Assembly (NCBI GenBank): GCA_009829735.1
Contig: CM020619.1
Coordinates: 9,476,375-9,540,374 of the forward strand
DNA from: Pyropia yezoensis
Lineage: Eukaryota > Rhodophyta > Bangiophyceae > Bangiales > Bangiaceae
Direction: 5' to 3'
Length of the DNA: 64,000 nucleotides
Numbering within the stretch: the first letter of the stretch is position 1; each line of letters starts with the position of its first letter. The position numbers and the translations under genes are program-made. Positions 1-64,000 of the stretch are shown piece after piece. The notes below the pieces were generated by a model. It was given only the letters and a program-made list of their open reading frames with translations. It did no database searches and had not been told where the DNA came from.

Positions 1-2
1 GG

Positions 3-911
3 CAGGCTTCATCCTTCTTGCTGTCCGTCCGCCGGCAGGGTCGTCTGTTTCAGCTTCCGACGGGTGTCCGTCGGCACATCGCGCAGTTGGGCGTGGATCT
101 GATAGCCGCCAAGACCGGGTTGGCCCGGGAGTTCGAAGCCCTGCTGGCTGTTCACGATGCCGTGAACTGGGCTGGGGTGTTGGCCCTTCCCCCGTACCGG
201 GACCCGCAGGCTGGGGCTTCCCCCTTGCCTCGTCACTCGTTGCGTGTCCGGCGTACTCAGCCGGGTGAGCCCAGTTGCCATGGGTGGGCATCCACCGAGG
301 CTGTTGCTGACCTGGGTATTCCCATGGTTATCCATGACCCTCTTCAGGTCCTTGCTCCGTGGTTCGGTAACCCGATGCCGGCGGCGGTTGGCCGTCGTCC
401 CCGAGAGTGGGGCTCTGTGGGTGGGGAGCGTGAGGTGTCCCGTCGTCGGGCGGAGTACCGCCGTGGTTACGGTGGAGCCCCTTCGGTAGGGTCCTACCGG
501 GCCTCGTATCAGGTGCCATTGGCTCCGGTGGTGGCCGTGTCGGCTCCTCTGGCTCCTCTGGCTGCGCCAGTGTCCGCTCCGGCCCCTTTCATACATGACG
601 GGGGTCCCCGTCTCTGGTATGAGGGCGTTGACGCCCTTGTTACCCGCGCAATGCGTGGGGGTCTCTCTGTTAGATGGGGGGATATCCCCCCAGGTGCTGC
701 GCTGGTTGGGTCAGCGCGTTGCTTCGGTGGCGTGCTGGACCGCCTCCAGAAAGCTCTGGAGGACGTGGAGGCTGGCCGCAGCACCCTCGTCCAGCTATGC
801 ACCGAGGTAACTCGGGTGGTCGACCGTCGTGACGTTGCCGACCGGTGGAGCACGGAGGTCTACGCGCTTACGCGTGAGTGGCCTCCCTCGGGCAGTGGGT
901 CTACCCACTGA
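3..911 (+). CDS. Opposite-strand ORF of element A, C-terminal part
   Basis: The frame is open from the left edge to the stop at 909-911. Its first residues (QASSFLLSVRRQGRLF) align with the middle of the large plus-strand ORF of element D (54805-57258), so this is the C-terminal third of the same protein. Shared blocks include the LLAVHDAVNW motif, the GWASTE block with DLGIP, a Pro/Ala-rich linker, and a C-terminal helical stretch ending TREWP. I do not recognise the family: no zinc finger, membrane segment or signal peptide is seen. It runs against pol and converges on it across a 470-bp spacer. Conservation of frame between diverged elements argues that it is a real protein. Confidence 0.7.
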   Translation, partial: QASSFLLSVRRQGRLFQLPTGVRRHIAQLGVDLIAAKTGLAREFEALLAVHDAVNWAGVLALPPYRDPQAGASPLPRHSLRVRRTQPGEPSCHGWASTEAVADLGIPMVIHDPLQVLAPWFGNPMPAAVGRRPREWGSVGGEREVSRRRAEYRRGYGGAPSVGSYRASYQVPLAPVVAVSAPLAPLAAPVSAPAPFIHDGGPRLWYEGVDALVTRAMRGGLSVRWGDIPPGAALVGSARCFGGVLDRLQKALEDVEAGRSTLVQLCTEVTRVVDRRDVADRWSTEVYALTREWPPSGSGSTH

Positions 912-1384
912 GGAGTGCTATTGTTTGTGCGGGAGAGGGCCCCGGCAACCCTTATGGTAGCCGGGTAGTAGTGAGTATAAACTCATCCCCTACGGGGGCA
1001 TTGCTTGCCTCTGTTTGCCGCCCTGGGGAGTACCCCTTCTGGCTCAGTGGTGCCTTGCCTCCCGTCCAACTTCTTCCGGTAGGTTCATGCTTGGGGAGGT
1101 CATCCTCCCTCACTTGGTGTCTTGGCTTGGGGAGGTCATCCTCCCGTGTAAGCTCCCTAGTTACTTCGATATTATCGGAGTTAGCGTTTACCTTTAACTT
1201 ATTAAGGTTCAGGTTTTACTTAGTTACCTAAGCTTAGCTCTACTTAGTTACCTAAGCTTGGTTCGACTTAGAAACCTAAGTCTGATTTGACTAAGAAACC
1301 TAAGTCTGCCGTAACCACGTCACACCCTACTTAGTAGGTATAAGCCTCACCCCCCAACAGCCGAAGTCGGTGTCGGTTGGGTTG
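912..1384. promoter_or_regulatory. Convergent spacer between the opposite-strand ORF and pol of element A
   Basis: About 470 bp between two convergent reading frames. It holds two copies of a short hairpin (GGGAGG-TCAT-CCTCCC, near 1095-1112 and 1128-1145) and a four-unit 24-bp repeat (annotated separately). Such a position would suit transcript 3' ends on both strands; this is inference from layout, as no definite polyadenylation signal was recognised. Confidence 0.4.
1218..1309. repeat. Four-unit 24-bp tandem repeat with a palindromic core
   Basis: Units begin at 1218, 1242, 1266 and 1290. Each contains a near-palindrome of the form CTTAGtTACCTAAG; the last two units vary it to TTAGAAACCTAAG or CTAAGAAACCTAAG. 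The repeat sits between convergent frames of element A, so it may mark transcript ends or protein binding. Confidence 0.75.
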
Positions 1385-4300
1385 TTACAGTAGGCGTCGT
1401 CGCCTCATGTACGGCATGAGGAGTTGGCGGGGTATATTTGCCGCCTGTTCCCAGGTGGGTGAGTCGTATCCGACCCACATAACCTTGACGTACCAGGGTC
1501 CTGGTAGGTCCGGGTCGGAGTGTCCGACCACGCTCTCTACTTGGTATGGAATCCCATCCGGTCCCACCGGGTCATCTGACCGGTGGGTTGTAAGAGCTTC
1601 ATGTAGCAACCCAGCCGGTACCGGCTGAGGCTGTTCCGGCATCGGAGCAGGTGTGACGTCATTCATGCTGATGCGTTGAATCTCCGTATCGGAGTGTAAG
1701 ATAACAGAGTGGTCATCTCTGTGGAGGATCTGGTACGGTCCCTTGACCGGTTGCATAAGCTTGTTCCCTCGGAACTTCTGGTGTCTGATATAGACCCAGT
1801 CACCTGTTACCAGGGTTGCGTTGCGCACCCGTAGTCGGGCGTCGAAGTTCTTCTTATACCGAAGTTGTGTTCTGTCAAGGGCACCCTTGAGCTTAGGAAT
1901 CATCCACGATAGCTTGGCCAACCAAGCTAGGTGGATGCGTTCGGCGGGTCGGCCCTTCGGTGTATCATACCGAGTGCACCTGCCGGGTGGCAGCGTCAAG
2001 TTACCGACGCCTAGTGGCATGACCCACTCCAGCGGAGCAATGTTTGTGCTCCGATGTGGCCTGGCATTGTATGCCAGGGTGAGTACGGACAGAAGCCTGT
2101 CCCAAGTGTTCGTGTGCTCGGCCACGTAGCACTGTAGCATCTTTACGATGGTGCGGTTGAACCGCTCCACCTGCCCGTTGGACTGCGGGTGGTAGTCGGA
2201 TGCCCGACGTGGTTCGATACCGAACATGCCCAGGACCTTAGTGCAGAATGCCGAGGTAAGGTTTGCTCCGTTATCGGAGAGGAGTTGCTTCATGACTCCG
2301 TACGCACTGATCCAGTGGTCAACCACTGCGTTCATGATCGTGTATGCCGTATCATTCGGGATGGCTGCCGCTCTTGACAGCTTAGTGAAGCGGTCAGACA
2401 TGACCAGGATGTACCTGTTCCCTTCTTCCGTTACCGGAAGTGGCCCGAGTATGTCGATAGCGACTTGCTCGTTGGGCCCATCGGGTGGGAATAGCTTCAT
2501 GGCAGACGCCCGCCTATGTAGACTCATGCGGTTACGTGCACAGGGGTGGCATCCCCTTACGTGGTCGACCACGTCGACGGCCATTGCTGGCCAGTAGAAG
2601 AACCTTCGCATTGCTGCGAACATACGTGAACCCCCCGGGTGTCCGGCTGTAGGGTTCTCATGTTCTCGTTTCATGACGGCTTGCCGTAAGGACACGGGAA
2701 CCACGACTTGATGTCGTCCATCGGCGGGTGCCCGCCAGTATATGAGTCCGTCTTCGTTCTCGGAGAAGATGCCGGCCGTACCGGCCAGGAGGTTAGCACG
2801 ATGACGTCTACAGTCAACGTCGTTGGCCTGTGCCTCGCGGAAGTCCGCGAGGGTCAATGGGCACGCAAGGTGTGCCATGGTATGGTCAGCCATACCCTGG
2901 GTAGCATTACCCACCATGCACACCGGTACTGCCGGGATGTCCTCGTCCACCGGGCGGGTATCCCCGCTCGGGGTGTCGAGTCGAGACAACGCGTCTCCGA
3001 GGTGGTGGGTTGACCCAGCCTTATACACCGTGCGGTAGTCGTGCTCGGCCATCTTCAGCCTCCATCGGGCTAGCCTCCCATGGCTATCGGAATCCTTGTC
3101 ACCAAGGTTGAGGAGCCATCGTAGGGGTTCGTGGTCGGACCTCACGATGAACCTGGAGCCCTCCAGGTATGGACGGAGCAGTTGCACTGCCCATATAACT
3201 CCGAGGCATTCACGCTCGGTGGCACTGTAGTTCCGCTCAGCCGGGTTGAGTGTCCGGCTGAAGTACCCTACCGGACGTAGGTCCGGGATAACGTTGTCGG
3301 TACCTATCAACGTCTCTCCCTGTAACAGGGTGCATCCCACTTGTGTATCACACGCATCGACATCGATGACGAAGGTACCCCGTCTATGCGGTAACGCAAG
3401 GACGGGTGGGGCTAGTAGGGCTCGCTTCAGCGACTCGAATGCCTCCTCTTCGCTAGGCGAAGGGGGTTGGAGTACCTTGGGTAAGGTACTGCTCGTAAGA
3501 ACCGTTAACGGTTTAGCTATCCCAGCGAAGTCCTTGACGAACCGTCGGTATACATTGCACATTCCCAGGAAGCTCTTGAGCTGCGTCTGGGTGTTAGGGA
3601 ACCGGGCATCCCGGAGTGCCCGGGTATTGGCTTCGAGTACCCCTAGTTTACCAGGGGTTATCTGGTGGCCCAGATACTCGACCGTCTGTTGGAAGAAGGC
3701 GCACTTCTTCAGACGCAGGGTTACCCCGGCGTTCCTCAAGAGGGTGAGTACCTCGTCAACATGTTGTACATGGTCATCCATGTTACGCGAGAAGACGATG
3801 ACGTCATCGAGGTACACTAGGCAGTTACGCCACTTCACCCCCGACAGTATGATGTCGATAGCCCGCTGGAATGTAGCGGGGGCGTTGGACAATCCGAAGG
3901 GCATCCTTAGGAACTCGTAGACTCCACTGTGACAGACGAATGCCGTCTTGGGGATATCCTCGTCCGCCACCGGGATCTGCCAGTATCCGGCATTGCAGTC
4001 GATGGTGGTAAACACCGTAGCCTCCCCCAGGAAGTCGATGCATTCATCCATCCTTGGTAAAGGGTATGAGTCCTTCTTGGTAACCAAGTTGAGGCGTCGA
4101 TAATCGATGCAAAACCGAGGGGTTTGATCCTTCTTCGGCACAATAACGACTGGGGCACCCCATTCCGACATCGAAGGTCGGATCACCTTAGCTTCACTCA
4201 TCCTCTTCACTTCTCCATCAACGATCTCTCGTTGCATAGGTCCCGCTCGGTGCGGTTGTGAGCGGGCGGGTCGTGCGCCTGGTACCAGGTCTATACGATG

Positions 4301-5476
4301 TTGGGTTGCCCCAATGGTCCCCAAGGCCCCGCCTGTCCACATAACGTCATGCTTTCTTAGCATCCGTCGTACCCCTTCGGCTACCGAAGGGGGAAGGTGG
4401 TCGAGGTCAGCCTCGGCCAGTGCCTTCAAGGCCTCTTGGTCCTTTGGCGGCAGGTCCGCCGGAGCCGCCGATGGGTTAGGCTTCCCGTCATCGGGTTGCT
4501 GTCGCTCGGTGGTCTCGGCGACCGCCAGTACTTCAAGTGGTTCCACTTGACCTTCCTTATCAGGGGTAAGGATATCTCCTTCGTAGAGTTCGGCAATCCC
4601 GAGGATAGTTTCCTTCGGGAGGGTGACTGCCTTACGGCGATAGTTCGCCATCACTAGGAGGGACGACCCTCCTGCTGGGAGGTCTATGAGACCGTTGGCC
4701 ATGGTCAACCCATGGCGCTTGTACGTCCGTAGGTTGGACTGGACTCTGCAGATGCCTGCGAGGTCGCAGTTAACCGGGAGGACTGTCTCTGACAACGGCT
4801 CAAAGCGAGTTCGCTTGGCCAACCGAAGTGTCTTCGGCTCGACGCTTGCGTACACCTCAGCCACGTTAACGTGGCTTCCTTGTAGCGTCAGGTCCCTGAC
4901 GATAGCCGTATGTCCTCGCTTCGTCCCGTCGGCTTCTTGAAGCTCGACGGTCCTCCGGCCTGGCCGGATTGCATCAACGTGAACGTTGATGAAGGTGCAC
5001 CCCAGTATGCAGGGCACCGATAGCGTTTCACATACCAGGAAGTCAACTTCCGTGGTGAGATCCCCGATGGTAACCTGCAGCGACATCGCTGCGGTCGTAC
5101 GAATGAGTCGACCATTCGCGTCCTTGATGGTGGGTCCCCGAGTCACTCTGACTCGTGGAAGCCACTTGTCCGGGAGGGTATCCTTCCGGATAAGGTTGGG
5201 TCCAGCCCCTGTGTCCAGTACAGGGTAGTACGATCGTGTCGACTGGGGGTCAACCCCCAGTGTGGCTGATACCTTGAAGTTCTCCAAGGTAAACAACACA
5301 TGTCCTACACCGATATCCGGTGTAGCTCGGGCATCCTGAACAGGGCCCTTGTCTGGTTCAACGTGACGGGGCTTCCCGTCCTCTCCTCCCAACCTGGGAG
5401 GTTGGTCATCAATCCCCTGACGCCGTGTCGTCGGGGCCGGAAGGTGTACCCGGGGGCTGATGCGGCGTCGGCTCAA
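1385..5476 (-). CDS. pol: pol polyprotein of element A (Ty3/gypsy chromovirus)
   Basis: One open frame of 1363 codons in the order protease, reverse transcriptase, RNase H, integrase, chromodomain. Seen directly: the aspartic protease motif DTGAG near residue 88; the RT catalytic YLDDVIVFS; the RNase H region with DVDACDTQVG and TERECLGV; the integrase zinc module (H-H, then CHPCARNR); the integrase core with DILGPLP, SDNGAN and HPQSNGQVERFNR; and a C-terminal chromodomain (YQVESVVGH ... VMWVGYDSPTWE). This order is the Ty3/gypsy order, and the chromodomain places it among chromoviruses, whose integrases are known to favour silent chromatin. It follows gag by about 80 bp in another frame. Confidence 0.95.
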   Translation of the reverse strand: MSRRRISPRVHLPAPTTRRQGIDDQPPRLGGEDGKPRHVEPDKGPVQDARATPDIGVGHVLFTLENFKVSATLGVDPQSTRSYYPVLDTGAGPNLIRKDTLPDKWLPRVRVTRGPTIKDANGRLIRTTAAMSLQVTIGDLTTEVDFLVCETLSVPCILGCTFINVHVDAIRPGRRTVELQEADGTKRGHTAIVRDLTLQGSHVNVAEVYASVEPKTLRLAKRTRFEPLSETVLPVNCDLAGICRVQSNLRTYKRHGLTMANGLIDLPAGGSSLLVMANYRRKAVTLPKETILGIAELYEGDILTPDKEGQVEPLEVLAVAETTERQQPDDGKPNPSAAPADLPPKDQEALKALAEADLDHLPPSVAEGVRRMLRKHDVMWTGGALGTIGATQHRIDLVPGARPARSQPHRAGPMQREIVDGEVKRMSEAKVIRPSMSEWGAPVVIVPKKDQTPRFCIDYRRLNLVTKKDSYPLPRMDECIDFLGEATVFTTIDCNAGYWQIPVADEDIPKTAFVCHSGVYEFLRMPFGLSNAPATFQRAIDIILSGVKWRNCLVYLDDVIVFSRNMDDHVQHVDEVLTLLRNAGVTLRLKKCAFFQQTVEYLGHQITPGKLGVLEANTRALRDARFPNTQTQLKSFLGMCNVYRRFVKDFAGIAKPLTVLTSSTLPKVLQPPSPSEEEAFESLKRALLAPPVLALPHRRGTFVIDVDACDTQVGCTLLQGETLIGTDNVIPDLRPVGYFSRTLNPAERNYSATERECLGVIWAVQLLRPYLEGSRFIVRSDHEPLRWLLNLGDKDSDSHGRLARWRLKMAEHDYRTVYKAGSTHHLGDALSRLDTPSGDTRPVDEDIPAVPVCMVGNATQGMADHTMAHLACPLTLADFREAQANDVDCRRHRANLLAGTAGIFSENEDGLIYWRAPADGRHQVVVPVSLRQAVMKREHENPTAGHPGGSRMFAAMRRFFYWPAMAVDVVDHVRGCHPCARNRMSLHRRASAMKLFPPDGPNEQVAIDILGPLPVTEEGNRYILVMSDRFTKLSRAAAIPNDTAYTIMNAVVDHWISAYGVMKQLLSDNGANLTSAFCTKVLGMFGIEPRRASDYHPQSNGQVERFNRTIVKMLQCYVAEHTNTWDRLLSVLTLAYNARPHRSTNIAPLEWVMPLGVGNLTLPPGRCTRYDTPKGRPAERIHLAWLAKLSWMIPKLKGALDRTQLRYKKNFDARLRVRNATLVTGDWVYIRHQKFRGNKLMQPVKGPYQILHRDDHSVILHSDTEIQRISMNDVTPAPMPEQPQPVPAGLLHEALTTHRSDDPVGPDGIPYQVESVVGHSDPDLPGPWYVKVMWVGYDSPTWEQAANIPRQLLMPYMRRRRLL

Positions 5477-5559
5477 CCGCGCTCTCCGTGGGGCTTTCCC
5501 CGCGGTACTCCGGGATGGCTTGCTTGGGTTACCCCAGCGCCCCCCGGTTATCCTTCCTC

Positions 5560-7749
5560 TTACTCGTTTCCCGCCCTTGGTAGGGTGCTGTCCGCCGGGA
5601 CATCCGGCTGAGGAGGTGCCCCCTCGACGGCCAGTACTCCACCTGGGGCTGGCTGCCTACCCGGTGCGGGTCCGGGTGCTCGGGCGGGATACCCCCCGAT
5701 GGCTGCCTTGCGTTGCGCCGCTGCCCGCCGAGACTCCTCGGGGATGAGTGGGCAGGAAGACACCCAGTGCTGGGGATCCCCACACAACATACACCCGGAC
5801 GAGCCGGTCCCCCCTTGAGTTCGCATCGGGGTAGCCCCGTAGCTACGGTTGCCTCCCTCTGGCGCCCGAGTGCCTGCTCCCTGGTAGGCCTTGGGTCCTT
5901 GGGTCAACCGGAACATGGACTCCCCCAACCGGTTGGGTCGGCCCGCAATCTGCGGCGGTGCCTCCGTGCGCACCGCCCATGTTGGCAAGGGTTGGTGAGG
6001 GTTACCCGTCACCGGGGAGTACCCCGTAGTCCGCACATACGGGACGCGCCGTCCCGTTCCTTCGTTGACCTGGAACTGGGTTCCAGCCGGGGCGATGTAC
6101 GCTACCGTACCATGTTCATCAATCACCGGCGTCGCCGGTAGCAACAGGTGGCCCTGTTGGTCGACTAGAGGGTCATCCTCACCAATAGGGGTATGTTCGG
6201 TCGCCACCAGTACTGGTGCGGCCTTACGTTCCAACTTGTCTTGCCTCGGTACCGGGGTAAGACTGGGCTTGCCTCCCTCACCCTTGGGCTTCGGGGCCAA
6301 GGCACACTCCGGGTGTAGAACCCGGTAGGCGTCCCCTAGGGACTTGCACATATGCATCAGTCGACTGAAGTTCGTCCGTGCCGTGTTGGCGCCCCGTGCG
6401 GATATCCGCACGAAGTTGGGTACTCCTGCGAACAGGATGGCCCGTAGCTCCCCTTCTCCGAGGAGCTTCCCCAGCTCGTAGTCGAGCTCTTGGATCCGGC
6501 GTCCAAACATCTCCTCATCCTCCCAGGACTGGGCGGTGGCAGTGCGAAGGGCCCGATAGTGGTCCTCGCACTTGTCCTCACTGAGGTAGCTGCTCAGCAG
6601 CTCCTTCAATATCCCACGGTAATCCATGGGGGTGGCCGCGACCCTCATTCCCGGCATCGGGGATGCCTGGCGAAGAATGCCTCGCACCCGTTCATCAACA
6701 AAGAACGGGAGGATCTCCAGGGCCAGCCCCTCGTTAACGAGCGCCTTGTCTGCGGCTGCCTTGAATCTAGTCAAGAAGCCGATGACTGCCAACGGGCGTC
6801 CGTTCGGCCCCCCGAACATAGGGACTCCCTTCATAAGGGTCTGCATAGAGCGGATCGCCCGATGCGACGTATTACGCATCGATTCCGATACGGTGGTAGA
6901 GCGGTCCTCCAAACGATAACGTTCCGGAGTAAGAACCGACCGGAAGACCTCGTTGACGATCTCCGTGTCAGCGTCCTGGATATCCAGTCGCTTAGCCAGT
7001 TGATGAGCGAACTCATCGGACTCCATCCGCTTCAGTAGGCTCGCAGTTACCTGCGCGGTCATAGCTTCCACCACTGAAGATGGTACTTCAGGCGTCGGCA
7101 CCTCGGGAACCCGAGTTGCCTGGCCTCCTTCGTCGTGGGGGTACTGCGAGAGGGTACCCCCTCCCCCAATAACCGACTCTCCCCCGGCGTACGTATCCGC
7201 CGGGTCGTGTCCGCGGAGTCCGCTTCGGGTGCTCCGAGCGTATCGCTCCGTGTGACTCCGTTCCAACTCTGCCGACGAGTCGGACCCATACCCCATTGTG
7301 TCCGGGGGTTGTCCAGGAGTAGCAACCCCGGGGTTGACCCTGGTGGACTCCGAAAGTAGTCCGGCCGGTTCGAACCGTACCGGTGTGGGAGGAACACGAC
7401 GGGGTCCCGTCGTGTGCCGTGTTGACATCAACACTGCCATTGCGTCCTCCGTCCGATCTTGACGGGCGTCGAGCCCGGAAAACCGGGCCTCGATGCGGGC
7501 CAATGATGCCATCAGGGAATCCCCTGGTGAAGGAGGCGGCGGAGTGAGGTCGGTCGACGACAGTTGAGGCGGGCCCCCGCCTCCTGCCGTCCGAGCCGTG
7601 CCAAACGTCGATCCGGCACCGGAAAGCATTGGCGTCTCAATGTTATCGATCGGGTTCCCGATCCCGGTTCCCGTAGTCCCCTCCGGAGTCGGCGTCGACG
7701 CCGATCCGTCATCTTGAACGTTCCCCGTCTCTTGGGTAGACATAGTCAC
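5560..7749 (-). CDS. gag: gag polyprotein of element A
   Basis: 729 codons, read just upstream of pol. The N-terminal third is Ser/Thr/Gly/Pro-rich. The middle carries a helical capsid-like region with the SWEDEEMFGRRIQELDYELG stretch typical of Ty3/gypsy gag. A CX2CX4HX4C zinc knuckle (CMLCGDPQHWVSSC) lies near the C-terminus. The ATG used is the first in frame after the leader. The frame differs from pol, so pol is probably reached by frameshifting or a separate route known in this group; no slippery site was identified. Confidence 0.9.
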   Translation of the reverse strand: MTMSTQETGNVQDDGSASTPTPEGTTGTGIGNPIDNIETPMLSGAGSTFGTARTAGGGGPPQLSSTDLTPPPPSPGDSLMASLARIEARFSGLDARQDRTEDAMAVLMSTRHTTGPRRVPPTPVRFEPAGLLSESTRVNPGVATPGQPPDTMGYGSDSSAELERSHTERYARSTRSGLRGHDPADTYAGGESVIGGGGTLSQYPHDEGGQATRVPEVPTPEVPSSVVEAMTAQVTASLLKRMESDEFAHQLAKRLDIQDADTEIVNEVFRSVLTPERYRLEDRSTTVSESMRNTSHRAIRSMQTLMKGVPMFGGPNGRPLAVIGFLTRFKAAADKALVNEGLALEILPFFVDERVRGILRQASPMPGMRVAATPMDYRGILKELLSSYLSEDKCEDHYRALRTATAQSWEDEEMFGRRIQELDYELGKLLGEGELRAILFAGVPNFVRISARGANTARTNFSRLMHMCKSLGDAYRVLHPECALAPKPKGEGGKPSLTPVPRQDKLERKAAPVLVATEHTPIGEDDPLVDQQGHLLLPATPVIDEHGTVAYIAPAGTQFQVNEGTGRRVPYVRTTGYSPVTGNPHQPLPTWAVRTEAPPQIAGRPNRLGESMFRLTQGPKAYQGAGTRAPEGGNRSYGATPMRTQGGTGSSGCMLCGDPQHWVSSCPLIPEESRRAAAQRKAAIGGYPARAPGPAPGRQPAPGGVLAVEGAPPQPDVPADSTLPRAGNE

Positions 7750-7950
7750 AATCAGTCAACCGACGCAACGATCACCACGAATAAGAGAGCGAGGGGGTAG
7801 ATTGGGGAGAGTAACAGTAGGTCACAGTCACAGGTAAAAGCTCAACACAATCGATCAGGTCGCAACACCACGAGTACAAGAAAAGGACCGGATCCCTATC
7901 CGTGTGCCAGGGCCGAAGACGGCGTCACCACAAGGGTGACGGAAACCCGA

Positions 7951-7967
7951 CCCCTGCTGCTCCACCA
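7951..7967 (-). promoter_or_regulatory. tRNA primer-binding site of element A
   Basis: On the minus strand this reads TGGTGGAGCAGCAGGGG, one base inside the 5' LTR. It is complementary to a tRNA 3' end finishing CTGCTCC-A-CCA. The identical 17 nt occur in elements B, C, E and G. About 200 bp of leader separates it from gag. Confidence 0.85.
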
Positions 7968-7968
7968 A

Positions 7969-8331
7969 TGTAGCACAATAGGAATCCGTCGCACGTCCAC
8001 TCTCAGGGAACACTCACCAAGGGGGATCGGCACCAACGTCACCGGGAGGCCAAGGTTGCTGTCCTTGGAGCGCAAGCCACGGGACCAAGATGGGAGCCCA
8101 AATGGGAGGGGTTTGTTGTTCTACCTTGGCCGGCGGTGGATTCGCCACCGGCCCCCTCGTTATAAACCCTCGGAGACACTACTAACTACCCTCCACTCCA
8201 AGATGCAAGTCCCTCTGGTCATACGTAACTTATAGATACCGTGACCAGCCCGGACTCTTAAATTGAAGTTAAGGATTAGAAGTAGCCCCCCCTAATATTA
8301 GGGTCACAATACGGACAACCATATTGCTACA
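7969..8331 (-). repeat. 5' LTR of element A (363 bp)
   Basis: Bounded by TGTAGCA on the left and TGCTACA on the right, a perfect inverted terminal match, with the primer site adjoining. Long stretches match the LTR of element D at 53928-54280 (for example the segment with GGGAGGCCAAGGTTGCTGTC), so A and D are one family with diverged LTRs. Confidence 0.88.
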
Positions 8332-9841
8332 TAGCATCGGTCTCCGTGGTCTGGCTGCGACCCCGAGTGGCCGAGAGAAGCATGTCTCGGGCCTGAGTAA
8401 CCGCCTGTCGCTGGGCCTCAGAAAGAGTCTTGCACTGATGGGCCATGTGGCCCGACTCCCAGCACAGGTACCATCGATAGGGTCGGCGACTGTCCATGGT
8501 CCGGATCCCAACGAGTCGAGGGGTCTCCGAATGGAATCCTTGAGTCTGGCCCGCCTTGGTCTTCTCGATTTCCTTGTCGAGGGGCCCCTTGAGGATCGTT
8601 GGAGGGGCCATAGGATTCACAGTCAGCAAGGCCGGGGGGTCCAGCACCTTCTTCGGGTTCAGATCAGTGGGCCGTCGAACTGGTCCCGTCACGGGGGCCT
8701 TGCTGGAGGAACTCGCCGACTGGGCCATAATGATCACGTCCCGGGCCGCCTTGTACTTCCCGGCCGTGAACGTGACCAGCTGTTGATAGGTTCTCTTGGG
8801 CCCGTTGTGGACAAAGGCATCGGTTCGAAGGTATTCCGGGAGTCCTTGGATCAACTGTTGCTTCATGGTCCCATCCGTGTGGATGTTCCCACACATCTCA
8901 GTCAGGCCCCGGAGACGCAGAGCAAAGGCTTCAATGGTCTCATCGGGTTCCTTCGTGGCCCTGCCAAACTTATCCTGGGCCAGTGCAAGGGCATGGGGTT
9001 CCGCATAGGTCTCCAGGAACCAGTTGATGGCCTCAGGATAGCTCGTGATCGACGCCCCACCAGAGGCGCTCGTCGAGTCAGGGAGGGCCCGTGTGTACCG
9101 AAGCTCAGCATCGCCGGAAAGAAAGTGAGGGATCGCATATAAGGCCATACCTTCCGAGACCCCATTATCATAACAGGCCTTAACGAGCTTACGGAGCCAA
9201 GTGAACACCTTCAGGCCCTCTTTACCCGAGAAATGTGGATACCCAGCGAACGAGTGCTTCATATTCCTGGCCACGCGACCCATCTTCCGTGCTTCTCGGG
9301 TCCCATAAGTGGCCTTCTTGTTCCTCAAGCGATACGTCCAGTAATCCAGCACCAAGGAAAAGCGATCATCGGAACAGCTGATAACATCTGGCCCACACGT
9401 CGTGCCCCCGAACGTGGTCAGGTCGTCCTCATCGAAAGCAGATGAAAGAGTGGTCCCAGAGGAAATCGAGGACGTGGAGGACCCATGCGAACGGTGACGA
9501 CGGGACCGACGACGACGGGAACTCGAACGGGTCGAACGGCGCGGATCACGTGACCCATCCTGGCCAGCAGGGCTCTGACTCAGGGCCTGGGACACGGTGG
9601 CCAAAATCTCATCTCGGAACGTCTCAAGGGTTGTACGAATCTCTTCGGGTCCGGTTGAAGTGGTCACCGGTGGAACTTGGGTCCCCATCGCGGGACCCGT
9701 AACTTGACGCGAATCCTGGCCCATAGTGGCCCGAATCCCGCCCGGGGGCGCCGTACCCCGGCGAGGAATGCCACTAGTCCCGCCTCCGCCGCGGCCACCG
9801 GGAATAGAGGTCCCACGACCACGACCAGCGGGGGTCACCAT
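8327..9841 (-). CDS. gag: gag of element B, interrupted by element A
   Basis: Frame open from the primer site region of B to the junction with the LTR of A. An in-frame ATG lies at 9839-9841 after a Gly/Arg-rich stretch. The protein shows an Arg/Ser-rich tract, then a capsid-like region (KKATYGTREARKMGR; HFSGKEGLKVFTWLRKLVKA; DETIEAFALRLRGLTEMCG) matching element E gag at 48934-50694, and a zinc-knuckle-like segment (WESGHMAHQC) near its end. The C-terminus is cut where A has inserted; pol of B must lie left of the window. Confidence 0.85.
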   Translation of the reverse strand: MVTPAGRGRGTSIPGGRGGGGTSGIPRRGTAPPGGIRATMGQDSRQVTGPAMGTQVPPVTTSTGPEEIRTTLETFRDEILATVSQALSQSPAGQDGSRDPRRSTRSSSRRRRSRRHRSHGSSTSSISSGTTLSSAFDEDDLTTFGGTTCGPDVISCSDDRFSLVLDYWTYRLRNKKATYGTREARKMGRVARNMKHSFAGYPHFSGKEGLKVFTWLRKLVKACYDNGVSEGMALYAIPHFLSGDAELRYTRALPDSTSASGGASITSYPEAINWFLETYAEPHALALAQDKFGRATKEPDETIEAFALRLRGLTEMCGNIHTDGTMKQQLIQGLPEYLRTDAFVHNGPKRTYQQLVTFTAGKYKAARDVIIMAQSASSSSKAPVTGPVRRPTDLNPKKVLDPPALLTVNPMAPPTILKGPLDKEIEKTKAGQTQGFHSETPRLVGIRTMDSRRPYRWYLCWESGHMAHQCKTLSEAQRQAVTQARDMLLSATRGRSQTTETDAM

Positions 9842-10013
9842 TGACGTGTCCGAGGGCGCACCACGGCCCCGCCCACCAGGGTAGGGTCCGTCATGTTGGC
9901 CGGCGGCAATCGACCTAGCCCAATCGATCTCCGTCACAAGCGGGTCCAAACGGGTCAAACGCCACAAAAAATAGGGAAGCGCTGTCCCGATACGAGAGAA
10001 GTAGTAAAGCCCT

Positions 10014-10030
10014 CCCCTGCTGCTCCACCA
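10014..10030 (-). promoter_or_regulatory. tRNA primer-binding site of element B
   Basis: Same 17 nt as in A (minus strand TGGTGGAGCAGCAGGGG), four bases inside the LTR edge at 10035. Confidence 0.85.
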
Positions 10031-10034
10031 TAAA

Positions 10035-10666
10035 TGTAACGTTATGGCCCTATCGGACCCTGCAACCACCACACACAGGAAACCACAGACTGGCCAGGAA
10101 GGAACAGGTAAGAGCCTAAGCGTGGTCCACTCGCCCACCCCGTCAGAGGTAAAGGTAACAATGACAAAAGCCCGAGGGAGCAAGAACCCAAAGCACTGTT
10201 GATTTTACAAGATGGCCCCGGGGAGACCCCGGAGCTACCCTCAAGAACCTCCCCCCCCTGGCCCCTCCAGGGGCCCTGAGCGAGGCCCCCAGAGGGTGCC
10301 CCCAGCGGGCCAAGTGCCAGCAGGGCACCGGCCGCTCACCGGGCCAACACACAAAAAGCAAGCGAAATCCCCCCACACACAAATGTCAATCCCCAGAAAA
10401 AACCCAGTGGGAAAAAGGGGAAAGACACGAAATCACGCAAGGAAAACAAATACGAAAATCAAGTACACCACAAAGGGGTCAGCAAGCCCACAACCCGGGC
10501 AAGTCCTCCAGTCGGGTGGGCCAATCAGTGCTTCGGGTGTGTCGCCACAACACCGGGCCACGTGGCCAAGAATCCCCGGCCAGCGTAGGGTTCCACGTAC
10601 CACTGCCGGCCGGGTCCCAAGTCACCTCACCGAGGGCCCGCCTGTCCCCAAGGGCCAGAACGCCAC
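10035..10666 (-). repeat. 5' LTR of element B (632 bp)
   Basis: Starts TGTAACGTT and ends AACGCCACA, an imperfect inverted terminal match. The left edge adjoins the primer site and the right edge falls where the pol frame of element C loses its integrase homology. The LTR is rich in A and C on the plus strand around 10200-10500. Confidence 0.8.
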
Positions 10667-13600
10667 ATTGACATGGTCACGCACGTAGTGTCGCAACTGG
10701 CGCACTATGGTTCTGTTAAAACGTTCCACCTGCCCGTTTGTTTGGGGGTGGTAGGGGGTCGCATAGTTTGCGGTTACCCCGAGCATAGACAGCACACTCT
10801 GATACAGGACAGACGCAAACTGCGGTCCGTTATCCGTCAGGATGGTATCTGGGAGGCCATACGAGGCAACCCAGTGGTCCAAGAAGGCCGAGACGATGAC
10901 CATCGTGGTCACCTCGGCCACTGGCACAGCTCGTGTCAGTTTAGTAAAACGATCACATATGACGAGGAGGTACTCGTTGCCCTCCTCCGTCTTGGGAAGT
11001 GGCCCAAGGAGGTCCATGGCTAGTGCTGAGAAGGGCTCAGTCGCCGGAAACAGATGCATGGCGATGGTTTGTCGCCGCTCCATGAGCCGGTTTTGTGCGC
11101 ATGTTGCGCACGCGGCCACCCAACCATAGGCGTCCGCGACCATCGCTGGCCAATAATAATGGCGGCGCATGGTCTGATAAAACTTTCTCGCTGCTGGATG
11201 CCCCCCCAAGGGCGAGTTATGCTCCCGGGTGAGGACGGCCGTCCTCAAAGCCTCTGGGATAACAACTTGTTCTGTCCCTTGGATGGCCCCCTTCCGACTC
11301 AACACCCCATCCGCGTTGCGAAAGTATCGCGACTCCACGGGTGTGTCCATCCCCTTCACACAGGCTTGACAAAACTCGTCAGCCTGTTGGGCCTGGACCA
11401 ACTCACTCAAGGGCACGGGCAAGTAGGCCTTATTAACCGCCCGGTTGGGGTCCACCGCTCTAGCTGAGCGCGTAGTCACTCCGACGATGGGAATGTCATC
11501 GTCAATGGGTTTGGTGTCCAGCCCCTGAGTAAGAATGCGAGACAATCCGTCGGCCATGACATGTTGCCGTCCTGGCTTATACTCAATATCGAAGTCAAAC
11601 TCCGACAACCGCACCCGCCACCGGTTGAGGCGGGTGTTGGTACAATCCGTCTTAAAGATGAACTGGAACGCGCAGTGGTCACAACGGACGAGAAACTTCT
11701 CTCCTTCCAAATAGTGTCTGAGGGAGGTAACCGCCCAGACCACCCCGAGGCCCTCCAACTCGGTGACCCCGTAGTTCTTTTCCGCTGGCGACAAGCCGCG
11801 GCTAAAACAGCCAACGGGGAGGAAGCCTCCCCCCGTCTGCTCCTGCAGCAGCACACAACCAAGTTGGTCATAGCTGGCATCCACATCCACAATATACCTT
11901 CCACCCAACCTGGGTAGAGCAAGCACCGGGGGATTCAGCAGCAACCCCTTCAATGCTTCAAACGCCTCTTGCTCCACCCTCATTGGGGGAGGCAGTTCTT
12001 TGGGCAGCGTGCTGCTGACCAAGGCGTTGAGGGGCTTCGCCCACTTGGCAAAGTCCTTGGCAAACCGCCTGTAGACATTACACATGCCCAGAAAGCTCCT
12101 GAGCTGTGCTTGCGTGTTATGATATACCGCCAGGCGAGTTGCCTTGGTGTTTTTCTCGTTGACGCTGATGCGTCCCGGGCAGACAACATGTCCTAGGTAT
12201 TCCACCTCTTGTGTGAAGAGGTGGCATTTGACAGCCTTGAGGGATACTCCCGCCTGCTTTAGTAGACCAAACACCTGACGTAGGTCGTCAATATGGTCTT
12301 TTGGGCTACGAGAAAAGACAATGATATCGTCTAGGTATACGAGGCAAGTTTGCCATCGTACCCCCGCGAGGATGATGTCCATCGCTCGTTGGAACGTGGC
12401 TGGCGCGTTGCACAGCCCAAAGGGCATCCGCTTGCACTGGGAAGTTCCACAGTGGCTCGTAAACGTGGTCTTCTCCCTGTCCTCTGGGGCAACAGGGATT
12501 TGCCAGTAGCCAGCATTACAATCCAACGTGGAAAAGATGCCGGCCTCTCCCAAGGAGTCGAGACAGTCGTCCATCCTGGGGAGAGGGTAACTATCCTTTA
12601 CCGTCCTCTCGTTGAGGCGGCGATAGTCAATGCAAAACCTGGAAGAACCATCAGGCTTGGGGACAATAACCACGGGGCTGGCGCACTCGGCCTTGCTCGG
12701 CTCCACCACGTCCAACTTAGACGTCTTACTGACTTGGTCTTTAACCACCTCGCGGGACCGTTGGCCCCCGCGATACGGTTGTTGTCGCACCGGCTTGGCC
12801 CCCGGTTGGAGCACAATCCGGTGCTCTATAGCCTTCATGAGACCCAAGTGGCCGCTCCACAACTTGTGGTAGCGCTCCACCAGAGCGTCGACGTCCGGCC
12901 GCAGCTCGGCCGGGACGTTCTCCGTGTGTATCATAGGCCGAGGTACTTCCTCTGATGCCAGGGGTTTGGCCAAGTCAGGCTTCACCCCAATCCCCTCCCA
13001 GACGGCTTGCGCCACCGCGATGGTGACTCCTTCATGGGGGTCCACGAAACCCAACTTGGTTCCGGCCTTGAACGTCTTGGCCTGGGTGCCTAGATTCAGC
13101 ACCTGGGCCTTCCATGTCGTCCCAGGTTGGCACAACATGGGACCAAGTGCAACATGCACTTGGTGTTTCTGGGCAAAGGCAGGGCGTGGGTATACCATCC
13201 CGTTTCCAAGAAAGTCCGTGCACACCTCCACAAACCCAACCGACTTGGTGGGGATGACAGTACGGCGTGCTAACCGAAGGGCCGTACTGGACCAAGGCCG
13301 ACAAGCACAAATCGGGTTGGACTCCCTTGTTGGGAGGGGGGTATCACTTTTACCTTTCCTCAGGATGGGGACAACACACCCATTGATCACCTTGATCCAA
13401 TACTCCGTGCCACAGATAATGGGCACTTGAGTCGTCACGTAGGGGGTCCCCACGAGAACCGGGACCGACATGTTCGGCACCACGCCATAGGCCACGTCGG
13501 CCTCATGAGTGCCCACCCAAGTGGGGAGGGTAGCGAGTCCGACAATGGGCAAAACATTCCCATTGATGTCACGCATATAGGCCGTCTCCGCCTCCCACGG

Positions 13601-13849
13601 CATAAGTTTTGCCGTTGGGGGTAGGAGCTCGGCTCGTATCAGGGAAGCCCCCGAACCGGTATCCACCACGATACGCGTATGGAGCTCTCGGTCAGGTGCC
13701 ACTTGCACCTTCCCCGCCACTTGAAAGTTCTCCCCGGTTAGGACACAGACGACTTGTCTTGTGCGTAACCCAGGGGGTAACGGCATATCCCGGGGTCTTA
13801 TCCCCTTCGGACGCTTGAGTATCCTTGGGGTACAACTTGTACCCGTCAA
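10667..13849 (-). CDS. pol: pol of element C, interrupted by element B
   Basis: Frame of over 1000 codons: protease (VDTGSGASLIR), reverse transcriptase (YLDDIIVFS), RNase H (VDASYDQLGC; TELEGLGVVW), integrase zinc module (HNSPLGGHP ... CATCAQNR) and integrase core (MDLLGPLP, TDNGPQFA, HPQTNGQVERFNR). The end of integrase and any chromodomain are missing because B's LTR begins there; the remainder would lie left of the window. It starts downstream of gag of C with a short gap. Confidence 0.92.
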
Positions 13850-13947
13850 CGCCGATCCTTCAGCCTGATATAGGCTGTCGGCGTCTACTCGTTCCCCTCC
13901 GCCGTCTTACTTGGCGACGAGGGCTCGGCCTCCGGGCTGGACTCCAT

Positions 13948-15897
13948 TCACGTGGAGTCCGGTTCCGCTCCAGAGTGGAGTTGGGCGAGGGCCACACGCC
14001 CCGGCCTGGGACGGCTTAAAGGACCGCGGGAAGACGACTTGTCCTTCCGGCGGCTGGCACGCAGCACCAGCTGCTGAATGCGTGCGCTCAACTGGGGGCA
14101 GTTGTAGGCCAAATGCCCTGACTTGTTGCAGTTCCAACACTTGTCGTTGGGCGCCGCCGGCGCACTTGCCGGCGGTGCTACCTCCTGTTGAGGCGGGGTC
14201 AGGGGAATACTGCCCCCAACCGCTCCCACCGTACGCGCTCGGGCAAGGCGTCGCAACTCGCGCGCCTCCCGAGCCGTGCGTTCTTCGTCTCGTAGCTTCT
14301 CTTGTTCTGCCTGCCGCTCACGGCGATGCAGCTTCTGGGTCTTTCGGAAGGCCTCACCACGTCGGTGGGCAAAACGGGCCAACTCGGTCAACGCGACACT
14401 CGGCGCGTTGCGCTCCCGTACCTTCGTACGGACGGCCCACGATAGGCCCTTCACAAAACGGCTCTTAACAACACCCTGTGGGTGAATAAACCCACACAGG
14501 TTACTCAGGGCCCGAATGCGCTCAGCGAAGGACAACTCGTCCTCGCCCTCGCGTTGGAAAACCTGGTTGAACTTCTCAACTTGAGTAGCCAAGGCGTCCT
14601 CATCGACGCAGGAGCGGAGAAGCCAGTTAACCAGCTCCAAGTAGGAGCTGACCTCACCGGCGTCCCCGGTGGACGCACGAGGCATGATCGACATGATTGT
14701 GGAGCGAAGAGGCTCCGCTGTAAAGTCCTGAAGCATATAAAAGGCCATGCCCTCACTCACGGCATTATCATTGCAAGCTTTTGTAAAGCGACGCAGAAAA
14801 TCGAAAACACGCAGGGGAGGGTCCCCGTCCCATTCAGTCTTATATCCGAACCAATGCGTAAGATGCTTCTTAGCACGGCCCATCTGACCGGCTTGGTCAG
14901 GGCCATACTCAATCGACTTGTTGAGCAAGGCGTACGTCTCACAATCAAACACACGCTCATACAAAGGGTTGGTTACCCGTATCTTCGGCGGCACAACCCG
15001 AGTTGGGAACAGCCGACGAGATGCGGGCGGGGGAGAGCTCTGCTCTCCCGCATACGGGATCTCGTCCCCCGGGCGACCCGGCACGTTGCCCAGGGTCGCG
15101 GCATAGGATGAAAAGGGAGGAAGTCCACTCCCAGTATCAGACCTCGGTGTCGTAGACACAGGAGTCCGATCCCGCGGCGTCGCGTAAGTTGCGCGAGACG
15201 TCGCGGCGGGCGTCCCTTGAAAAGGTGGCGCCCCTTTAACAGGCGTGTTGCCTGTCGTGCTCGAGGGCAACGTAGAACCCACGTTGGGATTACGTGCCAT
15301 AACAGTATTAACAACCATACCAGTCAAAGAAAACAACATAGGTGGCAATGCATCTCGCAACACCGCATTCACCTCTTCCCGGAGGCGGCTTTCTAGGCCA
15401 GCCTCCCCCATGGGTACCTCCACACCCATTCCCGACGGGAGTCCCGCAGGGGTAGATCGTCCACCCCCGTAGGACTCAACCGGCTCGTGTGGCGCGAGTC
15501 CACCGCCAACCTGTGGGGTTCCCTCATTCCCCACACGTCGAGTTGACGGTGTTTCCATGCCGAAGTTAGCACCAACCCAGGGAGTCGTCACGGAAGGAGT
15601 CCCTCCTCCACCCAGGGGAGCTCCACCCGGCGACTCAACCTGGTGACGTGTATCATGATCCCCGCCTCGAGTGGAGGCGGGCGGATGGAATCCAGACATG
15701 GCAGTCTGGGGGGCCCTGGCCCACCTCAGCCCTGTTGCCTCGCTGGCCGACGGTGCCGTCTGGGCAGCCGTCTCGGCCCCGGGAGACATATCCCGTGCCT
15801 GACGAGTCACAGAGGACCCAACAAGGGGAGTTCCACCCACGCCCTCAACAAACGAAGGGGGATCCGTACTCGCCATGTTGGCTGACGGTCCTTCCAC
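13948..15897 (-). CDS. gag: gag of element C
   Basis: 649 codons. The N-terminal half is Gly/Thr/Pro-rich. The middle is a capsid-like region (YGPDQAGQMGRAKKHL; VFDFLRRFTKACNDNAVSEG) sharing blocks with B and E gag. It ends with a basic, Arg/Glu-rich helix and a CX2CX4HX4C zinc knuckle (CWNCNKSGHLAYNC) followed by a basic tail. The primer site lies about 80 bp upstream of the ATG. Confidence 0.9.
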   Translation of the reverse strand: MEGPSANMASTDPPSFVEGVGGTPLVGSSVTRQARDMSPGAETAAQTAPSASEATGLRWARAPQTAMSGFHPPASTRGGDHDTRHQVESPGGAPLGGGGTPSVTTPWVGANFGMETPSTRRVGNEGTPQVGGGLAPHEPVESYGGGRSTPAGLPSGMGVEVPMGEAGLESRLREEVNAVLRDALPPMLFSLTGMVVNTVMARNPNVGSTLPSSTTGNTPVKGAPPFQGTPAATSRATYATPRDRTPVSTTPRSDTGSGLPPFSSYAATLGNVPGRPGDEIPYAGEQSSPPPASRRLFPTRVVPPKIRVTNPLYERVFDCETYALLNKSIEYGPDQAGQMGRAKKHLTHWFGYKTEWDGDPPLRVFDFLRRFTKACNDNAVSEGMAFYMLQDFTAEPLRSTIMSIMPRASTGDAGEVSSYLELVNWLLRSCVDEDALATQVEKFNQVFQREGEDELSFAERIRALSNLCGFIHPQGVVKSRFVKGLSWAVRTKVRERNAPSVALTELARFAHRRGEAFRKTQKLHRRERQAEQEKLRDEERTAREARELRRLARARTVGAVGGSIPLTPPQQEVAPPASAPAAPNDKCWNCNKSGHLAYNCPQLSARIQQLVLRASRRKDKSSSRGPLSRPRPGRVALAQLHSGAEPDST

Positions 15898-15976
15898 TAC
15901 GGTCCAAAACCACCGTTCCTAGGAGACGGGAAGTGCTCTTTACCCCGTGTGCACCCGGGATAAAGTTTATCCCCGT

Positions 15977-15993
15977 CCCCTGCTGCTCCACCA
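15977..15993 (-). promoter_or_regulatory. tRNA primer-binding site of element C
   Basis: The same 17 nt as in A, B, E and G, two bases inside the LTR. Confidence 0.85.
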
Positions 15994-15995
15994 AA

Positions 15996-16778
15996 TGTGG
16001 CGCTTTGACCGCAGCCCCACTCAAGTCGGGTGGGACCAAAGCCAAGACGCACCCCTGTAACGAGAGGGACCGGAAGAAAGGCAGGTTGCCGCACGCACAA
16101 CTGTTGCTGTGGACCTATCCGTCCACCACGGAGCAAGACAGAGGTATGCGGGCCAAACATTTCTTGGTCGGGACGGGGAGACCCGGGCCGAGCCCTGCTG
16201 TCCCCGCATTTCCCCCTGAGGGACCCACCACAAAATAACCCCCCCAGCACCCGCCCATGAATAACCCACGGAAAAACAAGCGGCGAGATCCTAAGTTGGG
16301 ATCTCGAGAAGCAACGGAAAGTAGCCCCCCTATCGGGTGCGCTACTCCGTACGGACCAGAATCCAGTAGATTCACCAATCCCATGCCAGGATGGATGGGA
16401 TCGGGACTTATGGGTCATGCGCCTCCGGCGGTCGGAGGGTTATGCGGGAGGATCCCCGGTCAGCCGTCCCACGTGGACGGCCGCGGGTCAGACGCCAAGT
16501 GGGCGTCGACCCGGGTTGGGCGCAGACCACGCGCCCTCTCGGGGAGGTCCCCCGAGGTCGGCTACCAGTCGGTGTGTAGGGGTTGCCCTACTCGCTTTAT
16601 GCACCCTTAGCAAGTTGCTAGGGGGCACGCAGGGCGTGGGCGACTTGCCACGCCCTGGGTCTACCAAGGCACCATAGGGGACACCCCCAGTGGGCACCCA
16701 CCCGGGCGTGGGGAGTACCCGTCGCTCCCCCACCCCTCACCTCTCGGCCGCCCCGCCCAACTAGGGCGTGGCGCCACA
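15996..16778 (-). repeat. 5' LTR of element C (783 bp)
   Basis: Bounded by TGTGGCGC and GCGCCACA, a perfect 8-bp inverted match. The inner edge adjoins the primer site, and the outer edge lies exactly where the flanking zinc-finger frame is cut. The exact outer edge is inferred from the inverted ends because the other LTR is outside the window. Confidence 0.72.
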
Positions 16779-17299
16779 CGTACGCCGCCACAGTCTTTTT
16801 GTGGTTGGCAATGACGACGTGGTGGCTCAGAGCCGCCGCGTCGCGAAACGTGGTCCGGCACGGCCCGCACACAATGGTGGCGGCGGCCCGCCACGCAAAC
16901 AGGCCGCTGATAGTAGGGGGGGATGTCGCGCCTGCGGTCACCGCCGTGACAGGAGGAACGGGGGCCAGACTGGCGCTGTGCGCGGCAGAGGGCGCCACCG
17001 GGGGGACTGGGGGCGGGGAGGGCGGACTATGAGGCATCATGGCCAGGAGAGGTCTCTCAGACGGTGCGAGAGGCGCAGTAGAGGGAGCAACCACGGCAGG
17101 GTCACCCCGACGGTGCCACGGGAGCAGAAACAGCATCAGGACGGACAACGGTAATGAGGGTGGGAGGGACATTGGAAAACGGTGGAGACGGGTCCGAGGG
17201 GGCAGAGGGTGGTGAGGGGGTTCAGGGGACAGTGGGGTACTCACTGGGTGACATGCCGAGCTCATGATTGAGGTCGTCTGCAGGAGAGGTGGTGGCCAT
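16779..17299 (-). pseudogene. 5' end of a second zinc-finger/recombinase-helicase-like gene, cut by element C
   Basis: A zinc-finger-like module, CGPCRTTFRDAAALSHH followed by NHKKTVAAYV, resembles CIPCDTTFVDAQAL in the same position of the 21-28 kb gene. Upstream an ATG at 17299 opens MATTSPADDLNHELGMSPS and runs straight into a textbook splice donor (GTGAGT, minus strand, at 17239-17244), so exon 1 would be 17245-17299. The 3' splice site before the finger was not fixed. The rest of the gene would lie left of element C. It is broken by that insertion. Similarity to the larger copy is limited to the finger, so the assignment is moderate. Confidence 0.55.
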
Positions 17300-17582
17300 G
17301 GCGGAGAGTGGGGAGCGAGGGGGGTGGGCTGAGAAAAAAAGGGGCGATGGAGAGGACAAGGGCGCTGGGTGGGGGGAGAGAGAAGGCTGGAGGACGCACG
17401 GGCGGTAGCTGGTGGGAGGGAGACCAGAAGTGTGCACAGTGATCAGGAGACGACGGTACGTGGTGCGCTATGACAACTGGCGGGTAGCGCGCGCACGCGC
17501 GCTGGGGGGTGGTGTGGTGCTGGGAGAATGAGAAGAACCTACGGAGACCGCCCTGTGGGAGAGTACGATGAACGCCAAACGG

Positions 17583-17790
17583 ACGGGAAGGGGGGGGGCG
17601 CCCAGAGCGTGTATTTTGGGGGATTACCTTGGTGCCACACCCGATGGCGGGAAAGGGGGGGCGCCCAGAGCGTGTATTTTGGAGGATTACCTTAGTGCAG
17701 ACACCCGATGGCGGGAGAGGGGGGGCCTCCAGAGCGTGTATCATGAGCGATTACCTTAGTGCACAACCACGATGGCGGGAGAGGACGGGG
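17583..17790. repeat. Tandem repeat, about 63-64 bp, three and a half units
   Basis: The AGAGCGTGTAT block recurs at 17604, 17667 and 17731, each followed by a GATTACCTTagTGC block and a GATGGCGGGA block. Units are 85-95 percent alike by eye. No gene is seen. Confidence 0.85.
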
Positions 17791-17809
17791 TGGAAATGGC
17801 GGGCTGGGC

Positions 17810-18150
17810 AAGCGTGTATCGCCAATCGATGTACCTGCATTTTTGACCCCGTGGGGGGGGTGCATCGTTTTGACAAAACGGACCGATCCCCAAACCGACT
17901 CGGGAGATCACGAGACGAGTTAAGGGAAAAGCGACTGGGCGTGTATCGAGAATCGACGTACCTGCGTTTTTGACCCACAGGGGCTGGTTCGTCGAATCGC
18001 TCCCCACGGCCCCTTCTGGGGGGTGTACGTCGATCTCGGATCAAATTCGATGTACCTGCGAAATTGACGTCCAGAGGCCACATGGCGATTCCAGCCCATT
18101 TGAGCAGGTACATTCAATCGTGTATAATGCGAAATTGATGTATTGAGGGG
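17810..18150. repeat. Degenerate repeats around an AATCGATGTACCTGC motif
   Basis: Variants of AATCGAtGTACCTGCaTTTTTGAC appear near 17825, 17951 and 18047, and an inverted form (GCAGGTACATTCAATCG) near 18104. Spacing is irregular, about 100-125 bp. No reading frame of note. Confidence 0.55.
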
Positions 18151-18700
18151 GGGTAATACACGCTTTCAGCAAGTGGTTATGTTAAACGGACCGCCCGCCG
18201 GGTCCCCCGACCCAGACCCGCGGCGGACGCCAGACCCGCCGCCCGCTACAGCGGGGGAAGCGGGGCGCCCAGACCCGGCGCGCGACCCCCCCCGGCGGTC
18301 CACACCGCCAGAGCGGCCCCCAGGCGGACCGCCCGCCCGGTCGTCCAACCCAGACCCGCGGGGGTCCCCAGACCCGCCGCCCGCTGCAGCGGGGGAAGCG
18401 GGGCGCCCAGACCCGGCGCGCGACCCCCCCCGGCGGTCCTCACCGCCAGAGCGGCCCCCAGGCGGACCGCCCGCCCGGTCGTCCAACCCAGACCCGCGGG
18501 GGTCCCCAGACCCGCCGCCTGCTGCATCGGGGGAAGCGGGGCGCCCAGAACCAGCGCCAGACGCGCCAGGGTCCTCGCCGCCAGAGGCACCCCCAGAAGG
18601 GTCGCCAGGCTGGTCGCCCGCCTGCCGCCCGGCTGCGCCACCGTCACCGTCGCGGCGCTCGTCGGGCGCGCCGCGACCAGTAAAACCAGCAACCAGGCTA
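18151..18700. repeat. 138-bp minisatellite, about 2.8 units, open in several frames
   Basis: Unit boundaries are near 18205, 18343 and 18481; units 2 and 3 are almost identical. 138 is divisible by three, so every frame stays open: the plus strand gives a 46-residue Pro/Arg-rich repeat and two minus-strand frames give Gly/Arg-rich ones. Because several frames are open for this reason alone, I do not call a gene here. Confidence 0.85.
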
Positions 18701-19660
18701 CGCCATGACGACATGGCGACCGCTGGCAGCCAACAACGTCACACCACACTCCGAAATGCCCTCCCACACCTCAACACCACACCAAACGCCCCAGCACACC
18801 ACACACCCCACAGGCCCCCCCACAACTGCCCGACCACACCGAAACGACCCCAAACGCCCCCACACACCGACAGCAACAACACGCCGCCCGAAAAGAGGGC
18901 CCACACACAAAGGCACACCACCCCACGCTCCCCCACAACCGACCAGCCACAGCAAATGTCCCCATAGACCAGCAGGGCAACCACGCAGCGGACAATGGGG
19001 TTCTCACGCCGCGACTGGCCTCAACACCCCGCCACAGCCACCCAGGAGCACGAAAGCGCCCTCAAACACCGACAGGACCACCTCAAGGCCGCAAAACGAC
19101 CCCAGAGGCACCACCACGGCCCTCGGGGGCCCCAACAACCAACCAGCAGCCCCCCACGGGCACCCAGGAGCACCACAACGCCCCCAAGCACCAACAGACC
19201 CACCGCAAAGGCAACGATCAAGCCCCAGAGCAACAAAAACAGCGCCCAGAGGCCCTCACGACCAACCAGCAGCCCCACACGCGCCCGCGGGGCATTCAAC
19301 AGGTGCCACACCACCCGAGGCACCTCACGCACGTGCTGCACAGACGCAGACGCCCGCGCGGGACCACAGATCCCGCACAGAGCGCCCACACCACCACAAC
19401 AACGCCCAGGCCAAACAAAGGCGCCAGAAACGCCCCAGGCGCCGCTGCAAGGCCGCGCGCGGCTACAAACGATGTAGCCGCACGCCGCACACACGCCCAC
19501 ACTCACCAGCAACCACCAGGGACACAGAGAGAGCCAGGACCGACGGGGAAAAGCGCGCACACGATCGGGGAAAGGAGGCACGACGACGGTGACGATGAGG
19601 ACGACGATCCGACGACGTGAGAGGGGGGGGGCCCGATCGAAGCCCCTACGCAGTGTCAAA
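18700..19660. other. Spacer with extreme C/A bias on the plus strand
   Basis: For roughly 900 bp the plus strand is mostly C and A (ACCACACC-like), the minus strand G and T. Long frames on both strands are Pro/Thr/His-rich or Trp/Val/Cys-rich, as expected from the bias. No domain is recognised. Confidence 0.6.
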
Positions 19661-19920
19661 AAAAGGTCCGAATTGCGGCACGTGAGGCCTCACACGTAGC
19701 GGACCAGATTGTAAAGCATGGGTCTGATATGTCGACAGCACCGTGTACCACCCTGGCAAATGGTGTGGCCAATCAGCTGTGGCCAACAGGATACAGTAAT
19801 TGGAATTAGCAGGGCATAGCACCAGAAAGAGTGGAGACGCCCCACAAATACACGTAGTTGAAAGCAAAGAAAGTAGTAGTCGAGCCCACATGGCCGATCG
19901 TGGCCCGTCCTCAAGTGGGA

Positions 19921-20480
19921 ATTATATTGGTGTTTTGACTCCAGCCCCCACGGGGTCGTTTTGGGGATTGATCCGCAGCGCCCCCAGAGGCCGTTATTCT
20001 CGGTGGGCGTCGCGTGGCGGCCCCCGCAAGGCCGTCGTGGGGGGTGCCACGCAGCGCTTCTAGAGGCTGCTTTTGGGGTCGGCGTCCAAAAACGGCCCTC
20101 ACGGAGTCGTTTTGGGGTGTGCCCCTGTTTGCGGCCAAGTCCCTACGCCAGTGTGAGTGTTTATATTAGTGTTTTGACACCAGATCCCACGGGGTCATTT
20201 TGGGGGCTGCCCCACAAGGCCCCTCGAGGCCGATTTTTGGAGTCGACAAACGGCCCCCACGGGGTCGTTTTGGGGGGTGATCCGCGGCGCCCCCAGAGGC
20301 GGCTTCTCGGGGGGGGCCTCCAAAAGCGCCCTAAGCGACGCCGTCGTGGGGAGCGCCTCAACGCGCTCCTAGAGGCCGGTTTAGGGTCAGCGTTCAAAAA
20401 CGGCCTCCACGGGGTCGTTTTTGGGGGTGCCCCTTTTTGCGGCCATGTCCCAGGGCGGGTGTGAGTCTTTATGCTAGTGT
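19921..20480. repeat. Two diverged ~240-308-bp direct repeats with an internal CACGGGGTCGTTTTGGGG motif
   Basis: Each unit starts with TTA-GTGTTTTGAC and ends with GTGAGTnTTTAT; starts are near 19921 and 20160, and a third start is at about 20467. Inside, the CACGGGGTCGTTTTGGGG motif or variants occurs five times (near 19949, 20083, 20190, 20250 and 20411). This may be part of the terminal region of the neighbouring recombinase-helicase unit; that is a guess from position. Confidence 0.65.
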
Positions 20481-21013
20481 TTTGCCGCTCGATTTTTTTG
20501 TCGCTCGCAAACCAAATTAGTTTTGTTTTTTATTCAGACGCATATTAAACTTTAAGTGGAAAACTCAGGCAGACTTTGGACACGTTTTCAGGACGATATA
20601 TACCTCAAAAATCCCGGAAATCATCTGGTGTCCATGGCGTCGAACACAACATTTTGGACCGGGTGTACAAGTGGCTCCATATATTGATATATTGACCTAC
20701 TCGCACCCCCCTCCCAAATCGCCTGCTGAGGGGGTTTTCATCTCGCCCACCGCCCGCCTTGGCCTAGGGCCGCGTCCAAGACGCCAGTGCCGCCGAGAAA
20801 GCGGGGTACTGCGCCAGTTGGCACAGGTCAGCTAATTTGTTAAAATAGGTACGAATCAGACGTGACTTTGTTCAATAGGTACTTACTTTCGTGCCTGAAT
20901 TTAATTTTCACTTTTTTAGACGGGCCGTCGCGTCCGCAGCTGGGTGGAGCTGTGTTGAAGCAGTGACACTCCCGACCTCCCTCTCCCCCCTGCCAACCCT
21001 ACCTGATCCACTC
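20481..21013. other. AT-richer spacer downstream of the helicase gene
   Basis: Less GC-rich than its surroundings, with homopolymer T and a repeated AATAGGTAC word near 20844 and 20875. It would hold the 3' untranslated region of the minus-strand gene that ends at 21014. Nothing else is seen. Confidence 0.4.
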
Positions 21014-23698
21014 CTAGTACGCCACACCGAGGGCGCGTGCAAGCACGGGCGCAAAGTGAACAATTTTGGGGAGCGCCGTGCCCGACGTGAGCCACTGGGC
21101 AAACTCCCGTGACGGCTGGCCGTCGAGGGTGCGGCCCCAGTCGAGGAGGTGCTCGGGCGGCAGCCGCACGCACGGCGCCACGGCGTCGGCAGCGCCCATC
21201 GCTGCGGGGGACCACGCCCACTCGACGCTACACTTGCTCCGCAGCGCGGCCGCAAAGGATGGCAAGTGTGGCCTCATGGCCCCCCGCGCGCGGGCCATCT
21301 GCACGAGGGCCACCCGGATGGCAAACACCCACGGACAGCGGGTGTTGCCCCGCTGGCCGTCGCCGTGGATGCCAAACACCCCGACAGAGTGGACGGTGAC
21401 GGTGGGGGGGAGGCCGCACCCAATGCACGCGCCCTCTGCCAGCCCGTCTGGCCCGCCGGATGACGCCGCGTCGGGCATCCACGGCGGCGGCGCGGTGCGG
21501 CAGACGCTGCTGCCAACGATGCACACGTTGGGCAGCGGCCGCTGCGGGGCGCTGCTGGGCGGCGCTCCGTGGGGGCAGTAGCGCGACGTCCGCAGACAAG
21601 AGCAGCAAAGACCTGGGAAGCAACGCCCGAGCGAGTGCTCTCGCGCCCCACTGGTGGGGATGAGCTGAGCGCAGCACGACGGGCACGGGCAGGGGCGGTC
21701 GTCGTGGCGGCTGTTGAGGATGGTCTCGGCGGCGCGGCGCCCCACCGCCAGCGCCGCATCCAGCTGCGCCCGCACCTGCACGTTGGTGGCATCCAGCGTC
21801 CCGCTCCCGCCGCCATTGGTGGCTGCCTGCCCCGCCGCCGCGGGCGTAAACAGCGCGCGCGCCACGGGGGGTCGGCCGCCGCCACCGCCACCGCCACCGC
21901 CGCCGACAAGGACGTCCCGTGCGCCACCACCACCACCAACGCCCGCCGCCGCGGGTGGGTAGGGGGTCTCGGCAAACATGGGCGGCGGCAGCGGCAGTGG
22001 CATCTGTGGGCGGTAGTCCTGCCGGGAAGGGGTGGAGTAGGTCGGGGCCGCCGCAGGGGAGGGTGGGGGGGGAGGCCGGCCCCACGGGGGGGGCACGCTG
22101 GCACGGCTGCTGCCGTCGGCAGGGCTCCACTGTCCCAGTGTGCGGCCGGGGAATGGTGGTGCATTGGCGGCAGAGGCGGTGGTCGCAGTGTGGGGAGGGG
22201 CCCCGTCACCAGCGGTGGGTGCGGGTGCGGGTGCGGTGGCGACGGGGGTGGTGGGGGTGGCAGCGCCGCCCGCGGCGCAGCCGCCCAGGGGCCGCTTGCG
22301 CAGCCTCGAACAAACGTCACACAGCGAAAAGTCGCCGCGGATGCACGACACCGAGTCGGCCTCGGCCACCTCGTCCATGACCGCGTCAATGTAGGCGCGG
22401 CGGCAGGGCAGCGCCGGCCGGTGGTGGTGAGGGAGGTGGTCCTCAGGATGCGCCGCCCAGCGGTCAGAGTCGCCCAGCAGGTCCAGCCCAATGACGGCCT
22501 CCTGCTCGTCTCGAATGTGGAGCATGGCAGAGTAGCCATCTGGGTTCCACACCACCGCCGTGCCCCTCCCCGCTCGGGCGTCACGGGACAGCCGGCCAGA
22601 CGCCTGCACCAGGGACATGAGGTTGCGGCTGCCTAGGAAAAAGCCCCACCGCATGTCCTCAAAGTCAGTGCCCGTCGACACGCCCGGCGAGCCCACCACC
22701 ACTACAATGCCAACGCCGCCCCGAAGGCGCTGAAGGGCCGCCACAATGGCCGGCGCCGAGCCGCTGCCGTGGGGGGCGCCGCCGCCCAGGTCACCACACT
22801 CTGCGCGCCGCTGGTCCCTGCTGCCTCTGCCGCCGGGGGCGGCGGCAGCAGAGGCGGCCGCCGTGACCACGTGCACGGCGGTAACGTCCCCATTGGCAAT
22901 GGGGGCACGCTGCGGGGGGCTGTCCTCGGCTGGCGCGTCATCTTCATCCCCCTCTGCCCCTCCCTCCTCCCCCTCCGCCCCGCCGTCCCCCGCCCCCACC
23001 ACCAGCTGCGCTCCGTTCACCCCCGAGTGGAAGCGCAGCACGTCCACGTCTGCAATGTGGGGGCCGTCAGACAGGGCCAGCGCCACCGCGAGCGCGTCGG
23101 AAATGCCCACCTCGTCGGCCACCGTCTCACAAAAGACGCCCAGCGTGGCGACCTGGCTGTGGAGGTCCCCGCTGGGCGCACGGACCGCGGCAACTTGCTC
23201 GAGGATGCGGTCCGCAATGGCCAGGAGGAGGGGCCTCATCGCGTCGGGCGACTCGCAGCCCCGCCGGCTGTACGGCACGGGACTGGGCTCGACAATGTAG
23301 CGGAAGTTGGCCCGCCGCGTGGATGGCGGCCGCAGGATGACGACGGGGCGGGCGGGCGTCCAGCCCGTGGCGGTCAGCAGCGGCTGCACCCACCGCACCG
23401 GGGCGGTGGCGGTGAGGAGGATGAGCGGACACGGCAGCGCGGCGCGCACCTCCTTGACGTGCACCAGCAGATGCCGAAAGGAGCCTCACAGGGCAATCAG
23501 GTGCACCTCGTCAATGACGACGCGCGCCAGGCGGCCCTGCGCGTCGAGCTGCCGGATGAGGGCGGCAAACGCGGCGCGGCGGCGAACAATGACGGCCGCG
23601 TCGAGGACAATGAGCGCCACGTCGGGCGCCAGCCGCTGGGACCACGTCCCCGCCCGGACTGGCAGGCGGACGGCCGCGGCAAGGATGGTGGCGCTCAC
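21014..23698 (-). pseudogene. RecQ-type helicase half of a recombinase-helicase gene
   Basis: Continuous frame apart from a TGA at 23486-23488. It holds superfamily-2 motifs in order: motif II as IDEVH (about 23504-23520), motif III as LLTATAP (about 23393-23415), motif V as GVSTGTDF, and motif VI as QASGRLSRD (about 22575-22605). After motif VI comes a Cys-rich block (CIRGDFSLCDVCSRL) like the RecQ zinc-binding region. A long Pro/Gly-rich tail follows, then a second Cys-rich segment (CPCPSCCAQL). The TGA lies where RecQ proteins carry the Trp of HCISQWGHDFR: here HLIAL-stop-GSFR. So a Trp codon probably became TGA. The upstream frame with Walker A is contiguous in phase. Confidence 0.8.
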
Positions 23699-23701
23699 CG
23701 C

Positions 23702-26089
23702 TCAGGTGGTGGTGAGCACCAGTGTCACGGGGGGGGACCACAGGGGCGCCGCCACCACCCCCACCCGCCCGCCGCCGCCGCTGCCGCCGCGGGCAGCAGC
23801 CGAGGAGGAGGCCTGGACGGCCGCATTCGCGGCAGCGGTCGCCTCGATATAGACGGGCAGGAAGAAAGAGGCGCTCTTGCCCCCCCCGGTGGGCAGGACC
23901 GTCAGCTGCGTCACGGGGTCACGGGCGCTAAACTTGAGCACCGCCGCCTGCCGCTGGGTGGGATACTTGAAGCCCCCGGGGCCAAACACCTGCCGGGCGG
24001 CCGCGTCCATGGCCGCCTCGGCTGCCGCCAGCAGCATGCGAACGGTGCGGCTGCCGGTGGTGGAGGCGGCGGCCACCTCGGCCGGCGACGCAACGGCCAG
24101 GTGCGCGGCGCTGCCGAGCGCCCCGCCCACGGCGGCGGTGGCGGACCGCAGCGCCGTCGCGTGCGCCGCCGCCCCCCCACCCGCCGAAGCGCCGGGCACG
24201 GCGGCCGACGGGCGCGGCTGCAGCGGGTGCCGCAGCCGGTCGGTGGCGTGGTGGGAGCGCACGCCTATGGACTGGTGCCAAAAGTGGCTGGCCTGCCGAA
24301 ACCAAAAGACGCTCGCCGCGGTGAGGCGGTGAACGGCCAGGTCCTCCAGCCCCGCATAGCGCTGGGTGGCGGTGGTGGAGGTGTGGCCCGCCTGCGCGTC
24401 GAGGACGCGGCCAAGGACGGCCACGACGCCGTCGGTGCCGCCGGCCGGCCCGTCGGCGCCAAGGTCACTGTGCAAAATGTCAATGCCGGTGGTCGTTTTG
24501 GTGACGCCAGCCAAAAACTGGCGGAGGGCCCGCACGCCCACATAGGCGCGGCCCGCCTGCTGGAGGCCGTGGAGAAGGCCGGCCTCGAGCCCTCGGTTTA
24601 GCACCGACGGCAGCAGCTGGCGGCCGCGGGCGTCTCGAAAGAGGAGCGCCAGGTCCTCCTCGGGTGCCTCCCCCGCGGCGGCGAGGCGCTTCCCACTCTC
24701 CCCGCCGCCGTCACCGCGTCCTTGCCGCCGCCGCCCACCGCCATTGCCACCGCCACCGCCGACCCGCGTGGCGCGCTCCACATACGCCTCGAGGGGGTCA
24801 AGAAAGACCAGCACCAATAGGACGAGGGTGGACGTGACAGCGTCCATCCAGCGGAGGACGGGGCGGCCCTCACCGGCGTTGCGGTAGAGGCCCTTGGAGT
24901 AGGTGAGCACCGTAAAGATGCTGCCCGCGTGGGTAAACAGGTTGCGCCGCGGCCGCGCCTTGGACTCCGCCACCAGCACCGACGCGTCTTCAGTCTGCCG
25001 CGCCGGCGCGCCGCCGGCAATGTGCATGGCCGCCCACAGGTCGGCCCGCAGCTGCTGCGCAGACGCTTGCCACGCGGCATTCGCGCCGGGGGACACCTCT
25101 GCCGGCGGGGGCGCCATGGCGGAAGCGGCGGCGGCGGGCCCCGCCACAGCCCGGACGGGGACCCCCTCTGCCTCGAGGGTGCCCGACGTGACAAAGTGAT
25201 CCACCCACCGGCCGACGAGCGGCCCGTTTTGGGAGAGCTGCAAAAAGCCCACCCCCGGCGCGTGCGCCGACGGCCGGTCCGTCAGGTGCACGGCGTCAGC
25301 CCAAAAGCCGCTCCCCGCCGGGTCATAGCCGCCCGTGAGGGCGCGGAAGCGGTCAAAGACGGACGCGTGGAGGCCCGCGAGGCGGGTGCCAAGCTGGGTG
25401 GTGCTCATGTGGAGCTCCGCCCCCAGCAGGGTGCCACACACGGGCCGCCCCTGCTGCGGCTGCTGGCCGGCGGCGAGCCGCCCGCCGTCAATCGGGCGCA
25501 CGTGCGCCGGGTCGTCACAGGGAAGAAAGACGGGTTGAAAGGTCTCGGATGAGGAGATGCGCTCGGCCATGCCCGACAGGTACACAATGTAGGCGGCGGC
25601 CGTCAGGCCCGACAGGTCAGACTTGCGCGAAATGACCGCAAACGAGTCGACAGACGGCACGTCCGTCTGGGACATGTAGTAGAGGGTGTTTGTAATCTTT
25701 GTGGCAAAGAGCAGCGCGCTGAACAGCCGCTGCATGTTGCTGGCGTCGGCATAGCGGGCGGGGTCGGTGGGGCCAATGCCCAGAGAGCCATAGACAACGG
25801 CGACAAAGGGCATGAACAGCTCCACGTCGGGCTGGCCCTTGGCGGCAGGGTCGGCCGCCCGCACCCGGGGGTCGTACTCCTCGTGAAAGAGGGCCAGCGC
25901 TAGGGCGTGGATGAGGGCGGGCAGCTCTGCCGGCGGGTCGCCGCCGCCGCCGCCGCCGCCCGTCGCCAGCACGGCCGCGTCGAGCGCCGGCACCAGCGCG
26001 TCAACGGCAGCCACAGTAGGGCGGGACAGGGTGGGGACGCGGCGGTCACCGTCTGGGCAACCGAACGGTGGCCAAGGGTCACCGCACAA
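23702..26089 (-). pseudogene. Tyrosine-recombinase-like domain plus helicase Walker A, middle of the same gene
   Basis: 795 codons with no internal stop. The central part has the layout of a tyrosine recombinase: an Arg block (GGAPARQTEDASVL), an RNLFTHAG strand pair, a second Arg region (RALRQFLAGV), and a C-terminal AGHTSTTATQRYAG box, whose GH and Tyr match the family's last catalytic residues. The C-terminal end carries RecQ motif 0/I: KYPTQRQAAVLKF, then LPTGGGKS (Walker A, about 23870-23900). A TGA at 23702-23704 separates it in phase from the helicase half. Fusions of zinc finger, recombinase-like domain and RecQ helicase are known to me from fungal repeat-associated proteins; this assignment is by motif only. 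Confidence 0.75.
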
Positions 26090-26897
26090 TGGTGGTGAGC
26101 ATCAGAATGGACGTGTCCCGCACGTACCGCTGGACCGTGGCGTCCTGCAGGTTGACGTGGAACGCACGGCCGCCATCGTCCGCCGCTGTCAGCCGCATCC
26201 GTCGCGACACCACCGACGCGCTGCGGGAGCGGAGAAAGGCGAGCGCCCCAGCCACAACGTCTTGGAGGCCCCCGCGGAGGGTGGCGTACCAGGGCCGGTC
26301 GCCGCCGCCCCCGCCCAATACCGGGTGATCGCCACCGCCACGGAGGGAAAAGTGGTCGGCCACAGCGGTGGCAGTCCAGCCCAGCCCGTCGAGCGTGATA
26401 TTGTAGCGCTCCATGTGGAGCAGCCCCCCGGCCTGCGTGTCGTGCGTCGCCTCTGACATGGGGAGCCGCGCCAGCGGGTGCGGCCGCGACGTAGAGGCGC
26501 CGAGAAACACATCCCGGGACACGACCTGCACCGGCGGCGGAGCCGCTCGCGACAATGGAGAGGAGGGCGGCGGCAGCCCGCCGCCAGCAGCTGCAGCAGC
26601 TGAAGCGCCAGCGGCGGCGCCATCCCCGACGGTGGAGCTGAGGGGGCTGCGGCCACCCCCACTGCCGCCATTGTTGGCCGACGCGGCCTCTGCCGCCGCT
26701 GCCAGCACGGCGCCCACAGAGCCGCTGGAGACGCGAAAAAAGAAGGTTTTGTTGCCCCGCTTGAGCGTCTGACACGCGACAATTTCATAGGTAGCATTGA
26801 CGCACCGCTCCTGCTCAGCTGCCGCACCGACGGGGGCGGGCATAGTGGTTGGCAAAGCGCCGGCGGCATTCCCCCGTCGCGGGCCTGCCTTGTGCAC
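26079..26897 (-). pseudogene. Linker region of the recombinase-helicase gene
   Basis: 272 codons after the second zinc-finger module, including the KTFFFRVSSGSVGAV segment and Ala/Gly-rich tracts. It is in phase with the finger-bearing frame upstream (27006-28076), but out of phase with the recombinase frame that begins at 26089. The change of frame at about 26079-26089 is either a small indel or a short intron; no clear donor and acceptor pair was found. No domain is recognised. Confidence 0.6.
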
Positions 26898-28076
26898 CTC
26901 CCGCGCACTCGCCGCCGTCGACAGGCAGGCGTAGCACGCGTGGAGGCTGTGGGTGATGGACAGGCCGGGGATGGCGGCCAGGTGCGGAGAGGCGGGTCCA
27001 GCGGGCTACACGCGCAGGGTGTAGCGTTGGCAAAGGCCCAGCTGGTCACCCGACGGCTGGGTAAGCAGGTAGGCGCGCGCCGCGTCCACGCCATCCGCGT
27101 CAACAGCGGCCAAGCGAGCGGCAGCGGCTTTCCCTTCACCGTCGACAATGCCTGGGCGGCCGCCGCCGCTAGCGTCGCCGCTGCCGCTGCCACGCGTGCC
27201 AACGCCAAGAATTCGACCCACAGACGTCTTGTGGGCACCCGCCCGGACGTGGCGCTAAAGGGCCTGCGCGTCCACAAACGTCGTATCGCAGGGGATGCAC
27301 ACGACGCCCGCGACGGCGGCCCAGAGGCAAAGCACAGCTTCCCCGTCGCCGCAATCGTCGCCAGTGGTGCGCAAGAGCGCGGAAGAGGCGGCAGAAGGGA
27401 GAGCAGCAGCAGGCAGCGCACCAGCCGCTGCGGGCAGAGGGCGGTCGGAAGTGGAACGGGCCTGAGCGGGAGGTAGCACAGCAAGAGGAGCAGACGCACG
27501 CCCACTGGCAGTGGCAGGGGCGCTGGTAAAAGCTGGAACGAAATCGGCAGCGGGGGCGGGAGCAGCAACGGCGGCAGTGGCAGGGACGGGGGCAAGGGCG
27601 GCGGCAGACGTGGGGAGAGACGCGGGGACGGGGGCAGCGACAGCACTAGACTCGGGGCAAGCGGGGGGGACAACGACAGGGTCCACGGCAGAAGCAGGGA
27701 AGCAGGGGCACGAGCAGGGACAGAGGCAGACGCGGGGGCAGCGAGGCGAAGGGAGAGACGGGGGCCGGGGCTGGGGTGGGAACAGGAACAGCGGCAGAGA
27801 CCAAGGCAGGCGAGGCAGCAAGCACGGCCCCAACAGTGGAGGGAAAGGCGAGCACGGGGGAGGCGTCACCCGGGTCACAGGGGGTAGACATGACTGGGCC
27901 TGAGTGGAGAGGGGGGTCGGGATAGCGGGGGGGGGGGGGGGGGGGGGGCACGCAGGACAATGGGAGGCGAGAACAAGGCGGCAAAAGGAGAAGGGCTGAG
28001 ACGGGGATGGGCAAAGCTGTGGGACTATCGGGGGGTGGAGAGGATGCGACCGACAGCGACAGAGCTGGCTGCACAT
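26898..28076 (-). pseudogene. N-terminal zinc-finger region of the recombinase-helicase gene
   Basis: One phase runs from 28076 with in-frame TAG codons at 27255-27257 and 27006-27008. The first part is Pro/Ala-rich. Then comes a finger-like module CIPCDTTF ... RHVRAGAHKT (about 27225-27310), and after the second TAG another, IPGLSITHSLHACYACL ... H (about 26895-26965). Two Cys-Cys-His modules ahead of a recombinase-RecQ region match the order in the fungal proteins I recall. The start is not fixed: 28076 gives the longest frame, but its first 100 residues are very low in complexity. A 22-base G-run lies within it. Confidence 0.6.
27927..27948. repeat. 22-base G-run
   Basis: Uninterrupted guanines on the plus strand. 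Length is likely to vary and to be hard to sequence. Confidence 0.9.
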
Positions 28077-28639
28077 GGGCGTGGTGGAAAAAAGGGTCCC
28101 CCACGGGAACCGAGAGAGCCGTCAGTTACGCCCCGGCACGCGCATGCGCGCACGATGGTGCGGCGCGTGGTAACGGCCCCCCCCCCCTTCCCCATGCGGC
28201 ATCGCCTGGGGGGCCCTGGGAGGGGGTTTGGCGCCAATGCGGCACGGTGCTGCACACCAAAACGGCAGAGATTTCGCGGGAACGGACATAGATCTGGAAA
28301 GATGCGGTGCAAGCGTTTTTGCCAGTAATGCGTTACAGAGAGGGAGCCGATCCGCGCGGTCGCTTGTCCTCGATGCGACAGCGAACGTGCGCAGGGAGGT
28401 GTAAGGACCGCGTCCCGAGGCCGGTGGGGGGAGGGGCCGCGCGAAGGGGGGATGATATTTCTGGCGTTTGGAGACCAAAAACGCCTCCTGGGCGGCACTC
28501 GGGTGAGCGCGCCGGATCAGGTCAATGGACATGCGAGCGACTGGCTGGGGGTGCGGGCATCGGGGCGGGGCCCACCCGGTCAGCTGTCTTGGAAATGGAC
28601 TGGTTGCCAGACGCGATTACATATCCGACCCTGAAACGC

Positions 28640-29280
28640 GGCCTCAAAATCGAGTGACAGTCGAAAAAATCGATGGACGACCCCCCGAGTCGGGCCCACA
28701 GGCGGCGACACTCGATAAAAAGGATGGACAGATGGGCTACATGTGCGGGTGTATTTGAGAGAAAGAGGGTAATTGGATTCGCATGAATGGCGTGAGTGAA
28801 GAGTGGAGAGGGGATGCAGTGAGAGGAAGGGTGCGCACAATCGCCTGAGCTTCAAGGCGGGGGGGTGAAAAAGTGAGTGCCATGACAGAGTGGCTACAAC
28901 AGGTTCAGACAGCAGCCGCCTCGGAAAGGGGCGCGGGGGACAAGAGAGCGCAAAAGATCATATGTCACACCACTCAAGTCATGTGTGGGAGGTTAAAGAT
29001 GTGGGAGGCGGCGGAGCACAGCGTCGCAGCCACCGACCAAGAGGGAACCGGACAAGCGGGGCCCTTTCGGGTTGGTGCCTCGCCGGAGCGGGTAGAGCAA
29101 GAGCAACGTGTTGAGCGTGATAGTGTAATACACCGATTCGAGGGAGCCACGTGTGACCGTTCAGCCTCCAAATCGATGGACGCCGGGGCCGTCCGTTCTC
29201 CAAATCGATGGACGCCCCTCCCACAGGGCCCGCAGAGCGCGTCCATTGATAAAAAGGATGGACGCACAGGCTACTTGTAC
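28640..29280. repeat. Two dispersed copies of an AATCGATGGACG repeat block
   Basis: Near 28665-28745 and 29165-29280, the plus strand carries AATCGATGGACG, a GGGCCC(A/G)CAG block, then GATAAAAAGGATGGAC and GGCTAC. The second copy has the AATCGATGGACG word twice. The same AATCGA/GGGCCC words return at 30670-30960, so all three belong to one diffuse repeat family. Confidence 0.6.
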
Positions 29281-30140
29281 TAGTGTAAATGTCACAGAAA
29301 TTGAGATTGGCCAGGGAGCCGCTGGTCGCGGGAATGGAGGGGGGGGGGGGGGGGTTGGGCGCCAGGGGTTTACGACAGATCGGGGGACACCAGGATGGGG
29401 GGTGGGGGAATGCGTATGGGGGGGGAGGGGGAGGGGGTTGGGGTAGTCGTGCTCCCAGAAAAGCGGCTCAGGCAGGGAGGGGGGGAGGAGGGGGGAAGAG
29501 GCTGAATATTTGGAACGAGGGGTGGCACAGTGCATATCAAAGGGTAAAGGTACTCACTGACGACTGGGAGGGGCGGAAAATTGAGGGCACGAAAAGTGGC
29601 GGTGGAGGGGGTGTGAGACGAGAGAGGGAGGGATGGGGGGGGGGGAAGTACCGCCGGCAAAAAATTCGGATCCGAGAAAAAAGCCAGACGGGGCTGACCA
29701 AAGGCGGTGACTGAGGGGAGTCCAAATAGAGAGGGATCGGAGGGCGTGGGCATAGATAATGTTTGAGAACCAACAGGGTCGGCTGAGGGAGCAGAAAAGC
29801 ATGTAGGGAGGGTTGGGACATGACAAGGAAATGACGCCACAGAAATTTGAGCCCACAGGGGCCAGGCTGTATGGGGGACCATCAGAGAGTAAGCGGAAAA
29901 GAAGAGAGTGGGGACCACACTGCGGGACCGCAGTGGGGGAGGAAGAAAGGACCTGGGTGTGCGCTGGGACGAACAGGAAAGTCGATGGGCTGGTTCTTAG
30001 ATGGGAGGAAGGGCGTAGGACGGGCGAGAAAAAGCTTGGGATAGAGAGAAAGGGATAGGGGCGAGGGCAGGCGATGAGAATAAAATAGAAAACTAGAACG
30101 AGGGGGGGGGACAGAGCACGGGGAAAGAGATACCGACAGA

Positions 30141-30520
30141 AAGAAGAGAGCGCGAGGAGCACGAAATATCGTATTCGGCTTTGTGCATATGGCAGGCGGG
30201 GGGGGGGGTGGGAAGGGAGGGGATATCATGGCGTGGGGGCGGGGGAGGGTGAGAGAGGCGAGGAATGGGGAGAATGAAACAAGGTGCAGGAGAGAACAGA
30301 GCGCCAAAATATGAAATCGACTATGTGCAGATGGTGGGCGGGGGGGGGGGGGAGGAGGGGGAGGATCATGGCGGGGGGGCGGGGGAGATGGATGGGGCGA
30401 GGATTAGGGAAAGAGAGACAAGTTGCAAAAGAGAACAGAGCGCCAAAAAGTATAATCGACTATGTGCAGATGGTTGGCGGGGGGGGGGAGGGGGGGGGGG
30501 GAGATCGTGCGGGAGGACGG
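30141..30520. repeat. Minisatellite with ~138-150-bp units and G-runs
   Basis: Units begin near 30141, 30294 and 30432 with AGAGCGCcA, followed by an ATCGACTATGTGCAGATGG block and a G-run of at least ten bases. The last two units are closely alike, the first more diverged. Confidence 0.75.
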
Positions 30521-30599
30521 GGTAGAGGGAGAGATGGGGGGCGGAGTGAGAAGAGCACCTGCGCGGGGGGATGAGACGGCACACCCGTGTGGTCGTTTC

Positions 30600-30965
30600 C
30601 ACCACTACATTGGGCGCCCTCAGAAATCGGGTCCCCAGGGCCACTCAGACCACCCCCCCCCACACTGCCCCTGGAGGCCGTCAATCGATTCTCGCACCCC
30701 CTCAGACGAGGTCCTAGGGGGCGTCCATCAATATATTCGATGGTCGCCTCGCGCGGGCCCACCCGGGCACCCTCCCCAGGGGGCGGTCCATCAAGAAAAT
30801 CGATTGTCGCCCCGTATGGGCCCGCCAGGGCACCCCCCCCAGGATGGGCCAAAAAGGGCGATAGTCGATTGGGCCCAGCAGAATCGAATGACGGCCCACA
30901 CGGGCCCTTCAGGGCACCCCCTCTGAATTGGTCAGAATCGACGCGACACTCGATTTGAAACACTG
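30600..30965. repeat. Degenerate ~60-bp repeats with GGGCCC and AATCGA words
   Basis: Four to five units with the pattern GGGCCC-n-AGGGCACCCCC followed by AATCGAnTGtCGcC. Spacing varies from about 55 to 85 bp. Confidence 0.6.
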
Positions 30966-31560
30966 GCCCGAATTACCCGTAGAGGCCGGTCGACAATCGA
31001 TTCCAAATAGAGTATGCCTAGGGCGTTGGAGGGGAAAGAACATGCTGCATAGTGGGGAAGTGAAGACCATATACAATAGACTTTTTTACTCAATAGCGAG
31101 TGGGGGTCGAGACGCGTCTGAATAAGAGGGAGACAAGAGACGGCGGATCGGTGCTTCCGAAAAGTCTTGAAGAGTACACAGCCTGGAAGTCACGATGGTG
31201 CAACAAGGGGTGGAGAGGGAAAGGAAAAGAAACTTAAGAATTCTGTTGTTGTTGGGAGGCAGACAGCTGGAAGAAAGTGTATCGGGAGTGTGGGAGAATG
31301 GTGAGCAGGTAAAGGGTCAGTTAATAGCAAGTACTCAAATGGGACCGAAACGGGTAGGGCCCAAACAGAGAGCCACAGAGAAAAGGAGTGCCGGAAGGAC
31401 TACATAGGTACGAAGAGAAGGAGCAACAAAACAACAAGGCGCAACAAAACAAAACAAGTTTTTTGTTCTAGTGGCTGTGGCTAGTGGAACAGGATACGCT
31501 GATGTATGAATGAAGAATGTATAACACAAACGGGGCCATGTTTGTTGTATTTCAATGCCG

Positions 31561-32140
31561 TGAGACCAAGCACGGCTTTAATGTTTTTGGTAACCAGGCA
31601 CGGTCACATGGCAACCTGGCCGAGACTCCATCACTGAGAGGGAGGGCGCACCCGCCATGCGATCGAACCAGGCCGACAAAAGAACGAAGCCGTGCAGCCG
31701 AATAATAGAATATGGAATATCCAAAGAGAGAGAATAAAAAGACATCGAACACAGCCATGAGAACGTCGCCGGCCGCCAAACGGGTATGGTAGTCCAACCA
31801 AAACATGTACCTGTAGGGGGATAGGGGGGCCCATCGTGTGGGAAGGGAGCATATTGTCCCCATGCACGGCTCGGCCAAGTTGGCAGGGGGTCCGTGCGAA
31901 TGGCAGGCCAGCCCAAACGCCTTCATTGAAAGAGAGGGCCAGCCCGCCATTCGCACGAACCCTCCTGCCACAAAGACAGGAGGCGTGGAATGATAAGGCC
32001 TCGTGGTCATACACGGCTCTGCCAATCTGGCGGGTAGGAACCGCTACTATGACAGGCTGGGCAACAGACCTCGATAGGAGGGAGGCCCGGCCCATCATTG
32101 CATGATTTTCACCCGCGAAAAGGGCAGAGCCGTGCAGCCA
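31561..32140. repeat. Hairpin-rich repeat block, three related units
   Basis: Best hairpin: arms 31881-31913 and 31937-31970, about 34 nt with few mismatches (shared core TTCGTGCGAATGGC-like) around a loop of about 23 nt. Weaker versions lie near 31590-31675 and 32030-32100. AGCCGTGCAGCC and its inverse GCACGGCT recur at the unit edges (31570, 31689, 31864 and 32128). This could be a small non-autonomous fold-back element that has multiplied in place; no coding frame. Confidence 0.55.
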
Positions 32141-32792
32141 GGGCAATTTTGTGGGCAAGGAGGGAGGGGCAGTGGTGTGCAAGGAGTCAGGCAAAGAAAG
32201 ACGAATGACGAAAAAGAAAAAGAATGGAAGGCAACGGACGTACGGGTAGCGTCGAATTAGTTCGAAAAAGGGCGCACGAAGAAAAAAAAGAAAAAGGCAA
32301 GGAGGAAGAAAAAGAGAGCATGCATGGCATTGGGGTGAGAGAGAAAAGGACCACGTGAATTTGGAGGGGAGACAAAGGAGGAAGAGAATGGATAATTCCG
32401 GTGGGGAAGGGGAAGAGTCAATGCCGAAGCACATGTTCCGGCACGAGTGTGAGGGTGAGCACTCAGACATGGTTGCTTGGTCCCCGGAGCGCACGCTCTT
32501 GTAGAGGGGGTGTGAACGCGAGGAGGGGGGGCGAAAATAGGAGAAGGACCCGCAGGAGAGAGCGTGTAAGGGGGGGGGGGCCGCAATGGAGGACGTGGGG
32601 GTGAGGAGTGGGGCCACAGAGGGGGCCGCGTGGAGGGAGCACAGGCACAGGGGGCAGAAAAGGGCGAGGCGCGCAGGAGGGACCGCAAAGAGGGGGGTCC
32701 AAAGGCGCGCAGGGGAGAGGGCGCACAGGAGGGAGACGGGGCACGCAGGGGGGGACGAGCTGGGGGGACACGGGCGCTCAGGGCACATCTAT

Positions 32793-33040
32793 GCAGCCCT
32801 ACACAGGCGAGACAAGGCATCTTTAGGAGTTGGAAGTTTCCCAGACATATCTCCCACACGACGGGTTGCCGTTCACGCCCGCCCTCTCAGGGGGGAGCAA
32901 GCTGGGGAGAAACGGGGCACGCAGGACCCTTCTAAAAAGGGCCCTACACAGACGTGACAGCGCATCGTTGTGTGTTGGAAGTTTCCCGGACATATCTCCC
33001 CCACGGCGGGTTGCCGTCCACGCCAGCCCTCTCTCAGAGA
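32793..33040. repeat. 147-bp tandem repeat, nearly two units
   Basis: Units begin with GCCCTACACAG at about 32793 and 32940. Both contain GTTGGAAGTTTCCC, GACATATCTCCC and CGGGTTGCCGT and end in a CCCTCTC tract. Confidence 0.8.
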
Positions 33041-33345
33041 GGGGTTGACCTCCTCTCTACGGGCCCCGCGCGGCGGATGGGATATTTACAGATGAATCAT
33101 GCCCTCTCTACGAGCCCCCTCTCTCTCCCTACGTGAAGCATGCCCTCTCTCGGGGCCCGGCGAGAAAATCGATATATTAACAGCCGAATCGAGCCCTCTC
33201 TGAGACCCCCCCCACCCTCTCTATTGGGGCATGCCCTCTCTACGGGCCCGAGATGCCCTCTCAACATAAGGCCGATTCGGGCCGCCTTCTGTACAGAATT
33301 TCGAAGTCAGAGAGAGTGAGAGGGGGGTCTGCCCTCTCTAGTTTT
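33041..33345. repeat. Short GCCCTCTCTacggg word repeat
   Basis: The word GCCCTCTCT and near forms occur about eight times at irregular spacing in 300 bp. No gene. Confidence 0.65.
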
Positions 33346-33381
33346 AACATCTATTAGGTTAACTGTTCTTTGCAGCCGTGA

Positions 33382-34840
33382 TCACCCACAAGTATTTGTT
33401 TTGTCAAAACATTTGGTACTGTTTTCGAAATTTGTGGACACGTATACCGAAACAAAGTACCACCCACCACGACGGCTTGAGAGTGAGCCAACAAAATGAA
33501 AACATACACTCAAAAACCAAAGAGACAACCGATGCATGACAAAGACCCAAAAACTCACAGGCGCATACGTGTGCAGAGTCGAGTGGCCGAAAGGCACGCA
33601 CCCACCTCTCGCCCTGGCGCGCCGCTCCCACTCAAACGACACAACCACATGGTCCTCCCCATACTAGGAAACCAGCTCCTCCCTAACGGCAAAATCCCTC
33701 AAGGCCGCTACGTTGCAACGCCAAGCAACCGACCCCGGCTTGGCCGCCTCCATCACGCCGCTGCTTATGCCGCCGACCACACCGCGCTTCCCCGTGGCCC
33801 GCGTCACATCAATGCCGAGGGAGCCAGCTGCCGTGCACGTGTGCACATGCTCCAGCATCATGTTGAAAGCTCCACGTAGCTGCGCATCACCAAGAGGAAT
33901 AATGTCATCGGCGGCATCATGTTGCCGTTGCTGCACCTCAAACCACCCCGGGGAGCGACCACGAAGCCCTGAACCGCGGCCAGTAAGGAGGTCCGATCCC
34001 TGTCCTTGCGGCGCCGCCGCGCCGGCCTGAGCATCCTCGGGGCGCCCAATCTGCACATAACCACCGGTCACCGGCGACCGTAGAAGATACGGAGATATCA
34101 TAACTTCGGAGGACCGAAAGCCTCGGGTGCACGCCAAAGCATCCCACCCAGTGATACGTCACAAACAAAGCCGCAAATGCGCGCAAACGCCCCACGAAGG
34201 AAAGACGCAAGGAGCTGCTCGTACGAAGGCTTTCCAGCCGATTCTAATGCTGCACGAGTAGACGAACTAACGTTCCACGCCCGACAAACGTTTTGCTCGA
34301 GCCCAGAGAAACACGACATTGCGAGATTCAGCTCAAACGGACGAAGGACTGCCACACTCGCAAAACCATCGCCGGGAGAGTCGCCAACGGTAAATCCAAA
34401 CCCCAACAGTTCCAAATGAAACAAACTCAAAAGAAGCGCTCGGCAGCATGCCAGAATCCCTCACCGGCCGGAACCGGTGAGGTCGAACCACCGCCCCCGC
34501 GACGGTTGGAAGCCCATCAAACAGGCTCGTCCGCCACATCGTGTTGACCGCCCAACACCAGAACAAGCTGCCAAACACGGTTGTGCACGCCAATCACACG
34601 CGAGGCGGCCACCACTTTGCCGTTGCCCATCTTGCTGTCCACCTCGTCATTCTCAGAGTGCTCAAACCCTGAAGGAGGCTGACACCGAAGCGAAGCGACC
34701 GCCATTGGGTGCCACTGGTCCCCAGCGCACAGACGGAAGGCTGCTGCTAAGGCTGCGACACCACACGTGCTTGATCAATTGGGGTCGAAAATGATGAAGA
34801 AACTTACGCAATTCCGCACTGTTGTAAATGCCGCGAGCAT
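33382..34840 (-). pseudogene. Short, internally deleted copy of the methyltransferase/SET unit
   Basis: The 5' exon at 34808-34840 reads MLAAFTTVRNC and runs into a splice donor GTAAGTTT; the long copy has MISAFTTVWNY and the same donor. Frames at 34517-34705 and 33664-34137 match the N-terminal half of the methyltransferase protein (VWQLVLVLGGQHD; TCTAAGSLGI). The sequence then jumps directly to the C-terminal part of SET (AALRDFAVREELV ... YGEDHV), so the methyltransferase core, linker and most of SET are missing. A TAG follows EELVS. Frame changes also occur between 34137 and 34517. It cannot encode a working enzyme. Confidence 0.75.
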
Positions 34841-35049
34841 GGGCGACACACGTACAAAATATGCACAGGAACATTTCTGACATTATACATCAAGTCATGC
34901 CAAGCCGACCCATTTCGGACAAAATTCAGACGTCATGGAGTCGAAAGAAACATCGCAGGATCTGCAGACGCGTGTGTGGGCAGAATAGATTCGATCAGGT
35001 ATCGAACTGTTCTGTCAAAAACAAGCCAGGTGGGTAGTGAACAAAATCG

Positions 35050-35730
35050 GAAGGGCCGACCTGTTTTTTTCGAAACAGAACAGGTCAGGTGTCGGCAAAA
35101 TCATGAGGGCCCAACTGTTTTGTACTAAACAGACCAGGTCAGGTTTCGACAAAATCCTATGGCCCAACTGTATTGTACAAAACAGAACAGGTCAGGTGTC
35201 GGCAAAATCATGAGGGCCCAACTGTTTTGTACAAAACAAATCAGGTCAGGTGGCGACAAAATCTGATGGCCCAACTGTTTTGTACAAAACAGAACAGGTC
35301 CGGTGTCAAAAAAATCACGCGGGCCCACCTGTTTTGTAAAAAAAACAGATCCGGTCAGATACTGACAAAACATGAGAAGTTCTCATTCCGAGTGCAAAAC
35401 AAATCTCATCACAAATGGTTAGACCAGCTATTTTGCACAAAATAATTATCATCACATATGGACTTGTCATAACGTCACGCCCTATCTTGTTTAAAACAGA
35501 TCCCATGAGAAGTCCGCATGTCACAAGTAGTGCCACTGTTTTGTACGAAACAGATCTCATCTCATGTTGACAAGTCACATGGGGTCCGAATGTTTTGTAC
35601 AAAAAAAAAATCCCATCTGACTAGTTCATGAAGAGCCCACCTGTTTGCACAAAATTAAATGATCACGTGTGGACAAGTCACACGGGACAGTGTGTTTTTT
35701 ACAAAACAATCTCGATCTCATGTGGACAAG
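35050..35730. repeat. Array of ~13 units, ~54 bp, with a TTTTGTACAAAA core (short copy)
   Basis: Cores lie at about 35065, 35119, 35168, 35221, 35275, 35330, 35384, 35428, 35488, 35536, 35590, 35640 and 35693. The consensus core CTGTTTTGTACAAAACAG is a perfect 18-bp palindrome. Units on the gene-proximal side follow it with atCAGGTCAGGTGTCGaCAAAATC; distal units carry CATgTGGACAAGTCA instead. The array begins some 240 bp upstream of exon 1 of the short copy. Confidence 0.9.
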
Positions 35731-36084
35731 TCATTCACCATAAACGGACGCATTTTGGGAACAGCGGCCCATCTAACCAAACTTGAGACGACTCGGCTTT
35801 CAATTTTTGATTTGACAAAAGGTTCCATGACTGTGGAGTGTGAGTACAGTAGGCCAATGAAGGGAAGTGTGAACATGAAAAGTATGGCGAACTGCTCGAA
35901 TAATCCGACATCGACCACAAGTTCTTGTTTTGTCAAAAAACATTTCGTGCTACTTTCAAACATTGAGGACAAGAGTACGCGGACGCATGGCCACCACGAC
36001 GACATGGAAAGATTGATGGTGCGACAAGACAAAGAAAACACACACATGAAAACAAAAAACAGACACTCTTCGCATGAAAAAAAC

Positions 36085-37290
36085 TCACATACTCACAAGC
36101 GCAAACGTGTGCGGGGTCGAGTGGCTGAGATGCACGCCCCCAACGCTCTCCCTGCCACGCCGCTCCCACTCAGACGTCACATACACATAGTCCTTCCCAT
36201 AGTCGGCAACCAGCTCCTCCCCAACAGTGATATCCCTCAACGCCGAAACAGAGAGCAGGTCACTGCGGACAAAGTCCTGCGGTGACACGCGGGACCCCCG
36301 CTTCGCGTTGACCTAGATACGAACATTGGGAGAGGCGTGCCCGGTCCAACGCCTCTCCCCAGTGTCCGCGGGTGGGCCCGAGTCCCTACCGTGACCGCCG
36401 CCAGCTACGCTCCCTCCTGCGTCACCTCCCTCCTCTTCCTCTTCCCCAGGAGCTGGCGGTGTGGACGCCTGGGAGGCCGACGCCACCGCCGCCTCGACTT
36501 CAATGGCGGACGTCGGGCGACCGTCATTGATGTACTCCATCACACACAGCGGAGACGGGACGACAAACATGGACGAAAACGCCGAATCGCCAAAGACGGC
36601 CTCATGCGGGGGGGGCTCCACAGGTGGTGTACGCCCGCGTTCTGCCGCCCTCCGCTGCTGGCGCCCATCACCACGGCGTAGGACGTGAGGGGCAGGGCGT
36701 TGGCGGCGACTGCCGGCCCAGTCCTCAGAGTCCCCCCCCGAAAAGTCAGACTCGTCCAGCACGACCTGCATGGCGCGCTCGGAAAAGTCCCGGGCGGAGG
36801 GACCGAGGCTGCCCAACACGGAAGCCGCGTACCGCGCCGTCTTGACCCGCTTCTTGCCCAGCTCCGCATACACAACGGCCCCCCAAAAGGGACCAACATA
36901 GGCGCCCTGTTTGATGGGCCGAAGCGCAAAGACGCCACGCCCGGCCGTACCGCCACAGAGACCGCTGCAGGCGACACAGAGCCCCAGATGGGCCGCAGAG
37001 ACGTGAAGTCCCACGTCAACATCCTCCACGGCAAGCGCACACTGGAAAAGGTGTGGCCAATCCCCAACGCCAACCCCCTCAAGCTGCATGACTGCGGGGC
37101 CAACCTCACGGTCCAGTAGGGGTATCCCAGGAGTGCCGGGCAGGCGGCCCACACGAAGGGCGTCGGCGCGGGACGCCCAAACTGCCGCAAAGAAGCACAA
37201 AAGCTCAGACGGCAGGGACGAGTGGCACGGCAACCCCAGGGGGGTTTCCCAGTCTGGGGCCGTCGCCAAGGCGTATGGACGGTAGTTCCA
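36085..37290 (-). pseudogene. SET-domain methyltransferase, downstream part of the methyltransferase unit
   Basis: SET proteins transfer methyl groups from S-adenosylmethionine to lysine, often on histones. Seen: GRGVFALRPIKQGAYVGPF (first SET strand block), MEYINDGR (the pseudoknot Asn region), then, after an Ala/Glu/Gly-rich insert, PNVRI, and ALRDITVGEELVADYGKDYV at the C-terminal end, with the usual GEEL..DYG. A TAG at 36313-36315 interrupts the domain in phase between PNVRI and VNAKRG, so as it stands the gene is probably broken unless it is spliced out. No post-SET cysteines are visible. The frame is in phase with the methyltransferase upstream, separated by a stop and by an acidic segment in another frame. 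Confidence 0.75.
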
Positions 37291-37600
37291 TCATGACCTC
37301 TTCGGCCTCGTCCCCACCAGCGTCTCCAGCTTGGAGTTCACCGTCGGATGAGGAATCGTCCCCCAGCTGCTGCTGCGGCTGCACCTCCCCCTCGTTGTCG
37401 TCGTCGGGTGCTGCTGCTGGCAGCGCCTGCTGTCGCCTCTCGCGCAGGCGCCTGGACTCCTTCTTACGGGCTGCGGCCGCCGCTGCAGCTGCCTCCGTCT
37501 CAGCGTTGACGACACGGGCCGCCTTGACCAACTCGGTGGAGGCGACGCCAGAGGTGATGTAGCGCCAGTCAATAACTGGTTGACAAACTCCCGCCGCACA
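37205..37600 (-). CDS. Acidic, Ala/Arg-rich linker between methyltransferase and SET
   Basis: In a frame shifted from both neighbours runs DWRYITSGVASTELVKAARVV, an Ala/Lys/Arg helix (EAAAAAAAARKKESRRLRER), then an acidic Gln/Asp/Glu stretch (GDDSSSDGELQAGDAGGDEAEEV). The composition looks like real protein rather than a shadow. It would join the methyltransferase after REFVNQL and SET near its start if two frame changes, or two introns, lie here. No domain is recognised. Confidence 0.45.
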   Translation of the reverse strand, partial: CAAGVCQPVIDWRYITSGVASTELVKAARVVNAETEAAAAAAAARKKESRRLRERRQQALPAAAPDDDNEGEVQPQQQLGDDSSSDGELQAGDAGGDEAEEVMMELPSIRLGDGPRLGNPPGVAVPLVPAV

Positions 37601-40114
37601 CGCGGAAGAGAGGCTTGAATCACGACGGGGTCCGAGTCGCAGCTGACTACCAGCCGATGCTGACCCAGCACGGCCCGAATGCAGGCAGCGGCCGTCACGC
37701 AGGTGCCGGCAAAGGCGTCCACGACAATATCCCCTGGCTGCGAGAAGCGCAAGACAAGCTCGAGGATGAGGGCCAGCGACTTCTGTTCGGGCCGCAACCA
37801 CGGCCGAGACCCGTCGCGACGACGACGGACGACCTCGTTGTAGTGCGGCGGACGAACGTGATCAATGAAGTTGTCGTGAGCCGGGTACTGCGATGGCACA
37901 ATGTTCCACGTGCGATAGTTGACTTGAACAAACGCTTTTTCCGCAGAGGCACCGCGGCGAGTGGCGTGCACGATAAAATCCGCCTTGTTGGACAGGTTCG
38001 TTGACTGCGACCGCATTGTGTTGACCGCATGAGGTTCCTTGATGGCGACGAGGGGGTGGCTATCGACGCTAAACGCAGGTAGGGTCGCCAGCAGCCCAGA
38101 GGGATTGACGTCCACCAATGCCTTCAGCGTCTCCATCCACGGATTCAGCTGCTGGGTCAAACAAAACAGAAGCAGATGACCGCCGGGTCGAATGAGCGTC
38201 CGATAAAGGACGACCGCAGACCGCATGTCCGCCTCCGTGAGGACGTCATGCGAGGACTCGTCCAACCTGAGCGCCGACCGGGTACCATACGGCGGGTCAC
38301 AAAGAACCAGCTGCACTTGAGAACCCAGAAATTGCGGCAGCACGTCGAACGCGGCGGCCCCGGAACTGCTGCTGACGGCGCGGCTGCTAGACGCACACCC
38401 AAAGGGCGTTTGGGAGCGTGCGTCGGCCCACGCATCCGCATGCGCGCGAACGAGGTGGTCAAAGCCACAGACGTAGTTTGCCGCCACTTGGGATAACGCC
38501 TCGTTCACTACCTGCCACGCCTCGCGCAGCTGCACCGGGTTGGGGGCGTCGATCACGTCGTCCGGCGCGTCCGCCCCAGTACGACCGGTCCACAGCAACA
38601 GACCACGACGCCCACCGATGCCCGGAGCTGCTAAACTGCACAACTGTTGTACGTACAAGCCGGCGACGCTACAGTCTGCACGATACGCCAGCTGCAGGGA
38701 CGACAGGTCAGCAGGAGAGGGGGGGGACTGCCACCTCTGTATGACAGCCTTCGAGGCCGCCCAGAACGGGGGCGAGTCCCGTGGCAGAGATACGACCTTG
38801 AACGCCGTCAGGCCGCGCGCCACCATTTGCAGCGTAGGGGGCACCAAGTTGGAACAACGATCCCACGTGGGCGGCCGGTACATGTCCACCGACAACCGCC
38901 CCAAAGTCTTGCGCTTCTTGGCCGCCTGACGAGAGGTAAACTCGGGGACTCCAGCTACGCTGCTACCAACAGCAGCCGACCGTGGCTGGACCCCCTCCAT
39001 CAGGCGGCTGCCCACGCCGCCGCCAACCCCGCGCTTCGCCATGCTTCGCGTCACGGCAATGCCGAGTGAGCCAGCAGCCGTGCACGTGTACACGTGCTCA
39101 AGCATCATACTGGCGGCAGCACGAAGCTGTGCATCGCCAAGAGAAAGGATGTCTTGGACGGCATCGTCTTGCAGCTGCTGCACCTCTGACCACGCCAGGG
39201 GGCGACCACGCAGGCTGGGACCTCGGCCAGTGAGGAGGTCCGTCCCCTGTCCGTGCGGCGCCACCACGCCAGACTCAGCATCCTCCGGTCGCCCCATCGC
39301 CACAACACCCCCAGTCGCCGGCGACCAAAGAAGGTAAGACGATAGCATGACTTTGGCGGACCGAAAGCCACGGGTGCGCGCCAATGCATCCCACCCGCTG
39401 ATGACATCGCGAACGATAGCGCAGATGCGCGCAAACGACCCTCGAAGCGAAGACGCAAGGCGATCCTCGTACGAGGGCTCTTCTCCAGCCAATTGTGCTG
39501 CTACACGAGAAGAAGAAGAAACCATCGAGGCCCGGCGAACGTCCTGCTCCAGACCAGAGAAGCACGACATCGAAAGAATCAGCTCAAACGGACGAAAGAC
39601 GGCGACGCTCACACCGTCATCGCTGGGAGCTTCCCCAACGGAAGAGCCGAGCCCCAATAACTCCGAACGAAACAACGTCAAAGAAAGCGCCGTGGCAGCT
39701 CGCCAGCTTCCCTCCCCGGGCGAAACCGGTGAGGTAGGGCCACCGCCCCCGCGACGGCTGGAGGCCCATCGAACAAGCAGATCGGCCCCGTCGTGTTGAC
39801 CGCCCAACACCAGCACAAGCTGCCAAACACGGATGTCCACGTCCTCCGCAGGTGAAACGGCCACCACGTCGACGTTGCCCATCTGGCTAACCACCTCGTC
39901 ATCTGCAGAGTCCTCCAGCCCTGAAGGAGGCAGGGACCGAAACAAAGCACCCGCCATTGCGTGCCACTGGTCCCCTGAGCACAGACGGAAAACTGCAGCG
40001 AGCGCATCGACGCCGTCAGGGACGGCAACAAACCTCTTGAGCACCTTCACCGCATGGTAGATCCGCGACACAACAGCGTCGGCCATCCATGACGTTCTGG
40101 ACGTCAGCCGTACA
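37577..40114 (-). CDS. DNA methyltransferase (DPPY type) with a large unknown N-terminal region
   Basis: About 850 codons open from a good splice acceptor (CTCTTTTCCAG, minus strand, 40115-40125). The C-terminal third shows motif IV DPPYG (about 38290), motif V-like GGHLLLFC, a TRD-like basic stretch, then DAFAGTCVTAAACI (motif I region, about 37690-37720) and VVSCDSDP. The order IV before I is that of beta-class N6-adenine or N4-cytosine DNA methyltransferases. In motif I the third Gly is a Cys (FAGTC instead of FAGSG), so activity is open. The N-terminal 500 residues are unrecognised but conserved in the short copy. MT-A70 enzymes have DPPW, so they are less likely. Base target cannot be told from sequence. 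Confidence 0.8.
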
Positions 40115-40236
40115 CTGGAAAAGAGAGCGGGAAGAAAAACAGGTGCCCAGGGAGACAAGGGATGACTAAAGCTGGTGCACCACGCAGACAGGTCTGACCA
40201 ACGGCATGAGAGCAGCGTAAAGCGACTACGGCCACC

Positions 40237-40536
40237 TCAATGAAAAACTATGAACAGATCGCGCAGGAGAGCCAAGGCAGACACGACATCCCCACACGGG
40301 TACAGGGACGCAGGCACTACCGCCTGGCACACAGCGACAGCGACCGCGGCATCTTGGGACGCGGCCGTTACACGATCCGCAATGGCAGACGCAGACAAGG
40401 TGGCCATGGCACGGGTCACGAGAGAGAACCGCGCACGCCGTGCAAGAGACAAGGACGAGACACTCGAGAAGCGCAGCGTCCCTCGAGAAGCGCAGCACAC
40501 GGGATGATGGCGACAAACGCAACATGACACCACCTG
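40237..40536 (-). CDS. Candidate second exon of the methyltransferase unit
   Basis: Open in the phase expected after exon 1, starting after a CAG acceptor (ACATTCAG, ends at about 40536). It encodes CCVCRHHPVCC and then an Ala/Val-rich stretch (AASQDAAVAVAVCQAVV). A donor joining it in phase to the exon at 40114 was not identified, so this is tentative. Confidence 0.35.
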   Translation of the reverse strand, partial: QVVSCCVCRHHPVCCASRGTLRFSSVSSLSLARRARFSLVTRAMATLSASAIADRVTAASQDAAVAVAVCQAVVPASLYPCGDVVSALALLRDLFIVFH

Positions 40537-40619
40537 AATGTCAGCACATAGCGGCACCACAATGTATTTTCACCAGAACGTACCTGATCCAATAATTTTG
40601 GAATTTTTTTAAAACTTAC

Positions 40620-40652
40620 GTAATTCCACACGGTGGTAAATGCCGATATCAT
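40620..40652 (-). CDS. First exon of the methyltransferase unit
   Basis: Eleven codons, MISAFTTVWNY, ending at a splice donor GTAAGTTTT (40612-40619). The short copy at 34808-34840 has MLAAFTTVRNC with the same donor in the same phase. The sequence around it diverges more than the exon itself, which supports coding. Confidence 0.6.
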
Positions 40653-40774
40653 AGACGACAGATATACTAATTAGGCACAAACACCATCCCGAAAACTGCT
40701 GATCTAGTCACGACAAGCAGACGCCTATGGAACTAAAATCCGCCATGGAATCAAAAGCGTCATAGATTCTCCAG

Positions 40775-41776
40775 ACATGTTTTGTGCAAAATGGATCCTG
40801 TTGGGTATCGACGAATGTATCAGTGCCCGCCGTTTTTGTACAAATCAGACCACAAATTGGGTCGACAAAATCGCAAGAGCACCTTACTATTTTGTACAAA
40901 ACAGATCACGTCAGGTGTCGGCACAGCCATCTACGCCTGCCAGTTTTGTACAAAACAGATGAGGTCAGGTGTCGAGAAAGTCATGACAGGCCACCTGTTT
41001 TGTACAAAACGGATCAAATCAGGTGTCGATAAAGTCATGCCAAGCCACCTGTTTTGTCCAAAATAACAAATCAGGTCAGATGCCGACGAAGTCGTGACAG
41101 GCCACCTGTTTTGTACAAAACATATCAGGTCAGGTGTCGGATGATAATAGTGTTAAGGGCCCACATGTTTTGTATAAAACACATCAGGTCAGGTGGTGAC
41201 AAAGTCTGTAGGGCTCACGTGTTTTGTACAAAAAGAATCTCGTCAGATACACACAAAATCATGAAGAGCACCGGTATTTTGTACAAAACAGTTGTCATCA
41301 CATAATGACAAGTCATAAAGACACAAGATGTTTTGTACAAAACAGATCTCATCACATATTGACAAGTCAGACAGTCGCCCACTATTTTGTACAAAACAGT
41401 TTTCGTCTGATATTGACAAGTCACATTGGGTGCCACTGTTTTGTACAAAAAATATTCCATCTGATGGGGAACTTTCCATGTAGGGCTCGCCTGTTGGTAC
41501 TAAAATAAATTTGATCACATGTGGTCGAATCATACAAGACCGTCTGTTTTGCACAAAACAAACTGGATTTCATGTGGACAAGTCATACACCTACCGTCTG
41601 TTTTGTACAAAAATGAAACCATCGGATCTCGATCGAGTCATGCAGTGTCCAACCATTTTGTAAAAAACAGACCTGATGATCTATGGTCATGTCACCTGGG
41701 GACCGTCTGTTTTGTACAAAACAGATACGTTGCGATTTTCTCTAGTCTTGTCGTGGACGTCTGTTTTGTACAAAAA
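40775..41776. repeat. Array of ~19 units, ~54 bp, with a TTTTGTACAAAA core (long copy)
   Basis: Cores lie at about 40777, 40826, 40888, 40941, 40998, 41050, 41108, 41165, 41220, 41275, 41330, 41384, 41438, 41490, 41543, 41599, 41655, 41708 and 41761. The best units contain the perfect palindrome CTGTTTTGTACAAAACAG followed by ATCAGGTCAGGTGTCG. As in the short copy, gene-proximal units carry the CAGGTCAGGTGTCG arm and distal units the TGGACAAGTCA arm. It begins about 120 bp upstream of exon 1. Element E interrupts its distal end, and remnants continue at 51519-51680. Confidence 0.92.
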
Positions 41777-41816
41777 TGGTCCAAGTCGTGCGGGGCTGGT
41801 CTGCATTGTAGAAATC
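41776..41816. repeat. 41-bp direct repeat, left copy, abutting element E
   Basis: Exact match to 51478-51518. It ends at the first base before the left LTR, and an array unit lies just before it. Confidence 0.9.
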
Positions 41817-42389
41817 TGTGGTATAAAACTCGATCCTCTCAGACACGTGTCAATATCCCTCGGGGGAAAGGGACAGGTAACGCAGAAAGGGGAACTACGA
41901 GAATGGTATGCCTGTTGCCTCACGTGCCTGCTTGCAGGGCAAACAGATACGCACGGTAGTGCACACGGGGAAGAGGAAAGCAAACGCGCAGTTGTCTTTT
42001 TCCCTGAGGGCGCGGGCCGAGGGCGCCTCGCTGTCCCTCTTAACGTGCATCTGGGGGAACCCCGGCACGTTGGCCCGGTAGCCCCCCCCATAACCCCGAG
42101 TGGCCCCGACCCGAGTCTAACCTCGTCAGGTCGGGGGCCACTATCACTACTAATTCTATTCCCACTCACTAATCTCACACTCAAATTCTCTCAAATCAAG
42201 TCCCTCACAAATATGCAAAAACACATCAGAAATCCCTCTCTCGCGTGTGGATAGCGTAGTCCACCGCATCCCAGTGCCGGGCACGGGCCACGGCCGCCAA
42301 CCATCGCCACACGGCGGGCGTGTTCTGGCACCTGGTGCCCTCTGGTTGCAGTCCCGGGTCGGCGCCAAGTCGGGGCCAGGGATGCTACA
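41817..42389 (-). repeat. 3' LTR of element E (573 bp)
   Basis: Starts TGTGGTATAAAAC and ends GATGCTACA; same length and, as far as checked by eye, same sequence as 50904-51476. The longest opposite-strand frame begins inside it. Confidence 0.93.
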
Positions 42390-42404
42390 TAGCTCCCTCC
42401 CTAG
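42390..42404 (-). promoter_or_regulatory. Polypurine tract of element E
   Basis: On the minus strand AGGGAGGGAGCTA lies immediately upstream of the 3' LTR, the position where plus-strand DNA priming starts in LTR elements. Confidence 0.65.
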
Positions 42405-42573
42405 TCCGGCACGTCCTCGGGCCGAACCAGGTGCCACCGTGCACAGCCTCGAGCACGTCCACACCGGTGCCGAGGTCGAGCGTCTTCACCCGGTCACGAT
42501 CACCTGCCCCGATTCTGCCCCCCCCCCCCCCCTCCTTCACCTTGGCCCTCTCGTTCCCCGGAGTCTGGACGGT

Positions 42574-44700
42574 ATGTCCAGTTCCGAGATCCAAGCTGGG
42601 CCCGTGGTTCCGGCGGCGAGTGTTGCGGAGGAGAACTCGGGTCGTCGTGCCCCTCTCCTGCCTCCGGTTCCTCGGATGTCGGTGCCGGCGCCGGTCGCCA
42701 CGGCGGGGACGGATCGAGTTCCCCCGGCTTCCGCGATGCACCCGGTCGAGGCCCCCCCGGAGGGTCTCCCGGAGATGCTTCTTGGGCAGGACCCTCTGGC
42801 GGCCCGGCGTTACTCCACGGTGGTCGGCAACGCCGGCGCGGCCCAGTGCCAGCAGGATTGCATGGACCTCTGGCGCAAGGAACTCCAGCGCGGGGTCTTG
42901 ACCGAGATGGACAAGGCACGTCTTCATACGGCGGACCAGATGCGCCTGGCACAAGACCGCTCCCAGAGCTTCTCGGGTTCCTCTTGGGTTGCTCGTCTGG
43001 AGGATCTCCCCTTCGCACTGGTACTGGATCTACCCTTGACCGAGCGTCGCGTGTCCGCGTCCGTTCTCCGGTGGCCGGAGGAGGAAGGGTACGTCTACCG
43101 GGCGCTCAAGGTCTGGGACGAGGCGCTCAAGGGGTCGGGAAGCTTGAACTGCGACCCCCGTCCAAGCATGGTTGCTCTGGAGCCGCCTTTCTTGACCCGG
43201 AAATACTCCAAGTTGTCGCCGGCACGGGAGCAGGGTGAGCGACGCGGGCGTCAGCGTGACTTCCTTGTGAGCTGCAACCACCAGGAGTTCTGGAAGCTGG
43301 ACAAGGCTAACCGGGCGGCATACTACCCCAAGGTCATCCCGCAGCAGCAGGAAGTCGAGATCCCGGTCGGGTTTGCTCCTTCCAGCATCCCTTGCACCTG
43401 GTACTTCTTGGACGCCTTGACTCAGGCGTCGATCAAGGGCTTCTTCCACTCAATCCCGTACATGATGTACACGTCCGAGATGACAGTCTTGGCGGCCAAC
43501 CACTGGCTTCATGAGGTCTTGGTGTCCAACCGGCTTTGGTTTCTCCCTGACCTCCTGATGGTCTGGATTGTCGACAAGTTGACCGTCGACTTCCTGTGCA
43601 GCCAGGACGAGGAGTACAAGGAGCTCTTCCAGGCGATGATCGACTTCCGGCGTCTGGTGCCGGTGCATGACCGGAACTTCTTGAACGCGATTGCCGACCA
43701 GAACCGCCCGCGTCGGGATGGCTTCGGTTGGGCGCAGGTGGTCTACCAGTCTTCTCCGGCCAAGGTGCAGCTGGCGACGCCGCTTCCGGCGTGGCCGCAG
43801 CTAGGTAGCTTTCCTGCTCCGGCCGCCCTTGATCTTCTGCCAGTTGGGCCGCCGGTGCAGGAGTCGGGATGGGCCGCGGCGGTCGGTCGGGCGTCTGCGG
43901 CGGCTCCGCTTCCTCTGGTTGCCCCTGTCGCCCCGGTCGCCTCGGTCGCCTCGCCTGAACCGTCACCGGCGCGTCCGCGCCCTGTTCCTGCTGTGCCGGT
44001 ACTTCAAGCTCCTCCGGCACCGCGCTTGTCTGCGGCGAGTCTGGGAGTGGCCGTGCGGTCGCCGATTACTCCGGTCGCTCTACCCCGGACGCCTTCTTCC
44101 AACGCCGGCGGCGCTGTGCCTCCGCTGGAGTTGGGTACTCCGGTCTCGGGGGCCGTTGTGGACCGTCCGGTAGTGTCATCCTCGGGCCGGTTCGAGATTC
44201 CGGCGCCGACTCTGCGCCTTACCCGCTTCCGGGTGCCTGACTGGTACCTGAACCAAGGTGGTCCAACATGCGACCAGTACGACGTCGGCATGATTGAAGA
44301 CCAGCTGGGTCGTCTTCCGGTGCAGGTTGAAGGCGTCGGGTCCTCTCTGGTGCTGGGTACTTACGCCAGCGTCTTGAACGACGTGGTCGACCGGGTGTTT
44401 GCTTGCGCGGACAGCGGCCAGATGTCGAACAACCCGGTGGTTGGCGAACTTCTGGCGACTTTGACGCGGCATGGCTTGGCCCAGCAGTGGTCAGAGACCT
44501 TCACGGGCTTCCAGCGGCGCCGACGGACATATCTGGATGAGCGGGAGCCACCGGCAACTACTGGTACTACTCCGATGGCGTCATACCGGGATGCGCCGCG
44601 TCCACCGCACTACGTCATCCCGTCTTCCTCCGGTTCCCGTCGTACCGCGGAGGCAACGCCGGAGGACACTCCCTCGGCTCAGCGTCCGCGCCGAGAGTAG
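42574..44700 (+). CDS. Opposite-strand ORF of element E
   Basis: About 709 codons from the ATG at 42574 (MSSSEIQAGP); the frame stays open upstream to an ATG at 42247 inside the LTR, but that part is low-complexity. A folded-looking middle (FFHSIPYMMYTSEMTVLAANH; FLPDLLMVWIVDKLTVDFL; DFRRLVPVHDRNFLNAIA) is followed by a Pro/Ala/Val linker and a C-terminal helical region (ASVLNDVVDRVFACAD; ETFTGFQRRRR). The same order, with weak matches around L..VHD..N and the C-terminal helices, is seen in the opposite-strand ORFs of A and D. No known family is recognised. The 145 bp to the pol stop is the convergent spacer. Confidence 0.7.
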   Translation: MSSSEIQAGPVVPAASVAEENSGRRAPLLPPVPRMSVPAPVATAGTDRVPPASAMHPVEAPPEGLPEMLLGQDPLAARRYSTVVGNAGAAQCQQDCMDLWRKELQRGVLTEMDKARLHTADQMRLAQDRSQSFSGSSWVARLEDLPFALVLDLPLTERRVSASVLRWPEEEGYVYRALKVWDEALKGSGSLNCDPRPSMVALEPPFLTRKYSKLSPAREQGERRGRQRDFLVSCNHQEFWKLDKANRAAYYPKVIPQQQEVEIPVGFAPSSIPCTWYFLDALTQASIKGFFHSIPYMMYTSEMTVLAANHWLHEVLVSNRLWFLPDLLMVWIVDKLTVDFLCSQDEEYKELFQAMIDFRRLVPVHDRNFLNAIADQNRPRRDGFGWAQVVYQSSPAKVQLATPLPAWPQLGSFPAPAALDLLPVGPPVQESGWAAAVGRASAAAPLPLVAPVAPVASVASPEPSPARPRPVPAVPVLQAPPAPRLSAASLGVAVRSPITPVALPRTPSSNAGGAVPPLELGTPVSGAVVDRPVVSSSGRFEIPAPTLRLTRFRVPDWYLNQGGPTCDQYDVGMIEDQLGRLPVQVEGVGSSLVLGTYASVLNDVVDRVFACADSGQMSNNPVVGELLATLTRHGLAQQWSETFTGFQRRRRTYLDEREPPATTGTTPMASYRDAPRPPHYVIPSSSGSRRTAEATPEDTPSAQRPRRE

Positions 44701-44845
44701 TAGTTGGAGGCAAGGAGGGTGAGGGTCTTGGGAGAAGCGAGGAGGGAAGAGGCGGAGAGAAGGGTTGCTCGAGCGGGTGCTTGGTTTCCTTGATTGTTCC
44801 ATGCTTGCATTGCGTGTTCTCCTTGATATACCCGTTCCCTTCTTC

Positions 44846-47800
44846 TCAATCCTCTTGTTCCGCATCCGTTGCGGGTGAGCTCGTCTCGTCCCGAGGGTCT
44901 TGGTTGGCCCCGTCCTCTTGGTCCTCCTCCGTGTCCGACTCCAGAATTTTGCCGGCTCTGGCCACGGGAGTGCCCCCAATCCCGTTCCGTCGCGTGTAGG
45001 CACAGACGTCCGCGATGGGTAGCCGGTTTGAGGGTTCCCATGTATCATCTGCCGGGTTGAAACCGAACCAGCGTACTCGCAGGTACAGGCGTCCGTCTCT
45101 CCAGGCATGGTCGACAAACTTGACGTAGACAAATTCCCGACCTTCTTCTTGGGATAGCCAGGGTATCGCAGTCCGCTTACGCCGGGTCAAGTCCCGTTGG
45201 CTTGGCGGTGGAGCTCGGGTGACATGGTCGCTGCTCACCCGGTACGGAGAGCCATCCACGTCTAGAAGGAAGGTCCAGCCATCCGTATTGAGAATCTCAT
45301 AAGGTCCATCCGTCTTAGAGTCCAGCTTCCCTCGGGTCTTGCTATGGTTGTCCACAAAAACCCAGTCGCCACCACCCAGTTCCTTGTTCTTTTCCCGGAC
45401 ACCCTTGTCATAGTCCCGCTTGTATCGCTCCTGGGTCTTTGAAATTGACTCCTTGACTCTTGGGAGCAGGAGCTTTAGTTGTTCCAGGAACTCATCCTTT
45501 GCCTTGGGACCTGACTTCAGTGCAGGCTGGAGACCATCCGGTATTCTTTCCAGGGAGAAGTTGGTCAGCCGCCTCGGGGTGACAAAGTCGAGTGGAGCGA
45601 CTCCCGTTGTCCGGTGAACTCGGGAGTTGTAGGCTAGAGTGAGGACAGCCAGGAGCTCGTCCCAGTCTTCTTGGTGCTCCTCCACGTAGTGCCGTAGCAT
45701 GTCCACTAGGGTCCGGTTGAATCGTTCCACCTGGCCGTTCGTTTGAGGGTGGTACGTCGTGGTGTACAAGTTCTTGATGCCCATCAGGTCACAGACTCCT
45801 TGGAAGAACAGGGATGCAAACTGGGGACCGTTGTCGGTTAAGACGGAGTCTGGAGGGCCGTAGGCAGCTATCCAGTACTCGCAGAAGGCCGACGTGACAT
45901 CCAGAGCCGTGATGGTTCTCAACGGGATTGCTCGAGTGAACTTGGAGAACCGGTCACAAATGATGAGTAGGTATACGTTGCCACTGGAGGTCTCAGGTAG
46001 GGGCCCCAGGATGTCCATGCTTAAGCTTGCAAAGGGCTCCGCCGCAGGGAATAGGCGTAGCTTAGAAGTCTTCTTCCTCTGGGACAACCGGTTCCTTGCA
46101 CAAGAAATACAAGCCTCCAGGCACTTATGGACGTCACTGGCCATGGTTTCCCAGTAATAGTGTCGTCTCATGGAAGCATACATCCGATTGATACCAGGAT
46201 GTCCGGCCTGGGGAGACGAGTGCTTCAGGCGTAGGATGTCAGTCCGTAGGCTCCGGGGTACGTAGACTTGAGTTGCCCCATCGAAGGGTGACACCCGTAC
46301 TAGGAGTCCGTCTGTAGACTCGGAGAAGCGACTGTTCCGGTTCAGGTCCATTTGGTGGCGAAGCTCCAAGCATTGAGGGTCCGTCAATTGTGCCTCCAGC
46401 ATCCGGTGAATGGTTACCGGTTGATGAGCTTCAGGTGTCTCGTACAGGGGAGCGTGCCAGCCACGTCCGACATTCGGGAGGATAAAGCAAGGTATTTCCT
46501 CCGGGATAGGACCGGTATCGGCTGCAGGAGTCTCCAGCCTGGACATGGTGTCGGCGCAGTGGTGCTCCCTCCCTGCTCTGGTGCACACCTTGTACTTGAA
46601 CTCCGAAAGGCGTAGGCGCCACCGGGCGACCCTTCCTTGACTGCTGTCCATGCATAGCAGCCACCTTAGACTGGCGTGGTCCGCCCGGATGAGGAACTCT
46701 TGTCCTTCAAGATATGGACGTAACAGGAAGCAAGCCCAGACGACCGCCAAGCACTCGCGCTCGGTCGTGGAATAGTTCTTCTCGGCTGGAGTCAAGACGC
46801 GACTGTAGTAGCCTATCGGGAGGAAGTGCCCATCAGGTTGCTGCTGGAGTAGTGAGCACCCCACCTGGACGCCACAGGCGTCAGTCTCCAGAACAAACTG
46901 ACCCTCCCGCTTGGGTAACGCCAGTACTGGAGTGGTGGTCAGGCGCTTCTTGAGCTCTTCGAAGGCTGCTGTCTGCTTCTCGTCGAACACCGGGAGTTGT
47001 GCTGGAAGCTTCTTGCTAGTAAGCTTGGTCAAGGGCCGGGCAATCAGAGCGTAGTCTCGTACGAACCGGCGGTAGACGTTGCACATACCCAGGAAGCTCT
47101 TGAGTTCCGTCTGGGTTTTAGGTTGCCGTGCATGCCGGAGGGCCTTGATGTTCTTCTCATTGACTCGGAGCTCCCCCGGACTGAGCACGTGCCCCAGGTA
47201 CTCCACCTCAGTCTCAAACAGGTGGCACTTCTCGGCCTTGAGGGTAACTCCAGCCTTGGACAGGAGGGCCAGGACCTCTCGAAGGTGCTCCAGGTGTTCC
47301 GCTGGGGTCTTGGAGAAAACAATGATGTCGTCCAGGTAGACCAAACATGTTCTCCACCTTAGCCCCGACAGGATGATGTCGATGGCTCTCTGGAAGGTTG
47401 CCGGAGCATTAGTGAGACCAAAAGGGAGACGCTTGCACCGGAACAGTCCCATGTGGCACGTGAAGGTAGTCTTGTCCTTGTCCTCGTCAGCCAGAGGGAT
47501 CTGCCAGTAACCGGCATTACAATCCAGCGTCGAGAAGAGGGTGGCATCACCAAGAAAGTCGAGGCAATCATCCATCCGGGGTATCGGGTATACATCCTTG
47601 ACTGTCATCTCGTTCAGGCGTCTGTAGTCGACGCAGAAACGGAAGTGACCGCCAGGTTTCGGGACGACTACCACCGGGAAAGCCCACTCGCCATCAGACG
47701 GCTCGATAACATCCATCTTGAGCATCTTGTTAACCTGCTTCTCAATCTCATCCCGGCGATGAGGTCCAGCCCGGTATGGGTGCATGTGCACTGGTTTGGC

Positions 47801-48805
47801 ATCTGGCTTGAGTTGAATCCGGTGTAGGGTGGCGTCCATCTTGCCCAGCTCTCCAGACCACAGGTGCCGATATTCGTGGAGAAGCTTCTCCAGTGCCTCC
47901 TTCAAGTCGGGAGGGACGTTTTCTTGGTTGACCTTCGGCATCCCGGGCGGTGCTTGTTCGGGCTTCGGAGTAGTACGGCCAGCCTGCTCTTGTTCCGGAG
48001 ATACGTCTAAGGCCGTCAAGTTGGATGCCAGCTCTTGTTGCAGGTTGAAGAGGTCTTCCTTGCTCATAGCGCGGGCGGTCCCCCGGTAAGGCTCTGCTGT
48101 ACCAACTCGAGTGCCCTTGGCGAGGGTTATTGGCTTCCGGCTCACGTTGACGATCAGCACCGAGAACGGGGTGTGCCTCTCCACCTTCTTGTGGTGTCCG
48201 TGGGCTAGGTATAATCGGTGTTTCGCCAGAAATTCCTTGCGTCCGTAGATCAGGCATTGACCTGCAGTCCGGGTCGTGACTTGAACCTTGGTCTCCGAGC
48301 GAGGAGGTAGGAGCACCGGTTTGATGAGGGTCAAGGTAGAGGGTGGGATGCGTTCCTTCTGGTTCTTGGCCACACGAACCTTGGTGTCCAGGTGCTCCAG
48401 CACTGGTGACACAAACCCATGGTTGAACTGCACCTTTCCTTCTCCGGGTAGGATGCTCTTGACATGCTGCTTCTGGAAGTCCCAGCCTAGGATGAGGGGG
48501 ACTGATAAGGTCTTGACTACTAGAAAGGGAAAAAGCATTGGTTCATTGTTGACATAGATGGCGACGGGAAGACGGCCAAGCGGTCGTAGGGTTTGACCTG
48601 ATGCGTCTACAATCCGGGTCTTGGTAGGCGCTCTCCAGGCATGTCGACGCCAGCCCGGAGGTAACAGGTTCTCAGTGATGACGCTTGGTCCGGCTCCCGT
48701 GTCGACCACCGGCGTAACAGCTTGGGGGAGGCTATCCCCCACACGCATACGAGCATTAATCTTGAGGTTTTCCTTACGCAGGACGAGCAAGGTCCCCTTG
48801 AACAA
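44846..48805 (-). CDS. pol: pol polyprotein of element E
   Basis: 1319 codons, one frame. Protease VDTGAGPSVIT near residue 34; RT with YLDDIIVFS; RNase H with ETDACGVQVG and TERECLAVVW; integrase zinc module (HSSPQAGHP ... CISCARNR); integrase core MDILGPLP, TDNGPQFA and HPQTNGQVERFNR; and a C-terminal chromodomain-like segment (FVYVKFVDHAW ... LRVRWFGFNPADDTWEP) followed by an acidic tail. All key residues are present. It starts about 130 bp after the gag stop. Confidence 0.95.
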   Translation of the reverse strand: MFKGTLLVLRKENLKINARMRVGDSLPQAVTPVVDTGAGPSVITENLLPPGWRRHAWRAPTKTRIVDASGQTLRPLGRLPVAIYVNNEPMLFPFLVVKTLSVPLILGWDFQKQHVKSILPGEGKVQFNHGFVSPVLEHLDTKVRVAKNQKERIPPSTLTLIKPVLLPPRSETKVQVTTRTAGQCLIYGRKEFLAKHRLYLAHGHHKKVERHTPFSVLIVNVSRKPITLAKGTRVGTAEPYRGTARAMSKEDLFNLQQELASNLTALDVSPEQEQAGRTTPKPEQAPPGMPKVNQENVPPDLKEALEKLLHEYRHLWSGELGKMDATLHRIQLKPDAKPVHMHPYRAGPHRRDEIEKQVNKMLKMDVIEPSDGEWAFPVVVVPKPGGHFRFCVDYRRLNEMTVKDVYPIPRMDDCLDFLGDATLFSTLDCNAGYWQIPLADEDKDKTTFTCHMGLFRCKRLPFGLTNAPATFQRAIDIILSGLRWRTCLVYLDDIIVFSKTPAEHLEHLREVLALLSKAGVTLKAEKCHLFETEVEYLGHVLSPGELRVNEKNIKALRHARQPKTQTELKSFLGMCNVYRRFVRDYALIARPLTKLTSKKLPAQLPVFDEKQTAAFEELKKRLTTTPVLALPKREGQFVLETDACGVQVGCSLLQQQPDGHFLPIGYYSRVLTPAEKNYSTTERECLAVVWACFLLRPYLEGQEFLIRADHASLRWLLCMDSSQGRVARWRLRLSEFKYKVCTRAGREHHCADTMSRLETPAADTGPIPEEIPCFILPNVGRGWHAPLYETPEAHQPVTIHRMLEAQLTDPQCLELRHQMDLNRNSRFSESTDGLLVRVSPFDGATQVYVPRSLRTDILRLKHSSPQAGHPGINRMYASMRRHYYWETMASDVHKCLEACISCARNRLSQRKKTSKLRLFPAAEPFASLSMDILGPLPETSSGNVYLLIICDRFSKFTRAIPLRTITALDVTSAFCEYWIAAYGPPDSVLTDNGPQFASLFFQGVCDLMGIKNLYTTTYHPQTNGQVERFNRTLVDMLRHYVEEHQEDWDELLAVLTLAYNSRVHRTTGVAPLDFVTPRRLTNFSLERIPDGLQPALKSGPKAKDEFLEQLKLLLPRVKESISKTQERYKRDYDKGVREKNKELGGGDWVFVDNHSKTRGKLDSKTDGPYEILNTDGWTFLLDVDGSPYRVSSDHVTRAPPPSQRDLTRRKRTAIPWLSQEEGREFVYVKFVDHAWRDGRLYLRVRWFGFNPADDTWEPSNRLPIADVCAYTRRNGIGGTPVARAGKILESDTEEDQEDGANQDPRDETSSPATDAEQED

Positions 48806-48933
48806 ACAGGGTGTCCAGGCGGCTACCGGTTGAGCAGGTAACTGCCGTCCTTTCTCCCGGCACGCAAGGGGAGAACAGGTAGAAGTACCCTGCCGTTGGA
48901 GATTCGGGAAGACACTTGGGGAGAGCGCCTGCC

Positions 48934-50694
48934 CTACTCGTTTCCCGGCTCCGAGGAGTCCTTAGAGGTTTCGGTCTCCAGGTCAAAGTCCGTAGGAGCT
49001 TCCCTTGCCAGAGCCTCCGTGATGCTCTGTAAGGTTGCCACTCGGATGGCATGTACCTGTGCCTTGTCCATCTTGGAGGGTGCCCGCCGGTCAGCCCAGT
49101 TGACCGCCTTTGCAAACACCAGTCCTTGACGCTTGAGTTTCTCCTGGAGATCCTCGGGAATGGTCGGGCACTGGTAGGACATATGATCCTCCTTCTGGCA
49201 CAGCCAGCAAGACCGGAACCGCTGGTTCCTGATCTGCTTGGGGGCGACCAGGGAAGGTTGCTCCTTAGAAACGAAGCCGCCCCACTTGTCCCTTGACTCC
49301 ATGGGTGAGGCCTCGCCAACTGCGAGTACCGGTACAGGGTTATCACCTCCCTTATACTTGTCGGGTCCGGGACGGACTCGCGACAACGGCTTGGGGGTTG
49401 ATACCATAGGAGCCTGGAGGGCCTTGGCTTGCCGGTGCTTGCCCTGGGTATAGGCCATCAACTGCTGGAAGGTATGTTCTTGATGTTCCTGGTTGTAGTT
49501 CTCCGCATCCACTTGAAGATATTCAGGAAGCCCCTCCGAGAAGATCATCTTGAGCCTGTCCTCAGGGTAAACGTTGCCACAAGCATCGCTCATCTCCCGG
49601 ACACGACGGGCGAACGCCTCTGGAGTCTCTTGTCTCTCCATGGTTGCCCGGTTCAGCCTACCGACTGCCTTACGCAGGGAGTCCGCGTCTGCGTAGTTGG
49701 ACAGGAGCCAGTTGACCGCCTCCGGATAACTCGCGACGGTACGTCCAACAATGTGCCCGGCAGAGTCTGGTAGAACCTGTGCAAACCGCTGTTCCGCTTC
49801 TCCGGTCATGAAGTTAACCAGGAGATAGAGAGCCTTGCCCTCGGACACATCGTTGTCATTGCATGCCTTGACAAACCGGCGCAGGAAGGCAAAGATAAGC
49901 GCCGGTCTCTTCCCGGAAAACTTAGGATGCCCCCCAAAGCTCGGCTGCATTCGCCGGTTCAGGGATGCCATCTTCTTGGCCATCTTCCGGGTGTAACCTT
50001 GGTCTTGGTTCTCCAGCCGGTAGTTACCCCAATACGTGACCTTGTTCAGGGTGGCATCTCCCACTTGGTGGGCAGGGAAGTCGAACTCGACTAGCCTGCG
50101 CCGGGTAGGACCGGGAGATGCATCCCAGTCATATCCCTCCTCAGAGCTGGAGGAACTGGTCTCGCTGGTGCTAGAGCGGCGGCGACGACGCCGACGCCTA
50201 CGGCTGCTCCGGTCACCGGTCTTGGAGCTCCCCGCCCCATAGGACGCAAGGGGAGGAAAAGCTTGGCCGGTCCCAGGAGTCGAAGTCTCAGGAAGACCCG
50301 TAGAACCAGTCATAGCGGTGCCTCTGGCACTGCCAGTGCCCACAGGAAGAGGTGTATACACCCAGCTGCCATGTGTGGGTCCAGGAGTAAACACACCAGG
50401 GGCTATCCCTGGAGGTTGAGGAGTAGAACCGACAGGAGGGAGACGTCTGCTGCGAGCGGACTCAAACGCCGTTGACCCCGGGGTGGCTCCCACAGGAGGA
50501 ACAGCCGGAGGAACGGGAGCAGGCGGTACTTGGCCGCCTGTAGACTCCAGTCCACTACCGGATGCCACGCCCAGGTCTGCTTCACCCGTAGGGAGAACGC
50601 CGGGTTGGGCACCGTCCCCCGCGGTGACCAGGGATGCGTCAAGGGACGCGGGGTCTACCCCTTCGGGCACCGTCGTGCCAGGGAGGGTAGCCAT
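48934..50694 (-). CDS. gag: gag polyprotein of element E
   Basis: 586 codons. Thr/Gly/Pro-rich N-terminus, an Arg/Ser tract (SSRRRRRRRRRSS), a capsid-like core (GHPKFSGKRPALIFAFLRRF; RQETPEAFARRVREMSDACG) shared with B, a CX2CX4HX4C zinc knuckle (CWLCQKEDHMSYQC), and an acidic end. The ATG lies about 190 bp after the primer site. Confidence 0.93.
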   Translation of the reverse strand: MATLPGTTVPEGVDPASLDASLVTAGDGAQPGVLPTGEADLGVASGSGLESTGGQVPPAPVPPAVPPVGATPGSTAFESARSRRLPPVGSTPQPPGIAPGVFTPGPTHGSWVYTPLPVGTGSARGTAMTGSTGLPETSTPGTGQAFPPLASYGAGSSKTGDRSSRRRRRRRRRSSTSETSSSSSEEGYDWDASPGPTRRRLVEFDFPAHQVGDATLNKVTYWGNYRLENQDQGYTRKMAKKMASLNRRMQPSFGGHPKFSGKRPALIFAFLRRFVKACNDNDVSEGKALYLLVNFMTGEAEQRFAQVLPDSAGHIVGRTVASYPEAVNWLLSNYADADSLRKAVGRLNRATMERQETPEAFARRVREMSDACGNVYPEDRLKMIFSEGLPEYLQVDAENYNQEHQEHTFQQLMAYTQGKHRQAKALQAPMVSTPKPLSRVRPGPDKYKGGDNPVPVLAVGEASPMESRDKWGGFVSKEQPSLVAPKQIRNQRFRSCWLCQKEDHMSYQCPTIPEDLQEKLKRQGLVFAKAVNWADRRAPSKMDKAQVHAIRVATLQSITEALAREAPTDFDLETETSKDSSEPGNE

Positions 50695-50882
50695 GTTGGT
50701 CTCTTGACAGCCACAGTCCAGTTACCTGCGTGTCCAAAGATCGCAAGACCACAAGAGAGGGGTTGGAGAGCCAGGAATGGGGTTCCCGTGAACGGGTGCA
50801 AATAATTCCCAAACCACAGAAAAAGACAGAATAGGAACAACGCAACCGCTGCTCCCAAATGTCTCTTCTCAAACACTCCAAT

Positions 50883-50899
50883 CCCCTGCTGCTCCACCA
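50883..50899 (-). promoter_or_regulatory. tRNA primer-binding site of element E
   Basis: Same 17 nt as in A, B, C and G, four bases inside the LTR edge. The 190-bp leader to gag holds nothing else recognised. Confidence 0.87.
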
Positions 50900-50903
50900 A
50901 ATA

Positions 50904-51476
50904 TGTGGTATAAAACTCGATCCTCTCAGACACGTGTCAATATCCCTCGGGGGAAAGGGACAGGTAACGCAGAAAGGGGAACTACGAGAATGGTATGCCT
51001 GTTGCCTCACGTGCCTGCTTGCAGGGCAAACAGATACGCACGGTAGTGCACACGGGGAAGAGGAAAGCAAACGCGCAGTTGTCTTTTTCCCTGAGGGCGC
51101 GGGCCGAGGGCGCCTCGCTGTCCCTCTTAACGTGCATCTGGGGGAACCCCGGCACGTTGGCCCGGTAGCCCCCCCCATAACCCCGAGTGGCCCCGACCCG
51201 AGTCTAACCTCGTCAGGTCGGGGGCCACTATCACTACTAATTCTATTCCCACTCACTAATCTCACACTCAAATTCTCTCAAATCAAGTCCCTCACAAATA
51301 TGCAAAAACACATCAGAAATCCCTCTCTCGCGTGTGGATAGCGTAGTCCACCGCATCCCAGTGCCGGGCACGGGCCACGGCCGCCAACCATCGCCACACG
51401 GCGGGCGTGTTCTGGCACCTGGTGCCCTCTGGTTGCAGTCCCGGGTCGGCGCCAAGTCGGGGCCAGGGATGCTACA
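50904..51476 (-). repeat. 5' LTR of element E (573 bp)
   Basis: Matches 41817-42389 in length and sequence. The outer edge is one base from the right 41-bp repeat. Confidence 0.93.
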
Positions 51477-51477
51477 T

Positions 51478-51518
51478 ATGGTCCAAGTCGTGCGGGGCTG
51501 GTCTGCATTGTAGAAATC
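51478..51518. repeat. 41-bp direct repeat, right copy, beside element E
   Basis: Exact match to 41776-41816, separated from the LTR end by a single T. The flanking sequence beyond differs on the two sides. Confidence 0.9.
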
Positions 51519-51964
51519 AATCTTATAAGTGTGGACGACTCGTTCCATGCCACAAAACATGTCCAACACACGCCTTACAAATCGTTCTGCGATGCTCGTC
51601 TGCTTTGTAGAAGAAATTATCATCAAGTGTGGACATGTCGTCATAAGCCACTCTGTTCTACACAAAACCAACACACAGCTGTTTTATCTTCTTCCCAAGA
51701 ACTTTGAATTGTGTTCTACGCCTCTGTAAATTGACATCCTCAGACTGTTCAGAGATGGAACAAAAGACAGTTACTCAAGAACGATTGCGGCGTTTACAAC
51801 ACTAGCAAGCAAAGCACTCAACTCTTCAAACTCTCACACGCAAGCAATGACCAATGCAGGGGAGTCACCAAGAAAAAAAGCAAAAGCACAAACAACAAAC
51901 AAGCAGGCATCGCAAAGACAAAACGTGCAAACCTCACAAAGAACAATCGCGCGCAAGGCAAACG
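51519..51964. other. Array remnant and A/C-rich 3' flank of the oxygenase gene
   Basis: Two worn array units (cores near 51599 and 51651, with GTGGACATGTCGTCAT-like arms) continue the array interrupted by E. From about 51840 the plus strand turns A- and C-rich, probably the 3' untranslated region of the minus-strand gene that ends at 51965. No gene. Confidence 0.6.
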
Positions 51965-53925
51965 TCACCCACCACCCACACCAGCAACGCACTCAACGTC
52001 TTGGACCTCATCACCGGCCTCACACCCAGACTCCTCAGCAGAGCCGCTGCCAGCTCCAGGCAGGGGTGAACCGGTGCTGCTGCCAAATACCGAAGGGTGT
52101 GAAGCGCCGCTGTCAGCGTCCTCGCCCCCTGACCCGTCCCCGGGAGGAGAATCCACCGCCGCGACGGCAAGATGCGCCGCCGCCTTCTTGCGCAGCTTGG
52201 CAGCGCGTTCGACTCCGTCGAGAGCGTCAAACATCTCGTCCCACGTGCCGCGACTAAACGTCTGCTGGGGGAGCACAAGGATGGAGTTCCGCAGCGGTTC
52301 GTCAGTGTGTTGAAGGTAGAGGTGTAGACGGGCCGAGTGGGAGTAGTGGAGAAGCGCGGGGGCAACGGCTAGACGCTCTAGGTCGTCAAGGTGACCAGCT
52401 CACAGTGCGCAAGGTCGCCGCGAACCACGAGAACGCCGCCGGCCGGAACGACAACACGTTCGGGAACGTGACCAACGGCAGTCGGCAGCTGCTGGTTCTG
52501 CCGGTGCACAACGAGGCTGCTGCCAGGGTAGACAATCACCGTAAAGCCATCCTCGCCCGCAGCTATAACAAAGAAGTTCTTGGGGCTCGGCGTCTGAAAG
52601 GCTTGTAGAGGCAGGTCCCCACCACCGCCCGCTTCTTCAACATCGGCGGGACCACCGCTGGTGGATTCAGGATGCGCCGGATCAGGAGAAGCTGGGAAAA
52701 TGGCCGCGTCAATGTGGGGGCGCTGCCTCGCCGCTTGCGAGGTCGTGAGCAGCACGCGAGAGCCCGACGCGGGAGTGCGAAGCTTGTGAATCTCGATGGT
52801 TCCTTGAACCGCTGCTGCGCCAGCCAGGACCTCGTGAGCCATCGCCGTCATAAGCATGTCGGACAGCAGCTTCAGACGGTAGGCCTCGTGTGCTGCCTTG
52901 TTCACCGCATCAGAAGACAGCCCCGAAAGCCGCATCATCATACGACCTTGGCCAGCCGCAAAAGCCTCAGCGTCCACGTCCTTGTCGTCCACGTTGTGAA
53001 TACGACCCCAAACCGGGTCGCCGTCAATATCCGCTTCGCCTGGAAACGTGTACATTACACGTCGAAGGAGGTCGCCGCAGGGACCTGCGTCGCACGCCAG
53101 CAGCCTGTCAACCGCGTCCCCGCCTGACAAGGTGACAGACCCTCCAGCTGCGGACACTTGAACGCCGCCACCGACTGGATCCGCATCCGACGTCCTGCCA
53201 CCTTGGTGGGCAGACGTCATGGCCCCAGAAAGCACCGTCCAATCGCGCTCGACCAGCTGTGTCCCACACTGCACCCGGCCAAGGCCAGCTGCCATACCAA
53301 CAGAGCTCGCTCTCGCTTGATCGGCCGACACACGGGGCTCGCCACTGGGTCCCGCAGCCGCCGACAATGCCTTGGCCAACTGCTCACCTCGCTGCGCAAT
53401 GTAGCCCACAGCCGCGTCGTGAATCCGCTGCCGCACTCGCAGCGGGATGAAGTCGCGACTGCGATGCTGCGTCGGTAGCAGCCGCGCGAACGGGGGAACG
53501 CCTTGGCCAGACGAGCCGCGGCGGCTGCCAGCTGGACCGGGCGCCAACGTGGCACGAAGAGTCTTGCAAGCATTTGTCATTCGAACGGGAATCTTGGGGA
53601 CGATATCCGCATAAAGCTCGTCAATCCCTTGTCCGGTGGACCGCCCACGTGGGGACACCTTGACCGACCGGGCGCGCCCAAATGGACGCCTATGGCGAGA
53701 AGAAGACCCGCCAGCCCGCCGACCGCCGACCGCCGGACGACGCGTCTTGACAGGACGCTCTCGACTCTCGACAATCGGGCGAGGCGCGCGGCCCGTGCGC
53801 TGGGGACGATGACGCCGGAGACCAGATGCTGCTTCGCCGCCAACGCCGTCGCCGTCCGAGCCGCCCAACTTGGCCGCATCATCGCCGCCGCCAGCTTCGT
53901 CACCGCCGCCACCTTCGATCTGCAT
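51965..53925 (-). pseudogene. 2-oxoglutarate/Fe(II) oxygenase-like protein, one frame change
   Basis: Starts at the ATG 53925 (MQIEGGGGDEAGG). The N-terminal half is Gly/Arg/Ala-rich with a basic patch. The C-terminal third shows the double-stranded-helix oxygenase pattern: RPHIDAAIF (HxD iron ligands), NFFVIAAGEDGFTVIVYPGS, VVPAGGVLVVRGDLAHCE (distal His). Then, after a one-base change of frame at about 52378-52400, HYSHSARLHLYLQ with the Arg expected to hold 2-oxoglutarate, and an acidic tail ending GVGGG at 51965. So the fold is nearly complete but the frame is broken once (or there is a sequencing error). Substrate is unknown: protein, nucleic acid and small-molecule hydroxylases share this pattern. 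Confidence 0.6.
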
Positions 53926-53927
53926 AG

Positions 53928-54280
53928 TGTAGCACAATAAGGAACCGGGTTAGTCCTGTCTCAGGGAACACTCACCAGGGGGGATCGACACACAAGTCAC
54001 CGGGAGGCCAAGGTTGCTGTCCTTGGAGCGCAGCCCACGGGACCATGATGGGAGCCCAAATGGGAGGGGTTTGTTGTCTCCCTAGCGTCGTCGGCGTTGT
54101 CGCCGCCGACCACACGATAATAACCCACGGAGACGCCACTAATTCCCCTCCCCTCCAATGCAGAAGTCCCTCGGCTATAAGTACCCTCCCGATACCATAG
54201 CCCCTATGAACCCGCTTGGCGGTGGGAGTGGTGGAAGAAACCCTCCGAGGATCTGTAACATAGGTAACCATATTACTACA
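53928..54280 (-). repeat. 3' LTR of element D (353 bp)
   Basis: Bounded by TGTAGCAC and TTACTACA. It is similar over most of its length to the LTR of A at 7969-8331. The left edge lies 2 bp upstream of the ATG of the oxygenase-like gene, in the same orientation. Confidence 0.87.
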
Positions 54281-54292
54281 TATCCCCCCCGT
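54281..54292 (-). promoter_or_regulatory. Polypurine tract of element D
   Basis: Minus strand ACGGGGGGGATA abuts the 3' LTR. Confidence 0.6.
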
Positions 54293-54804
54293 AGATTCGA
54301 ACCGTCCCCGGTCGAATGGCTTCGTATTTGAAGGTTGGAGCCGACACGTGTTCGATTTTCGAATACATGCCACGTAGAATCCGTGCGCGGAATTCGGAGC
54401 GAATTACCCGGACGGAGGCGATTGCATGTCGTCTCAATTCGGGTCCGAATTGCATGCGGCGTGACGCCCTGTCCCGATCCGGGATGGGGCGCGGCCGTGC
54501 CGCGCGTTCGGTTCCGAACGGTGATTGGGCGACCGCTGATTGGTGACCACAGATTTCTGTGAGCGGCTTGCGTGGTCCCCTACGGCGGGGATCCGCCGCC
54601 CGGCGGGTTGCGTGTCGTCACGTAGAGCCCTGCGCGGGGGTGCTCGCGCCGGGATCTCTTGCGGCGCGCGGCCCCGCGCGTGCGGGCACGGCGGCAGGTA
54701 GATAAGTTCGCCCGGGCACTCCGGTGCGGACGCGGTGGGGTTCCTCACCGCGTGCAGCGGACGACGTGCGGTTCTCCGCTCGTTGCTTGTTCCTCTTGGG
54801 CGCC

Positions 54805-57258
54805 ATGGGGGACCCCCCGGCGTCGTCGGAGGTGCTTGGTGAGGAAGTGTCAATCGGGGGGTCGATCGGGGACATCCCCGTGGCCAGTGCGGCGACTCTG
54901 GCGTATTTCGCCAGTTCGTCCGAGGAGGGCGAGCGAGCGCCGGCCCCGGCGACGGTTCCCTCGGCAACGGGGGAGCCGGATGCCATGGTTGTGGCGATGC
55001 CGTCGTCCGACGGGGGAGGTGCCTGGCCGATACCGGCGGGCGAAGCCGGCGGCGCCGCCGGGGGTCAGGGAGGACCCGCTCCGGTGGCCGAGTCAGGCGG
55101 CTGCGCACGCCCCGGGGACGGAGACGGAGGAGGCGGCGGGCAAGGCATCCCAGGCGGGGACGGCGCCGGCCAAGGCGTCCCAGGCGGTAACGGCGTCGGC
55201 CAAGGCGCTGCAGATGGGGGTGGGGGTGGTGAGCCCCGCGGAACCGCGGGGGAGGCATCGGGCTCCGGCAGTCCCGCCGGTGACGGCGGGACTCCGGCTT
55301 CGGGCTCCCGGACGGTGTCCTACGTATCGGGGGCGGCGCCCATGGTGGTCGACCGGGGCGTGGCTGGGGCGTTGATGACGTTGCCTCCGATCCCCCGGCT
55401 CCCCGGGGGGCGCCCCGCGGCTACAGCGGCGGGGTCCGCCGCTGTTTGCGAGGACCAGCCTCTCCTCCCGGGTCCGTCCCGGGTGGCCCCGTTTGCCGCG
55501 GGTGGGCCGGCCGAGTTTCCTCGGTCGCTCCCTGATCTAGTGGCGGGGGTCCGCCGGCTTTCCTTGGCCCCCCCCTTAGGCACCACAGGGGTCCTGGCCG
55601 TGGGGGCACCCACCGACGGCTCCGGGGTGGACGACGAGGTTGTTCGTCGGGTGCCGGATGCCCGGCCCGCGTCCCGTATGTTGGACTCCTCGTGGGCCTG
55701 CGAGCTCGCCCAGGTAGTCCGGTCGCCCGCGGCTCTTTGCGTGGAGCACCAGTGGGTACTGGCTCAGCCGGATGCCCGGCATGAGGTGTTGTGGCGCCAG
55801 CGCGTGGCACGCGCCAGCGGGGCGGTGATTCCGCCCGGCTTCGGTCGTTGTGACCTGGCGGCCCCGGCGTTGCCGCACGAGGGGTACTACCTCGATGCGG
55901 CCCGGGGGATCGTGGCGTCACAGGAACCTGTGGCGTTCGGTGTTCCCGTGCCTAGCACGGGTACCCTGCCCGGGTGGGACTACTACCCCGGGGATCCCCC
56001 CTACCTCTCTCTCACGGGGCCCTTTCCCCCGATGGCGGGCATGAAGTCCGCCTTCAGTTGGAGGCGGAACCACGGTATCGTGGCTGACGGGATGCGTACC
56101 GACATGACGTCGGCTTTGCAGACCGGTAACGGTCGCAGCCCCGTCCACACTCTGCTGCGCCCGACCGGGTGGCAGGAAGGGTGGGAACCCGCCCCGACTT
56201 TCCGGTTTGATACCGGGCCGTGCCTCCGGTATTTCGGAAGTGTGCTGGCGGAGTGCTCCGTCCACGTGCTCCAGGGAGTCTTCACCTTGGAGGTAACGCT
56301 GGGGCAGGTGTCTGCCTTCCTCCTGTCGGTTCGCCGACAGGGGCGTTTGTTCCACCTCCCCGACGGGGTCCGTCGGCACGTCCGCGAACTCGGCCCCGAG
56401 TCCGTTGCGGAGAGGACGGGATTGGGTCCCGAGTTAACCTCGCTGCTGGCCGTTCACGATGCCGTGAATTGGGTTGCGGTGGGAGGGTTGCCTCCCCACC
56501 ATGCGCCGCAGGCGGGGGTTCTCCCCATGCCTCGTCACTCGTTGCAGGTGCGCCGAGCCACCCCCGGTGAGGATGCTTACTTGGGGTGGGCATCCACCGA
56601 GTATGTAGCCGACCTGGGGATCCCCGTGGTCGTCCCCGACCCCAGCCAGGTGTTAATCCCCTGGTTTGGATCCGGTGCTCCGCTGGGGTCCCAGCGGCGG
56701 GGTCGCGAAGGGGACCCTGCCGCGGCGGGGTCTGGCCGGGCGGCAGTCCGCCGTCGCTCCTCCCGTCGGGAGGAGGCCGGGACTGCTCCCGCGGTTGCCC
56801 CTTCCCCGGCGCAGGCCGTCGTCCGGCCCGCCCTTCCGGGGCCCTCGCCCGAGCCCTGGGTTGCTTGGCGTGCGGCCATTGGGGCGCCGGTGGTTCCGCC
56901 GGTGACGGCGAGTGTCACGCACCCCCCTGGGTTAACCCTAGGTGGGTCCTGCTTGTTGTACGAGGGCGTGGACGCCTTCGCCGACCGAGTCCTCGGTGAA
57001 GACTTGCAAATCAGCTGGGGGGATGTCCCCCCGGCTGCAGCCTTGGCGGGTACCCTCCAAGTGCTAGGTGAGACCTTGGAGCGCCTCCAGGATTCCCTGG
57101 ACTCGGTTGACCGGGGGCATAGCACCCTGCTCGACCTGCGTTCCGCGGTCTGTGCCATCGTTGACCGACGTGACGCGGCGGAGAGTCTGAACTCGTCCGT
57201 CTACGCGATAACGCGTGAGTGGCCCCAGATACTGGGGCGTCCCCCTCCTCGGGGGTGA
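54805..57258 (+). CDS. Opposite-strand ORF of element D
   Basis: 818 codons from ATG 54805 (MGDPPASSEVLG). The N-terminal third is Gly/Ala/Pro-rich. A folded-looking region (FTLEVTLGQVSAFLLSVRRQ; LLAVHDAVNWVAV; YLGWASTEYVADLGIPVVV) follows, then a Pro/Ala/Arg linker and a C-terminal helical part (CAIVDRRDAAES; YAITREWP). The C-terminal half aligns closely with 3-911 of element A. The frame is complete even though the element around it has lost gag, and its long GC-rich frame differs in composition from pol. Family not recognised. Confidence 0.72.
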   Translation: MGDPPASSEVLGEEVSIGGSIGDIPVASAATLAYFASSSEEGERAPAPATVPSATGEPDAMVVAMPSSDGGGAWPIPAGEAGGAAGGQGGPAPVAESGGCARPGDGDGGGGGQGIPGGDGAGQGVPGGNGVGQGAADGGGGGEPRGTAGEASGSGSPAGDGGTPASGSRTVSYVSGAAPMVVDRGVAGALMTLPPIPRLPGGRPAATAAGSAAVCEDQPLLPGPSRVAPFAAGGPAEFPRSLPDLVAGVRRLSLAPPLGTTGVLAVGAPTDGSGVDDEVVRRVPDARPASRMLDSSWACELAQVVRSPAALCVEHQWVLAQPDARHEVLWRQRVARASGAVIPPGFGRCDLAAPALPHEGYYLDAARGIVASQEPVAFGVPVPSTGTLPGWDYYPGDPPYLSLTGPFPPMAGMKSAFSWRRNHGIVADGMRTDMTSALQTGNGRSPVHTLLRPTGWQEGWEPAPTFRFDTGPCLRYFGSVLAECSVHVLQGVFTLEVTLGQVSAFLLSVRRQGRLFHLPDGVRRHVRELGPESVAERTGLGPELTSLLAVHDAVNWVAVGGLPPHHAPQAGVLPMPRHSLQVRRATPGEDAYLGWASTEYVADLGIPVVVPDPSQVLIPWFGSGAPLGSQRRGREGDPAAAGSGRAAVRRRSSRREEAGTAPAVAPSPAQAVVRPALPGPSPEPWVAWRAAIGAPVVPPVTASVTHPPGLTLGGSCLLYEGVDAFADRVLGEDLQISWGDVPPAAALAGTLQVLGETLERLQDSLDSVDRGHSTLLDLRSAVCAIVDRRDAAESLNSSVYAITREWPQILGRPPPRG

Positions 57259-57660
57259 TGGACCTTACGGTCGTACGACTTATTGTGTGTCGTGTGTCGG
57301 TGGCCCTTATGGCCACCGGGAGGAGGGAATAAACCTGTTCTTGCTTTAGACATTATTTTTCCCTTGGTTCCAAGGTGTCAAAAAGCTCAGTCATCTCGGG
57401 TTCCGAAATTCGGAGCCCGAAATGTGGATGTCATGTCCTTACCCAAGGGCTATATGTTCACGGGACGTCGATGGGCAATCCGATTACGGATTCCACCTTC
57501 GAATTGTTTATCGTGTGATTACTCTCTCCCGGTATCGGGAGTTGGTTAATCCCCCTCATCCGATGCCCATCTTTGATGGGTGCTGGTATGGGCGAATAGG
57601 GGTTCCACTCTTCGGCTCTAAGCCTCACCCCCCCAACCGCAATCGGTATCGGGTGCCTTG

Positions 57661-60600
57661 TCACAGCAGTCTGTGGCGTCTCATGTAGGGCATGAGGAGG
57701 TGTCGAGGTATCTCAGACGCGGATTCCCACGTTGGTGCGTCGTATCCGACCCACAGTACCTTGACGTACCAGTCGCCTTGTGCCTTGGGGTCGGAGTGTC
57801 CGACGATGTCCTCGACCCGGTACGGAATGCCGTCGGGCCCGGTCGGCTCGGTCGACCGAGCCTGGGTCACTGCCTCTGGCAGGGGTTCAGCCGTTATCGG
57901 TTGCGGTTGCTCCGGCTTAGGTGCCGGTGTGACATCGTTCATGCTGATGCGTTGTACCTCCGTATCGGAGCGTAGGATAACCGAGTGTTCGTCTCGGTGG
58001 AGGATCTGATACGGACCCTTGACGGGTTGCATCAGCTTGTTGCCACGGAACCGTTGGTGGCGGACGTACACCCAGTCACCTGGGGTCAACGCGGAGTTGC
58101 GCACCCGTAACCGGGCGTCGAAGTTCTTCTTATATCGAAGTTGTGTACGGTCAAGGGCACCCTTCAACTTGGGAATCATCCACGACAGCTTGGATAGCCA
58201 AGCCAAGTGGATGCGCTCCGCCGGTCGACCCTTGGGGACATCGTACCGGGTGCACCTTCCCGGCGGAAGGGTGAGATTACCCACTCCGAGCGGCATGACC
58301 CACTCTAGTGGGGCAATGTTAGTTCTCCTGTGGGGCCTGGCGTTGTACGCCAGGGTTAGCACGGACAGGAGTCTGTCCCAAGTGTTCGTGTGCTCAGCCA
58401 CGTAACACTGCAACATCTTGACCAGTGTACGGTTGAACCGTTCCACTTGTCCGTTTGTTTGCGGGTGATAGTCGGATGTCCGACGCGGTTCGATGCCGAA
58501 CATGCCCATGACCTTCGTACAAAAGGAGGATGTAAGGTTAGCTCCGTTATCGGAGAGGAGCTGTGCCATCACGCCATAAGCGCTGATCCAGTGGTCGACC
58601 ACTGCGTTCATGATGGTGTATGCCTCATCGTTAGCGATGGCTACGGCTCGGGCCATCTTGGTGAACCGGTCAGTGATGACCGGGACATACCTGTTCCCCT
58701 CTACCAGTACCGGTAGAGGTCCGAGGATGTCGATGGCGACTTGCTCGTTGGGTCCATCAGGTGGGAAGAGCTTCATGGGGGTTGCCCTCCGATGAAGACT
58801 CATTCGATTCCTTGCACACGGATGGCACCCTCGGACATGGTCCGCAATGTCTATTGCCATTGCTGGCCAGTAGAAGAACCGCCTCATAGCGGCAAACATT
58901 CGCGACTCCCCCGGGTGACCGGCCGTCGGATTGTTGTGTTCCCGTATCATCACGGGTTGTCTAAGCGACACCGGCACGACAATCTGCTTCCGGCCATCGG
59001 CGGGTGCCCGCCGGTATATGAGGCCATCTTCATCTTCGGAGAAGTTGCCGGCAGTGCCCTCTAGCAGGTTCAGGCGGTGTCGCCTGCAGTCATCATCGTT
59101 GGCCTGTGCCTCGCAGAAATCCGCGAGGGTGAGTGGGGCCGCCGCGTCTGCCCGGGTATGGTCAACCATGCCCTGCGATGCGTTACCCACCACGCATACC
59201 GGTACCACCGGGATGTCCTCGTCAACGGGGCGCGTGTCTCCGCTTGGAGTATCCAAGCGGGAGAGGGCATCGCCCAAATGATGGGTTGCTCCGGATTTGT
59301 AAACAGTCCGGTAGTCGTGTTCGGCCATCTTGAGCCGCCACCGGGCAAGCCGGCCGTGGCTGTCTGAGTCCTTGTCACCAAGGTTCAGCAGCCAGCGGAG
59401 TGGTTCGTGATCCGAACGCACGATGAACCTGGTGCCTTCCAGGTAGGGTCTGAGCAGTTGAACTGCCCATAGCACTCCGAGGCACTCACGCTCGGTGGCG
59501 CTATAATTGCGCTCAGCCGGGTTGAGTGTCCGGCTGAAATAACCCACCGGGTGGAGCTCCGGCATGCATGCATCGTTACCGATGATGGCCTTACTCTGTA
59601 ATAGGGTACACCCGACTTGGGTATCGCATGCATCGACATCGATGACGAACGTCCCCTGCCGATGGGGCAGGGTGAGCACCGGGGGTGCTAGCAGTGCCTG
59701 CTTGAGCTTTTCGAAAGCCTCGGTCTCGAGGTTTGAGGGTGGCTGCAGCACTTTAGGTAAGGTGTTGCTAGTGAGAGCCGTTAGCGGCTTAGCGATCCGG
59801 GCGAAGTTCTTGACGAACCGCCGGTACACATTGCACATGCCCAGAAAGCTTTTGAGCTGTGTCTGGGTGGTTGGGTACTGTGCGTCCCGGAGCGCCCGTA
59901 TGTTGGCGTCGAGGACCCCGAGTTTACCGGGGGTGATTTGGTGACCCAAGTACTCGACCATCTTCTGAAAGAAGGCACACTTCTTTATACGCAGGGTTAC
60001 CCCGGCGTCCCTTAACAGGGTTAGGACTTCGTCAACGTGGGCGACATGGTCATCCATGTTGCGTGAGAAGACGATAACGTCATCGAGGTACACGAGGCAA
60101 TTGCGCCACTTCACTCCCGACAGGATTATGTCGATGGCCCGCTGGAATGTAGCGGGGGCATTGGAGAGCCCAAAGGGCATCCTTAGGAACTCATACACTC
60201 CACTATGGCAGACGAATGCCGTCTTGGGAGTGTCTTCCTCTGCCACTGGGATCTGCCAGTACCCGGCATTGCAGTCGATAGTGGTGAACACTGTCGCCTC
60301 TCCCAGGGAGTCAATGCACTCATCCATCCTCGGTAACGGGTATGAATCTTTCTTGGTAACCAAGTTAAGGCGTCGATAATCGATGCAGAACCAAGGAGTT
60401 TGATCCTTCTTCGGTGCGATGACAACTGGGGCACCCCATTCCGACATCGAAGGTCGGATTACTCGGGCGTCTTGCATACGCTTGACTTCCCCATCAACGA
60501 TATCTCGTTGGAGGGGCCCAGCCCGATGGGGTTGGGAGCGAGCTGGGCGCGCACCTGGTACCAGGTCGATACGATGTGGGGTTGCCCCAATCGTGCCCAA

Positions 60601-61224
60601 CGCTCCCCCCTTCCACATGCCTTCGTGCTTGGTCAGCATGCGTCGGACCTCCTGTTCCACCGAGGGGGGAAGGTGACGGAGGTTAGCCTCGGTCTCCACG
60701 GTCTCCTTGCTGTTGTCATCCGGAGGGTCGTCTCTGTTACCACAGGCTGCCGTCGGGTCCCCAGAAACTGGGGCCTCTCGGGCGGAGTCGTCCGTGACAG
60801 CCAAGGCTTCGAGGGGCTCTCCCGGGGCGTTCTCATGCTGAGAGAGGATATCCCCCTCGAAGGGTTCGGCGATGCCGATTCGGGTCCCCTTGGGGAGGAT
60901 GACCACCCGTCGACGGTAGTTAGCTACCACCACCGGAGTAGGGCATCCTACTGGCAGGTCGGTGAGGCCATTGGCCACCGTCAAGCCCTGGTGCTTGTAT
61001 GCCCGCAGGGTGGCGCGGACTTGGCAGACGCCTGCCAAGTCGCAGTTTACCCATACGACCGTCTCGGACATGGGCTCGAAGCGTGTCCGCTTAGCCAGCC
61101 GAAGTGGTTTCGGCTCCGAGTCGGCGTATGCCTCTGCCACGTTGACGTGGCTTCCGGACAACGTCAGGTTCCTGACGATTGCCGTTTGCCCTCTTGGGGT
61201 CTCGTCGGCCTCTTGGAACTCCAC
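57661..61224 (-). CDS. pol: pol of element D, N-terminal part missing
   Basis: 1187 codons from the region just after protease to the end: RT (YLDDVIVFS), RNase H (DVDACDTQVG; TERECLGVLW), integrase (HNNPTAGHP ... CHPCARNR; DILGPLPV; SDNGAN; HPQTNGQVERFNR) and chromodomain (YRVEDIVGH ... VLWVGYDAPTWE). Very close to A pol and almost identical to F. Broken at the element level. Confidence 0.92.
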   Translation of the reverse strand: MEFQEADETPRGQTAIVRNLTLSGSHVNVAEAYADSEPKPLRLAKRTRFEPMSETVVWVNCDLAGVCQVRATLRAYKHQGLTVANGLTDLPVGCPTPVVVANYRRRVVILPKGTRIGIAEPFEGDILSQHENAPGEPLEALAVTDDSAREAPVSGDPTAACGNRDDPPDDNSKETVETEANLRHLPPSVEQEVRRMLTKHEGMWKGGALGTIGATPHRIDLVPGARPARSQPHRAGPLQRDIVDGEVKRMQDARVIRPSMSEWGAPVVIAPKKDQTPWFCIDYRRLNLVTKKDSYPLPRMDECIDSLGEATVFTTIDCNAGYWQIPVAEEDTPKTAFVCHSGVYEFLRMPFGLSNAPATFQRAIDIILSGVKWRNCLVYLDDVIVFSRNMDDHVAHVDEVLTLLRDAGVTLRIKKCAFFQKMVEYLGHQITPGKLGVLDANIRALRDAQYPTTQTQLKSFLGMCNVYRRFVKNFARIAKPLTALTSNTLPKVLQPPSNLETEAFEKLKQALLAPPVLTLPHRQGTFVIDVDACDTQVGCTLLQSKAIIGNDACMPELHPVGYFSRTLNPAERNYSATERECLGVLWAVQLLRPYLEGTRFIVRSDHEPLRWLLNLGDKDSDSHGRLARWRLKMAEHDYRTVYKSGATHHLGDALSRLDTPSGDTRPVDEDIPVVPVCVVGNASQGMVDHTRADAAAPLTLADFCEAQANDDDCRRHRLNLLEGTAGNFSEDEDGLIYRRAPADGRKQIVVPVSLRQPVMIREHNNPTAGHPGESRMFAAMRRFFYWPAMAIDIADHVRGCHPCARNRMSLHRRATPMKLFPPDGPNEQVAIDILGPLPVLVEGNRYVPVITDRFTKMARAVAIANDEAYTIMNAVVDHWISAYGVMAQLLSDNGANLTSSFCTKVMGMFGIEPRRTSDYHPQTNGQVERFNRTLVKMLQCYVAEHTNTWDRLLSVLTLAYNARPHRRTNIAPLEWVMPLGVGNLTLPPGRCTRYDVPKGRPAERIHLAWLSKLSWMIPKLKGALDRTQLRYKKNFDARLRVRNSALTPGDWVYVRHQRFRGNKLMQPVKGPYQILHRDEHSVILRSDTEVQRISMNDVTPAPKPEQPQPITAEPLPEAVTQARSTEPTGPDGIPYRVEDIVGHSDPKAQGDWYVKVLWVGYDAPTWESASEIPRHLLMPYMRRHRLL

Positions 61225-61285
61225 GATACTCCGGCCCGGCCGAATGGCTGCAACGTGAACGTTGATATACGAACACCCTGGGATA
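59930..61285. repeat. Left arm of a large inverted repeat (D against F)
   Basis: Reverse complement of 62640-64000 with very few differences; encoded residues agree except at isolated sites. The right arm runs off the window, so the true arm is at least 1.36 kb and may reach 3.6 kb or more. The arms are separated by about 1.35 kb. Confidence 0.9.
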
Positions 61286-61416
61286 CACCATCGCCCCTAT
61301 GAACCCGCTTGGCGGTTGGAAGAGGTGGAAGTAGCCCTCCGAGGATCTGTAACATAGGTAACCATATTACTACACCCTCACAACCGTGGGTTACCCTTCA
61401 CGGTGTGAGCGTCAAT

Positions 61417-61433
61417 CCCCTGCTGCTCCACCA
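61417..61433 (-). promoter_or_regulatory. tRNA primer-binding site of element G
   Basis: Same 17 nt as in A, B, C and E, one base from the LTR edge at 61435. The 42 bp to its left look like the start of a leader and end where element D begins, so D may have inserted into the leader of G. Confidence 0.75.
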
Positions 61434-61434
61434 A

Positions 61435-62163
61435 TGTGGCAAGACGGTGCCCCGGGTAGCCGGGGGCCGTAACACAAGAGGAGGCGTGAAGCCTACGCCC
61501 GTTGCTTCAGTGCCTTAGACAAAGGCAAGTAAACAGTACAAAGCATATCACCTTTAGACCTACCGATCCAGGGGTGAGATCGAGGGGCCGGCGGCTGCCA
61601 AGTGACTATAAGGTCACTCGCCGCCGGCAGGGGCGAGATTGGGACCCCAATCTGGCGGCGGAAGACCCGCAGATTGGGGCCGGCCTCTCGCCAATTCCCT
61701 CCAGAACGATAATAGAATTGAGAACCCTCCAGACGATAAAATACCATTGAGAGCCCTCCAATGCGGCAATTAAACATGTAATTAGGCGGGCCCCCAAAGG
61801 TTGTGGGGGAGGGGTATCGAATCACCCGCCCTGGGGTGAGTGGGGCCCGAAAGGAATCCCAACGGGGAGGCGGATCGCGCCCCTTCCCTCGGGTGCCCCT
61901 GCTGCGGCTTTGCCTGCGGCGTCCGGGGCCAATCAGGAGACAGGGCGCGCCGCCCCGGATTCGGGTGCTCGCGCCATGCCTCGACGGCTCCCACCGCTGC
62001 CACCGTATTGGAGGGGGACGGGTGGAGCGATCCGCGCCTCTGGCCCCACGTGGGGGAACGAGGGGGCGGAGCCAGCGCGGGGGTTACGCTTCTTGCGGCC
62101 GCCGGGGTGCGCGGGGGCGTCGTGGGCGACGGGAGGCTGGATCTGCCCCCCTTATATGCCACA
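61435..62163 (-). repeat. 5' LTR of element G (729 bp), rest of element not seen
   Basis: Starts TGTGGCA beside the primer site and ends TGCCACA, a perfect 7-bp inverted match. The sequence is unrelated by eye to LTRs of A-E. Beyond its right edge pol of F begins. The gag and pol of G are not visible on the left, where D intervenes. Confidence 0.65.
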
Positions 62164-64000
62164 CCGAGCACGGTTGAGTCGACGGCGCATCAACCTTAGG
62201 CTTCATCTTGGTACCAAGACGAGGACCCAAGGGGGGCGCCGGGACCCACCCCATCCGAGGGACAGGCCGACACGGCACGCGCAGCCGGAAGAAGGTCCGG
62301 CCCCGCTGCCTAGTCAAGACGCCCGGGATACCCCGGAATTCAAGACTGGCCACGTCCTGTTCACCTTGGAGAACTACAAGGTCTCCGCAACACTGGGGGT
62401 TAACCCCCAGTCGTCGCGGGCATACTACCCCGTACTGGATACGGGAGCCGGACCCAACCTTATCAGGAAGGATACCCTCCCTGAGAAGTGGCTGGCCCAC
62501 GTCCGTGTTACCCGGGGACCAACCATCAAAGATGCCAACGGTCGCCGCATCCCGACCACGGCAGCGGTAACGCTGACCGTAGAAGCCGGGGATCTCACCA
62601 CGGAAGTATACTTCCTCATATGCGAGACGTTATCAGTCCCCTGTATCTCAGGGTGTTCGTTTATCAACGTTCACGTTGCAGCCATCCGGCCGGGCCGGAG
62701 TATCGTGGAGTTCCAAGAGGCCGACGAGACCCCAAGAGGGCAAACGGCAATCGTCAGGAACCTGACGTTGTCCGGAAGCCACGTCAACGTGGCAGAGGCA
62801 TACGCCGACTCGGAGCCGAAACCACTTCGGCTGGCTAAGCGGACACGCTTCGAGCCCATGTCCGAGACGGTCGTATGGGTAAACTGCGACTTGGCAGGCG
62901 TCTGCCAAGTCCGCGCCACCCTGCGGGCATACAAGCACCAGGGCTTGACGGTGGCCAATGGCCTCACCGACCTGCCAGTAGGATGCCCTACTCCGGTGGT
63001 GGTAGCTAACTACCGTCGACGGGTGGTCATCCTCCCCAAGGGGACCCGAATCGGCATCGCCGAACCCTTCGAGGGGGATATCCTCTCTCAGCATGAGAAC
63101 GCCCCGGGAGAGCCCCTCGAAGCCTTGGCTGTCACGGACGACTCCGCCCGAGAGGCCCCAGTTTCTGGGGACCCGACGGCAGCCTGTGGTAACAGAGACG
63201 ACCCTCCGGATGACAACAGCAAGGAGACCGTGGAGACCGAGGCTAACCTCCGTCACCTTCCCCCCTCGATGGAACAGGAGGTCCGACGCATGCTGACCAA
63301 GCACGAAGGCATGTGGAAGGGGGGAGCGTTGGGCACGATTGGGGCAACCCCACATCGTATCGACCTGGTACCAGGTGCGCGCCCAGCTCGCTCCCAACCC
63401 CATCGGGCTGGGCCCCTCCAACGAGATATCGTTGATGGGGAAGTCAAGCGTATGCAAGACGCCCGAGTAATCCGACCTTCGATGTCGGAATGGGGTGCCC
63501 CAGTTGTCATCGCACCGAAGAAGGATCAAACTCCTTGGTTCTGCATCGATTATCGACGCCTTAACTTGGTTACCAAGAAAGATTCATACCCGTTACCGAG
63601 GATGGATGAGTGCATTGACTCCCTGGGAGAGGCGACAGTGTTCACCACTATCGACTGCAATGCCGGGTACTGGCAGATCCCAGTGGCAGAGGAAGACACT
63701 CCCAAGACGGCATTCGTCTGCCATAGTGGAGTGTATGAGTTCCTAAGGATGCCCTTTGGGCTCTCCAATGCCCCCGCTACATTCCAGCGGGCCATCGACA
63801 TAATCCTGTCGGGAGTGAAGTGGCGCAATTGCCTCGTGTACCTCGATGACGTTATCGTCTTCTCACGCAACATGGATGACCATGTCGGCCCACGTTGACG
63901 AAGTCCTAACCCTGTTAAGGGACGCCGGGGTAACCCTGCGTATAAAGAAGTGTGCCTTCTTTCAGAAGATGGTCGAGTACTTGGGTCACCAAATCACCCC
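62164..64000 (+). mobile_element. pol: Element F: A-family Ty3/gypsy pol on the plus strand, running off the window
   Basis: From LSRRRIN onward it matches the beginning of A pol: protease (LDTGAGPNLIR near 62436-62470), the linker, and RT up to YLDDVIVFS at about 63835. It is on the opposite strand to D and almost identical to it. The left edge is where LTR G starts, so G probably inserted near the gag-pol junction of F. It is broken, with about one visible break in the part seen. Confidence 0.85.

What the first reader, a model, noticed from the sequence alone, without database searches (positions are those of the whole stretch)
35738..41816. Putative mobile unit joining a DNA methyltransferase, a SET protein and a palindromic repeat array
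Two related copies each have the same order: array of TTTTGTACAAAA repeats, an 11-codon first exon with a conserved splice donor, a methyltransferase-family reading frame, then SET. The short copy is an internally deleted relative, as expected of a multiplying element. DNA and histone-type methyltransferases in one repeated unit would be a self-directed chromatin modifier. The enzymes are seen in sequence; mobility and joint function are inferred.
Basis: partly seen in the sequence, partly recalled or inferred. Interest (0 to 1): 0.88.

Follow-up and report, generated by a model that had tools for sequence, protein, structure and literature searches.

The report
Giant algal element with epigenetic writers
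In the seaweed nori, the flagged gene turns out to be a broken relative of a gene carried by very large dispersed DNA elements, which pair a DNA-binding-type gene with a fused DNA-and-histone-type methylating enzyme and share a repeated short palindrome.

Summary
The genome is, by protein names, Neopyropia (Pyropia) yezoensis. In relatives MTase and SET form one protein; the window's long copy is a broken version, the short copy an adjacent tandem duplicate with two deletions. The array's right edge is only where a recent LTR retrotransposon landed; beyond it lies half of a broken ParB-like gene on the same strand.

The order ParB-like gene - palindromes - MTase-SET recurs: 30 of 37 MTase-SET places have a ParB-like match upstream on the same strand. 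Two copies of one subfamily, compared in full, are colinear over about 37 kb (91-98%) on different contigs; one also shows an SF1 helicase. A GTTATGTACATAAC palindrome marks this subfamily: 255 exact genome sites, reversed control 0.

Best reading: a giant transposon-like element with its own DNA/histone-type methylation writer and element-specific palindromic control sites. Right end, target duplication, transposase and enzyme activity are not shown.

The parts
36088..40422 (-). Long copy of the MTase-SET gene (broken): frame 37291-40236 holds the N-terminal region and MTase (DPPY and FAGT motifs); frame 36313-37290 and on to 36088 holds SET
   Evidence: Pfam N6_N4_Mtase E 1e-10; tblastn of uninterrupted relative P0002 spans window 40422-36088, 57%
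40534..40652 (-). 11-codon first exon (40652-40620) plus GTAAGT...AG putative intron (40619-40534)
   Evidence: donor and 11-codon frame also in the short copy
40780..41775 (.). Palindrome array of the long copy: 19 units of about 54 bp centred on TTTTGTACAAAA, 5' of the MTase-SET gene
   Evidence: palindrome columns 96%, spacers 57%
33386..34741 (-). Short copy of the gene: N-terminal MTase part (34741-33784) and SET C-terminus (33711-33556); catalytic MTase and most of SET deleted
34808..34840 (-). 11-codon first exon of the short copy with GTAAGT donor
35118..35706 (.). Palindrome array of the short copy (10 recognisable sites, 3 exact)
41817..51477 (.). LTR retrotransposon inserted into the upstream edge of the array, parting it from the ParB-like gene; pol on the minus strand (44849-48961) preceded by a long frame (48937-50721) in the place of gag; flanked by a 41-bp direct duplication
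   Evidence: ends share 580 bp at 99.8%; RVT_1, RNaseH, integrase, weak chromodomain in 44849-48961, no Pfam family in 48937-50721; duplication
51478..51670 (.). Apparent degenerate continuation of the array on the far side of the LTR element
   Evidence: read by eye from the sequence
52281..53949 (-). Remnant of the ParB-like gene (C-terminal half only), same strand, upstream of the array and MTase-SET
   Evidence: tblastn 40% over 382 aa, E 4e-57, to the giant-element ParB-like protein; its own hits are in 23 of 50 fetched genome loci (some overlap), 15 of them at the 5' edge of MTase-SET loci

Best explanation
The locus is a decayed, retroelement-split remnant related to a giant transposon-like element family of the nori genome. 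SHOWN: two copies of one subfamily on different contigs are colinear over about 37 kb and carry a ParB-like gene and a single-protein DNA amino-methyltransferase plus SET; the copy read further also has an SF1 helicase. A TGTACA-centred palindrome marks this subfamily and sits in clusters just 5' of MTase-SET and near other element frames. In all, 30 of 37 MTase-SET places carry the same pair of genes, and divergent lineages, the window's among them, keep the order ParB-like gene - palindromes - MTase-SET or at least ParB-like gene - MTase-SET. INFERRED: the element moves or moved as DNA; the palindromes are control sites bound by an element-coded protein, the ParB-like one being the best candidate; through them MTase-SET is expressed and directed to methylate the element's own DNA (probably N6-adenine, because of the DPPY motif and the closest structures) and nearby chromatin proteins, so that the element regulates or shields itself. 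My odds: membership of a giant mobile-type element family 0.85; palindromes as element control sites 0.7; self-directed marking 0.4. The confidence below is for the whole statement.
Against: Only two copies were compared in full. Similarity runs on past the left edge in 13 other places besides copy A, so that edge is not a general end. EnSpm and KDZ transposases exist in the genome, but none within 54 kb (EnSpm) or 115 kb (KDZ) of an MTase or ParB-like place. The ParB assignment is weak: no Pfam hit up to E 10 except an insignificant GmrSD one, no protein-database hit, and the model failed (pLDDT 33). The SET part of the P0014 model is low confidence. Whether the helicase goes with other copies was not tested (search did not complete). 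Of the 11 MTase loci without palindromes, 4 (L015, L018, L020, L029) should by my estimate reach the gene's 5' side. Five TTTTGTACAAAA sites at C3:12.66-12.73 Mb have no element part within 1.9 Mb. Seven of 37 MTase-SET places have no ParB-like match upstream. Recent copies show only weak constraint (median dN/dS 0.64 over 45 pairs). That the palindromes are bound, or are the methylation target, is untested.
Confidence: 0.55

Rival explanations
1. Ordinary local story: a dead host gene with a satellite-like array, tandemly duplicated once and hit by retroelements; no mobile element and no joint function.
For: Array DNA only at two neighbouring places; direct tandem copies; long copy broken by stops and frame changes.
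Against: 36 other MTase-SET places in the genome, pairing with the ParB-like gene, and palindromes conserved against decayed spacers. True for the last step of the window's history, not for the family.
Confidence: 0.15
2. The giant repeats are segmental duplications (subtelomeric exchange and the like), not a mobile element; ParB-like and MTase-SET are host genes that travel with them.
For: Several divergent copies lie near contig ends (C1 43.53-43.58 Mb, C3 29.30-29.38 Mb, C2 2-25 kb); no transposase or target duplication shown; 13 places run past the left edge.
Against: Interior copies on three large contigs with a recurrent left edge, 18 of 51 rows at one base; an inverted pair of the left-end segment 9.5 kb apart with equal scores (C3:15910174 + and C3:15919720 -).
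Confidence: 0.15
3. The palindromes serve transposition or replication (binding sites for a transposase, helicase or origin protein, as subterminal repeats do) rather than gene control.
For: Clusters also lie near the left edge of the element; a helicase is present in copy B.
Against: The most constant cluster is about 40-270 bp 5' of MTase-SET, and a cluster also precedes another element frame in copy B.
Confidence: 0.3
4. The elements are integrated large DNA virus pieces.
For: Methyltransferase, helicase, SET and RING genes are common in large algal viruses (recalled).
Confidence: 0.06

Closest known systems
Sola1-1_Ec32 of the brown alga Ectocarpus (PMC12477816, section 5 read): 21.5-kb DNA transposon with a 1104-aa accessory protein joining a ParB-like and an N4C/N6A MTase domain
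   Same: Giant algal element; ParB-like and amino-MTase together; [quoted passage not shown]
   Different: Here ParB-like and MTase are separate neighbouring genes, the MTase is fused to SET, palindromes lie between them, and no Sola transposase was shown or looked for
Giant EnSpm elements with accessory genes in red algae (Petroll et al. 2025, Bostrychia; known only through its citation in PMC12477816; paper not held)
   Same: Red algal giant transposons with multiple accessory genes
   Different: No EnSpm transposase within 54 kb of any MTase/ParB place here; details of that paper not seen, so it may describe relatives of this element
Bdelloid rotifer N4CMT (PMC8885841, abstract and passages read)
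   Different: N4CMT is fused to a histone-reading chromodomain and is a host gene; here the fusion partner is a histone-writing type domain and the gene is element-borne
Cytosine methyltransferases taken into retrotransposons of dinoflagellates and charophytes (PMC5890265, abstract start seen in listing)
   Same: Element-encoded DNA methyltransferase
   Different: C5-cytosine enzymes in retrotransposons; no SET or ParB mentioned in what I saw
SETMAR (PMC8704517, abstract start seen in listing)
   Same: SET joined to a transposon-derived part
   Different: SET fused to an inactive transposase in primates; no DNA methyltransferase mentioned in what I saw

Membership tests
ParB plus amino-MTase accessory modules of algal transposons | N6/N4 amino-MTase domain | tested here: met
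   Pfam E 1e-10, above cut-off; CcrM fold match
ParB plus amino-MTase accessory modules of algal transposons | ParB-like domain in the same protein | tested here: not met
   ParB-like part is a separate upstream gene with palindromes between; ParB call itself weak (PHROG E 0.0024)
ParB plus amino-MTase accessory modules of algal transposons | carried in a DNA transposon with a known transposase | tested here: inconclusive
   EnSpm and KDZ not near; right part of the element not read; Sola not tested
Beta-class (permuted) DNA amino-methyltransferases | motif IV (DPPY) before motif I (FAGT) | tested here: met
   Order seen in alignment A1; CcrM, RsrI, MboII fold matches; class rule recalled
SET-domain proteins | SET profile above curated cut-off | tested here: met
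   P0003, P0014 and L039:988-5493 above cut-off, P0002, P0007, P0010 below; window frame alone below it
EnSpm/CACTA transposons | Transposase_21 gene within the element | tested here: inconclusive
   48 hits in the genome, nearest 54 kb from an MTase/ParB place; the full element was not read
Cut-and-paste DNA transposons generally | terminal inverted repeats and target-site duplication | tested here: inconclusive
   Recurrent left edge, but 13 places run past it; one inverted pair 9.5 kb apart; right end not reached
LTR retrotransposons (the 41817-51477 insert) | two near-identical LTRs and a pol frame with reverse transcriptase and integrase | tested here: met
Endogenous large DNA virus | capsid/packaging genes or MTase-SET relatives in viral contigs | tested here: inconclusive

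The most novel reading that the evidence does not exclude
The element is a self-addressing epigenetic parasite: a ParB-like protein recognises the element's own TGTACA palindromes and brings in a single polypeptide that writes both a DNA adenine mark and a histone-type mark on the element. That would be a eukaryotic DNA-write plus histone-write module, placed by a prokaryotic-style partition protein and its sites.
Probability: 0.3. Interest if true: 0.92.

Novelty: new variant of a known kind. Interest (0 to 1): 0.72.

Why it matters
It is a test case for mobile elements that carry their own epigenetic code into a host. If MTase-SET marks element DNA and chromatin together, DNA and histone marking are coupled in one protein and aimed by sequence, which can be tested directly with long-read methylation calls at a few dozen known places. 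The palindrome gives a simple sequence tag for finding and classifying these giant elements in nori and perhaps its relatives; 48.0% of the nori genome is predicted to be repeats (PMC7423979, passages read).

Tried and rejected
ParB-like protein: two protein-database searches gave nothing; PDB sequence search nothing; structure prediction failed (pLDDT 33, four near-identical rows). The C-terminal part of that protein looked by eye like a cupin or 2-oxoglutarate oxygenase; no such family matched (where one piece gave only a short sub-cut-off Zn-ribbon hit), so it is not claimed. SET fold: the P0014 model is too uncertain there and the fold list is filled by the MTase domain. Viral origin: the scan of viral contigs gave only matches in and next to the MTase. 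EnSpm and KDZ transposases: present in the genome, not near the elements. A coding reading of the 75-bp array at C1:11.506 Mb: the unit is 25 codons and abuts a truncated MTase frame, so coding repeat or promoter fused to a truncated gene cannot be told apart. Literature: eight searches, of which I saw listings, and four papers opened in part (PMC12477816, PMC7423979, PMC12695648, PMC8885841); they showed the Ectocarpus ParB-MTase protein but no MTase-SET fusion in a transposon. The library lacks most subscription papers, and the two references cited for green and red algal relatives were not seen, so novelty is provisional. Array units were picked by likeness to the palindrome, which biases palindrome identity upwards; in the long array all 19 consecutive positions were kept, in the short one only the 10 recognisable sites. 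For the pairing count, 24 of 61 MTase rows were left out as further fragments of the same genes or of the window's short copy.

Full report
What is in the window. On the minus strand the window holds, 5' to 3': the C-terminal half of a ParB-like gene (53949-52281), an apparent decayed array edge (to 51478), an LTR retrotransposon (51477-41817), the palindrome array (41775-40780), an 11-codon first exon (40652-40620), a broken MTase-SET gene (to 36088), and then a second, shorter array and gene copy (35739-33386). The MTase frame matches a curated N6_N4_Mtase model (E 1e-10); the SET part is weak alone. Of six relatives scanned, five show SET in the same chain, two above the curated cut-off, as does L039:988-5493. 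The window gene is broken by stops and frame changes when laid against P0002, an uninterrupted 1487-aa relative. The two copies are direct neighbours; the short one lacks 36246-38953 and about 40000-40611 of the long one.

The array is under constraint. In the long array, 19 consecutive positions keep the 12-bp palindrome at 96% mean identity while the spacers have decayed to 57%; in the short array 10 recognisable sites give 93% and 62%. The exact 12-mer occurs 43 times in the genome against 1 for the reversed control: 15 sites lie in the window, and of the other 28, 22 lie within 45 kb of an MTase or ParB-like place, 23 if left-edge matches are added.

The giant element. Around one uninterrupted MTase-SET frame (C2:12.17 Mb) and a second copy (C3:25.75 Mb), sequence is colinear from 12145278 to 12182173 and from 25780242 to 25742367, main segments 91-98% identical. 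These two copies are the only ones compared in full. In copy A the similarity ends where what looks like an LTR element interrupts a reading frame; copy B goes on with a frame of 1572 aa bearing an SF1 helicase (AAA_11, E 9e-22), then five palindromes, then another frame. Upstream of MTase-SET in copy A lie three GTTATGTACATAAC palindromes and, before them, a long gene with a ParB-like part (PHROG ParB partition family, E 0.0024). That part was found in more than 20 close copies (87-100%). With all 79 rows of that search, 30 of 37 MTase-SET places have a ParB-like row within 30 kb 5' on the same strand, 26 within 10 kb and 15 with a gap of 3.4-4.05 kb; random placement gives 0.55 on average. 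The 7 misses include the window, where only the C-terminal half remains, and C1:11.50 Mb, where the C-terminal part is also present. The pair holds in lineages only 31-37% identical in the ParB-like core, several of them near contig ends.

The palindrome as a signature. GTTATGTACATAAC has 255 exact sites, the reversed control none. Only the first 50 were listed, all on C1: 42 of them lie within 45 kb of an MTase or ParB-like place, though such stretches make up 3.1% of C1; the other 8 lie near left-edge matches, a partly circular test because that query contains one palindrome. Of the 29 other MTase loci examined, 15 show three sites at constant spacing, 2 show two, 1 shows a single site elsewhere and 11 show none; by my estimate, 7 of the 11 start too far inside the gene to reach its 5' side and 4 should reach it. 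The window and C1:11.51 Mb use TTTTGTACAAAA with periods of 54 and 75 bp instead. So three lineages have the same kind of palindrome in the same place, between the ParB-like gene and MTase-SET; at C1:11.51 Mb the gene is truncated, so its array could also be coding.

Is it mobile? Dispersion over three large contigs, colinearity and a left edge shared to the base by 18 of 51 rows favour it; one inverted pair of the left segment 9.5 kb apart hints at terminal inverted repeats. Against: similarity continues past that edge in 13 other places besides copy A, the right end was not reached, and no transposase was seen; EnSpm and KDZ are elsewhere. Synonymous divergence between ten copies is 0.014-0.074 with median dN/dS 0.64 over 45 pairs, as expected of recently spread element copies.

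Mechanism. Shown: gene content, order, palindrome placement, selection on both enzyme domains, conservation of the palindromes. Inferred: the palindromes are control sites read by an element-coded protein, the ParB-like one being the natural candidate, and MTase-SET marks the element's own DNA and chromatin. The same idea of self-binding and self-modifying accessory proteins is put forward for a ParB-MTase protein in an Ectocarpus Sola1 transposon, with mention of green and red algal relatives (PMC12477816, section 5). What I did not find in eight searches is the SET fusion, the split into two genes with palindromes between, or the palindromes themselves; the two references cited there for green and red algae were not available to me. 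The bdelloid N4CMT is the nearest enzyme idea: there a histone-reading domain is fused to a DNA writer; here a histone-writing type domain is.

Verdict. The 6-kb unit is not itself a mobile element; it is a tandem-duplicated, broken leftover of a divergent relative of a giant element.

Noticed in passing
window 41776-41816 and 51478-51518: A 41-bp direct duplication flanks the LTR retroelement, far longer than the 4-6 bp usual for LTR integration (usual length recalled).
   Followed up: partly
window 21017-26101 (-): Two adjacent long frames look by eye like a RecQ-type helicase (GGGKS, LLTATAP, QASGRLSRD); no Pfam hit up to E 5. A genome search did not complete.
   Followed up: partly
window 59930-61287 and 62642-64000: Inverted 1.36-kb repeats, 99.6% identical, overlapping a retroelement pol frame.
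   Followed up: no
G000 C3:12656098-12734717: Five TTTTGTACAAAA sites within 79 kb without any MTase, ParB-like or left-edge match within 1.9 Mb.
   Followed up: partly
G000 C1:11503547-11506281 (L003, L004, L031): A third lineage: ACATTTTGTACAAAATGT at a 75-bp period abutting a truncated MTase frame, with the ParB-like C-terminus upstream.
   Followed up: yes
G000 contig ends, e.g. C1:43.53-43.58 Mb, C3:29.30-29.38 Mb, C2:2-25 kb: Divergent ParB-like and MTase-SET matches cluster near contig ends, as if some lineages were subtelomeric.
   Followed up: partly
L038:354-1199 (+): RING finger frame inside the giant element (zf-RING_2 E 4e-8).
   Followed up: no
window 44849-48961 (-): The pol frame of the LTR element carries a weak C-terminal chromodomain (E 5e-4, below cut-off).
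   Followed up: no
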